Under the pieces are notes generated by a model, which worked only from the letters and a program-made list of their open reading frames with translations, had not been told where the DNA came from and ran no database searches. DNA of 64,000 bases from Liolophura sinensis (taxonomy: Eukaryota > Mollusca > Polyplacophora > Chitonida > Chitonidae): positions 14,761,570 through 14,825,569 of the forward strand of contig NC_088300.1 in assembly GCF_032854445.1 (NCBI RefSeq). Direction: 5' to 3'. A program made the translations under genes and the position numbers. Numbering within the stretch: the first letter of the stretch is position 1; every line of letters begins with the position of its first letter. This document shows positions 1-64,000 of the stretch, in pieces.

Positions 1-2046
1 GATACCACAGCACAGATAAACACCCTCCAGCTTTCAGTCCTGTAGCTAAATGTACCATCACACATCACCGTTACTTTATATAATCTCACCCAAGTCTCAC
101 ATCTAGTCCTCAATTAAAACATTTATGAGTAAACCGGAAATTCACTGGGTGTCGCACTGGAATGCGTGTATATTCCTATTCACATATATGTTTTTGCTTT
201 ATAAGATAAAGTATATTTTAATGTGAATTTTTCATTACTGAATATATAAATTACTTTGGATAGCCAATGTAGATTTTAGATCAGTAAGCTTTATTCACGA
301 TGTATGAAATGAAAACCTATATCGCTCTGATTAGACCTGTCTATGTTATAAAAATAAATGGATGTGTTAAAAGCAAAAGGAATTCTGAAAACAACAAGAA
401 GGAAGTATTTATGCATAAGGCTCAAGGTTACTGGTCGTATATATGTTATTAGGTGCGGTTGACATGCATGCATACGAAACATATGTGCACAGACATTTCT
501 GCTGATTTTATTCCATTTCCATTCCATTTTATTTATTCCACGCATGAACTCAAGCACTCAGTAACTTAAGTCCGCGCAGACCTTTCGTGCATGTATTTAT
601 TTACTCAAGAATATTTCACTTATATCACGGCCGCCATCATTATGGTTGGAGGAAACTGGGCAGAATCTAGAAGATATTTGTTAACACTATATTTGTGAAC
701 AATCTGCGTCGCAAAAAGTCATTCTTTATATTTATAGCGCACGTAATGATACCCATAAATTCATCATATTCTGTAGGAGCCTGTAATATGTTATAACACA
801 TCAATGTACAGCATACATATATTAAAATCATTTTTTAAAATTTAATGTACAGTCGTACAGTTAATTTATACAACACACGGACACATATACAGTACATGGG
901 ATACCAAGATATACATGCATACAGTAGTACATCACTGTGATGAGAATGACGTGTTAACTGCGTTATATAACTACATGTATATCTAAGTATATATGGGTGA
1001 ATCGACTCATATGAATGGCCTTGTGAGCGCCCAGTTCTAACATGTTCGCATAATGCTAAACATCCAGCTTTAAAGAACGCCACTCCAACTTCGACGTATT
1101 AGTGGTAAAATGCGAAACGTTAACAACTGGTTATTACTATATAAAGTAATACAAAATCGTGATTAATATTCGAATTTTGCATGTGAGCCTTCATGGGGAA
1201 AGTGTTGGATGTTTTCAAATCAAAACATGTAGGAATTAAGGGGCCCACCTTAAAAACTTGCTAAAAGGAAATGTTCTCGGTTGTAGTCGTACAGAAAGAT
1301 CGCATTTTGTGAGCTTTCCTCACAGAGTAAGTCATATCGCATGGGGCAAATCCTGGTGGCGCAAAATCCGCAATATATCTATATCTGTCTCAGTTCCCAC
1401 GTCAAGTTCGATATATCATTTGTTTGCCTTCTACAGCTCCTCTGCCTACACTTACCAAATGCCCTTTCTGAGACCTTTTCCTATCCTATAACTCTCTGCT
1501 GTGTGCTTTTTGCATACTATACGAATGTATTTATAACACTGCAGGTCTACATAAATATGTTGCATGCTGTATACCCATACGTTATACAGTTTGGAGTTAT
1601 CTATTTTTTGTCCAGTGTGAAACTGTGAGTATTTGTTAGAAGTTGTGAAAATGTGAGGGAAAGGTAATCCCTTTCTTTATAAGCTCTCAGTTTACAGACT
1701 GGAACACAAATCTGCTCGCTTTGCTTCAAAAAGGGCTACCGACGTTTATAACAGACTCGTCATTGGCACAAGCTGTTAGATAATTTATTGAACATTTACA
1801 GTTGATCTTCTATCACATTCGCCTTCTGTGTACACCACAACATTCATGAATCTAACACGTACATGTACGTATGTATGAAAATTGTCACACATGCAACTGA
1901 GGTAATAAAAATAATACAGATTCTTCTGCTTCCTGTTTTCAAAATGTGACAAATATAAAAACAAAGCAGAAATCTGTTAGTAGAAATACTTAACATTTTA
2001 AATGCAATGTCGTTTAACAGCTAAAAATATGAAAATACATCATGAT
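1..2046. other. intergenic DNA, no gene seen
   Basis: AT-rich sequence without a reading frame that looks like a gene; the open frames are short and lack splice-joined continuity. A SINE 3' fragment lies near 588-672. A polypyrimidine-rich stretch around 1340-1500 gives two short overlapping ORFs in different frames, with no recognisable protein. Confidence 0.7.
588..672 (-). repeat. SINE family 1, 3' fragment
   Basis: Reverse complement of the conserved 3' domain of the dominant SINE here: a TTTATTTA tail remnant, then ACTCAAGAATATTTCACTTA and a diverged GGCCGCCATCATTATGG core. The 5' tRNA-like part is absent. Confidence 0.7.
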
Positions 2047-2870
2047 CACTCGTGGTGTACCCCAGTGTACATAAGTCTCAATACTGGTGTACCCCAGTGT
2101 ACATAAGTCTCAATACTGGTGGAGTACAGTGTACATAAGTCTCAATACTGGTGGAGTTAAGTGTACATGAGTATCCCCACTGCTGAAGTACAGTGTACAT
2201 GAGTATCACAACCGGTGGAGTACAGTGTACATGAGTATCACTTACTGGTGGTCATCATTGTACATAAGTCTCAATACTGGTGTACCCCAGTGTACATAAG
2301 TCTCAATACTGGTGGAGTTAAGTGTACATGAGTATCCCCACTGCTGAAGTACAGTGTACATGAGTATCACAACCGGTGGAGTACAGTGTACATGAGTATC
2401 ACTACTGGTGGTCATCATTGTACATAAGTCTCAATACTGGTGTACCCCAGTGTACATAAGTCTCAATACTGGTGGAGTTAAGTGTACATGAGTATCCCCA
2501 CTGCTGAAGTACAGTGTACATGAGTATCACAACCGGTGGAGTACAGTGTACATGAGTATCACTACTGGTGGACATCATTGTACATGAGTATCACTACTGG
2601 TGGAGTACAGTGTACATGAGTATCACTACTGGTGGTCATCATTGTACATGAGTATGACTACTGGTGGTGTTCAGTGTACATGAGTATGACTACTGGTGGT
2701 GTACAGTGTACATGAGTATCACTACTGCTGAAGTACAGTGTACATGAGTATCACTACTGGTGGTGTACAGTGTACATGAGTATCACTACTGTGGGAATGC
2801 AGTGCAGATGGATATAACTACTGTGGCAGTGCAGTGTGCACAGATATCACTACACCTGCAGTACAGTTCA
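2047..2870. repeat. 32-bp minisatellite with higher-order structure
   Basis: About 25 tandem copies of a 32-bp unit carrying GTGTACATGAGTATCACTAC or the variant GTGTACATAAGTCTCAATAC, each with the palindrome TGTACA. Variant units recur in a fixed order with a period near 160 bases (for example the GGTGGTCATCATTGTAC unit near 2248 and again near 2408), so a five-unit block has itself been duplicated. Units decay at the right end, after about 2790. Confidence 0.9.
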
Positions 2871-4173
2871 CATTTGTTCTTGGTTTCAAATATAATACTT
2901 AATACTTATAATACTTATAATATATAAAATTATATATAATTTTATGTGACTATATCAAAGCACATTTAGTCCAAGGAGACCTGGCTAGCGAAGGAAGGTG
3001 TAGGGGAAACCTGACGTTGGATTAGGATGAAAACACAGGAAGTGTTCCCAAGGTGGAAGAAGAAAATATCTTAATACCATGTGTTTTGCATAGTGTCCAG
3101 AGAAATATGAAAGACACAGAACTTTGACTGCACTGGCAATGTGTTTACAGAATACATGGTTTCAGTGCTCATCCAGACAAGCTCATGGGGGCCGTACTGC
3201 TGTCAGTGGAGATCACGCCCCTTCACTGTGGAAGGCGGAGCTGTGACAAGGCCTCAGGCCATCGCTCAACTCATTTCTCGTCCACGGCAATGTCAACAGC
3301 TCTAACATATGTTTTGTCTGCACTTGAATGAATCTGTGTGCGGATGATTCAAAATGACCATGGTCTCTATTTATTTAGTCTATGAATCCGAAAAACGGAG
3401 TATTGTTGAACCAGAGAAATCGGTCATAGAACAGAGGAAAAAACGTATACTGTGGTAAAAATGGAGAGATTAAACCGTAAACCTCGTCATTTACCACAAA
3501 AGAAGCCATAAACTGCCTCTTTATACATGCCTTTGGGATTTTTTAAAACTTTGATTAGAAATAATGATTTATTAAATTTATTTCAATTTACGTTGACCTT
3601 TAAACATCCGAGCGGTTTTAGGATGACATTAACACGTGGTAATGGACTATGTGTCTATCACACTAAAGACTGCTTGACTACGGCGTACACATCGTCATGA
3701 GTCTGGGTTAAGAATAAATGCTAATCCTCATAACAAATCCAGGATATATCAGCTAGAGTATTTATAACGAAGGTGCTAAATTTCCACACAATCGATATGG
3801 TACAAACTGTGAATCGCAGTAACATGAACTCATGAAACAAAACAGGGGACAGATTGGGCTATTCAAATGGGCTATAATTCCAACTGTACATGAAACAGAA
3901 GCGAAAGATTAGGGTAAACCATGGAACCCTTGCATGCCGTAGAGTATAGGAAAATATTTTAATTCTACAGTCCTAGGTCAGGTCTGCTGATGAAACTACC
4001 GCACACTGTGAGGTAACTAACGTAAAGTCGCAGGCTGTCAAGTGATAGCAAGTTTTGAGCTCATTTGTGCACCGCTTGCACAACGTCCAGCAGGAATGTC
4101 TTTAACATCATGACCTCTTGAAAAGTATAATTCTGTAAAGTTAATGTAGTATGCATTTCAAGAGGATTATTTA
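2871..4173. other. intergenic DNA, nothing recognised
   Basis: No supported gene, RNA or transposon. There is an AT-rich block near 2890-2945, and otherwise unremarkable sequence. Confidence 0.6.
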
Positions 4174-4545
4174 CCGGCCAGGATAGCACAGTTGGTAGAG
4201 CGTCCGCTTCGGGACTGGTAGATCCAGGATCAATCCTTGATCGAGTCACACCTAAGACTTTAAAAGAGGAAGTTGTAACTTCCTCGCTTGGCGTTCAGCA
4301 TGAAGGGGATAGTGCAACGACTGGTTGACCCGTATCAGTATAATGGCTCGGGAGGGGGCGGCTTACTTGTCTTCGGTAAGGTCGTCTCAGTGAAGCAGCA
4401 CTAAATAAAAGAGCGGTGGAAATCCGTCCTGCAACAAGGAGGCACATTACACGTACATGCACCCTAATGATTCCTTCGTTGTCATATGACTGAAAAATTG
4501 TTGAGTACGACGTTAAACCCCAAGCACTCACTCACTCACTCAAGA
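4174..4545 (+). repeat. SINE family 2, near full length, tRNA-derived
   Basis: A tRNA-like head contains an A-box-like TAGCACAGTTGGTAGAGCG and a B-box-like GGATCAATCC in the right order. A ~270-bp body follows, then GAGTACGACGTTAAACCCCA and a (CACT)n tail (CACTCACTCACTCACT). This structure is that of a pol III SINE of the kind widespread in molluscs. The head is too diverged and extended to be a functional tRNA gene. Partial relatives occur at 30305-30505 and 46685-46830. Confidence 0.85.
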
Positions 4546-5757
4546 GGATTACTTACTCACAATTCTGCTATTTCTGTAACACATTCGTTTATCTTATAAT
4601 CTATTTTAGCGCATGTGAAGGTGAAAATCGACCATCCTCATGTTTGAACTAATAGATACATCCAGTGTGTAAGTTTATAAATTGCATTTCCAAACATCTG
4701 ACTTCACAGCCAGACATTAAAGCACCGTAAAACAGATATTATATTCCTTGTACTGTACAGAATTGACGTCCAGGTTTACAAATCGCACCTTAGACAGATG
4801 CAATGACCAATGGCAAGGTGCCATGTTTTCATTTACACGTCTATTTTCTTGTGAACAAATATTTGATAAAGAGGATGTTTATACTATACTTATGCTCTAT
4901 CGACAGTTTTTCTCAAAACCTTAATGCAGAATTGTTCATATTAAAGGGATTCTAGGCATAGAGTCACTACAATCAATTCTTCTCAGATCGACATCGTTTG
5001 TAATGTTCCTCAATTAATTATGGTGTCACTATAAAGCACGTAAGTTTAAACCACCTTCCCAATAATAGCAAGCTGGAAAAGGAGTTGCAGTTGTTATGTA
5101 AGCAGGCAAATTTTCTTCCTGACACGTGCCCTACCCCAGGTACCTGGCCTTGTTACTCTAAGGGGCACCATCCACAGTGAGAACACAGGTGAGATGATTT
5201 GGTGCTCCTAAGACTGTCAGGGTTGAGAAGGTATATAAGATAAGGGGTCTGCCCGTCCCCTCAAGATGGCAGCTGGGGTGTCATCCTACCCGGGGTCTAC
5301 AGACAAGCACTCAAGACTGTCATCTCACACCTTGGAGGCATCGCGTCAATATATCCTGGAGACTTACACAGCCTCCCTGCTATACACCTAAGCTAATTAT
5401 ACCCTTTGTCACATTGATTTCGTCTGTTGATTTTCGGTATACGGTATTCTTTTACGGTATAATTTTACTTATTATTTTTATGAATAGAACCTTGCTGAAA
5501 TTAAATTTCGGAATGCCTCCTAAAATCTGATTATCGACAAATCTGCATGTTGAACTTATGACAAGAGTATATTCTCGGTTTTATGGATATATTACACTGG
5601 TAGTGTTGTTTTCACTCTCTGTGGTCCTTTATATTGTAATCAATTCTCCGCAATATATGAACAGTCATAATTTTTTTCTGGGACATATACACATATTCAT
5701 AATTAGGTCTACGGGGGGGGGGGGGGACAAATCAGGGGCGAATGCAATTGGATTTCC
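4546..5757. other. intergenic DNA with one TATA-led small ORF
   Basis: Mostly AT-rich and featureless. The exception is a locally GC-richer patch at about 5090-5400 that contains the small ORF listed separately. A run of 14 G lies at about 5713-5726. Confidence 0.6.
5266..5391 (+). CDS. possible small ORF or first exon, unknown
   Basis: ATG to TAA, 41 codons, beginning MAAGVSSYPGSTDK. The start context is good (A at -3, G at +4). A TATATAA box lies at 5232-5238, only about 28 bases before the ATG, so a TATA-positioned transcript would have almost no 5' leader. The surrounding ~300 bases are clearly richer in G+C than the flanks. The product is not recognised: serine- and threonine-rich, no membrane segment. 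It could be a real microprotein, an exon of an unseen gene, a promoter remnant of a mobile element, or chance. Confidence 0.2.
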   Translation: MAAGVSSYPGSTDKHSRLSSHTLEASRQYILETYTASLLYT

Positions 5758-5880
5758 GCGGTCTGTATTTTTATTTTTTTATTTATTTGTTCTTTTATGC
5801 CGTATTTAAGAATATTTCACTTATGCGACGCGACCAGCATTATGGTTGGAGGAAAGCGAGCCCGGGGAAAATGGAAGCAT
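5758..5880 (-). repeat. SINE family 1, 3' fragment
   Basis: Reverse-complement copy: a T-rich TTTATTTATTTG tail, ATGCCGTATTTAAGAATATTTCACTTA, then the CAGCATTATGGTTGGAGG core. The head is missing. Confidence 0.75.
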
Positions 5881-8285
5881 TAAGAAGTCCATGCCCATGT
5901 ACTGGCTCTGGGGAAATTTTAGGGAAAACCGTTTTGGATTGATGGAAATCTCCTGTGGTGCCTGGCATTAGACTTCTTGTTAATTTGGCGAAGAGTTAGT
6001 TATGCCTGTGTTAGACTGGGTACATGGCGAGGGTGGGGGCGATACTGAGTCCCTCAGGGAACTCACACTTTACACAAAGCCTTGTGGCGGGGGCACGTGC
6101 CAGTGAACAGCGTTGATTGTGCCAAAGGACTAATTGATTCCTGTTTATGAACTGACCGTTGTCCACTTCCCTCCGAACAGCACTGATGTCATATTAAGGA
6201 CGTAGCTTCACCCAGACACCCCGTTCCACCTTGTTAGGTAGCTGGTACAGGTGTTGTCCGTCATTTCTCACTCGTTATAATAGGACCACATACCCAAATA
6301 TGACACCAGCGCCATTCCCAGGGTGATTCTTGTAGTTTTGAACATATAAAATAAGAGATTTATTTTATATTAGTTACCTTACTTATTACAGCAAAAATAT
6401 GCCCGTAAATCAAAAATGGGTGTAATAGTGAAGACTTCCAGAACACCCTTCTTTAAAAGCCACAATTTTAATGATAGCAATTCAGGAGGGATTATTTGTA
6501 ATATACATTCTACCAATTTGAATTTTCAGTTCACAAATGCAATTATCTTTTTTATCAAATGGTAATATCTTAACTATTTTAGAAATGACGGCAGTTAATC
6601 TTGATACACATACAGAGTGATATTATTACAACTTTTGTGAAATGATTAATGCAATTTTTGTGGAGATATTTTGTAAAAATTCTAATCTTAATATTTATTA
6701 TCTTTTTGAAGGCTGAGTCAATCACTTTTTTACAGAAAATCCCATCTACACTAAATATTCTTCTACCTGATGCATTTGCTTTGGTTTACATGGTCAGATT
6801 GCATAATATTCAGCGAACGATGACGGTAAGCTTTGAGGAAAGCTGCATAGCATACGAACATAAACTACAACATGGGCACCTGTTACAAAGTGCTATGTTA
6901 TTAAAAACCACTCCCATGTCTTATTTGCACTAACATAACTACAGAAAGGAATCATCTAAGCTCATTAATATCATTTATATGAGCAAATAGCTTGAGTACC
7001 GCGCAAAACACAGATCAAATAAATAAATAAGTAAATAAAAAAAATTAATATGAGCAAATAGATATAAACAAAAACATATACCGGTTTCAATAATTATGGT
7101 CCGCAGAAAACAAATTATAAAGTTTTGCAGAAAACAGCTTTCCTAATTAGCGACTATCAGTTGCGCTTGATTTAGAGCAGGGTCACTTATATAATAAAGA
7201 GTCATGAACATATTATATGCAAACAGTTCAATAAAATCCTATCTAGCTGAGGAAAACTGACCGGAGTTGAAATTCACCGGTTATATATATGAGTGAGCAT
7301 TTGTCAAAACACTCTGTCGTCGCTGCTCTTGTTTGACTGGTTTTAATATTTTGTAATCCATTAGAGTTGCCAATACTATAAAAGATAAAAGAGTATATAA
7401 AAGATTTACACCAAGAGATTAATCGTCAATTAAATGACCTTGCCCCTGTCTCTCTGCAGGCTGATTACCAACCTACTCAGTGACAGATCTGCGGAATGAC
7501 GCGAAGGACTCTCCTGTATGCAGATGTTGTGTAATAGGGTTTTCCAGTTAAACTGGCCGGCTAAAAATGTTCCATACTAGCCATGAACCTACTGGGTCTT
7601 TAAATAGCAGTGTCTCTTGCAGTCAGATCTAGTTTTGTCTTACAACTTGTAAGACACTTATCAAGAAGGTGAAGTGATAAAGGACGAGTAGGCCTAGGCG
7701 ATTGTTCCTCAATGTATTTTTTGTTCCTCAATGTACAATATGCAGACACATAACACAGCTGAATTGAAAGCCGTGTATATTACCTAAGGACCTCGGTACA
7801 AATGTTGAAAAATATGGAAATGTTATGGTGAGTCCATTAGCCAATATTTCATTCTTTTCTTTTCTTCTTTATTATTATTATAAAAATATGATAGCGAGAA
7901 ACAAATATGTTACTTCGTAATAGTTTACAAACACCCCAAACTTGATATCAAGTTGTGCACAGGTAATTATTATAAAAAGTATTTTTTATTATGATGGGGA
8001 TAGAAGATGCCTTATACTGGCGAAATCTGCTTTAGACCTTACTTTTGTCTTCCAATAGAGCAAAAAGTATTATTCACAACACTTCCAATTATTTCACGGA
8101 CATCTACATATTAATTTTTCTTAGGATTGAAGTACATTTACCTGCTTTTCTCCATGAAAAAATGACATCTCACTATAGTGCCCTACCGGGGTGGTTTCAC
8201 AACTAGTTACAGGGGCCTTTGGAAGTGTAGTCTTTTTGTTGACCAGTAAATTAGAAAAACCTATAAATTATTTGGCAATATTCAA
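5881..8285. other. intergenic DNA, nothing recognised
   Basis: No gene-like frame. An ORF near 6649-6933 has low-complexity AT-rich composition and no family resemblance. Confidence 0.6.
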
Positions 8286-8420
8286 ATGCAACCGGCTGTG
8301 GGTTTCGCCCGGGCTCTCCCCGGTTTCCCCCCACCACAATGTAGGCCATCGTCGTATAAATAAAATATTCTTGACCACGGCGTAAAACTCCAATAAACCC
8401 AATAAATTAATAAATAAATG
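8286..8420 (+). repeat. SINE family 1, 3' half
   Basis: GTGGGTTTCGCCCGGGCTCT followed by the CCTCCCACCATAATG-like core, CGTCGTATAA, TATTCTTGA..ACGGCGTAAAACTCCAAT and an AATAAATAAATAAATG tail. Confidence 0.8.
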
Positions 8421-10532
8421 GAACCAATAGCACATGTTTATCTATAGGGACTGATGTATATAAAGACAAACCTTCACGTGAAATACATTCCTTATAGGAA
8501 CGACGTATCTCAGGCGATGTTTTCGTGTAAACGAAAATACCAAACGGCTTGCCATAGTAACACACAAACTATAAATATACGCATACAAGAGCTGTAACAT
8601 TCCTTGTCCTCCTATGTGGTTATATCGCTCGAACACACGTCCTCCAAGCGATGATACAAAGCCTGTAGGAGTTGCCTCCTTTACCGAACGTCTGCAAATT
8701 ACCACCGAAGTATGTTTCAAACCGAAGTATAAATGTGAATTGGTAGTAGTCTAACGGTCTGATTAATGGCTAGGGCTTGCTAATCACACGTCAATATCTT
8801 CAACAGTGAAGTGTAATGCAGTTGAATGCAGCATCAGGGAAACTAGAAAAACAAACTCAAAGTTATCAGGTGGCTTATTGGGCCCAGAATAGATGCTAAA
8901 GTGAAATAGTTATATATAACTGTTTTTCCGGACACCAGCAGATGTAAATACCCTTTCCACAATGTGGATTCTCTGAAATGAAAGCTTATGCATTTTTCGA
9001 AAACTATAGTCTTCGGAGTATTTTTTCACGTTTTGTCGATACTTGATTTTCACTCAACGTTTATTGTCTTTTTCTACCTTTAAATCGTCTGGTTGTTAAA
9101 TTACTCAAAATTGACCGCTCAGTCATTACTAGCACTGTACTATTATAGAAAGGATACGTAACTGTTACTAGATGAACAAAACCAGCCAAATGAGCATTTC
9201 CTTCGTAAGACATTAAAGTTTATCTATTATTTAAAGTTTATATATTATTTATGCTTGACAGTTATGTATGACTTTGTATGGATATGTGCATAGGCCTATG
9301 TATTGGCCCAGCGGAGGGAAATATACAATACATGCTTAAAACTGCTCAGTTTATTACACATAACGATGTAAGAAGCTGGCTAACTGTCTGTCTGCCTATC
9401 AGTCAGCAGCTTTACAGAAAGCGTTATGCATAAATTTGGATGAAATTCTGTGCACAGTGCCGGTTGGCCCTGCGACAATCACCAGTCCATAAAGCTTTGG
9501 CACTGATCCGGGTTTAGAATTTTTAAGCTTTTTTTCACCCGCGCCAAATATAGGACACGTATCGCATATATCTTTACCTTGTACTATAGCGTCTCATACA
9601 GAGCTATACAAACGATTTTTTTTTTCACATCTACGATGGTGGTCAGTTTTACAGGTGGTTGAAAGCCATCGGGGGTAAATTACTGACGGAAATTCCCAAG
9701 TGTGCAGGCCATGTTGTGAAACGATCTGCAACGGACGTACAAACTGTTCAGCCATAGTCGTCAGCTGTTTATGGTCCAACAGTGAGAGCAGGGAAGGGTC
9801 CATGTCCCTTTAGGGGCATGAATGTTGGCAGATAAAGAGGGCCTGTAATCCTGTAATTACACTTCAGGTAATTTATCAAGGAAAGGAATTCATTTATATT
9901 TGAAAGGCGTCATCTATTTGAAACTGAACAGCTTTTCTTCACTGTACTGTATGGAAATCCATGGAAAGGTACAACGGCACATTTCCTATGTAGTTTTATT
10001 GCTATGGTTTGGAATGTAGTTTGTTTTAAATATCAGTATAAACGCCAGAACTATTTCAGCATGCACAAGTGATTAAAAAATACTGATTTACTGTATTTAT
10101 CATTGATAAGGACCAAGCAAGACAACGATATTCATTGTTTACCTTATAAAGCAGCAACAACATGCAGTTTTATCATTCACATTGTAATATAGGTCATGAT
10201 AAAATATCATGCGTGCAGCCATTACATGACATAGGAGTAACTGTGACATACATCCTCTCCGTCCTATGTGATAGCGCATGTGAGCTGATTACATCTAGGC
10301 CTATTTTCACGAGAGAGGTGTGCGCATAAGGAAGCGGCGTTAAAAGTACATACAGCCTGGTCCGTGTATTGCAGGTTAACCGCAAATGATCTTACCTTGT
10401 ACACCTTTGACTCTAGAGAGTTTACTTACTCTAGTATACATCGTATAGAATAACACGTGTTGAAAGAAGAAGTTTTTACGGCGACATGCTTATGCGGACA
10501 GTACTACCCGCTACAAGGCTGTTGGGCAGTTC
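8421..10532. other. 5' flank of ACS-A, no gene seen
   Basis: Featureless AT-rich DNA before ACS-A. No convincing TATA box was seen in the 150 bases before the ACS-A start codon. Two short out-of-frame ATGs (10486, 10492) precede it. Confidence 0.5.
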
Positions 10533-13500
10533 ATGCGCCGAAGTTATGGTGGGGCATTTCGGCGTCCCTTCTTCCATGGAACAGAAAGGCGGTTAGCAAG
10601 TCTGATCGGCACAGACAATATCGTCTACAGCCCAAGGCCCTCTGTCCCCTGTCCCCACTTGTCTCTTGGGAAATATCTGATGGGAAAACTGGAAGAGCAT
10701 GGAAACCAAGAAGCACTTGTACGTTTACAGGCCTGTATTATATATTGTCCTATATTTAAAAGCGTTGGAGCAGATCTGTAAGGTCTTCATTCTGACCTTA
10801 GCTCACATCTATCTCACTGTGACAGTCTGATGTGGACTAAGCATTCACGAGGCCGGGTCCCAACACAGGATTTTGACTACTTCTAGACCAGTGACGTCTA
10901 ATATTTTGCAGTTAGCATCATTGCTATTTTTAAGTATTTGCATGAACAGTTAGAATGAAACCCTGACTGGGGTAAAGTGGAAAGAGACCGTATTTCACCA
11001 GTTACGTGTGTCCGTATTACCAGCTACCATACTGTCGTCGCTGATCTGGATTTATTCTCTATGCTGCACGTCTTTAATCACATTGAAGTTTTGATTACAC
11101 GCCTCTGTAATTTTTTTGTTTAACGAGGTATTTTCAACTAGTGTAGTAATAATATCTGACGAGTAACCTTCACTAGCACCTTATGAAGCGTGCTCAAACG
11201 CTGCTACATGATTTGCTAATATTCACAGGGCTGTGCTTTATCAAGATTAATCGACAGACGATGTGGTGTATTAGGATAGCCAGTAGAAGACAGCGATTCG
11301 AGTGTTGCTAAGATAAAATACATGGGAATTATCATCAACTGTGTTAGAGTTGTCGAAAAGTGGATGATTGATATAAACCTGATAATATAGTATATAAGCG
11401 TTTAAAATAGAACTGTCTGCGCGATTTTCCTTAACTGCAAAAGCCATACCGATTTTCTACAACAAACGATTTTCTAAGCCACAACAAAGAAATGTTTAAG
11501 ATTTAAAGCACGATGAAGCAGATTTTTGCATCTGGGTCAAGGTTCTTGTTCATGATTTGACGGGGGACTAAGAATGATTAAAGCTTTTTCATGATTTGAC
11601 GGGGGGGGGGGGGAAGCTTAGAATGATTGAAGCTTTTTCATGATTTGACGGAGGACTAAGAATGATTGAAGCTTTTTCATGACTTGACGGGGGACTAAGA
11701 TTGATTGAAGCTTGTTCATGATTTGACGGGGGACTAAGAATGATTGAAGCTTGTTCATGATTTGACGGGGGACTAAGAATGATTGAAGCTTGTTCATGAT
11801 TTGACGGGGGACAAAGAATGATTGAACCGTGTTCATGATTTTCGGGGGACTAAGAATGATTGAAGCTTGTTCCTGATTTGACGGCGGACTAAGAATGATT
11901 GAACCTTGTTCATGATTTTCGGGGGACTAAGAATGATTGAAGCTTGTTCCTGATTTGACGGCGGACTAAGAATGATTGAAGCGTATCAGAAGGTGTAACC
12001 ATCTGGGTGCTGGCTTGTGTTCTAACAGCAGGTTTCCTCACACCATAATACTGGCCGCCGTGGTACAACGAAATAGTTTTGAGTATAGCATAAAACACCA
12101 ATGAAATAAATAAATAAATATTGGGCAGACATAAATTTTCCTATAATATTATCCATCATATTATTAACTTAAGACTGGTTTGGATGGAGTCATGAATCCC
12201 AACGCTGTATTTTCTTAACATAATTCCATATTGTTTTTGTAACTGTATTTGGTAAATGTGATGACAACACAGAATTCGAGCAATCCGAGGTCAGTGACGT
12301 CTATTAAATGACACTTCACATCAATGCAATTTTTACCTAATATTGCTTAAGTCATGGTGATAGAGGGCTATTATTCATGGTATTTACGCATTTACACGAA
12401 CAGCTTGACTAAAACCCAAACAGAGGTAAACTTACAAGAGGGCCGTATTTCACCGATCACATGTGACCATTTGCCATGCAGTTATCCCACTGTCTTAGCT
12501 GCTCTGGTTTTGCTCTCATTGCTGCAATAGACTTATATTAAATTTTACTAAATGAGTATGGGTAGCTACTTATACTTTGAGGAAAATATTTTATTATAGA
12601 GTGAAATGTCGGTGAAATTCATTTTATTTATTTATTTATTTGATTGGTGTTTTACGCCGTACTCAAGAATATTTAACTTATACGACGGCGGCCAGCATTA
12701 TGGTGGGAGCAAACCGGGCAGAGCCTGGGGGAAACCCACGACCATCCGCAGATTGCTGCAAGACCTAAATTCATTTCAAATGTTAACACTTTATAACACA
12801 CTGGCCAAGCATGGGATGCCGTAGACGAATTGTAGAAGATCTCACATGATATGGGTTTAAGCAGTCGTTTAATATTTCATTCTCATTTTATTTCATTAAT
12901 GGTAATGGATAAACAGTATTTAGACATGTACCTGTCTAAATAGTGTTACGGTATTGAAAACAGCAACAGAAAACAGACTCAGTGACTCAACATTACAATG
13001 TAAACAATGCTTTATATATAAAATGAGACGTACAGTTTTACAGACAGTTCAACAACAACAACATAAAAAAAAAGACTAACAGTACATGAAAACGTTAAAT
13101 AGTCATACATAACAATAGATTATGAGTCAGTCTACATGTCGGTTTCTTTCTGAAGGACAGATGATAGAAAAGTGAGGCCGGCTCTATCTTTCCATCACCA
13201 TTCCAGGGTTGATCACGTATTCACAAATCGTCCAGCCTTTCACCGTTAGCAAATGTTAATATAACTGAGTTTATTTGTAGGTTGAGGTGTATGCTACAGG
13301 ATCCGACTCCACGAAGCCTTTTCTGATTTAACTTAAAACCTGCTCAGACCACTTACTGTTTGGTGCTGAAACATGAAATTTTGACACATTTGTCTTCTGG
13401 TTATATTGATGAGGTGGCCAAAATCTCAGTGTATAGAGCTTGAAAATAAGGTCCAAAATTTTGTTTCAAATTTTGACTTAAGTCTGAAAGGGCTTTGTGG

Positions 13501-16500
13501 AATCGACTTCTGATGCATTAAGTTAGTTTTTTCCTTATTATTTTTGTCAATTTTATTCTAACCCTGGCGCTAAAGCGTATGCTTTAAACAAAAATTTAAG
13601 GATAGTCACGATCAGTTATTTATCATAAAACCATGACCGCTGTGAACGTGCTACTAACCAGTGCTATATACCGATTAAATATGACCTGTTTTTCACAATG
13701 TCCGTTGGTTCCTTCACTTGTCCATAAATTATTGTCTGTATTGTGGCACAAGGGCGCATATTAGTTATTTTACACGGTGATCCTGCGTCATACTGTGAAT
13801 TGATGGTCAAAAATGCCGTGTTCGTTATTTCTTTGAAACCAGATTGATCCAAATTGGTACTGGTGTTCAAATTGGACAAGGAGGAGATTCAAACACAACA
13901 ATTATGGCATGTTTTTCGTTGTTTTCCACAATATATATATATGGACGAGCTGGTCATGCATATGTACTTGTGGTAAATTTCCCACTGCTTTTCTGTCGTG
14001 CCCCGCATGGGAAAAGCCCTGGCTTTATGGTCCTCATGCTTAACGGCACCATCTGCATATAAGTGAGGGTTGGCACAAGTTCAACGTGGAAATAGCGCCA
14101 CATTTTCAGGAAAACTATAACCTTCATAGTGTAGAAACACCCAGAAAATCGGTATGCTTTAAATTGTTCACCCACTATCAGATAAAAGCTGGAACTGTCG
14201 GCTGCAATGCATGTTAGTAAATTAATTACGGAGATGCTGTTTAGCAACATTCTCTAGATGGAACACATTAATTATTCGGAATCACTTGTACAAGTTAGTG
14301 CCTTGTTTGTCATGATTAGCTACCATAACCAGCACAGTTGACATTGGAATTTCTTTCTTTTATTAAATAACCGATATCCGAGCCGACCGTTTGGCAATAA
14401 GTAGAAATTCTCCCATATTAAAATGTTAATATGTTCTTGTAAGCCCTATAGTTTTTGGGAATATCGTTCACTAGATGGATATCCCTACGGGCAGGCGCAT
14501 GTCATTTACGCAGCTCCGTGACGCCGTTATCCGGGTGACCAGCGCCCTGTCTAAACTGGGAATCAAGAAAGGGGATGTAGTGTTAGTGTGCTCTACTAAC
14601 TGCCTGGAGTTTCCTGTGCTGTGTGTAGCTGTTCTCAATCTAGGCGCAGTTTTCTCCCCTGTCAACCCAGCTTCCACAGTGGGTAAGAATAATGTATTTT
14701 TGTAATCTTCTGTCGAACAATGTCTTGTTTTCTTCCTTATTGAACGCTGTATTAAGTCAAGATGTTGTGTGTGGGATTTGTTACGATTAGAGGTGGGGGT
14801 AAATGCCATGCCAAGTGAAAAGTACGCTTGTCCAAGTGAGCAAGCAGTATTTCTGTGGCTAATTGTGAAAGCACACTCGAGCCACAAAGATGCTCAGCGT
14901 CAAAACATGCCAGTATCTTTGTAGATAACGAACTTTTTGAAATATCGAAAAGAGGGTCGTTTTATTGTCTGATTGTCTGTCTCCTACAATTTCATAGCTA
15001 CTACTGCTAATTAACTAACTCTGAAAGGTGTGAGTTTTAACTCTTAAGCCATATGCATTCCGTGTTGCTGTTGTTGTTGTAGATGATTTGCAACGACAGT
15101 TAGAGTTGTCTCAGGCCTCATGCGTTGTCGGAGGAAACGGTCTTACTGTGAACATAGACAGAGCAAGTCAGGGCAACACAGCGGTAAAGGTTTGTTTCCT
15201 TGGTGATTAATGAAGCTTGTAGAAGTTGATAAATTATATTATGAGGGTTTCCATGAAATCTGTGTTTTACAGAAAACATTCGAATTTTCAATCATAGAGA
15301 TCACGAACTATTCAACTGCCGAAAGTTTAAAACATAAGGGAACCACATATGTGTGAACGGACGGTCTGTAACTTTCACTCAAGACTGGACTACAGTGACC
15401 TTGCTAATGGTGGAGTCATCCCGCATTACCGTTGCAACGTCTGTAGAGATTTTGCCAACGCAAAGCGATCACCTACATTGTGCCAGATCTGTTCTTAAGT
15501 TCTCCTCTATTAGAAAGATATATGTTTTATAAAATGGCAAAAACTCTGGCATACATTTATTTATTTATGTGCATTGCACACAGATTTTATTCATCTGCGC
15601 GAATATGATGTGTTTGCAGTATTGATGAGCGGCAAATGATCCTCAAAACTTTGAGCACAGGGGTTATTCCCATCAAAGCCCTGCCAATAGCCTTTGAAAG
15701 CTCGCTGAGACTGAGCGTTCATTACTTATGGAAATCTTGTTTTTGTCTCAAGTTGAGCTTTACAAACTGCGACACCAATGTAAGAGCTAAAATTCTGTGT
15801 AAATAAAGCAGTCCCTCAATTCTACAATGCAAAGCGTGGAGAGGGGACTAAATCCTCAGGTTTGGGGCGCCCTTGGCTAAGAAGGTTAAAGCCCTTGCAC
15901 CCTGCGAGTGTTCTACCTTTGCCCAATCGGCTGCTACATGTAGTCAGGAACTTTGCAAGGTATGGCGTAGGACGGTGGTTACTCCGGACACACACTAGTT
16001 TTCTCTAACCTTAAATCTGAAGGCCGCCTTATAATTCTTGACTATGCTTTCAGGAATCATCATCAGCCTGGAATGCTTAGTTCTCCACACATAACAATAT
16101 CGTCTTCAAATTCCAGATGAAGATTGTTTTTGGTTGTGCCGAAGGCTGGATTCCCTTTTCGGTGCTAATGGAGGATGATGGACGTTCTTACTCGCATCCT
16201 GAGCCAGTCGACCCATTCCAGCACATGGCCTTTCTGTCGTACTCTAGTGGAACAACTGGTCTGCCCAAAGGTGTTATGCTTACTCACCATAACGTTCTTG
16301 TCAACATGATGCAGTTCAGGTGCGGCGGATTTACTGTAATTATTGTTTGATTAGATTAGCTTGTTGGGACCTCTGTATATTGTTTTCATTTGATTTTTTA
16401 TTAAATGTTGACGCCAAGAAGACATTGGGCTAAGTTGGTACTATTTAATCATTTTTATGTGGGCATATGTACTCTTCCGATAAAACTAGATTCACCAAGG

Positions 16501-19500
16501 TGGCACATGAAATTGAGACAAGATGTTCATGCTTATTTTATGATTGCTGACGTTCTCACTTTCTCACTGTCTAACCTAACAGAAGATCACAGCATATCAG
16601 AGGCGTAGCATGGATCTTCACCGGGGGAGGGGGGGGGGGTGCGGATTTGATAAGAGCGGAACGACTATCACAGTCTATTAGGCGAGGGTCCAGGGGCCGC
16701 CTAGGGCCCGGAAGCTCCGGGTTATTAGATTGCCGGAGAGAGAATCTGAGTGATTTCGACGTGTTTCAAATGCAGATTTTGCCATTGTGTACACATTCAT
16801 TTTCACATTAGGTGGGGTTGAAAACAGGCTGTCCCTGAATATATAGTATTTATTATCATGGGTTCCAGGGTTACAAACAGTACAAGTAAAACTGCGGCAT
16901 CTGTCTTGTCCGCCAAACGGAAATGGCTTCTGCTGCCTGCACGGCACGATTCAAGAGAGGTAGTTCTGTAAAACACGCCGTCTTTCACTAGGAACAATAT
17001 GGAATGGTTCACATAACAGAACATTTCTAAATAGGCCTATATACTATTTCGTAAATTGGTACGAAATTGAAATACTGGCCAATATAGGCTACAGCAAATA
17101 TCTGTGGAATGAATGTTAATAGCTAGGTAAGAAATATAGGCTTAAATGTTTTTTCGTCGACTTGAACGAAACATTTTTTGCCTCGCATCCGCACCCCCCG
17201 TAACCCCACCCCCACCCCCCACACACACTCATCAGCCTACGCCCCTGCATAATAAACTGTGAATTAAAGAAGGTTTCTTCAAAGCGCTGTCTTTGGCAGC
17301 GAAATGGTTTATTGAAGAACGTCTAACGAAATGACCTGTAAAATGTGTTATAAATGTCACTTTCGTTTTTATCATTTAACTTGTAATTTTGAAGACGTCA
17401 TTTCCAGCTTAAGTTTCGCGTTGGTATTGTGTCTTTCTATTGTATTAATCATGTACTCAAGCAATTGTAACAAATAACTTTGATGCCACTTTTCAGCCAG
17501 TCATTCCCAACTCAAGCTGGAGAAGACAAGGTTTTGGCTTATCTGCCATTTTACCACGCTTACGGGCTGATTGTAAAGATCCTGAACTGCCTAAATGGAG
17601 GATTGTCAATGTCCATTGTCCCCAGGTTTGACGAGTCTTTCCTCCAGACGATGTCGCAAGAAAGAGTAAATATATCTCTCTATATAATCGTGTGTTATAA
17701 ATTCATTCTTATAACTTTATTCTTATAAATTTCAAAATTCTTATAAATTTTATTACTCTGATAAATTTTATTATTCTTATAAATATTTTCTTATAAATTT
17801 ATTTCATGGTAAATAATCGCTTTAAATCAAATCGGATGTTTTTATGCGAGTCATGAACCACTCGTGACTATTACTACCCTGGTACTGTTCGGTCACGTAA
17901 CCAACTACAGAATCGTAAACGTGACCACGCTTCAAATAATTACATATTCGAATCTACGTATAGTGATACGTATCTGTTTATAGCAAAACCACTCATGAAA
18001 TGACGTAAATTTCAAATAATACATGTATGTAAAGCATAAAACAAAGCGTATGTGCTACATTTGAAATAAAAGATTCACCAAATGTTAAGTTCTTCTATTT
18101 CCGTCATATATTATTCGTATAATTGATTATTAGAACTTATGGGTATGAAGAAAACATAATAATATTTTAGGTCGAAATGCTTTTTGCGTCAAACATAATA
18201 TGCTTAGTACATTTCAGTTTTACGTATAGGTCTGTTAGCAAGTTCCCAAACAAATGTCTGATAATTTACCATTGTTTAGATCACAATTCTGCACCTAGTG
18301 CCGCCGGTTTGTGTGTTCATGCTAAAGCACCCGGACATCCGTCAATACGACTTGTCTGCGATACGAGCCGCTTTATGTGGGGCCGCGCCCATTGGAGGGG
18401 ACCAGGTGGCTGAATTCAGAGAGAGATTCGGTATAGAAGACTTTATCCAAGGTTAGTTAGACAGTATAGCACAAATAGCGACGAAGACCCCGTACATTGT
18501 AGTGACAAAGCTTTTTTCGAAACTTCTTTTTCCATTTCCAAGGCTAGTTAGGCGAGTTAAATCTTCAGTCGGTGCAAGACAAAACGAAGTCCGTCTGCTG
18601 TTAGATAATTCTGCCTGGACCCTGGTTACCTCTCCTGCTGAAACAGCCTAAAAAATTCTGGTACATCTTGTGCTGGTTACCGCCATTGCTTAACCGAAGC
18701 TGTTTCATTGGCTGAGATATTCTCTAGGCAGAGGCCACAAATTCAAAATTGCAACCACTAGCGACTGTATGCTTGAGAACTCTCCTTTCAGAAGCATTAT
18801 TATCCTTTGACAGAACCTGTGCTAAGCATAGTCCCTCTGGCTTTCGCAGTCAGGGAACCCCTTCTAAGTTTGACACATGTGACGGATATGTACGTAAGAA
18901 AAGTAGTTCAGGTAGTTTTTCTTTCTTCACATGGGGAAGGATTTCGAAAGTGAGAAGATTTTCCTTGTCCCCTTGGCGTTACACCAGTGGCATTGTTATC
19001 CAAATGACACACCTTCAAACAAACCACATTTTCTTGGCTACTGTTAGTCTCGCAAAGGTCAGCACAATTTTGGTTACGTATTGTCATGCCATCCATGCCT
19101 TGGTTACTATTGTAATTTAAAATTAAAAGAGAAAAATCTCAACATACACCAATTACGAATGGTCATACAGTTATACCGCAAAGTCACACAGACTATACAC
19201 ACTCCGTGTAAACAAAGAGCAAGTGATTCCGAACAAACGAGATCGATGATCTCACGTTGTTGCATGTTGAGTTTTTCCCCTTGAACGGTTATATCTCGAG
19301 GTAACGTGGGATTTGCAGGCTAGTGAGTCTATCTTATGTAATACGGCGTGACAGAATGTCAACAATACATGATGCTGTTGCCACAGGTAAGGCTTACATG
19401 ACCAAGTGTGTGACAGATAAAATCCATAACTGATGAAGCCTATAATAACCATTATTAGAATCTAAGACGTACAGCACAGCGAGTAAGACCAGAGCACCGA

Positions 19501-22500
19501 CGACTGTGTGATAGACGTGCAGCACAGCGAGTAAGACCAGAGCACCGACGACTGTGTGATAGACGTGCAACACAGCGAGTAAGACCAGAGCACCGACGAC
19601 TGTGTGATAGACGTACAGTACAGCGAGTAAGACCAGAGCACCGACGACTGTGTGATAGACGTGCAGCACAGCGAGTAAGACCAGAGCACCAACGACTGTG
19701 TGATAGACGTGCAGCACAGCGAGTAAGACCAGAGCACCGACGACTGTGTGATAGACGTGCAGCACAGCGAGTAAGACCAGAGCACCGACGACTATGTAAT
19801 AGACGTGCAGCACAGCGAGTAAGACCAGAGCACCGACGACTGTGTGATATCTGGCAAATGATCATAGGTAACCTGTGAATTACAGTCTTGCCATTTTACC
19901 TCAGTAAGGGTTTTATTCTAACTGTTCGTGTAAATGCTTAAATAGTAGCAAGTCACATGCCCAAGAGCACCCTGGCTTAAGCAGAATTAGGTAAACAAAA
20001 TGCTATGTTGTCATCACATTTAATGTACAATAACATTAAAAAAATGCAAAGGGACCAGGCCTCTGGGATACTTAGTCCACCAGCAGGAACCAGGCCTCTG
20101 GGATACTTAGTCCACCAACAGGGACCAGGCCTCTGGGATACTTAGTCCACCAGCAGGGACCAAGCCTCTGGGATACTTAGTCCACCTGCAGGGACCAGGG
20201 TTAGGGGATGCTTAGTCCACCAGCAGGGACCAGGCATCTGGCATACTTAGTCCACCAGCTGGGACCAGGCCTCTGGGATACTCAGTCCACCAGCAGGGAC
20301 CAGGCCTCTGGGATAATTAGTCCACCAGCAGGGACCAGGCCTCTGGGATACAGTCCACTAGCAGGGACCAAGCCTCTGGGATACTTAGTCCACCAGCAGG
20401 GACCAGGCATCTGGGATACTTAGTCCACCAGCAGGAACCAGGCCTCTGGGATACTTAGTCCACTAGCAGGAACCAGGCATCTGGGATACTTAGTCCACCA
20501 GCAGGGACCAGGCCTCTGGGATACTTAGTCCACCAGCAGGGACCAGGCCTCTGGGATACTTTGTCCACCAGCAGGGACCAGGCATCTGGGATACTTAGTC
20601 CACTAGCAGGGACCAGGCCTCTTGGATACTTAGTCCACCAGGAGGGACCAGGCTTCTGGGATACTTAGTCCACCAGGAGGGACCAGGCTTCTGGGATACT
20701 TAGTCCACCGGCAGGGACCAGGCATCTGGGATACTTAGTCCACCAGCAGGGACCAGGCATCTGGGATATTTAGTCCACCAGGAGGGACCAGGCCTCTGGG
20801 ATACTTAGTCCAACAGGAGGGACCAGGCTTCTGGGATACTTAGTCCACCGGCAGGGACCAGGCATCTGGCATACTTAGTCCACCAGCAGGGACTAGGCAT
20901 CTGGGATATTTAGTCCACCAACAGGGACCAGGCCTCTGAGATACTTAGTCCACCAGCAGGGACCAGGCCTCTGGGATACTTAGTCCACCAACAGGGACCA
21001 GGCATCTGGGATACTTAGTCCACCAGCAGGGACCAGGCATCTGGGATACTTAGTCCACCAGCAGGGACCAGGCCTCTGGGATACTTAGTCCACTAGCAGG
21101 GACCAGGCCTCTGGGATACTTAGTCCACCAGCAGGGACCAGGCATCTGGGATACTTAGTCCACCAGCAGGGACCAGGCCTCTGGGATACTTAGTCCACCA
21201 GGAGGGACCAGGCTTCTGGGATACTTAGTCCACCGGCAGGGACCAGGCCTCTGGGATACTTAGTCCCTCAGAAGAACCCTGGTTTATGCAGAGATATAAC
21301 TAAAGACGTACAACACAGCCAGTGAGACCAAAACAGTGACGACAGTGTGATAGATAGCAAATGATCACAAGTAACCGGTGAAATACGGTCTCTTGTCAAT
21401 TTACCTCAGTTAGGGTTACAGCTACTCATTTTGTCATCAACGCTGCATCAACCATACATGAACTAGTTTCATATATAGAGCCCATGTAAGAACCTCTCAC
21501 CACATGAAGTATATTCTGACTGTAAGCTTCGTCAAACAAGTATCGGATTTAGCTATGACATCCATGTCAAACCTTAGCATTCAGCTAACTGAGCAACCCT
21601 GTTGTGGTTCTGTTTTGTTTAGGGTATGGTCTAACTGAGACTTCACCATTAGCCACAATTGATTGCCGTCCAGTTCGCGTCGGATCCGTGGGCCAGGCTA
21701 TGTCCAGTGTCACCTTAAAGGTATACTATTTAAACAAAACTTATTTTTCTGATATAGTTGATTTTATAGATAATCTTAAAGCTCTATTGATCCAGAAAAC
21801 CTCTGTACTCACACCTCTATTTTACCATTCCTTGCCCACTTCCAAATCGACGAACACAAAACGGCGTTTCCAAAGACACGGCCAATTAATCTTACATCAG
21901 TTGGGCCAGAAAAACGATAACATTGTTAAACAATTATTAAAATATTTAAGAAGGAAGATTTTGATGTTTCAATCACAGCATCAAATGGATATTAGAACAC
22001 TTTTAAGAAAATTTCAGGTTGAAAGGTGAAATATTAATAAAACACCAGCAATGTATACCTGTACTACAATGTGAGGCAGGCGGACGTACCTAATTCTACG
22101 TAGGCCATGGCGCAAGAGGGGTATTTTTACTATTTGAACATTTACACGAATTAACACTTGGAATAAAACCATGAAAGAGTTAAATTGAAAAGAGGCCGTA
22201 TGTCACGGATCATACGTAATTATTTTTTAGCTATCACACTGTCGTCGCTGCTCTGGTTTTACTCTGTGTGTTGTACGTTTATCACACTGTCGTCGCTGTT
22301 CTGGTTTTATTCTCTATGCTGTACGTCTATCACACTGTCGTCGCTGCTCTGGTTTTGCTCTCTATGCCTCAGTCTTATATATTTACTAACTACTCCTACG
22401 TTTGGAAAATTTTGAATAATGGCATATTTAATAAATTTGTTTTTCTGTCGCACCACGTAGTTTAATCGCATTATAGGCCCATTTATTTATTTTTTCTCAT

Positions 22501-25389
22501 GCTGGCTTCCTCTCCGGCCGTAAGTGGGAAGGTCTTCCAGCAACCTGCGAATGGTCGTGGGCTTCCCCCGGGCTCTTACCGGTTTCCTTCCACTGTAATG
22601 CTGGCCGCCGTTGTATAAGTGAAATAGTTTTGAGTACGGCGTAAACCACCAATAAAATAAATAAATAAATAAATATTTATTTTTTGATTGGTGTTTTCCG
22701 CCGTGTTTAAGAATATTTCACTTGTACGACGGCTATCAGCATTACAGTGGGAGTAAACCGGGCAGAGCCTAGGGATAAACCACCGTTTTGCTGTCAGACC
22801 TTCCCATATACGGCGACCAGAGAGGAAGCCGGCATGAACTGCACTTGAGGTAACAGCGACCGCATTTGTGAGAGGCTCCTGAGTTAATGTGCAGCGCTAG
22901 CTGGCACGCTAACCAGTGAACCACGAAGAGTTCCACACCAGCACTTCACTGTCCCCTCCCCGCTTACCCACCACTACCACACCGCAACCCTCGTTCAAGG
23001 CCCACCGACACAGCGTGTCAGTAAAAAATGGAACTCTCATATCAATCCATTCTTCGGTGTTTTCTTCATGTGCAGAGTGAACGCACCAAGGGTTTTATTT
23101 CAACTGTTCATGGAAATATCTTTCAAACTGCAATGCATTCACCGGTACAGGTATATCAACTTTTCTCAGGTAGTAGATCTGGAAACAGGAGAGTCGCTGG
23201 GACCGGGACAAAGCGGTGAAATATGCATCAAGGGACCGAACGTTATGGCTGGTTATTACCGCAATCCTGAGGCTACAGCAAACGCTATTAAAGGAGACTG
23301 GCTGCATTCAGGTGAGAAAGCTGAAGTGGTTGTTTGTAATATTTTTCCTTTTTCACATCAAGGCACCATGCTAAAGAAAGCACAGGAGTTGTAAGATTCG
23401 ATAAGAGCGAGAAGAATGGAATATCAATTTATAATTTTAAAGTGCAATGGTTCTGTTCAAAAAATGGGAAACTTTTCGGCATAAAGTAAGTCAGACCAAG
23501 GCTGTGTAGTCTATTTTCATTATCGCCTTTACACTGACGTTCTATGCGCAAATCGGTGACGTAGTATTGAGTCTCATGTATTCCAAGAAAACAGTGATAA
23601 ATCCGGCTCGCGCAGAGTACGTTCTGTATTTCAGGCCCCTCGTTGGCATATTAAACTAGTGCATTAAAAACTCGCTCGAAGTCAATTATCTCAAGGACCT
23701 ACATGTATGATATGACTGTTTGATTCGAATCCAGTTCAGACTGGTTCGGCTGAGACTTTAAGTTAGGAGATTTATCAGTTCACGGTGGTTTACTCTTGGT
23801 ATTCCGGTTTCTACGTATATGTAAAAGATTCTTTAAAACGTTAAACAGTTATCCGATTAAAATTAATTAATCGAGGTCACGTAAACTATCATTATCACGA
23901 TCTCTTACAAATAATAAATTTGTTTCAGGTGACATCGGTCATTTTGATGAAGATGGATATTTCTTTGTCACAGATCGTGTCAAAGAACTGATCAAGTACA
24001 AAGCCCAACAGGTACTGTTTTTGTCTTAATATTAAAGATAGATTTCCATGAGAATATCTTGTGGAATAAATCGCGTAACGCCTGTTTCGATGAGGAAAGC
24101 GAAGCTATTTTTTTCTTTCAAAGTATAGTTTCAATGATAACAAAAGCTTACATTTTTTTTCTTCAAGAAATTCCTAGTCAGATTTCAAAATCGAATTTTA
24201 CAACTAAGAGCACAGTTCATAATTAAATCTAATCAAACCAAGAAAATGGAGACATCAACTTTGCACTGGTGGTAAATACATGTTGCTTTGCGGCGTCTTA
24301 CAGTCATATTGATAAAATCTAAGTTCGCGCATAAGAAAAATTGACGTGTACCAGTATAATTTTTTGAAGACATTCACACAAAATGTAACAAATTTTACAG
24401 AACTGCAGTATGCACAAGTAATGAAGCTATATCGTGGCAGCGAATGTTATTTTTAAACAAGACTTCCATTCTGCCCCAGGTTGCCCCCGCTGAATTGGAA
24501 GGCCTGTTACTGACTCATCCCTGGGTACGAGATGCAGCTGTAATCGGTGTCCCCGATCCCGAGGCAGGGGAACTCCCAAGAGCCTACGTCGTCCTCAAGC
24601 CAGGTGTCCCCAGTGACGTCACGGCGGAAGCTATTAAAAAATTTGTCGATGGTAGGTGAAAAACGAATTGCTTTTGTGTGAAAGGAGAGTGCAGCTATTT
24701 AAGCCTGTTGAGGCACAATGACCCTAGAATCTCTCATCAGTGCGGTCGTTGTGAGTTCAAGTTTATGCTGGCTTTATTTCCGGCCGTACGTGAGAAGGTT
24801 TGCTGCAATCTGCGGATGTTCGTTGGTTTCTCCTGGGCTCTGCTGCGTTTCCTCCCACCACAATGCATGCCGCCGTCGCCTAATTGAAATATTCTTGAGA
24901 ACCGCATAAAACACCAACCATAATAAATAAATTTACGCCTGTTGTTGTAATAAAACTTGTCTTCACTGACGACAAGATTCAAACAAATCAGAAATTGTTG
25001 GCGTAATAACGTTGGCGAAGTTCTATTTGTCAGCTATTTCATGAAAATTCTTTCATATTTTGTCATGTCAGTTGTTATACCTTGTTATTTTGTCGTGGTA
25101 CCTCACAATAAATCACTGTAAGATCACATTTTTCTTCTGAATCACTTCGTTTTGGCAATTATCGCTTTACTGTTGACAGTTAATTCTTTAGGGAACAATC
25201 TATTTTGACAGGAGCAAGATTAGCTAGAGTTTTCTTGCACTCTTTTTATGTATTTTATCTTCGAGTATGCTTTTTACAGAGAAAGTGACAAGTTTTAAAC
25301 GACTTCGCGGAGGGGTGGGATTCCTGGAGAGTATTCCCAAATCACCATCAGGGAAAATCTTGCGGAGAACGTTGAAATCTCAGCTTTAG
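10533..25389 (+). CDS. ACS-A: 4CL/luciferase-like acyl-CoA synthetase
   Basis: Eleven coding exons: 10533-10718, 14475-14682, 15083-15189, 16117-16319, 17497-17665, 18280-18451, 21623-21720, 23170-23311, 23929-24011, 24480-24651, 25280-25389. They join in frame to 549 codons, the usual ANL length. The enzyme should adenylate a carboxylic acid with ATP and then form the CoA thioester; the substrate is not predictable. Visible motifs: P-loop [12 protein letters not shown] (exon 4), FYHAYG (exon 5), CGAAPIGGD (exon 6), GYGLTETSP (exon 7), GD..(F)[12 protein letters not shown] (exon 9), and C-terminal [11 protein letters not shown] with the catalytic lysine (exon 11). The start is the first ATG after an in-frame stop at 10461. 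The N-terminus ([14 protein letters not shown]) is Arg-rich like a mitochondrial presequence. The C-terminus is SQL, only loosely like a peroxisomal signal. An upstream non-coding or coding exon cannot be excluded, because the start context is weak. Confidence 0.9.
10890..11085 (+). repeat. dispersed element X, copy 1 (ACS-A intron 1)
   Basis: First of at least five related stretches. Order: GACGTCTAAT, a TTTGCATGAACAG-like segment, AAACCCTGACTGGGGTAAA, CCGTATTTCACCAGTTACGTG, then one monomer CATACTGTCGTCGCTGATCTGG..TCTATGCTGCACGTCT. The same order is seen at 12293-12530 and 22060-22375, and reversed at 19462-20035 and 40075-40270. No coding capacity. Confidence 0.7.
11525..11985. repeat. 39-bp minisatellite (ACS-A intron 1)
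   Basis: About 11-12 copies of a 39-bp unit containing GACGGGGGACTAAGAATGAT and TGAAGCTTGTTCATGATTT. The unit is a multiple of three, so minus-strand frames stay open through the array and give 13-residue repeats ([13 protein letters not shown]). One unit has an expanded G run (11600-11613). It lies inside an intron, so the ORF is taken as a by-product. Confidence 0.9.
12000..12120 (+). repeat. SINE family 1, 3' part
   Basis: GGTTTCCTCACACCATAATACTGGCCGCCGTGG, then AGTTTTGAGTATAGCATAAA, ACACCAATGAAATAAATAAA. It abuts the end of the 39-bp minisatellite. Confidence 0.8.
12293..12530 (+). repeat. dispersed element X, copy 2 (ACS-A intron 1)
   Basis: GACGTCTATTAAATGACACT, CATTTACACGAACAGCTTG, AAACCCAAACAGAGGTAAA, GAGGGCCGTATTTCACCGAT, then one monomer CCCACTGTCTTAGCTGCTCTGG. 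Same order and orientation as copy 1. Confidence 0.7.
12618..12775 (-). repeat. SINE family 1, 3' half
   Basis: Reverse-complement copy with an intact tail (TTTATTTATTTATTTGATTGG), TTTTACGCCGTACTCAAGAA, CGACGGCGGCCAGCATTATGG and the following GC-rich body. The tRNA-like head is missing. Confidence 0.85.
17195..17240. repeat. C-rich low-complexity tract (ACS-A intron 4)
   Basis: CCCCCCGTAACCCCACCCCC followed by ACCCCCCACACACACTCA. A G-rich tract lies earlier in the same intron, near 16624-16642. Simple-sequence DNA only. Confidence 0.7.
19462..19850. repeat. 48-bp minisatellite inside element X (ACS-A intron 6)
   Basis: Eight nearly identical 48-bp units (GACGTGCAGCACAGCGAGTA..AGACCAGAGCACCGACGACT..GTGTGATA). 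The reverse complement of the unit is the single monomer found in the other element X copies (CTATCACACTGTCGTCG..CTGCTCTGG). The unit length divides by three, so three minus-strand frames are open across the whole array. This is not evidence of coding. Confidence 0.92.
19851..20035 (-). repeat. dispersed element X body, copy 3 (reverse)
   Basis: Reverse-strand body adjoining the 48-bp array: TTTTACCTCAGTAAGGGTTTTATTC, GTGTAAATGCTTAAATAGTA, TGCCCAAGAGCACCCTGGCT. The reversed order matches copies 1, 2 and 5. Its monomer has expanded eightfold here, whereas copies 1 and 2 have one. Confidence 0.7.
20051..21270. repeat. 35-bp minisatellite (ACS-A intron 6)
   Basis: About 35 copies of GGGACCAGGCCTCTGGGATA..CTTAGTCCACCAGCA, with recurrent variants (GCCTCT, GCATCT, GCTTCT; CCAGCAG, CCAGGAG, CCGGCAG). 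At about 1.2 kb it is one of the two largest arrays in the window. It lies between two element X stretches. I see no match to ACS coding sequence beyond a trivial GGGACCAGG. Confidence 0.93.
21290..21440 (-). repeat. dispersed element X, partial copy 4
   Basis: CCCTGGTTTATGCAG, ACGTACAACACAGCCAGTGAGA, GTGACGACAGTGTGATAGAT, ACCTCAGTTAGGGTTA. Diverged and reversed, immediately after the 35-bp array. Confidence 0.55.
22060..22375 (+). repeat. dispersed element X, copy 5 (ACS-A intron 7)
   Basis: ATTTACACGAATTAACACTTGG, AAAACCATGAAAGAGTTAAA, GAGGCCGTATGTCACGGATC, then three monomers of CTATCACACTGTCGTCGCTG..CTCTGGTTTTACTCTGTGTG..TTGTACGT. Intermediate between single-monomer copies and the eight-monomer copy 3. 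Confidence 0.75.
22495..22675 (+). repeat. SINE family 1, body and tail
   Basis: TCATGCTGGCTTCCTCTCCGG, GTAAGTGGGAAGGTCTTCCA, CGTGGGCTTCCCCCGGGCTCT, ATGCTGGCCGCCGTTGTATAA, ACGGCGTAAACCACCAATAA and an (AATA)n tail. It is tail-to-tail with the next SINE, in inverted orientation. Confidence 0.88.
22676..22930 (-). repeat. SINE family 1, near full length
   Basis: Reverse copy from the tail (TTTATTTTTTGATTGGTGTT) through the core to the tRNA-like head (GCGCTAGCTGGCACGCTAAC..CAGTGAACCACG on this strand). With the preceding copy it forms an inverted pair of about 180 bp arms in ACS-A intron 7. Confidence 0.88.
24705..24935 (+). repeat. SINE family 1, nearly complete (ACS-A intron 10)
   Basis: Contains the B-box region GTTGTGAGTTCAAG, GCTGGCTTTATTTCCGGCCG, CCTCCCACCACAATGCATGC, TGAAATATTCTTGAGAACCG and the tail ATAATAAATAAATT. 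It starts about 50 bases after the exon 10 donor. Confidence 0.85.
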
Positions 25390-26194
25390 TGAAACTATCC
25401 AGCGAATGAAGTCAATTCCAAAGTTTCCGCCATGTAACATTGGAAGTGGTATTAGCCTACCAACTGCCAAATTCACTACGGAGATGGCCTTAACATTGAC
25501 ATTTACAGTGGTATGACAGGACGGTAAATGAGAAGTGATATATATGATGAATGCCTCCCAGGATAACCCTAAGCTCTAACCCAGATACATATGTACTCAG
25601 CAGGGCAGTAGTCCATGTAACTTTACCAGTTTAAGTACAGCGCCACTGAACGACTATGCCTGGAAGTTTACTTCCCTCCAGCTCTTTCGTGCGTTTGTGC
25701 GTGAGCGATTTACTAAAGGCAAAGAAAACATTAATCTGAAGAATATGTCAATATAGTTCAATTTATATTTTTAGAATTTTTTCAACGTAGTAAACTACAT
25801 TTGAAATTTTGGATTAGTCTGTGGCCTTCTTTGACCATATTTGGACCAATGACCAGTCACATCAGGTTTTAATCACGTAACACACGTAGGCTGGGGTGAA
25901 GATGACCGGTGTTGAGCGGTGTGGGGGGGGGGGGAGGGCGGAAGATTTTGCTAGTTTTCCTTTTCCATAATATTTAAAAATGTTAATCCCGGCCTTTTGA
26001 TTTATCTTAGTGGTTCAGTTATTAAGAGGAGTTTCCAAGGAAGTGTTGATTGGCGTCCGGATACACTCATTTGCACAACAGTTTAAGTATGGCAGTTGAA
26101 TTTCAGATGTTGATCATGGAAAGATTGATGTGTGAGAAGCGGCCAAATTTACCTGTTTGATCATACAACGTCGAACCAACCTTCAGTGCAGATG

Positions 26195-26312
26195 TCTCTT
26201 TTCCGGCTCTACCCGTTTTCCTCCCAACCATAATGCTGGCCGCCATCGTATAAATAAATGAAATATTCTTGAGTACGGCGTAAAACAGCAGTCAAATAAA
26301 TAAATAAATATA
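26195..26312 (+). repeat. SINE family 1, 3' part
   Basis: GGCTCTACCCGTTTTCCTCC, CCATAATGCTGGCCGCCATCG, GAAATATTCTTGAGTACGGC, (AAAT)n tail. It may supply AATAAA signals downstream of ACS-A. Confidence 0.85.
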
Positions 26313-27217
26313 TTTGAAAATGTGTGATATTATTCGCTGTATTGTGCAAATAAAAATATATTAAAACTATATTGTACTGTTTGCGTATACTAGCTGTCAA
26401 CTGATGGCGTTAAACTGTAAATGAATAAAATGTCGACTGTCACCTTGTCATGATATGGGAGGCCTATTAGCAGAGTGAAGAACAAAGGGGAACTCGTATC
26501 CTTTATAAAGCGTTGTCAGCTTTATAGAATAATAACGTTTACGAAGTATTGAGCGCGACCAATCAGATCAAGTACCGAAAATAAGTTTTAATCCCAATAC
26601 TTACGTTCTATAATACTTTACCAATTGTGTGACAAAGTTACACATTATTTTATCAATGGTCGGAAGTTACCAGGGCTGGATAGCTGTTTTCTCTGGTCAC
26701 CAAATCCGATCTTTTCCAACTGCCCCCTTCAGCCCTTTAAGGTAGTCCGAAGTAAAGGGAAGGATGGGTGGGTGTGTCCCTCACTACCTCTGACGGGTAC
26801 CCAAGTCCTACTGAAGAGCCACAAAGAAGGACTGGATACAACCAACAGGGCGAACGGCATGTCCCCGCATAAAACACTCCAAACTCACACTAAGGGAATC
26901 AAACCGTGGCAAAGGAAAAGCCGTAAGCTCAATTACATGTTTTACAGCCATCCAGACAGCATGTAAAGCACAACTTCAAGTCACTGGAATCTTGGCCTCA
27001 TAGGACTAGCCGTGTTAATAGATTCGTACTGGCTGTCACCATGTCATCATTTGACAAGTCTGATTACGGTCAGTCATTAATTCAACATTCCAGAAAGGAT
27101 AAAAAAATATATAAATATATTTTTATCTGATGGACACAGGATATATTTTGTTCCTTAACATTAAAACATGAATGGAAAACCAGTAGCTGGCTGAGGCCCG
27201 TCTCACAACGCCATTTT

Positions 27218-27474
27218 GTTCATTTATTTATTTGATTGGCGTTTTACGCCGTACTCAAGAATATTTCACTTATATGACGGCGGCCAGCATTATGGTGGGA
27301 GGAAACCGGCCAGCGCCCACGGCAAACCGACGACCATCCGCAGGATGCTGCCAGACCTTCCCACTTACCGCCGGAGAGGAAGCCAGCATGAACTGGACTT
27401 GAACTCACAGCGGCCGCATTGAGAGACTCATGGGTCATTACGCTGCGCTAGCGTGCTAACCAATTGCGCCCCCA
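27218..27474 (-). repeat. SINE family 1, full length
   Basis: Complete reverse copy: tail TTTATTTATTTGATTGGCGT, core CGGCGGCCAGCATTATGGTG, body, B-box-like GGACTTGAACTCAC and A-box side GCTAGCGTGCTAACCAATTG. A good reference copy of the family in this window. Confidence 0.9.
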
Positions 27475-27902
27475 AAGCCATTTTGGGCTTTAACTTAAAA
27501 TTGCAGACCAGTTTAAACTCCTAAATATTTGCAATATGTGCAAACAGTGACCTGTAATTCTGTACTGTGGTATTATGAACTCTAATTTAATCATGCAGCT
27601 TCAACCATTTTGTATTATACAGAAGGCTAAAGTTTGGGGCTTAAGCCTAAAATAGTTCTGGGAAACTGGCCCCGGGCTTTCAAGCTTGATTTGTGAGTGC
27701 TGCCTCTTTTGTCAAGAGGTTTCCCTGACAACTCGTCAGACGACGCGATCACAAGGGACCAGCGTTGTTTTACATGATACTGCTCGAAAATATTAATGGT
27801 GTGTCGGTCTGAGGCAAGACGGTTCTAAACAGTACTCTTCAGTCTACTGTTCATGTGTGTAATAGCCTGTTAGTTGTGGATGAATTAAGGTCAAATAGAG
27901 GA

Positions 27903-28021
27903 AGGCCCAGTTTCGTACGATATTTCTTATCGTACGATATGTTAGCCATCCCATTACTGTAACACTGTCCTATATGTGTCATTATCACACATGTACGACA
28001 TCTTTGTGAAACTGGGCCTAG
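27903..28021. mobile_element. short MITE-like element, 119 bp
   Basis: Terminal inverted repeats AGGCCCAGTTTC at the left and GAAACTGGGCCT at the right enclose about 95 bases. These hold further inverted segments (CGTACGATATTTCTTATCGTACGATA). No coding capacity. The superfamily was not assigned because no clear target duplication was seen. Confidence 0.7.
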
Positions 28022-30304
28022 ATGCTAACCCATTCATCGGATAATGCTGATTCGCAGGATCTCCTAATATAAAAGACTTCATTTATTTTTTTATATTTTT
28101 TTTTCATTTAACGATATACTTGAGAATTTGTATAGCTAGGCATACAACAATGAGCTATATGTACTGCCTTATTTAGTATCACTATCACCCATGACTTTCT
28201 CATATATAACTGCTTTTACGTATCACCCTTTGTATTACAATTTCCTCTTGCTCTAAGCTCTATGTGTGAGCTTGTTGGAAGCGTGTTGAACCCAGTCCTT
28301 ATTTGTATCTTGCTCACATCAGTTGGGTTTCACAAATACTGCATGGTAAGAAAGACTTCAACACCTTTAGAATCTGCTCGGGTTATGTAGGTCACCATGC
28401 CAAACATCCTACATCCACGAGGAGTTTTTGCACGTTTATGAATGAGAGAGAAACCTGTTTCAGTATGTCAATCGAGCATTTCACTAAGTCCATTCAGTAG
28501 GAAGGTGTAAGGGTGCAAAGGGTTTCTAGCTCTTACGGACCGCACAGCGCTCGCGATTTAAGCGGTCCGCAATAGTGGTACGACTTGGTAGCTTTCATCT
28601 GTGAAGAGGTCGCCTTGCCTGCCTGAGGCTTAGGGTATCCTCCACCACCCTAGCGGAGTGCCTGACCGGGTCTCTCGGATATGATTCATTAACCCGCCTT
28701 CTCCACGGAAACTGTCGGTCTCAGTAGGGGTTCAGGAATCACTGGAACAAACATTTGATATTTGGTAAATATGTTTGTATCATCTGTGTTGTAAAACGCC
28801 GGCTTTTTGACTGGAAAAAATCTATATTGTCATATTCTGAAACTCACGTTTTAGCGTTACAGTTAGTGAAACACAGCTAATGAATGTCTGTGTGCATTTT
28901 GAGGCGGTAGTGGGTATTTTGGGAATGCAATGTTGAGCCAAGGCCTTGCATCCTGTCCTCGGGAGGTCAGCTTCAATGCTGCATATCTGTGGCGAGCTCA
29001 GCTCTAATTGTTCTTTATGTTTTTACTACTGAAAAGTAAAGCAACGTTTAGTTTGATTGAACCGCTTTTTTTGTGTCTTCTGTGGACAACCGTCAAAATA
29101 GCGGAAACGATAACATGCCGTGACGTTATATATAGGCTTGTACATTTCCCGCATTTACTGACCTACTTATGTTATAAATAGCGCGAGACTCGGTAATTGA
29201 CCCAGGACGATTTTAACTTAGCCTGTTCTCAGGAGGAATTATGCCCCAGCGTTGTGCGTTTGTGGCTTTATCGCTTGAACATTCACATTGTACCGATATT
29301 TACTCATCTATTTTGTGTCATTATGTAAAACACACATTGCTTACGCTGGGTGTAATGTGAACCTTTTGGGCGTTTCTGTATGAGTCTTATACGGGCAGGG
29401 TGTCGTACACTGATCGAAGTAAACGTCAGCATTTCAACTCTAAATGTCATACTAGCTTTTTGTCAGCACATACAGCGGCTTTTGTTGACAAAGGGAAACT
29501 ATGGGGTGCACTATCGTATACGTATACATCTCCGACTCACTTCTCACAACGCCAGTGATATTTTGCCTTGTAGTGCATGTTTAACTTGACAATATAAGCA
29601 CGCTTTTCTAACGCATTTTCACCACACCTAGAAAGTTGTTTGACTGCGTGGTATAGTAATGCGTTAGACATGTAATCATAAATACTGTCAGTAAATGCAT
29701 AGTAATTCTTTCCCGGAATAGAAACTGGTGAATAACATGCAAGACTTGTTTGGAGTTTAAAATTGAATATTGTACATTGTCTCAGTAATTTAAATCAGTA
29801 AAATGTTACCAATGCATGCTTAAAAATTACCACAAAATACTTAACATAATTAATGGATATTCAAAAGTATTGTAATATGTTCCTAAAAGTTAAAATACTA
29901 TAGTCCTGAATACAATGGTGCCTGTTTTATTGAATATGTTAAAAACATGCTTAATCATAATGTAACAAGTGTCTTCGAATATCTAGCCTGGGTGAATATT
30001 TGTTTCTTTTTGATTTTGCTAAAGGTGTAAAGTCCCCGTAAACATGATTTCGGTCATACCATGACAGGGTCTTCCTTGTAATAGGCCAGTCCAAACGTTT
30101 ACCTATTCATAATAATGTTTAACTGGAACGGTAAGCTTGCCAGTAGGCCAACCAGGACTTGTTTTATACTCATATGACCGATTTTGAACGAAAGGTTGTA
30201 CAATTATTATGGGGAAGAGTAGGAAAAATATAATATTAGCAAACAGACCAATTGCAAAATCGTCTTCCAAAATATGCTCAGCACTGAGAGTTTAGAGCAA
30301 GGAA

Positions 30305-30505
30305 ACATGACTGGTTGACCAGGTGTCAGTATAATGTGACTGGGTGAGGTGTCATGTCTAGTGTCGTCGGCATGATACTTCAGTGGCTGCAGCACTTTGA
30401 CGGCATATATTGCTACAAGAAGAAACAGTAAATGTACAAACACCTAATGCCTCCTTGTCGTCATATGACTGAAAAATTTTTAAAGTTGAACCCCAGCGCT
30501 GGACC
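30305..30505 (+). repeat. SINE family 2, body fragment
   Basis: TGACTGGTTGACCAGGTGTC..AGTATAATG, GTCGTCATATGACTGAAAAA and TTGAACCCCAGCGC match the body and 3' end of the 4174-4545 copy. The tRNA-like head is absent. Confidence 0.75.
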
Positions 30506-33181
30506 TTCCAAACTGCACATAGATGCTTTTATGTTCCCTGAATCGATCCCGATCGTTTAGAAAAAATGGTAGAATTTGGTGATCAAATATCAGAAAATCT
30601 ACTCCATTATGATCGAGCCACTGACAATCGCTGTACTATTACTAACTAATTTCGAGATTATTTTATGCCCAGGTGTGGCTTTGCGACTTCAGTAACACAA
30701 CGCAGGTTATTGTAAAGTTACATACATGGCCTAAAAATGCCATAAATTGACAAAATATGCACTAGATCTCATCCAAAACGCTCTTCGATAACCGAGGACC
30801 CGATCGTAGTCGTATGAGACTTACTAATTCAACTATGCCTGCTAAAATAAATGGCCGACAGACGAGGCTTTCATGTGTACGCCCCCACCCCCCACCCACC
30901 CACACACTCTCCACCACCAGATGTCCCGATTTCACTCCCGAAAAGCAGAAGTTGTTTAGTTACTTGCTTGTTTGAAACAGCAGCCTGTGCCACGAACTGT
31001 AAAAAACCGCAGGGCTTTGCCCTGCAACAGCCACAAGACTAAAGGGTGGACCTCCAGTGCAGTTCACACCGCGCCTATAAGCCGCTGTGTACGCGTGGTA
31101 CCCTACAGCATGCCGCACCTTGAAGCCCACAACAGGAACTCGGTATTTCAATGTCTTACCAATCGTTGTTTTCATTCTGTATAATTCAAGCCTTATTTAT
31201 TTCTCCCGGTGATACTTGTTTAAAACACATAAGATTAGCTCGATTGTTACATTCACTGGTCTTTAGCGACTACGGTCACTGCAACTCACGATCAACTGGT
31301 TCAACTGTATGAATCTTTGTGTCGCAGCAGGCAGGTCTGTCGCTCGAAATTGCTATGAAAACTGCGAAACCGACACAGATCTTCCACGGGTATTACCATA
31401 AGTCCATGTATGTCCAATTCGTGTCAGACAAACGGAACGGGAACGTGTTTGCGCCATCTACGGTGGCCGTATGCGAGCGAAAATCGGTCATCGTATCGCT
31501 CAGTCGCTATGTTGTGGGCCTACACGCTTTTCCAGGATCGAATACAACTCCGGTATCTTTCAAAACATTTGTTGTACACTGTTTCAGTTATATGGTTTCA
31601 GGATGATTATAAAGAGGTGTACGCGTACGGGTAATTATAGAGTTAGTCATACGATAGTTTCAGGAAAAGCACGGTTTTGTCAATGCTTTTCAGGGCTTTT
31701 CAATTCTGTAAGATGGATCGGACGCTAGACACCACGTGATCCCCTTAGTAACATAAGGCGTAGGTGAAGAAAACCGTCTTCCCAACCTTATTGCACAGGA
31801 AAATGCCTATTTTTGAATCGCTCGCAAAGTGGCAAAAAGTTACCTTTTCCTCACTGCTTTAACATCGGGCGGTCATTTTGTTTTTGGCACGTAGGGTGTT
31901 CACGTGACCTCAAACTTCCGTCTTACAGAATACACACAATATCGGCAGGTCTTCACGGCATGACGTCATCTGACCAAGTCTCCGCGATCGACAAGACAGG
32001 CAGACGGTTCAACTTTAATATATTTTTTTAAGTGGAGTTTTTAAGTGTCAACATAAGTGTTGACAGATGTGATGGTAACGTCATTGTCTTCCCACCGATA
32101 AAAATATCGCATATTACGCTACCTAATGCTTTGAACGCATTTGAGCCTACAGGTATATTTAAAGTAAATGCTAGAAACATGTTTTTGTTGAAATATATTT
32201 CTCAATGGTGCTTCATTTGACGATTAAAGTGTATGTAGTATTTCCTTAAAATAAATCAGCGTGGGAGATCACTCTCAAGGATCAGGGATGCAATTGCTAC
32301 AGCTGAGCAAATTCAAAGCCAAAACATAACAGTTTTATAGAATTATATTGGGTACATATACTACATTATATTGCGGAAATATTCTTTGCAAATTTGGTTC
32401 CATCTGGAGGCTCTTCGTGTCATATTTACCCTGAAACGAGCGAGGTTGTGTAAATGTTTAAGATACAGCAAATCCTTATGGCCCGCAACCGAGCGAAACG
32501 CACTATAAGTTAGTATCTTCACTAGGGCGGATTTAGTGCTCACGTATTTATTATTAGCGTTCAACCACCACCTTTAATGTTTACCGTGATATAGCTATTG
32601 TTTGTATCGTCTGGATAAAACGGAAAGCATTCAAATGAAGTAAAACGGTTAAGATGCACTGATCACTTGCTGTGTAAAGAGGTAGGCTAAACATGGCGTT
32701 GTTCAAGATTTCTGTAAGTGTTTGCTACTGGTGACAAAGGGGAAACAGATCGAGAGGTAAACCACTAGCCTACAAGATGTGTGGAATCAATACGTGACCT
32801 TAAGACAACTGACATGACCTATAACCAGTACATATGGTACAGCTTGAACTCGGACACGTCTCTGTGTTTCTTATTCTCCACGGCTTTGCCGATGCCTTTT
32901 AAGTGAGAGCCGTTGCTAATCCATTTCCACCTGATCCCTTTACTGATGCTTTCTAACCGAAATCCAAAGGCATAAGATAGCTGGACATAGAAACCCATGC
33001 AGTGATGCTTTGATAGTAACTTACTGTTCACGTCCCTTAGATTCAACAGTGATCTTTCGAAATACCTAAACGCTTGACCTAGAATTGAGGACGGTATATG
33101 TTATTCATAGCCTATAGTCAGCCTTGGTTATTTCGTACTTTTAACTCATTACACACTCGACATACATTTGATTGCCGTGTG

Positions 33182-33188
33182 TATATAA
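33182..33188 (+). promoter_or_regulatory. TATA box, putative ACS-B core promoter
   Basis: TATATAA located 211 bases before the ACS-B start codon. Between a start site expected near 33212 and 33399 there is no other ATG, so the annotated start would be the first ATG of the transcript. Confidence 0.5.
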
Positions 33189-33398
33189 CCCTGTCGACGT
33201 GTCACCCAAGGTTAATCAGTCGATAATCTATCAAAATTACTATCACTACCTAGAGGTCACAGAGACAGTGCAGTGTAACACTAGCAGCGAGACGGACGGA
33301 CGACAAACTGGTCATCAGTGGACGCACTGTTGTACATCCACTGTCCTCTCCACTATCGCTGCCATAATCTCTCCTCTGTTACAGCCGTCCAGGTCAAC

Positions 33399-36300
33399 AT
33401 GGCGTCCAGCCTCCAAAGTGTCCGGCGACTCGGTACTCGAATTCTTCCCAAAAATTCCTCCCCTCTAGAGAAGCACGTCATGAAAAGAAGCTTTTCACGT
33501 GGGGTTTCCTTGTGTCGGGCTGCCAGGTTGATAACCAGCGATAACCATGTCCACAGCCCCTGTGAGCCCATGTTGGTCCCCCGGGTATCCTTGGGGCAGC
33601 ACCTTATGGGATGTTTGGAGAAGTACAAGGATTTAGAGGCTCTGGTAAGTCGGCGATGCCTTACGAAGCTCACTGAAGGACTTTCATGTATGTTATTATG
33701 GGTATTTATTGAAATTTGCGCTCTGAGGCAAACTGACGAATATTACCCCGTTTGCACGGCCAAAGTTAAGCGTGTTCAACTTGCGAAAGTGGCTTTGGGC
33801 TAGTTGGATGTCGCTCGTGTGAACGCAAAGTGGGGGCATTTAATCCGGTTTATTTGCCCCAGCTAGTGACGTGGCTTTAAGCCATTTTCAGGGCTTCAGC
33901 GGGTTTATCTGTGCCGTGTGAACGGTAACTGGATCAAATGTCCCAGGTACATGGAGATCAGGATGACGTCGTAATTACTAAACCGGCTTAAATATGAACA
34001 TGTTAACGGGTAAATCCCTGAACTGGTTTAAAACCAGCTTGGTCATATGGTCGTGTGAATGCACGCATTTTTACAATTGGATTCTATCTAAACCAGTTCA
34101 AATTTGATCCTGTTTAAATTTTGGCCGTGTGAACGGGGTATACTTCACTTATACGCTGTCGGTCAGTTGTAGAAGTGGAGGAAAACGCCGCAGCGCAACA
34201 GGTACCAAACAAGTTCCCTCACATAAGGCCATAGCCGAGTGCAGCGAAATCTTTAATTAAATCTTATTTATTACTCTCTTCGTTAAACATACACATAGCT
34301 TTCATGTTGCTATAATATACTTGTTGCCATGAAAGTTTACCCAGAATATTTAACATCGTTAAGATTTGCCTCAGGTTTGTAAAATTGTACGTTGTTCGAT
34401 AAATGTACAGGAAATGCACAAAATATGCAACTGGCGAGTGGTCGGCGGTAACTGTTTGACCCAGTAAATAAGTGGTGACCATCAGCGTATGTCAGCGATC
34501 ATCATGACGTTGGCATTTTTTGTAGAAGAATCACGGGACACATGCATCCATCGTTTTATATGAGACGAAAATGTTTCTATTGCGGTGAACACTGTTGAAT
34601 ATATGGATATGATTTCCAACACTAAATTAAACCTACACACGTGAAGCTACTTGATTGCATAATATTTAAAGGGTATCTTGCCCCACTTATAACAATGTTA
34701 TCAATGCAGACGAAAACGGCTGTCCAACATTACATCATACCGTCTTTAAATTAAACATTACGCACACCATGTATGCGAAGACACATCGCATAACATGACA
34801 TCTTCTATATGAAACACATAACATAACACCATCTGTATATGCAACATCATACTGGAGCATCTATACATATATCATCCACATTATAAGACATGTATAAGAC
34901 GCATTAATATACCTCACCCGTAGCCGAGGTGGTTAGCGTGCCAGCGCGGCGTAATGACCCAGGAGCCTCTCAGCAATGCGGTCGCTGTGAGTGCAAAATC
35001 AGCTCGTGCTGGTCATGCGTGAGAAGTTCCTCCCCCCCCCCCCCCATAATGCTGGTCGCCGTCGTATAAGTGAAATATTCTTAAGTACGGAGTAAAGCAC
35101 TAATGAAATAAATAAATAAATACAAAACACATCACATTTTGGTACAAGGTATCGTTTTTGGATTCATTAAATATTTGGTGTTTTACGCCGTACTCGAAAA
35201 TATTTCACTTATATGACGACGACAAGAGTTATTATAGGTGAAACGGGGCAGGGCCCGAGAAAACCCAAGGCCATCCGATTGGTTTGCTGGCAGACCTTCC
35301 ATCGTATTACCGGAAAGGCACACCAAATATGGACATTTTTCGTCTATGGTGCTTCTGTACTATAAATATCAGCTTACAGTGCGGGAAATAATAAGTTTCG
35401 TACTGCTATCGTACCCTTGTACCTACATCATGCCGTTCTTCCATACAGGTGGACATCCCAACGGAAAGACGCATGTCGTTTTCACAGCTGCGTGACGCTG
35501 TCATCCGGGTCACCAGCGCTCTCAACAAACTGGGCATCAAGAAAGGAGAAGTCGTGTCATTGTGCTCTCTGAACTGTCTGGAGTATGTTGTGTTGTGTGT
35601 GGCTGTGCTCAATGTCGGTGCAGTTGTCTCCCCTATTAACCCAGCATCAACACCAGGTAATGTTACCTACTTTGGCACTTAGAATGATCAATTCTGAGAA
35701 AATTAAGGGTATGATGAGTGTCAGTGTGCAACGGAATACAGTATTTGAGTTGAGACGTAATTAAGCATGCATTCTTCAGCCAGGGAACCTGCAAATAGTT
35801 GTAGGTTTCCCCAGGGCATTTTCCAGGTTCCTCCCGCTGTCGTAAAAGTTAAATATTCTTATATACGGCGTAAAACACCAATCAAGTAAATAAATAAATT
35901 AACAAATTCAGTAATGTAAGTGCATATTAAACTAAAGTATAACAAAAACTTCACTTTCCATTGTCAGAAAGTGGCGTTAAGCCATAATTAATCATTCTTT
36001 CCCTTCCCATTTTAGAGGACATTGCCAGACAGATGAAGATCTGCGGTGCTGTTGCCATGGTATCAGGACCACAATTCATTCCCATGGTTAATGCTGGTCT
36101 TTCAAATAACACGAATGTAAAGGTACAACTATCCAGTTTATGCATGTATAGCATTGCATTTACATTATCTTTTTTATATGTGACAAGTGAAACAAAGACA
36201 TTTTCTTTTCCTTAAATTTCTCAGGAAATGACGTTTTCTGGGTTGAAATATTGCACCGTTATTTATGATAAAATGTTCCAAAAAGTAGATTTGTAATGAT

Positions 36301-39300
36301 TTGTGACAGTAGGTTTTTGGGACACGTTAGCCGCTTAACCATCTCTTTGAAGTTTTGTCCGATAACAAACCGGTGTAATTCGTCCAACTAGTTTGCATTG
36401 GACCATTACCATTTACTGAATTACTGAATGTATTTAAGCCATTGTGGGTAAACGAAATGCAGTCAGTTATTTCCGCTTCACTAGTTTCGTGTGAGCTTTC
36501 TTTGGGGTTTTGTGGGTTTATGAAATTGCTTCACCATGACCACAAACCACCCACCCAATCCCCCCTCACCCCTCACCCCCCACCCCCGGACCTTGGCGTT
36601 CTTTTCAAACAAAGGACAGGAACATTCCTCATTTATACATATTTCAGACAAAGATCGTGCTTGGCTCCTCTGACGGCTGGCTTCCCTTCTCAAGTCTGAT
36701 GGAGGACGACGGTCAGGCCTTCTCTCAACCCCAGGATGTCGATCCCGAGAAGGATCTAGCCTTCCTCCCTTACTCCAGCGGAACCACTGGCTTTCCCAAA
36801 TCTGTGATGCTAACACATGCCAATGTGCTCACCAATTTGATTCAATTTGCGTAAGTTAGTATTCTACGATTGTTTTAAGTGACGTGGATTAGGCGTGTTA
36901 CTGATGAACAATCCATTGTTTTATGTTGGGTGAATAAAATATATATTAAGGTAGTTTTAAATAGAAGAACTAACTGGATGAACAGAAACCTTAATATTAC
37001 TTTAAACCCAAGAAATCCGTCGGACTTCATTACTTAAGAAATGGTTGTACAAAGTTGTGGAATTAAATTTCCACGTTTATTTTCTGCCATTACATACTCA
37101 TTCTTGTACCTCAATGAACATGAAATTTCTGTGTACAGACAAGTGTTTCCGCCGGAAGCTGGAGTTGACCGGGTGCTTGGCTACCTCCCCTTCTTCCATG
37201 CCTACGGACTGAACGGTAAAATTCTGTACACCTTGAATGGCGGAACCTCGTTGACGATCATACCTAAATTTGACGAAAATTTTCTCCAGACCATGCACAA
37301 AGAAAAGGTAAGGCGAAACCATAGCTTGCTATTTCAGTTCTTCGTGGTGAAGTTTAAAACTCTAATTGTAAGCCTCAAACTGACATTCGTAGCCCTACAC
37401 AAAGGATAACCCTCAGAATCGATCATCACCAGACATACGACCTTCGTAATTATTTACACTATAGTTGCCATTGAAAATACAATTACTTAAAAGTCATGTC
37501 ATTTGTTTATGAAATATATCTGCACAGCCTTTCTATGTCCGTTGTAGATCACAATCCTTCATCCAGTACCGCCTGTCTGTGTGTATATGATGAAACACCT
37601 GTCTGTTGTTGATCACAATCCTTCATCCAGTACTGCCTGTCCGTGTGTATATGATCAAACACCTGTCTGTTGTAGATCACAATCCTTCATCCAGTACCGC
37701 CTGTCTGTGTGTATATGATGAAACATCTGTCTGTTGTAGATCACAGTCCTTCATCCAGTACTGCCTGTCTGTGTGTATATGATCAAACACCTGTCTGTTG
37801 TAGATCACAATTCTTCATCCAGTACCGCCTGTCTGTGTGTATATGATCAAACAACTGTCTGTTGTACATCACAATCCTTCATCCAGTACCGCCTGTCTGT
37901 GTATATATGATCAAACATCTGTCTGTTGTAGATCACAATCCTTCACCCAGTACCGCCTGTCTGTGTGTATATGATCAAACACCTGTCTGTTGTAGATCAC
38001 AATCCTTCATCCAGTACTGCCTGTCTGTGTGTATATGATCAAACACCTGTCTGTTGTAGATCACAATCCTTCATCCAGTACTGCCTGTCTGTGTGTATAT
38101 GATCAAACATCTGTCTGTTGTAGATCACAATCCTTTATGCAGTACAGCCTGTCTGTGTATATATGATCAAACACCTGTCTGTTGTAGATCACAATCCTTT
38201 ATGCAGTGCCGCCTGTCTGTGTGTATATGATCAAACACCTGTCTGTTGTAGATCACAATCCTTCATCCAATACTGCCTGTCTGTGTATATGATCAAACAC
38301 CTGTCTGTTGTACATCACAATCCTTCATCCAGTACCGCCTGTCTGTGTATATATAATCAAACACCTGTCTGTTGTAGATCACAATCCTTCATCCAGTACC
38401 GCCTGTCTGTGTGTATATAATCAAACACCTGTCTGTTGTAGATCACAATTCTTCATCCAGTACCGCCTGTCTGTGTGTATATGATCAAACACCTCTCTGT
38501 TGTAGATCACAATCCTTCATCCAGTACCGCCTGTCTATGAGTATCTGATGAAACACCTGTCTGTTGTAGATCACAATTCTTCATCCAGTACTGCCTGTCT
38601 GTGTGTATATGATCAAACACCTGTCTGTTGTGGATCACAATCCTTCATGCAGTACTGCCTGTCTGTGTGTATATGATCAAACACCTGTCTGTTGTAGATC
38701 ACAATCCTTCATCCAATACTGCCTGTCTGTGTATATGATCAAACACCTGTCTGTTGTAGATCACAATCCTTCATCCAGTACTGCCTGTCTGTGTGTATAT
38801 AATCAAACACCTGTCTGTTGTAGATCATCCAGCACTGCCTGTCTGTGTATATGATCAAACAACTGTCTGTTGTATATCACACTCCTTCATCCAGTACTGC
38901 CTGTCTGTGTGTATATGATCAAACACCTCTCTGTTGTAGATCACAATCCTTCATCCAGTACCGCCTGTCTATGAGTATCTGATGAAACACCTCTCTGTTG
39001 TAGATCACAATCCTTCATCTTGTACCGCCTGTCTGTGTTTATATGATTAAAAACCCGAGCATCAAGAAGCATGGCTTACCATTCGTGAAGCGGGTTGTAT
39101 CTGCGGCAGCTTCTCTGACCAAGGACACCATCCTGGAGTTCGAGAAGGTCACCGGTCTCACTGAGCTCGGACAAGGTCATTTGTTACAACACTTTTTAAA
39201 AGAATGTTAACTTAATACACATCAGAGAATATGTCTGACACTGCTTTTTTTCAAATATGCATTAAAATATTTGTTTACGATCTTTCCTACAACAATATTT

Positions 39301-42300
39301 CAGTTCCTAATAACAGGCCATTTTAAGCAAGCTTTATCAAGTGGTCATATTAACATACATATGAGGCCATGGCCGACAAAATGTGGAAACAGACAATAAA
39401 ATCAATTTTCTCTGGGGTAAATTGGGTTACACACAGGCTACACTGCTACACTGTACACTGCACTACACTGGCCCAACTGATATAATAACTCTCCAAAATT
39501 TCCCACCAATCAGATATAAGCCGTTACGGTTTTATGACAATTCAAGCTATTTTAAAAATTGCTTTATACACTAGAGTACAAACTGGAAAAGACGAGATCT
39601 TACGTAGGCTATACTTTTCTTAAAACTCCATATCTTGTATTCTTACTGGGTTGTAAACTCTTTCAGGGTGTTCAATTTGTGTACACACTGGAGTATTTCG
39701 GTAAATTTTAACATTTTATAAATAGTAGTATCATTATCCCATATATGATACTCCAATGTTCTGTAACAGGATATGGACTGACAGAAACATCCCCTGTTGT
39801 CACGTTTGATGCTCCTCCCACAAACTACGGCTCAACTGGACAGCTTGTTTTTGATACCACTATCAAGGTAGTTAATCTGAATACTAGTTTGTTCCAATTG
39901 AAATCTGTGTTCAGTGAGAAAACCTATAACGCGTGTGTTAAACCATATATGTTTTACTTACAGTGATACAATTGATGTTTTGTTTAATTGGTGTTTTACC
40001 TTGTAGTCAGGAATATTTCCCTTTATACAACAGCATTCAGGTTTGTATGTGGAGAATAAAAAAGTATAGAGAGTAAAATCAGATCAGGGACGGCAGTGTG
40101 ATAATCATATGAAACTAGTGAAATACGACCTCTTATCAAATCATCTCTTTTAGGGTTTTATTCTAACTCCTCATGTAAATGCTTAAATAGTAGCAAATTA
40201 CATATTCTCTAGGAGCATGATTAGGTAAGAAAATATGCAGAAAATACTATTGCAATGTATTAGACGTCGCAGGTGTAGAAAAACGGACATAGCCTGGAAG
40301 AAACAACCGCATGTGGCCAGATACATTTACCTTACAAATCTCCTAATACACAAGGAGTGTAATTCCGAATGATTGCCAGCAGTTGAACCAGCTTGAGCCG
40401 ACTTCGATCACTTGACGCCATTAAGCACGGGCTAGTGGTTGGAAATCAGACGGTATAGGTTAACCGGAAAGGGGTCCATAGAGGTCATTATCCTCATGAA
40501 CCGGTATGGATGATGACTATGGGCTATTCGACAATGGCTTCAATTCAGTAGTAGTGATGACATAAAGTACATTATAAAACACACATATATTTTGACGTTT
40601 TAACCTAAAGAAACAGTTGGTATCCATGTTATTTTCTGGTATTTATGTGAACATAAAATATCAATTCGTACCTTTCTTTTTCCTTGGCTGGAAATCGTCA
40701 TCTACTGTATATTAGTCCGGCAAAATGGCGAAAGTTATAGCTGCTACTTTGATATGAGAGGCTCTCAGATAGAGAGCAAATATCAGGCCCCACGAGCCAG
40801 CCCAGTGATTTTCAATCTCGCTTTCTGGGCAGTGGGATGTGCTTGGTATGCTCATATAGTTTTAAACTTCAACGCCATTCTCAGTTGAGAATCATTTGGC
40901 AAGTTGTTCTTCATGTTCTTCTTATGACTATCATGTTGTTCCGTCCCCACAGGTAATAGACCTGAAGACAGGCGAATGTCTCAGTGCGGGACAAGACGGA
41001 GAAATTTGTGTTAAGGGACCGCAAGTCATGGCCGGTTACTATGGCAACCCTGCGGCTACGGCCGACGCTTTGCGAGGTGGTTGGTTTCATACGGGTGTGT
41101 AAAAACTACATGTGTACACGCCCTCATACCACAGACATTTGTTTGTAAACCTTTCCATCAGTTTGTATTGTGAAAGTTTCACGGAGAACATGCCGTGTAT
41201 GCGTTTTAACGATTCCAATGCTGTGTACCCAATGGCGCATTTTGCCATCTTGTTGATTAAAACGATTTCGGTTAAGTCGACTTTCACCAATCACATACAG
41301 GATCAATGTTCTATTTTACTCCATACGTAAATTTGAAACTGACCTATCAATCAAAAAAAAAGCTCTTACCGTTATTGTTGTTGTTATTATTATTATTATG
41401 CTGTATTATCATCAGGTGACGTGGGCCACTACGATGAAGAAGGCTATCTGTACATCACAGATCGTGTTAAGGAGCTTATCAAGTACAAAGCTCAACAAGT
41501 AGGTTCAGTATTACCGCCAAAATATACTTTAGCGTCTTAAAACAGATTCATATTTTCGGGAGAACCGAAGCCACGGTCCTCTAAATAAAGCACAAAAACT
41601 CTGACTGGTAATGTCATCATTCCTTACGCCCTGATCCCGCTCTGGTGGCAGTTTGAAGCAGTAGTAATTCGTTTGACTATAGGAGGGCATGCTATCCACC
41701 TATTTACAGTTTTTGTTGTCACCTCCAGTCACATGACTGAAGAGTGTGCTGAAGATTGGCTCAGAGCAGCTATGACATCACTGCAAAGCTGTGAATTATA
41801 CCGTGCATTAAGGAATGACAATTCGTTATATCTCATCTCAAGGACTACATTTGTTTATTTGATTGATATTCAACACAGTACTTGATAATTTCTCATTTAT
41901 ACAATGGCGGTGAGGTTTATCATTTGACGACAATGGGAGTGGCCCCAATGCCGCGGCCGAAGAACCATTGGGCCAGCGATGGATCCCTCTATCGAACATC
42001 TCTTGTATTTTGTTAGGGAGGAAGTTTCAGTTAATAAATCGCCCTCTAGTGCGCTCACTTTATGAGCTTTACTCTACACGAGAAATCGAAGATAATTTCC
42101 TCACAATGGGATCCAACTGAATAATGCAACTGTGTCAAGTCATCATTCTGTATATGCTGCAATTTAAACAAACATATCACGTATTCCCTAAAATTATTAT
42201 CTACTTTGTCTTCTTTTCGGCTAGGTTGCTCCTGCGGAGTTGGAGGGCCTGTTACTGACCCACCCCTGGGTACAAGATGCAGCTGTAATCGGTGTACCCG

Positions 42301-43985
42301 ACCCTGAGGCAGGAGAACTCCCTAGGGCGTACGTCGTCATCAAGCCAGGCGCTACCAGTGACGTCACACCCGAAGCTGTGACTAGTTTCGTTAATGGTTA
42401 GGACGGTTCTAATCTTATGGTAGTCATATCCTAAACCTGTCGTAACTAAAAATTAATTTTGAGTCTATAGGCTTATGAAACTGCTGTTAACATTTAACAA
42501 GCATATCACAAAGGATTGTGGTAGATTGTACCGCAGCTACTGTAAACATAACAGCCATATTTGTGGATTGGGTGCTGAGTTTATTTTTTTATGACACCTT
42601 GGGTAGCATATGAACTTACATCAAATTGAAGGACCCAATAGACAACCTTTGCGGCCGAAAGTAATTCGGGACTTATCTTTGAAGTCTGTTTCTGCTTTAC
42701 GATGGCAATTTGTGGACAAATAAGTAACGTAGTACTCGCTGACAAACATGTAACGTAGTACTCGCTGATAAACATGTAACATAGTACTCGCTGACCAACA
42801 TGTAACGTAGTACTCATTGACAAACATGTAACGAAGTACTCGCTGACAAACATGCAACGTAGTACTGGCTGACCAACAAGTAACGTAGTATTCGCTGACA
42901 AACATTTACGTAGTACTCGCTGACAAACATGTAACGTAGTACTCGCTGATCAACAAATAACGTAGTACTCGCTGACAAACATGTTACGTAGTACTCGCTG
43001 ACAAACATTAACGTAGTACTCCTTGACAAACAAGTAACGTAATACTCGCTGACAAACATGTAGCGTAATACTCGCTGACAAACAAGTAACGTAATACTCG
43101 CTGACAAACATGTAGCGTAGTACTCGTTGACAAACAAGTAACGAGTCACTATTGCGGCGGAAAGAGACCCCATTATTTTTTCCACATGTCTGACAATGTA
43201 CGGAAGCTGCCGTGAACATTGGCATTTTTTCTTAAAGTAAAAGAAAGCTAAAATATGAAATAGGGTTCATCATACAGACAACTGAAAACTATGTGTAAAA
43301 ATACTTTCATTTATTTTTTTAGTATTTTTTAAGAGTGTAGAAAGGCATTCAAATATTTGAATTCTGTGGTGGGCTTTATGAGTTATACTGATGGTATTTA
43401 GGAACTCTGAGGTCACATCACCTTTTACGCTTATGTTCACCAGAAGGAAGGAATTTTTGAGAACATTACTTCAGTAATCTTTTAATCATGGAGTTAAAGA
43501 GTTATTACAACATTCAGTGTCATGAAAGTTGTGAAAACTTCCTGTAACGTCAGAGTTCCTAAACTCTGACAGTATGGTCTATTAAAGCCCACCTTAGAAT
43601 TCAGAAGCTTAAATGGCTTTAACTCTCTTCACAGAAATCATTCAAAAAAGTAATAAATGAAAGTATGTTTATGCATAGTTTTAAGTTATCTGTGTGATGA
43701 ACCTTACTTCATATTTTAGGTATCTGTTACTTTAACATCACACCTACCTTTCTGGGTAGCACAAGAAGGACATTTATTAATCTCTCGTGTGAAAGTGCAA
43801 TATAGAAGTCAATTATATATCACCTCATAAAGCATCTGACGCGTTGGACATCATTTTTTTCTTTGTTCACAGGAAAAGTGGCCTCCTATAAAAAGCTTCG
43901 TGGTGGCGTTCATTTCATCAAGCAGATTCCCAAGTCACCTTCGGGAAAGATTTTGAAGAGAGAATTGCGAGAATCTCGCAGCTGA
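33399..43985 (+). CDS. ACS-B: 4CL/luciferase-like acyl-CoA synthetase
   Basis: Eleven coding exons: 33399-33644, 35449-35656, 36016-36122, 36648-36850, 37139-37307, 39004-39175, 39770-39867, 40953-41094, 41416-41498, 42225-42396, 43873-43985, joining to 570 codons. Intron phases and exons 2-10 lengths equal those of ACS-A. ANL motifs: P-loop [12 protein letters not shown] (Ser replaces the usual Gly near its end), [27 protein letters not shown], and [11 protein letters not shown] with the catalytic lysine. Start: first in-frame ATG, good context (AACATGG), after a TATA box. The N-terminus [18 protein letters not shown] looks like a mitochondrial presequence. The C-terminus ESRS carries no peroxisomal signal. 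Oddity: the distal part of exon 6 is strongly diverged, and the usual GAAP-type motif reads SAAASLTK. Expected to form acyl- or aryl-CoA; the substrate is unknown. Confidence 0.9.
33745..34139. mobile_element. MITE-like element, 395 bp (ACS-B intron 1)
   Basis: Left end ACCCCGTTTGCACGGCCAAA and right end TTTGGCCGTGTGAACGGGGT (one extra T in the right arm) form imperfect terminal inverted repeats. The interior also has TTTAAACCGG/CCAGTTTAAA-type inverted pieces. No transposase frame is present, so it would be non-autonomous. The flanks suggest a short TA/ATA duplication, but this is not certain. Confidence 0.7.
34914..35124 (+). repeat. SINE family 1, near full length (ACS-B intron 1)
   Basis: Begins in the tRNA-like head (GTAGCCGAGGTGGTTAGCGTG) and continues with GCGGTCGCTGTGAGTGCAAA, a C run of about 14 replacing part of the core, TAATGCTGGTCGCCGTCGTA and the (AATA)n tail. 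Confidence 0.88.
35168..35325 (-). repeat. SINE family 1, 3' half
   Basis: Reverse copy: TTGGTGTTTTACGCCGTACT, ATATTTCACTTATATGACGA, then a diverged core and body. It ends about 120 bases before ACS-B exon 2. Confidence 0.75.
35780..35902 (+). repeat. SINE family 1, 3' half (ACS-B intron 2)
   Basis: GTAGGTTTCCCCAGGGCATT, CCTCCCGCTGTCGTAAAAGT, ACGGCGTAAAACACCAATCAAG and a short (AAAT)n tail. It sits inside the 359-base intron 2. Confidence 0.8.
37538..39003 (+). repeat. 64-bp array of 3' splice site plus exon 6 start
   Basis: About 23 tandem copies of a 64-bp unit (spacing measured: 37548, 37612, 37676). Each unit is TCTGTTGTAG, the polypyrimidine/AG acceptor, followed by ATCACAATCCTTCATCCAGT..ACCGCCTGTCTGTGTGTATA..TGATCAAACACCTG. 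The true exon 6 (39004) opens with the same acceptor and ATCACAATCCTTCATCTTGT..ACCGCCTGTCTGTGTTTATATG. In exon frame the unit encodes [17 protein letters not shown], against [17 protein letters not shown] in the real exon. Most copies keep the TAG; a few have lost it (TTG, TAC, TGG). The unit is 1 mod 3, so including several copies as exon would shift frame and meet a stop within about three units. No donor-like GTAAGT occurs in the unit. Confidence 0.95.
39975..40040 (-). repeat. SINE family 1, 3' end fragment
   Basis: TTTAATTGGTGTTTTACCTTG, AGGAATATTTCCCTTTATAC. Diverged reverse copy in ACS-B intron 7. Confidence 0.6.
40075..40270 (-). repeat. dispersed element X, copy 6 (ACS-B intron 7)
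   Basis: Reverse order: GGCAGTGTGATAATC, GTGAAATACGACCTCTTATC, TTTAGGGTTTTATTCTAACTC, ATGTAAATGCTTAAATAGTA, ending TAGACGTC. The monomer region is reduced to a remnant. Confidence 0.65.
40371..40560 (+). repeat. possible 5S-rRNA-like SINE fragment
   Basis: TTCGATCACTTGACGCCATTAAGCAC..GGGCTAGTGGTTGGAAATCA..GACGGTATAGG resembles the internal promoter half of 5S rRNA (CCGATCAC..TTAAGCA..GGTTAGTACTTGGATGGGTGACCG). A non-5S body then continues. Too diverged and too short to be a working 5S gene. It could be a 5S-derived SINE relic in ACS-B intron 7, or chance similarity. Confidence 0.3.
42712..43142. repeat. 26-bp minisatellite (ACS-B intron 10)
   Basis: About 16 copies of GTAACGTAGTACTCGCTGAC..AAACAT with small variants (CAAGTAACG, CATGTAACG, a few one-base deletions). 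Minus-strand frames read through as repeats of [11 protein letters not shown] type. No spacers of unique sequence are present, so it is not a CRISPR-like structure. Confidence 0.93.
43248..43719. mobile_element. foldback/MITE-like element with ~185-bp arms
   Basis: The left arm begins CTAAAATATGAAATAGGGTT and continues CATCATACAGACAACTGAAA. The reverse complement of the right end reads CTAAAATATGAAGTAAGGTT then CATCACACAGATAACTTAAA. Similarity continues inward through ATACTTTCATTTATT, GAATTCTGTGGTGGGCTTTA and TTTAGGAACTCTGA (right-arm versions GAATTCTAAGGTGGGCTTTA, TTTAGGAACTCTGA). About 100 unpaired bases lie in the middle. No ORF. It lies in ACS-B intron 10, just after the 26-bp array and about 150 bases before exon 11. 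No target duplication was identified. Confidence 0.8.
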
Positions 43986-45161
43986 CGAGATACTTAATTC
44001 TGAAATGGTTCTAGACAAACTTTTATTTGTTACATATAGAACACAACTGATGGATGCAGAAGCTTTAATTCTCATTCTTGGATTAGAAACCACTGGGACA
44101 GAAGTTCATTAAGGAGATATGTCCATCTCTCAATTAAGGCAGCTGAACGCCACTGAAACCTCTGACATCATTTCCGGCTTTGTCATTTTGGAATTCTGGG
44201 TAATGACGTTGCAAAGTCTTTATGTAACATGTATTAAAATATATGTATATATATACACGCTTTGAAATTAGGTTTGTCAGGAACAAAATGCACTGAAGTT
44301 TTCATTATGTAATTGATGGTTGATTATAGATTACATACTTTACATCCTTGTCACGGAACTAAGTATTTTCCTATCATGCATTATAGAGACATACTTATAA
44401 TACCTTGTGCAGAAGTTGTGTACTTTACATCATGTCTTTATTTGTGGGGATTTATTGTTCCAAAATGGCGTTTTGCTAGCGTAAATGAGAGTTGTGCACT
44501 ACCAGTTGTATGATTCTGGTGAAACATAAAATTAGATGAAGAGGAAGCTTAAAGCTTATATTCTCCTAGCCGTCAGCTACATCAAGCATATATCACCAAC
44601 AGTGACGAAAATCTGTCTCACTTTTACTGCAGCCTTGTGATTTTACGAACTTCTTCACTCTTCATACATATGTTATACTCATATAGAACACTGGATTAGA
44701 TTGCCGTTTGTTGAAAAACTAGCGCCTTGCTTTGTAGGCGTCGTAATGTGTTTGTGATTTCCTTCTTTTCTCCGTTGATATGTGTGTGTATTAACTGTTT
44801 CCAAGCCACTAACCACTAGACGCCGCTAGCTAATTCACTGGATGTAATAAATATTTTGTCCACCCTATATATAGCTTATCTAAGTTTAATATATGATGAA
44901 GTGTAAATTATTAACACCAACAGGGATGTTTTATATTACAACGTCGTGTTTTTTGTACGAAATTACCACATACCCTACTACCCATAACAACTACAAGTCC
45001 TATAGTCTCAATCCACGAACAGTCTACTCTACCTAGTCAAGCAGTATATCCTTGCATGGTTAGTGTTTATCATCTCTTTGATATCCAAATACACGCACAC
45101 CTACACGCACTAGCACCTCTGTCCTCGAAATCACCTCCTCTGCGGCTTTAAGAACTAGCAT
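43986..45161. other. convergent spacer between ACS-B and ACS-C
   Basis: Holds the 3' untranslated regions of both genes. For ACS-B, ATTAAA at 44233-44238 and AATAAA at 44846-44851 are candidate poly(A) signals. On the other strand, TTTATT at about 44434 and 44451 (AATAAA on the minus strand) could serve ACS-C, in which case the two 3' UTRs would overlap. No other gene seen. Confidence 0.5.
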
Positions 45162-48100
45162 TCAGGATTCTCTCAAGACCCGCCGGAGAATTTTACCACT
45201 TGCTGATTTGGGAATCTCGTGGATAAATCTTACTCCGCCCCTCAGTTGCTTGTAGGCCGATACACGTTCTGAAAACAATAGCACCTGAAGTTTATTACTG
45301 GAAACTGACCTTTTACACCCGAGGAAAAAGTTCAAAACTGGCCTTCGGGCATTCATCGTGATCGCGAGCCGCCATTGAGCCCAAAATGTCCATCACATTA
45401 ATGTAGCTTCAGAGAGTCACGGCAGTCACTCACCTTTTACAAAATTCGTTATATCCTCCTCTGTGGGTGATACCCCCGTCCACGGTTACCACGAACGCCC
45501 TTGGCACCTCCCCAGCCTCTTCGTCCGGTACCCCAATCACCGCGGCGTCTCGTACACCCGGATGTGTCTGTAAGATGGCCTCTAATTGGGCAGGAGCTAC
45601 CTATAACAAGATCCAACCGAAGACATCTGAGGAGTAACCATATATTAGGTGAAACTACGTTATGTGCGTGAAACCTTGAATGATAATTTATTACGCCCTT
45701 GTGAAGAATATTTCACTTATATGACGGCGGCCGGCATTATGGTGGGAGCTGAATGTGTAAAAGTATATCTATTTTAATGACAGTTATCATTAAACATTGC
45801 CTTGTGCACCGTTTTGTACAAACTATGCAAGCATTTGGTAGACATCAGTGTATTGCAAACAAACAGATATGTAAGTCTGAGTTCATGCCAAGGTGCAGTT
45901 GCTTAGGATAATCCAACATAATGAAAGATCAAAATATCTATCTTCCCACAAGATTATACTTTACCTGGAAAGCTTTGTACTTGATTAGTTCTTTGAGTCG
46001 GTCATGAATGAAGAAATAACCATCGCTGTTGTAATATCCAATATCACCTGCAACAATCAGAAATATAAGATATAAAGTTTAAAACAAAACAACAGAACAA
46101 AGAAAGCAATCAAATAATCTGAAGCTTATAGATGCACTTTACAGTTTGCCATGTTAACAAAGTTGTTTGTTCGTGAGATAAATGTATCATATCCACAGTA
46201 ATACTATTGCCATATACAACGAGACTGATTCAGTGCTATTATTTGTATGTTAAATATGAAGCTTAGGGATTTACATTATTTAAAAATTCACTGTGCTACA
46301 TGTATATCCTGTCTACCTGTCCGTAGCCAGCCTTGTGACAGAGAGTCGTTGGTAGCCTGTGGGTTTCCGTAATACCCGGCCATCACCTGAGGACCCTGCA
46401 GGCAGATCTCTCCTTTCTCCCCGGCACCTAATACCCTACCGTCAGACACATCCACAATCTGCATGAGCCAAAACCACGAGATATTAAACTAGTCCAAAGA
46501 AATTATTTATAAAGGGACCATTTTGGCAAAAAAAAATTGATAGCAATGCATCCATTCTCAAATGTTGAACACGTATATACTACACTGCACAATGCAGCTG
46601 TGGCACAGTGAAATTTGCAGATAGCAACCTTGGTATTATACTGTGCTTGGCACAACATATAAAGATGAACAGGCTTAGAACTGATGGGTCTCGTGTCAGT
46701 AGTCCCATAATGTGAATGTTTGGTATGTCGTGTCTGGTGTCATCGGCATGGCGTTCCAGTGAGGCAGCACCAAAACTTAGTCGGCAATGGTTCTGGCCTG
46801 CTACAAGGAGACACTGTCGTGTCTCACTAATTTGAATGCATCTTTAAATAAGGTTAAGGTGACCTCTGACCTCTATGGTGGTACTGAAAGTTTTATGTAC
46901 GCCGTGGATCACCTATCAAATAGATATATAATATGTATAGGTGAGGACATTTTAAACCATTCCAAGGTTACCACACCAAGGTTAAGGTGACCTGTGACCT
47001 CTATGGTGGTACTGAAAGTTTTATGTAGACTGTAGATCCCCTATCAGATAGATATATAATATGTACAGGTGAGGACATTTTAAGCCATTCTTCACCAATG
47101 AGGTCGCTGTGAGCTCATCCAGCTCATGCTGGCTTCCTCTCCGGCCGTAAGTGGGAAGGTCTGTCAGCAACCTGTGGATGGTCGTTGGTTTTCCCCGGGC
47201 TCTGCCCGGCTTCCTCCCACCATAATGCTGGCGGCCGTCGTATAAGTGAAATATTCTTGAGTACGGCGTAAAACACTAATCAAATAAATAAACAAATTAA
47301 TAAATTTAAACCATTCTTTGGTAGTTTTAAGAGAAATTACCAGCTGTACAAGCATTTTACTTTTTTGGTTAACATTTAATTTCACTATTTTAGGTAGTAT
47401 TTTACAATTATGAATATATCGAGGATGTTCAAACTGTTATTTTCGCGGTTGATTTTATAGGGCATATCCATACACTTATTGATAGGCTGCCCAGAATCTA
47501 CCGATTGAGGTAGACATCCGGGTTTGTAAGACGATTGATTCACTGAATGATTCATAGCTTTGTTTCATTGTACCCCTTTGTAATCAGGGTATTATACTAT
47601 TTTGTGAGTAATATTGAAGTATATAAGAATCAATATGTAACCCGATGGATTTATTAATCGCTCTATATTAAACGTGGTAATATTTAGCAACATTGGCATT
47701 GTTAACGGGTGTAGGAGTGGTGTACCTAGTTACTGCCCTTACACACCTGCTGTTGTAAAACACCAGGACACGTTCCAGAACTCGGTTAATGACACATAGT
47801 CTGCACTTTGATCTCACAGGTACGGTAAGGTAGCTCATAACGGTCAGGTGAAGACAGAGATATCGAGCAGCACTTCAGTCACACGTGGATAAGTAAATAT
47901 TTAAGATAACAGAAAGCGGTCACGAGCGTAACAACAACACAATCGCGTAAAACGACAGTATACATACATAGTTGTAAAGATAGCAGGGTAGTGTGGTTTT
48001 GTAAATGCTTGCTATGCCATAGTGTACGTATTAGTTATATAGGAATTTAGCTGCTTACAATTAATTTAGATAAAGTCTTGTTCAAATTCATGTTACCGAT

Positions 48101-51100
48101 CATGACTGCCACTGTTTTATGACATAATGTAGAAAACCGGCAATTCTCCCATACATGTCACAACAATAAACACTCCCTCCTAATCCGACAAGTTACAGGA
48201 CCACATTGCACCAGCCTGGTCTAAAGCAAACATAACACTGCAAATCGATATCATGTGTAAGGCTCCTAAAGTTACTGACATGCCACTGTTAATTTAGATG
48301 TCCATGACAAACGCCCACCTAACATTCCATTACACACACTAAAAAAAAGGTTTTTCGGTTATAAACATATTTCTTTTACAGTTAAGAACGCGCCCTGGTG
48401 TTTATTCATAAAAAAATATGTTTAGTAATTAAACAAGAGATACGATTATTATATTAAACATATGAAATGTTTGCTAGTAATGCAGTGAATATTCAATAAA
48501 CACAAACAGACCAGTAAACATGACTGTATTAAGAGTAACGTACCGATAAACACGTGGAAATGTTTATATGTCAGTAGATGCCACATGGTTACATGTACGT
48601 ACATGACTGTATACGTGTTACAAGTTTACTCTGGTAAATACTCCTAGCCCAGCCGTAAGATCACAAAGCTGTCTTAGGATTAGATCACACTTAGTCTTAA
48701 CTTCAGAACAACGTGCTGCGCTAAACATGTAACTTACCTAAAGAATTTAAGTATTTTAATACTTAAACTCCTCTTGGGCGTTTATGATTTAAGTTTTAAT
48801 CTAAGTTCAGGCATAAGTTAAGTTTGATTTAAATCTAAGTCCGTTTAAAGACCTTGGGGCCAGCCCGATTACAGGGGTCGTCACTAGTTTATTTTACTAC
48901 CCTTCTCCTGGTCTGGTGAGGTGAGCGTACAGTTACTTCCTGGGTCGTCGCTAGTTCACGACTAGTGTACTCCTAGCATTCTGCAACCATTCAACCTGCC
49001 TCTCTTCTGTGGACAGAGGCTTGAGAACTTTGGAGAATGATATATTGATGGTGGTGTGGGAGTCCTATTTTGACATAGTGACTAGCAGGATAATGGCATA
49101 AGAACTTTAGAGAATGATGTGATGATAAGGATGTTGGGAGTCCTATTTTGACCCAGTGACTAGCAGTATAGTGGCATTAGAGCTTTGGAGAAGGATGTCA
49201 TGATGGAAGTGTTTGAGTCCCATTTTGACCTAGTGACCGACAGGATACTGTCAAGAGAACTATGGAGGCTGATGTGATGATGGCAGTGTTGGAGTCCCTT
49301 TTCTGAATCAGTAACTAGCAGGTTACTGCCATGAGAACTTTGGAAAATGATGTAATGCTGGGGGTGTGTGGAGTCCGGATATTGGGCATAATAAAGGGCC
49401 GTATTTTGATGCCCCATTATCCTATGTTCAAACACTTTCAAACTTTTGACATTCAAATGGCATGGTTTTGTTAACATACTGACCAATTTTCAGGGTCATA
49501 ACTTGAGTAGTCTGTACACAGGTTTAAAATGAAAACATAGCCTAAAAAATGCACGTTCCGGTGACCCACATTGCACCACCTGTCAGGCGTCATGAGGCAC
49601 CTGTGTGACACGCGTCAATCAAGTGTCGTCTGGAAAAATTGTCTGGCTCTAGAGTCAGTGAAACCTTTCTGCCAGATAGACACAAGTTTCGCTGAATCAA
49701 GATGGTTTTCTCCGCGGCGGACAAGGAATTGATCACCTTTTCAAGTAAAACAAGGTAGAACATCATTTTGAAATGTCCGGAACATGCGTTTTTGACTCTA
49801 TTTTGATTTTGGTCACATGAACAGAAATCTTAAACGATGAAATTGAAATTTGGTCTGTATACTTAGGACATAATGGCTTTTGAGTGTGAAATTTTTTAGA
49901 AGCTGACGTAAGAGGGTTTCGGAGATATTGAATGTCGGCCCATTTTTTTATGCCCACCCAAAATACTGCCATGAGAACTTTGGAGACTGATGTGACCATG
50001 TGATTGGGTGTCTTGTTTCTTCACCTAATGAAGATTATCATTACCAAGATGAATGATCTGAATGAAGCCTTGTGTACCTTAGCTCTTGTGTTTGGAAGTA
50101 GGCGGCCAACAGAGCCAGAGAGCGCTGGCTTGCAATCCAAAATAGCGATCGGACATTCGGTCATTCCGTAACCTGAAACCACGATAAGTATGAAATAACA
50201 CCTGGACACGGGCGTTATAAATACATAAAATCCTCCTTATTTAGCTTGACTTTTATTCTATGCTGTTACAATTTTTATTTTGTTTTATTCCACTAAAAGT
50301 AAAGTTTATTGTTTTCAGTACTTGTTTTTTTTTTGTGGGCTGTGTCGAAGTTCCCAGCTTGAGCAATGAGATAGTGATGAGATCACCTTAACAGTTCCAG
50401 AGATCTGTACTGAACGCTTGTGTGACCAACTCGAACTAATCCTTGAGTTCTGCTCAGAGATGTGCTTACCTAGTATTGTGTTTTGGAAGCCAGTGGCTGA
50501 CTGGAACTAATACAGGTCTGTGCTGAGGTGTGCTTAACTTGAATTGTTTTCTGTATGCCAGTGGCACACTGAAGCCTTTACATGAGGTCTGCACTGAGAT
50601 GTACTTACCTTGAATGGTGTTCTGGGTGCCAGTGGCGGGCTGAGACTGCTGCAGGAGCTCTGTATTGAGGTGTGCTTACCTTGTATGGTGTTTTTGATTC
50701 AGGTGGCTGACTGGAACTGTTACAGGAGGCCTGTACTGAGGTGTTATTATACTGAATGGCGTTACGAATGCCACTGACTGACTGGAACTGTTACAGGAGG
50801 CTTTCATTAAATGGTGTTATGGATGCCACTGGCTAACTGGAACTGTTACAGGAGGCCTGTACTGAGGTGTGCTGACACTGAATGGCGTTATGAATGCCAC
50901 TGATTGACTGGAACTGTTACAGGAGGCTTTTACTAAATGGTGTTATGGATACCACTGGCTAACTGGAACTGTTACAGGAGGCCTGTACTGAGGTGTGCTT
51001 ACAATGAATGGTGTTATGGATGCCACTGACTGACTGGAACTGTTACAGGAGGCCTGTACTGAAGTGTGCTTTTACTAAATGGTGTTATGGATGCCACTGT

Positions 51101-54100
51101 CTGGCTGGAACTGTTACAGGAAGCCTGTACTGAGGTGTGCTTACAGTGCAAGGTGTTCTGAATGCCACTGGCTAACTGGAACTGTTACAGGAGGCCTGTA
51201 CTGAGGTGTGCTTACAATGAATGGTGTTATGGATGCCACTGTCTGGCTGGAACTGTTGCAAGAGGCCTGTACTGAAGTGTGCTTTACTAAATGGTGTTAT
51301 GGATGCCACTGGCTAACTGGTACTGTTACAGAAGGCCTGTACTGAGGTGTGCTTACACTGAATGGTATTATGGATTCCAGTGTCTGACTGGAACTGTTAC
51401 AGGAGGCTTTCACTAAAGGCTGTTATGGATGCCACTGGCTAACTGGAACTGTTTCTGGAGGCCTGTACTGAGGTGTGCTTACCTTGTATGGTGTTCTGGA
51501 TACCAGTGGCAGACTGGAACTGTTCCAAGAGGTCAGCGCTGAGGGCTGCTGCTCCAGACACCGCCACCCTTACGCTCGACAGGTCAGTTTGCTGGGCTAA
51601 AGGATGTTTGGAAAGGAACATGCAGACTGGGGGCACTAGGTTCAGGATGGAAATCTGCAAACCACAGATAACCAGGGTGGAATATTTTAATAAATGTGAA
51701 CTGTGTTCTAGTCGCTCTGTATATCATTTTGGAAACAGTCTTCAAAAGTCGAGGTCAAGATATCATCCCGTAGTTTTCTGCTTAGTGTTTCATTTTTTTT
51801 GAGGTTCGCACGGAAGGCAACCAGCGCTTCATCCACGTACCCTTTGTTCTTCTAGCACTGACAGCATGTTCTGGTCAAAACGAGGCGTCACAACTAGGGT
51901 TACACCGGCGACGAGAGCACTCAGCGAAGTCATCAAGCCAAAGATATGGAACAGGGGGAGATAACAAAGCATCCGGTCCTCAGGCACGGAAGGGAATGCC
52001 CCACTGAAAATAAACAGTACTGTTGTTTTTGGGAGGAGGCGGGGGTGGGGGGGGGTGGGGGGGGGGGGGTGATATGATGGCGATCAGTTTCCTGAGTTGA
52101 TGGACCCGAAGTGACCGGAGGAGTCCGAGGTGACCGGGGGAACTAGAGTGGCCGGGGGTTACTAGATTAGCCGAAGGAAATCGGTTCACCAGAAAAAAAA
52201 AACTGGAATCACCGAGTTAACCTGTACTGAACATAGCACACAGATGTGGACTGAAAACATTAACTTCATTTGGATAGAGCAAATCAAATACGTGTTCAGA
52301 AAAAAAGAAACAAACACGTGTCACGATTAGATTACACTTAGTTACTTTTGCATAGGTGGAAAAAGAGGATGTGCAAAAGCGCCGTACATAAACTGTTTGA
52401 TGTTGGCGCTGATAGTGCTGTGAGTTATCATGACACCTTTCGGCATGCCAGTGGTGCCGCTAGAGTAGGGGAGCAGGACGATGTCCGAGGTCGGGTCGAT
52501 GTCTACGCGGTCAGGAAAAGCGGATCCATCATCGGAGAGCAGGGAAGAGAAGGGGCAGCAACCTTCCGCCTCTCCAAACACTATCACGTCCTGAAAAAAT
52601 GCCAAGATTACCCAACTTGCAAAATGTGCCATTAAAAGCACATATGTTGTTTATATTTACTTATTAATCATTTGCTTTTTTAAGTTTACCACTACATAAT
52701 ATCAATGCAATATGTAATTGTTGTATAATTTGTGAAACAAAAGTGGACGGTATGGAACGATGTTGTCCCCTGATGAGTTACAGAGGACACAGAATGAATG
52801 ATTACGGCTTAATGCCACATCGGCAATATCTCAACCATATCGTGGCGGATGAGTGATTTCGTGTGAACATTTAGAATTGCAAACACAACAAACGCAGGGT
52901 CATTAAGGTGCCATTTATGAATATCATAGCCTCAGTGCTGTCAAACAACAATGGTATATAATTCAACTCTATATCTTCGAATGTTACACAATGCCCTTTC
53001 CAAAAAATTATATTTTCAGACAAAACCATTCTTCTGTTTACTGGTCTTACCTTTAGGTTTGGCAAAGCTTGTCGAACATTCTGTACTATGGGTGTAAACT
53101 GAGGGAAAGTGGCAATTGCTCGGGCCTTACAGTCCACCAAATGGTCACGTAAATCGTCTGTGAGGATTGCCCACAAAATGGATTAACTCTTAAGAACAGG
53201 TCAAAATGTAACAGAGAATCTACCTAATTCATTAGCATTTTAGGGTTAAGATTTTAAGTACATTGCTTTTCATAAAAATGCTTGAAATGCAAGACACGAC
53301 AGACATTCACGTGTTTTAATTCAAAATCACGTTGCCACAGTCAATATATTGAATCTCACTCTTTTCACCTATTTTTCATAATATTGCTGAATGATTTCTT
53401 CATCTTCATCCAGCAAAAGGGGCAGTGCACATGGAATGCGAAGTGAGTGAAACCCCGTCGTCATCAAACAAGAACGTACCTTGTTTGTTCTTACGAACAG
53501 CACTTACCAACAGAACACAGGGGATTGATGAAAGAGACAGTTCCACCAATGGCAATCACACCCAGGCACAGGATGACATACTCCGCGGAGTTCAGTGCAC
53601 ATATACTGATGACGTCACCTTTCTTGTAGCCTAATTTGATGAGACCACTGGCCACCATGACCATGGCATCCTTGAGATCGGAGTTGGTATACTGACGCCC
53701 AGTATCCACTTCGTACTAAAATCGGTAGGTGGAATAACAATGGAGATGTTTAGAGCAGTATAGGTAAAAAGTTGTGATAAGCAAAGCGTAAAATGAATAA
53801 TTGTCTGAAAAGCACGATAAATGCTAAACATGGCTTCAGCCTAACAGATAATCGATTCTGTTCTTTACATCTCACACACACGTTACAGGTGAAACAAATA
53901 AGGTTTCAGTCTTTCACTGAAGTCCATTCAATTCATAAGGCTAAGAACTTTTAGTCTGTTTATGTCGAACATCGCTTCAATACCGGTACATTTATTAGTT
54001 TGAAAAAATTTTATCTGTAAATCTATGTTATATAACAGTGTCAGAACTTACGATGGCCTGTGAGTTTCCCCCCCTAGTTAGCGCCTCTATCATCGTGTGC

Positions 54101-54333
54101 CCGAAGGCTTCCTTCGGAAGATTCAGGGGTGGGTGGTGACTGTGAACAACCCGATCCTCTCCTACAAGGCCTGGGGTAGCCATAGATAGCCGCCTAGGGA
54201 AAATCAGCTGAGTACTAGTGTCGACTACGCACCGGGGGCCAAAGAGGGGCCTACCAATTACCTTGGACCGAACCTTAACACCTGGACCACCGGCCTTGGA
54301 TATAAGGGACAGTAACTGTCCTTGACGCTTCAT
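45162..54333 (-). CDS. ACS-C: 4CL-like acyl-CoA synthetase, one frameshift
   Basis: Eleven exons read leftward: 54333-54052, 53715-53508, 53157-53051, 52590-52388, 52003-51841, 51654-51483, 50172-50078, 46458-46317, 46047-45965, 45600-45434, 45268-45162. Intron positions equal those of ACS-A and ACS-B; exon 5 is two codons and exon 7 one codon shorter. Motifs: [45 protein letters not shown] (His where the paralogs have Thr) and [11 protein letters not shown]. Exon 10 is 167 nt; the phase expected from its neighbours needs 166. The frame slips at a run of five G (plus-strand C at 45473-45477): before it VVTVDG, after it [14 protein letters not shown]. This is either a natural frameshift that would remove the catalytic C-terminal lysine, or a homopolymer error in the assembly. 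Otherwise about 575 codons. The N-terminus ([13 protein letters not shown]..) is basic, possibly mitochondrial. The start follows an in-frame stop 22 bases upstream. The C-terminus RES carries no PTS1. Confidence 0.85.
45683..45750 (-). repeat. SINE family 1, 3' end fragment (ACS-C intron 9)
   Basis: TTTATTACGCCCTTGTGAAG, TTTCACTTATATGACGGCGG, CCGGCATTATGGTGGGAGC. Truncated reverse copy. Confidence 0.75.
46685..46830 (+). repeat. SINE family 2, fragment (ACS-C intron 7)
   Basis: GGTGTCATCGGCATGGCGTTCCAGTGAGGCAGCAC and CTGCTACAAGGAGACA match the middle of the family 2 body. Head and tail are missing. Confidence 0.6.
46851..47092. repeat. direct duplication of ~128 bp (ACS-C intron 7)
   Basis: GGTTAAGGTGACCTCTGACC..TCTATGGTGGTACTGAAAGT..TTTATGTA through ATAGATATATAATATGTA..GGTGAGGACATTTTAA occurs twice in tandem (about 46851-46978 and 46980-47092), with a few differences. 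Confidence 0.85.
47092..47306 (+). repeat. SINE family 1, near full length (ACS-C intron 7)
   Basis: AATGAGGTCGCTGTGAGCTC, CTCATGCTGGCTTCCTCTCC, GTTTTCCCCGGGCTCTGCCC, CATAATGCTGGCGGCCGTCG, ACGGCGTAAAACACTAATCAAAT. It lacks only the first part of the head. Confidence 0.9.
49010..49395. repeat. ~75-bp degenerate tandem repeat (ACS-C intron 7)
   Basis: About five copies built on GAGAACTTTGGAGAATGATG..TGATGATGGTGGTGTTGGAG..TCCTATTTTGACCTAGTGAC..TAGCAGGATA. An isolated extra piece (CTGCCATGAGAACTTTGGAG..ACTGATGTGACCATG) lies at about 49967-50000. No similarity to ACS exons was noticed. Confidence 0.8.
50450..51482 (-). repeat. 71-bp array of exon 6 end plus 5' splice site
   Basis: About 14 tandem copies downstream of ACS-C exon 6. 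In gene orientation the unit is GTAACAGTTCCAGTCAGCCA..GTGGCATCCATAACACCATT..CAGTGTAAGCACACCTCAGT..ACAGGCCTCCT. The true boundary reads GGAACAGTTCCAGTCTGCCA..CTGGTATCCAGAACACCATA..CAAG followed by the donor GTAAGCACACCTCAGTACAG. Each unit is therefore 44 exonic bases (encoding [12 protein letters not shown]) plus 27 intronic bases including the donor. Several copies retain GTAAGC. Others have lost the G before it, or the donor. Units are less uniform farther from the exon, with spacing 68-71. Confidence 0.93.
52027..52072 (+). repeat. G-rich tract (ACS-C intron 4)
   Basis: Runs of 3 to 13 G separated by single A, C or T on the plus strand, which is the template strand for ACS-C. It satisfies the simple four-G-run pattern for a G-quadruplex. 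It lies about 25 bases from the exon 5 acceptor, so the minus-strand transcript has a long C-rich tract just before that splice site, which could also act as its polypyrimidine tract. Confidence 0.8.
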
Positions 54334-54436
54334 CCTGTCTGTCTGACTGTTCGTTCAGTCCGAGTTGTTGTAAGCTGGAAACGGACAGTCGGTCTAATCA
54401 TTACACCTTACGCCTATATTTTCATTGTGATGGTGA

Positions 54437-54507
54437 TCATTCACATCGCTTCGTGCCATCATTCACATTGCTTTGTGCCATCATTCGCATCGCTTCGTGC
54501 CATCATT
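54437..54507. repeat. 24-bp triplicate upstream of ACS-C
   Basis: Three copies of CATTCACATCGCTTCGTGCCAT-like sequence (CACATCGCTTCG, CACATTGCTTTG, CGCATCGCTTCG) lie 100-175 bases upstream of the ACS-C start codon, where a promoter would be expected. Whether it is regulatory cannot be told from sequence. Confidence 0.75.
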
Positions 54508-55619
54508 AGATAATAGTACGACAATTCGAGCATTCGAGGGATTTGACGAGGTACGAAACAAGGTTCAGCAGTATCGGGTTACACAATACACACTCAGACG
54601 AAGGAGTTGAAGTTTATTATAACCCTAAAATGAAGAAAATTAGGCACAAAACGGCATATTTCATGCAGCTTTTTGCTGCGGTTTTCTTTCTCTCCCTCCA
54701 CATTTCATACATTTTAGACCAATCATCGGAAAAAGCTTATTCCATTGCAGTTGACCTAGATATTTCAAAGCTGCGTGTGTATGACGTCGGGCCTAATTGT
54801 TGAGTGACGTAGGAATGTAAAATTGCACTGTACATGTATTATGACGTCATTCCGCTGAGCTCAGATTAAAACGTCTTGAAACAAATGTTTCTGTTTCCAC
54901 GTCATGGCGTCTAAAATAAACTATCAAAGATGTCAATAAAGAAGCAATATCTATAAACTGTGCGAAAGAACACTTTTCACTGAAGGAAATTCCAATAGTT
55001 ATATAAATCACAAAAGCAAATCTAAGAAGTCAACAAACTCAAGTTCTTTTATTTGTAGACATAAACAGTATGAAATCGTATTATTCATATTCGAGGTAAG
55101 CGTACCGCCCGGTGTGTTGTGCGACACCCTCGACCTTGTTTGTAAGGTCATCTCTATTTAATATGTATATTTGCACACGGCCCGCAACTAACAATGAGGT
55201 AGATTATTCAATACACATCAGCCAATTAAAATTCATCATATGTAAGACAAGTTCTAAACAACTTTTCTATGAAAATATACTGATCCCAAACCAGGCCATT
55301 ATTCAGTTTATTCGTAGGTATATGTCCGGGTCACCTGTTTGCTCATTGAGACGTTGTTGACGTCATAAATACGTAGAATGCAAGCTCATCGACTGACACC
55401 TTCACAAACACAGGAGCCCGTTTGTATCACATAGCATGGATAAGTGTTCATTCACAACCTCAGCGCTTGAGCTACATTTGCTTAGCGCATCGAGTTTTAA
55501 ACAACTGGATCCGTTTGAAATGAATCCGTTGATAACAGCATGTATTTATTTACAGCAAGGCATGTGAGAACATGTAAACCTCCTCAAAAATCCTCGGGCC
55601 GATTAGTTGGTTTCATCAG

Positions 55620-55845
55620 AGGGGCCTCCGTGGCCGAGGGACAATGAACCAGGAGCCTCTCACTTAAGCGGATGTTGTGAGTTCAAGTCCAGCTCATGCT
55701 GGCTTCCTCTCCGGTCGAACGTGGAAAGCTTTGTCAGCAACCTACGGATGGTCGACCGTTTCCCCCACCATATGCTGGCCGCCGTCGTATAAGTGAAATA
55801 TTCTTGAGTACGGTGTAAAACACCAATTGAATAAAAGAAAAATGC
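55620..55845 (+). repeat. SINE family 1, near full length
   Basis: Starts at the tRNA-like end GGGGCCTCCGTGGCCGAG, with B-box-like GTGAGTTCAAGTCCAGCTCA, then the body, CTGGCCGCCGTCGTATAAGT and CGGTGTAAAACACCAATTGA. About 18 bases of the head between the boxes are deleted, as is part of the GC-rich core. Confidence 0.9.
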
Positions 55846-56082
55846 GTACATGTAATTCTACTCAGTGAGCGCATAAACAGTTACAGTTTATCCAGTTATA
55901 TAGCAATGCTGTTTGCGATTTTAAACTATATGTAGAGACTATATAATGAGTTAATATTGATCGTTCAGTTTCTTTCTCTGTTAAACCGGCCTAGGAGGTA
56001 CAACTTATTGACCGGTTTTATGATACTGATAATCATAAAACTCGCCATCAGGTTTGGGAATCCTAGACAATTTTTGTTTAAG

Positions 56083-56222
56083 ATGTACTCCATTCAAACA
56101 ATAGGTGGAGGCTAAACATTTAAAATTACCGACAATAGAATGTGTAAACATTTGTACTCCATTCAAACACTAGGTGGGGGCTAAACATATAAAATTACTG
56201 ACAATAAAATGTGTAAACATTT
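56083..56222. repeat. tandem duplication of ~70 bp
   Basis: TGTACTCCATTCAAACAATA..GGTGGAGGCTAAACATTTAA..AATTACCGACAATAGAATGT..GTAAACATT occurs twice. It is followed by degenerate copies of the GTGTAAACAT piece across the next kilobase. Confidence 0.85.
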
Positions 56223-59200
56223 ACCAAAGACCCCATGCACAAAAGTCATGGTCAGTTAAATGTGGACGTATCGTGGTCAGGAAAAAAGCCAAAATGTAGT
56301 AGTCAGAAGAATGCAAGTCGGAAAAAAGGTTCCTAGCATTTTTAATAACACCCCTTGGGAGAAAGTGGCATTGTCCATGTTATATAATACGGGATCAAGA
56401 TTAGTTGACCCAAAGATATTACATAACATGTTAGGGACAAAATCTCTAAATTCGTGTTTTCAAAAATGTTAGCCACGCATTTCCAGGCTTGAGAATGGAT
56501 AAAAACTGTCAACATAATGCCGAACGTTGTGGTCAGTGAAATGTGTAAACATAGTGGTTAGCATAAATTGCAAACACTTCAAATCATGAAAATATGTAAA
56601 CATCGTGGTCACCATAAAGCCCAAACATTGTGACCAGTAAAATATGCAAACATAGTTGTAAGCCTAATGCACAAGCTCACGGACTGTAAAATAGGTAAAC
56701 ACCACGTGCAGCACTTTAAAAAAATCTCATAATCAGTATGATGTGTAAACATCGTCATTAGTGTGATGTGCAGACGGCGTGGTAAGCGTGAACCAACAGG
56801 GGAGTGTCGAGTTGTAGGTCTTTTGTTGCCAAAGGTAAAAATAGTCTTACGGTTCCATCTGAATGGTGACAAATGTTAGACAACCTTGTTGATTTACTGA
56901 TCGCCTGTCTCACCCTTTCCCAGAGACACAAATGACACCTCTTACCTTTAGGAACTTGTCCAGTTCACAAAATGTTCAGATTCTCAATTTTCTCTTTCAT
57001 TTGTCTACTCTAAATTACCTGTTACGACACTTTTTACAGATGCCCGTGTTATAGTGAATGGGATAAAAAGCAATTGCCTAACATTTTTGACCAGTCACAT
57101 GATACGTTTGAACTCTCTCTACCTTTGACAATAAAAGATTTCGAATTCGAAACTCCCGTACTAGACCGTGGTCAACATAATACACAAATGCCTCGGCCAA
57201 AATAAAGTGTAGATGTTTCCGTCAACATATTTCGCAAAAGCTTCAGCCAATGTAATATCCAAATGCTTCGGTGAATAGGCCTATAATGTGCAAATGTCTC
57301 GGTTAACGTAATGTGCAGACATCTCGATCTAAATAATGTATAAATGTCTCGCGGTCAACTTAATGTACAAATGCTTCGGTCAGTATAACGTGCAAATGCC
57401 TAGGTCAGCATCATGCGCAATAATCGACATATACACACACCCGAAGGTGAGTCACAACATAAACTAAATCCTGGTTTTAGGACTACATATATAAACATTT
57501 ATGTAGTAAAAAAAAGCTATTTTAATATTTTTATCCGCCAGGGTAATATACTTTGATGGCAATTTGATTCTATCCTAAAAATTCTACCTTTAAGAAACAA
57601 GTATAGGCCTATAGCTTTTTTTTTCTTAATATTTATGATAAGTACAAGATTATTAACTTACTTAGGCCTTCGAAGCTCGTCCCCGATGTGTGAACCCTTA
57701 GGCGAAGAAAGAGGGCATAAGTGCATGTATTAGGTGTGTGTACCGACTGATCAAAGGTCGCTGGTTAACATGAACGGGTATGTGAAGAGGAAGTGACGCA
57801 TGCGGAGAGCCGGGGTCCGCAGCGTGCTCTGACAGGTATGTATGTCAATAACACACACACACACTTTGTCAAGTGTTCTATATCATCAAGGGGCGCGCTG
57901 ACATAAACTGACACTCATGTACAAATCTTGATTCATTATAGCACAACAAACATTTTATTCTTACCTCCGTATAGCCTGAGATCATACGTAAAATGGAAAC
58001 TGCCACAAAGGTCATTTCAGTTTGATGCAGATTTTTCCCCCATTTATTTTATTTTTTAGTTTTTGCTTTAGCAACTATCACAATAAGTGTTTAGCATTGC
58101 GTAGCTTATTATTGTGACCTGGGTATATGTACAAAGTAAAAAAAAAAACACCAGAAGGGCCGCCTTGATCAATTGGCAACACTTAAAAAAAATTGTCAGT
58201 GTTATGTTTCTTGTACAGAGGCTTAACGTTTTAGATGTGATAATAAATATTCCATTACAATATTGTATTGGTAGGTTATTTTATATTTTTCTTTGGTACT
58301 GAATTACATTTCACAATGACTGGAATTGAGTTCTTTACTAACTTGTTTTTCGTCTATTGCTCATAGACACCTAAACATCTACCATCAGATATAAAAGATA
58401 AGTTTTGAAATCCAGCCCCTGTATATTTGCATGTACATCGTCTTTAGGCATCATTATATGGCGTAAAGCGCCAATCAAATAAATTTTGTCACCATTAAGA
58501 GGTTCAATTTTCAGCCGTTCCTCTTGTACAAAAGCAGTCTTTGAAAACAAATTGATTGGTGGCCGAAGGGGCACTGGCCTAAAATATCACCCAGTCTGAA
58601 CACTAGAAATTTTATACGCAACTTTATAACTCATACATTCTGATCTTAGTACTAGAATAGGCCTAAATCCATAGAAGTCGGTAGGCCTCATTTTCGTTTA
58701 ATCAAGCTAGCGACGTCCAACTCCTTGATTGCGTAGCCTTTTAGCGCAGTATCACCCTTGCTAACAGGAAGATGCTGGTAGGCCTCTAGATATGTAGGCC
58801 TGCGATTGTTTATTCTCTTCGTGCAATCATAAGATCACGTCATATGCATGTATGGAGCCAATGAATTGATTATGTCACCCAAAAATATAGATTAATATGG
58901 ATCTTTTCCTTTTCTGTCACCACAAAACCAGCCACTCTCCCTTAGTATGGTGATTTTGGCTTTCAATAAGCGGCTAAAGAGCAGCTGATATTTCAAGTAC
59001 GACAGGTATTTTCAACGTGTTCAGTAGACCTACCATTCTATGTTTATATGCAGTATTTCAGTTTTGCAGCAGTTTTCTGCTATAGGAGAAGATTGATGTT
59101 GAGGGACTTATTGGCCAACGAAAACCCTTGCAAACCACATTTAGGCTATATGACTGATTTAACAAGCAGAAGACATTCAGAGTTTATTTTTCCTGGTCTT

Positions 59201-59474
59201 AAGGTGGCAGTGCCAGTATAGGCCTATTCTACATGCAGTTTAAACCGTTCATATGTACTCGATACAAAGTGAATCGCAATAAGAACGGTATGTCCACATC
59301 TAGGAAAAGATAGCGCTTAGTTTAGCCTTACTCCAGACCAGCCTGACTAATAATGTTATAGGCCTACACTGTACTTGTCTGTCACCTAAACACTGTTCTC
59401 ATTGCTCCCAGCGAGTAGGGAGGTGGGGGCCCTGTCTAGGGTGTGAAATATCGCAGAAAACCAGCTAGGCCTAC

Positions 59475-59478
<4 letters not shown>

Positions 59479-59514
<36 letters not shown>
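59479..59514. repeat. (TA)n microsatellite
   Basis: About 18 TA dinucleotides. A second TA tract follows at 60283-60302, on the other side of the putative LTR, and a third at 61600-61622. Confidence 0.95.
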
Positions 59515-59518
<4 letters not shown>

Positions 59519-60282
59519 ACGACCCAAACTGTCTGTATCATAAAGAGATGGCTTGTTCGAAATACACGACAGTTTAGCCGCACAAAAAGTAACCAATACC
59601 AGCAGATTTTATTTTACAACAATTTATTAGGTTTAACAAGAACAGATAACAAGACTTTTACAAATACTAAAGTACTTAAGTTTAACAAGAAAGGATAGCA
59701 GTATCCATACAAATACTAAAGTACTTACATGTACAACGGTGTCAAGTCCAAACGGACACATAGGCCTATATTCCACAATGCGGAAAACCATACAGGCATA
59801 AATGCACAAATAAGAGGGAAAATCCACAGTATAACTGAGTGTATGACGAAATATACACAAAATTCCACAGACAGGGTCCATGTACTAATAAGCACTGTGT
59901 AGGCCTACACAAGAGCACAAATTAAATATACTAGTTCAAACTGAACAAGTGCTCGGTGGAGATATGATATAACAAAGCCAGAGGCTATAAAGGCTCCAAA
60001 ATTCAGCACAAAAGTCCTACTAAGGTAATACCCAGGGAAAGCATCCAAAACTCTCAATAATTCTCCTTTCTCCCCCTTTGACCTGCTTTCATAGGTCTTA
60101 TATAGACTGGTGGAGTTTTCTAGAATAAGCAAATTCTTGAACACTTGTTGTAAACAAACAGGCCCCGAACTGAGGGTATTCTGGAATATTCTAAGGCAGA
60201 GGCAGACAACAGGCCCTGAACTCAGCATATGTAAACAGTGGCAAGCTAAATTTAGAAGTTGACGGCAGTAGTTCACATAACA
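59515..60282. mobile_element. probable solo LTR, 768 bp
   Basis: Begins TGTTACGACCC and ends CACATAACA, giving the TG..CA ends and a short TGTTA/TAACA inverted repeat typical of LTRs. It interrupts a (TA)n tract, with TA repeats on both sides, consistent with an ATATA-type target duplication that cannot be proved in a simple repeat. The interior has a TATATAG (about 60100) and internal direct repeats (ACAAATACTAAAGTACTTA twice, TTTAACAAGAA twice). No gag or pol sequence flanks it. Orientation is not determined. Confidence 0.6.
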
Positions 60283-60532
60283 ATATATATATATATATAT
60301 ATCCCCCTAAAAGATCCCTAATACATGTAATCTAGTTCTTGAGCGTTGTTTTGTTGTATGGACTTCATAGCGTTGGTTTTACTGTTGATGCTGTAAGTCC
60401 GTTATTATCTTATCTGTTATTATCGGCATGTACATGTAAGCCTACGTACGTTGGCCCATGGAGATCTCTAATTCTCCACTTTTCAGCAGTTTTTTTTTTT
60501 TTTTGGAATGAGGTATTGTAGACATGACCTAG

Positions 60533-60655
60533 TACGGCCGGAGAGGAAGCCACCATGAGCTGGACTTGAACTCACAGCGACTGCATTGGTGAGAGACTCC
60601 TGGGTCATTACGCTCCGCTAGCGCGCTAACCAACTGAGCCACAGACGCCCCTTCA
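60533..60655 (-). repeat. SINE family 1, 5' half
   Basis: Only the tRNA-like head and first body segment. On the reverse strand: GTGGCTCAGTTGGTTAGCGCG (A box), GTGAGTTCAAGTCCAGCTCA (B box) and GGCTTCCTCTCCGGCCGTA. The 3' half is missing, the opposite truncation from most copies. It gives the cleanest pol III promoter in the window. Confidence 0.85.
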
Positions 60656-62112
60656 GTGGGCTGATGGCGCTTATTTGCGAACATTGACAGGGGAGGTAAC
60701 TGTGTCCTCATGTAAACAACCACTACCATCATCAAAATAACGTCCCTTTATTTCATCTGACAGATCATCGACGCCGATCAGCGAAATTTACCGTAGGTTT
60801 GCCGTTTCCAAAATCTGATTTGATTTTAACAGCTGCAGGTGTAGAAACTATTCAGTAAAATCTATTGCTCTGTGGCTGTGACAAGTTATTATCACCTCAT
60901 TGACAACATTTGGACAGTTAATTGATGTGTTCATGTCGATAACTGGACACTCACAGACCCTGTGCATGATGCAGATGGATTTGTTTTCAAACCGTAACAT
61001 ACAATCTGATACTGGCTTGCCACACAGCCAGTGGTATTTCTTTTGTATTTATTGTGCAAACAAAATAGTACAAACACGATCATTTATGTTAATCGCTGGT
61101 CAGCTCTGCAGTCATGTTTAAGTGTGAATTGTCCATGTGGTGCTACTTGCACTTTCAGTTGGGCAGATATTGCATCATCGTCAGAAACGTCAATTTCCTC
61201 ATCACAAATTTGAACTTGGCTTGTCACAGATTAGTCTAATGATCGGATTAATTCCCACCACATCAATTGCCCAAATTGTGACAGAATAATTAGTGTAAAA
61301 TTGGTATAAGTTTTCTTAATAGTATTTTGGCAGATCGAAACTCTGGACTGTCAGTTATATAATACCGGTACAGAATTATCCAGGGCTACAATAACACTTG
61401 GAATGTTATTTTACCCTCGTCGATCCCATGTCTTTAAGCTTTAGAACATGTTTGCCCAAATTGTAATGTAACTTTTCATAGAACAAATCATAGTCATTGT
61501 TGGGAAATGCTTAATGTGAATGGCAGCCCTTAGTTTGACAGTTCTATGGTTGTCATGGGTCCTTATAGACCCTATGGCTTTGAGAAGGTGGGCGATTTAT
61601 ATATATATATATATATATATATGTTTTTTTTTTTTTTGTACGTGCTAACTGAGTGAAATCTCAGATAAAGTTTGAAACAAAATCTGATTCATGCACAAGT
61701 TTTGCATATTTAACTACTTCCGTTGTTCTCATTGGATGTTGATTTCCACGCAGTATGACTCCAGATATAGTGTGATTTTTATACAGTTCTATGTACTAGT
61801 TCACAATGTGGAATCCATGCAGAAGATTTGCTTATTTAATGGGATCATTGATTCTAGTTTTTTGTAGGGTTCTGTGCTAGAACTACTTCAACTGATGTCA
61901 GAGTTTTATATTATTTCCTGGCAGGTAGATTTTATTACCCTTCAGATTACATTTTATAACCAGCTTGCATATTTAGCGTCAAATACACAAATTGTCAGAA
62001 TTGTCTTGCTTTGTTTTTCTTCAGATAGCTTTGGTGGAAAGATGATGCCGATTATGTCAGCCTAGTTTTAATATAATGGTAACCAGTTACAAATATAAGT
62101 AAAGCCAGCACC
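60656..62112. other. 5' flank of the TMEM160-like gene
   Basis: AT-rich, with a (TA)n tract at about 61600-61622 and a T run after it. No promoter motif was convincingly placed, and no other gene was seen. Confidence 0.55.
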
Positions 62113-63943
62113 ATGACCTCTCAGTTGTCATTAGTCTGGAGAAGAGCACCGAAGTTGTGCCGATCTATGCTGCAGATATCAAGGTGTCCACTGTCACAAA
62201 CCAAAAACACCTGTACCAGATTTTATCATGTTGTCCCTGTGGCGAAGATGAGCAAGTGTAGCAGACCCATCACATCTGACAAAGCTCACATAAACACCGT
62301 ACGTTTGCCTGTTGTATATCAACAGTGCGCCACACTACACATGTTTTCATATGTACAAAGTCCAACAACTCTCACTGGTAGACCAACAGAGAAGAAGGGA
62401 GACAACTCAAGACCTGGCCTGGATAGTGCTGCCCAAACTGGCTGGGTGAGTGTAAAGGACCCATTTCTCAGACAGTGGATGATTAATAAAATGTTCTAGT
62501 AATGTTTACGATGAATGTAAAAAGTAGTGTGTAATGGTGATAAAATGTAAAGTTTAATTTATTAATTGGATGAATTACACATTATTACTTTGTTCTAGAT
62601 GATGGAATAATGCACAGTTATGTATGTCTTTTTTTATTTTTTTATTTCTTTATCTTAATCTCAGTTGTTGTGTTTTGATAGGTGATAAGACTGGCCAATG
62701 AGAATGGTAAGTTGAATAATTTTTTGTTTTTTGTTAATATTTTGGAGAAAAAAAATATTTAAAATAATCTGGAGAAAAGCTAAAAGAAGTAGGGTCATGT
62801 ATAATTCCTGTTGGCTATTCCACACCTCTTTCCGTAATCGTGATAATAGGCTGGCGGAGTGTCATAGCCACAGTTGTAGACATGTATAACCACTGGTAAA
62901 CCATACACTGTTTCAATCCTGAGCCCAGCCAGTCCTTTCTAAATGGTGCTTACAGCTCAAAACAGGTGTAAACTGTGGCTTTACCTCTCCGCTGACTTAC
63001 TCAATACCCAGTGTATATTCCAATCTGTATTGATACACCATTGTTGGAATTATTATTACTGTTATCATTATTCCTATTGAAATTCCCTAACATGGATTTT
63101 TGTGTAACATTATTCACCTGCAGGTTACCTGTCCTGGTGTAGGAACACTTACCTGGCCACTGTGGTTGGGGTGGGAATGTGGGCAGAGGGACCCTCATCT
63201 ATAGCCTTCCATGCCACAGAGGGTAGGGAAATACTGCTGTCTGTATAAGTTATTTGTAGCTTAATATAAAAATGTTGAAAGTATATCAATATATTCTGTG
63301 TGTAAGAAGCTCTCAGCTAGCAATATATGGCTTTGAGCCCTACAAGATCTGTTTATTTTGAATCATTCTAATGTTTAAAATTGATGTGTGGTTCCCTCAG
63401 GGCTTTAGTAGACTGGACAAATCATTAAAAAAGGTTCTATGCTTACATCAGATATACATGTGACTCATAAGGTACATGTACAACTGGTAACCATTTGGGT
63501 GAAATAAGTACAGTAAAAAAATAATACAGGATAAAATCACCCAACCTCTTATGTTAGAGTCTCTTTTAATTTCCCACTTTACCTGTTCTTAAGCCTTACC
63601 CAAAATAAAATCTAAAAGAATAAACTGCAGTAAGCGTGTAATCTGTATCAAGTGTAGAGAATTGGTTAGGTCTCAGTACTGATTGCCAGCTGTTATGTTA
63701 CAAGGTGCCCTATTCCTGGGAGGACTGAACTTAGTTCTAGGAACGGTCAGTTACCTACACACTATCTTCAGGGTGAGGAAGGCCATCCACATGTCCCGGA
63801 TCGGGACGGGACTTCACACCCTGGCCGCCCTCACCCACCTGGGCATCTGGTTGACAGTCGTTATCACTTACCTGGGCTACGTGGAGGCAGAAGAAGAGGC
63901 CAGGCACCCAGGTAAATCCTATAGGATAGACAGGGTGTTGTGA
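62113..63943 (+). CDS. TMEM160: TMEM160-like mitochondrial membrane protein
   Basis: Four coding exons, 62113-62445, 62682-62706, 63124-63222 and 63690-63943, join in frame to 236 codons. Exon 2 is a 25-nt microexon, with splice phases 1 on both following introns. The N-terminus (MTSQLSLVWRRAPKLCRSML) is basic and amphipathic, like a mitochondrial targeting sequence. The first ~100 residues are otherwise low in recognisable features. From there the order W-VIRLANENG-YLSWCRN, a first hydrophobic segment (YLATVVGVGMW), a second after GALFLGGLNLVLGTVSYL, and a third (THLGIWLTVVITYLGYVE) follows the TMEM160 pattern (WLL.K.HE.G.LSW.RN..LA). Vertebrate TMEM160 is shorter (about 190 residues) and is reported in the mitochondrial inner membrane; its molecular role is poorly defined. 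The start is the first ATG of exon 1 in frame, context CACCATGA. Confidence 0.8.
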
Positions 63944-64000
63944 GGTAAATGAAGGAAAAGTTAGTTGTCACACATAACAAGTACGGTCTCATCATTGAAA

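Follow-up and report, generated by a model that had tools for sequence, protein, structure and literature searches.

In the chiton Liolophura sinensis, intron 5 of ACS-B, one of a group of related genes, ends in a minisatellite whose units repeat the boundary between that intron and exon 6. Taking its parts together, we consider it very probable that this array is a mirage which arose by duplication of the boundary, that the acceptor at 39004 is the one spliced, and that the array is a tolerated by-product.

The window, that is, the whole stretch of 64,000 nt that was analysed, has no Ns and a G+C content of 40%. For three of its genes, A (LOC135468982), B (LOC135466938) and C (LOC135468981), L. 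sinensis proteins are on record. All three proteins possess an AMP-binding domain together with the C-terminal domain that belongs to it; because of this domain family the genes were named acyl-CoA synthetases (ACS). For A and B, translation of the spliced models reproduces the recorded proteins exactly. In A, B and C, ten introns separate the coding exons, and the intron that precedes exon 6 lies at the identical place in the three genes. The junction between exons 5 and 6 of ACS-B is in phase 0, and its exon 5 donor reaches the top score (11.35) among the 30 donors of A, B and C. It should be noted that the NCBI protein record of ACS-B, called P0001 in this analysis, is a prediction, and that dN/dS between A and B is uninformative since dS is saturated (2.27). 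The L. sinensis genome searched consists of 632 contigs totalling 609,464,459 bp. This fits the PacBio HiFi assembly published for the species, described as having 609.5 Mb in 632 scaffolds and built from reads with a mean length of 8,347 bp at 14x coverage (PMC11068029). This assembly was initially labelled Liolophura japonica and the name has since been corrected to L. sinensis (PMC12441733). The host contig measures 82,493,220 bp in the protein database against 82,489,547 bp in the genome searched, a slight version difference. The coordinates of the features are collected in the table.

Table. Location and main characteristics of the ACS exons and boundary arrays; positions are those of the window unless a locus is given.
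Feature	Position	Strand	Characteristics
ACS-B gene (LOC135466938)	33399..43985	+	11 coding exons, 570 aa, intact
ACS-B exon 5	37139..37307	+	donor AAAG/gtaaggcg
Old intron 5 end (TGTCCGTTGTAG)	37536..37547	+	left edge of the array; repeat not continued by the preceding sequence
ACS-B array	37548..39003	+	23 tandem units (20 x 64, 2 x 62, 1 x 52 bp); 7-unit higher-order period
Last unit of the ACS-B array	38940..39003	+	CTGAT as candidate branch point at -22, in copied coding sequence; CTCTCTG before AG
True ACS-B exon 6	39004..39175	+	172 nt, donor CAAG/gtcatttg; fits P0001
ACS-A exon 6	18280..18451	+	acceptor position as in B; free of listed arrays; reference for old bases
ACS-C exon 6	51483..51654	-	true donor CAAG/gtaagcac
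ACS-C donor-side array	50457..51532	-	16 repeats of the exon 6 end, counting the exon itself as the first; most lie 71 or 55 bp apart
ACS-D exon 2 acceptor array	L032:3468-4618 (G000:C6, ~18.007 Mb)		50-bp units, 23.2 copies by TRF; acceptor at L032:4619

Some other elements of the window deserve mention. The record of the C protein carries the label LOW QUALITY PROTEIN, and near ~45480 (minus strand) this protein matches the DNA in two blocks that are one base out of step, which suggests a one-base frame break or a base error in that exon. The start of an open frame of 138 codons at 62083-62496 (plus strand) resembles a mitochondrial leader, and no match to this frame was obtained with the AMP-binding proteins compared. 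A tRNA search with bacterial settings found none. A SINE-like repeat (GTGTTTTACGCCGTACTC...), of a type known from molluscs, is present in many copies (47024-47436, 22466-22896, 12600-12876, 27187-27447 and others), and a literature search by its sequence found no paper.

TRF placed the ACS-B array at 37536-39055, with a period of 64 and 24 copies. Cut at the acceptor, it resolves into 23 complete units, the copy number originally predicted, and exon 6 follows them at 39004 without a gap. In each unit, about 52 nt from the beginning of exon 6 are joined to the final 11-12 nt of intron 5, so that the description of the unit as intron end plus exon start, abutting the true exon, proved accurate. 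In its exon part, the unit consensus agrees with the real exon 6 at 47 of 53 positions, and single units do so at 43-47 of 53, with the exception of the deleted unit 21 (31/53). The match between units and exon 6, on which the original prediction depended, has an independent counterpart in exon 6 of paralog A, to which the array consensus aligns with 78% identity over 60 nt (E 7.8e-8). These alignments demonstrate that the array derived from exon 6 and sits between exons 5 and 6 of an intact gene. Furthermore, the proposal that a coding exon boundary was the seed is borne out, because the acceptor position and most of the residues there are common to paralogs A and C.

The units show a mean pairwise distance of 0.068. 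A first test of block duplication, which scored each gap as a mismatch, gave no significant signal (p 0.95). Of 13 sets of rare variants shared between units, 9 connect units seven apart (p 0.0016 in a permutation test across all lags); because of this pairing, the array probably grew in part through duplication of blocks of seven units.

Another aspect to consider is which of the two copies, array or exon, has changed. The comparison between them demonstrates that the array has been homogenised separately from exon 6. The earlier claim to this effect was correct but incomplete, since the exon is the derived one at three of the six positions at which it differs from the array consensus. Taking A and C as reference, the older base is found in the array at positions 18, 36 and 49 and in the exon at 17 and 53, while position 45 gives no direction. 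Judged by these bases, the array is partly a fossil of exon 6, because it keeps the older state at three of the six positions. At residue 328 the array encodes His, the usual residue of the family (23/31 aligned proteins; 80/111 scanned proteins among the matches listed, the scan having taken 111 of the 120 matches listed and nine not fitting it), and the Asn of the ACS-B exon is derived. At residue 317, before VPP, the Pro of the array appears in none of the 111 scanned proteins among the matches listed. The substitution of Pro for Leu in the array was itself confirmed, with the codon CCA in 20/23 units, GCA in 3/23 and Leu in none. Reading CCA against CTT as a variant of the array was right for the first base, which changed in the array, but not for the second, which changed in the exon.

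Of the four closest ACS paralogs, three (B, C and D) carry boundary arrays. The ACS-C array is the mirror image of that of B, as it lies on the donor side of the corresponding exon 6 of the paralog. Its copies near the exon have donor-like scores of at most 5.33, and three distal donor-like sites score 10.26, 11.73 and 8.55 compared with 10.26 for the true donor; a transcript that reads past the true donor would run into a stop after 41 nt. The fourth paralog, ACS-D, is situated ~3.2 Mb from the window (G000:C6:18003000-18019900) and can be modelled with an open frame from exon 1 almost through to its end. A search for the annotated ACS-D protein gave no Liolophura record among the 120 matches listed, and perhaps its arrays hampered the annotation of this gene, which looks intact. 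At the acceptor array of its exon 2, 22 upstream junctions were counted, 19 of them with AG; eight of these 19 outscore the true acceptor, and all 22 junctions lead to stops 39-153 nt on. A second ACS-D array (L032:9184-9595, 78 bp), which resembles the region from a few nt before to ~60 nt past the exon 8 donor (74.6% over 67 nt, E 2.3e-6), was excluded from the counts.

The repeated occurrence of such arrays could be taken as a sign that minisatellites arise preferentially at splice boundaries, through some mechanism linked to transcription or splicing. We find this rather unlikely. Of 13 arrays tested for splice edges (ten picked from the window, with a period of 22 or more and ~3 copies or more, together with three of the D locus), three span a splice edge compared with 0.44 expected under uniform placement (P 0.008, the exon edges of D being partly approximate). 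However, it was the B array that led to the choice of the window, and without B the count is 2/12 compared with ~0.40 expected (roughly P 0.06). In addition, 44 arrays with a period of at least 20 and at least 3 copies occupy 37.8 of 242.5 kb (15.6%), so some edge cases should appear by chance alone; the sample behind this density is non-random, formed by the window and 18 genome pieces of ~10 kb around AMP-binding genes or adjoining the window. Two arrays close to exon-like matches of other AMP-binding genes, one in L050 at a distance of 19 bp and one in L037 at 57 bp, were discarded as candidates, and the lack of exon text in their units also counts against a preference. A preference for splice edges is thus not established, and seeding there may be largely a matter of chance, given the high density of minisatellites in the sequences examined.

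The remaining arrays were examined for further cases. Among the ten of the window, only the B and C arrays overlap any of the 33 ACS exons, and the others were rejected as exon-derived. Those at 19465-19849 and 22231-22367 are inverted copies of one 48-bp minisatellite in two ACS-A introns, and further matches at 11024, 12483 and 21304 indicate a dispersed family. In 14 pieces of ~10 kb around other AMP-binding genes, where few exons were recognisable, no array overlapped an exon. The L050 array (279-418, minus strand) is an intronic 28-bp array of five copies with a TTTCAG acceptor-like motif before an AMP-binding exon; by its motif it is another kind of putative decoy array, one without exon text. 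Five P450 matches and their flanks showed no array of period at least 20 overlapping a match. In one of these regions (L054) an 18-bp repeat of 2.1 copies overlaps the end of the P450 match and appears to lie just past a donor.

The ACS-B array places a series of potential acceptors upstream of the true one. Decoys are present, as had been anticipated, but the estimate of some twenty was somewhat high, given that the AG is kept at 18 of the 23 upstream junctions. Using an acceptor matrix trained on the 29 other acceptors of A, B and C, the AG-bearing decoys score 5.41-8.15 compared with 5.66 at the true site, and 17 of the 18 score higher than it. By this measure the decoy acceptors are real and their predicted local strength is equal to that of the true acceptor; acceptor strength was consequently rejected as a discriminator. 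The unit length of 64 is 1 mod 3 and, in line with the original prediction, any upstream junction, whether it has AG or not, leads to a stop 96-294 nt later (23/23). The two AG columns have accumulated 5 changes in 23 units compared with ~0.9 per column in the exon part or 0.7 in the intron part, a difference that is suggestive, though not convincing, of selection against decoy AGs.

The number of decoys that keep AG, their scores and the stops that follow all of them would suit an alternative in which the decoys are used in a meaningful way, the early-ending transcripts being destroyed and the length of the array tuning the output of ACS-B. Tandem repeats at human exon-intron boundaries are also reported to lead to alternative splicing (PMC2812944). 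This alternative seems to us unlikely, more so than a preference for splice edges: the NCBI protein record of ACS-B, the sole one among the matches listed, uses 39004 and has no isoform label, few units of the array have a consensus branch point, and the amphioxus mirages are reported to leave splicing undisturbed (PMC3087553, PMC3902484). A query of 146 residues across exons 5-7 gave nine matches with 37-43% identity, none of them ACS-B, so that no transcript-derived fragment backs either splice choice.

The use of 39004 is what we infer from three properties of the region: it gives the shortest exon 6, the array holds no good donor, and the branch-point consensus is nearly unique to the last unit. 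Exon 6 measures 172 nt from the true site and 236-1628 nt from the decoys. The top donor-like score inside the array is 1.42 compared with 5.78 for the true exon 6 donor when its own sequence is in the matrix; left out of the matrix, the true donor scores 3.72, and it is among the weakest three of 30. The argument based on donors fails for ACS-D, whose array holds donor-like sites scoring up to 7.75. With regard to the branch point, CTRAY at -22 is found at only two of the 24 junctions, 38570 and 39004, and the decoy at 38570 carries a CTGAT identical to that of the true junction. In the interval -45..-16, YTNAY is present at 3/24 array junctions and in 18/29 other introns. The missing motif at the decoys is weak evidence, because 11/29 real introns also have no YTNAY in that interval; CTRAY is present in just 4/29.

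Two further explanations concern the array itself. An assembly artefact is highly improbable: although tandem repeats are often misassembled and one amphioxus mirage was aberrant in a draft assembly (PMC3087553), the HiFi reads (mean 8.3 kb) are long enough for 1.5 kb (PMC11068029), the units differ from each other and keep an internal seven-unit order, and independent arrays of like kind exist in C and D. The idea that the array came first, as a satellite inserted in the intron from which the exon start was captured, has a negligible probability, with no supporting point found and with the exon 6 start being ordinary family protein, the intron position common to A, B and C, the exon 6 acceptor boundary present in A and C without the array, and a single genome match of array plus exon at its own locus (in a search that skips common words and missed the known paralog A match).

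According to the reading that we prefer, duplication of the boundary with splicing at 39004, the founding event would have been a tandem duplication that took in ~12 nt from intron 5 together with 52 nt from exon 6, and the later growth probably included the seven-unit blocks. The spliceosome would take the copy adjacent to the exon. Since the original end of intron 5 now forms the left margin of the array, ~1.46 kb upstream, any branch point at normal spacing from 39004 must be copied coding sequence, and the one that serves exon 6 would accordingly have moved into former exon text. The array would most likely be a tolerated by-product of a minisatellite-rich genome and not a working part of the gene. 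As a broader proposal, which we put forward tentatively and with somewhat less than even confidence, exon-edge arrays in a genome rich in minisatellites may keep replacing working intron ends, in intron 5 by supplying a branch point and a pyrimidine tract from copied coding sequence in place of the original ones, while old exon text is kept. If this were true, splice signals in chitons, and perhaps generally rather than in lancelets alone, would turn over by repeat dynamics and not by point mutation.

These cases extend exon-boundary mirages beyond cephalochordates, with three of them in the four closest members of a gene family. They provide a natural test of a spliceosome choosing one among ~19 locally equivalent acceptors, and the exon fossils in the array could date the event. 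Furthermore, the proposed route from mirage to new intron becomes testable in a second phylum. In the open-licence literature searched, no boundary minisatellites were reported in chitons or other molluscs, and the excerpted text of a cone-snail paper contains no exon-boundary array.

The closest known systems are the amphioxus mirages, described as minisatellite-like tandem units across an intron-exon boundary, at the acceptor in BflGb6 and at the donor in BflGb9 (PMC3087553). There, AG or GT is kept in many but not all units, and the units are homogenised apart from the cluster edge (PMC3087553, PMC3902484); mirages are also cited for Adh3, troponin C and two further loci, and have been likened to PGBD5 (PMC3087553, PMC3902484). 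A copy number that varies among haplotypes or cells also counts as a feature of mirages. By the defining features tested, on one assembled haplotype and with predicted splicing, the B, C and D arrays fit this class. In all three, each tandem unit holds intron and exon sequence across the boundary; the splice dinucleotide is partly kept (AG 18/23 in B, 19/22 in D); either exon boundary is affected, the acceptor in B and D and the donor in C; and concerted evolution of the B array has proceeded without the gene's own copy, with six consensus differences whose direction was decided at five.

The differences are also clear. The amphioxus mirages belong to a cephalochordate and the present ones to a mollusc, and copy number is ~23 in chiton B and D compared with 3-6 in BflGb6. 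The units of 64 and 50 bp (B, D) are shorter than the 150-160 bp of the amphioxus globins, though within the 10-72 bp quoted for amphioxus Adh3. The chiton cases also stand apart from those of amphioxus in that all but one of the four closest ACS paralogs were hit, older exon bases are kept, and the branch point would lie in copied coding sequence. Human internal tandem repeats, linked to segmental duplications, are likewise minisatellites at exon-intron boundaries of recently duplicated genes; they average ~30 bp x 4 and are described as forming new introns or alternative transcripts (PMC2812944), whereas the chiton array is only intronic as annotated. Finally, in the model of Rogers (1989), as cited in PMC3087553 and PMC2812944, introns are gained via duplicated proto-splice sites. 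The starting event is alike, a duplication across a splice boundary; a new intron by splice-site duplication is ruled out here, as there is no extra intron with respect to the paralogs (ten each in A, B and C). Unlike in that model, the chiton gene gained no intron: its old one was lengthened and its end replaced.
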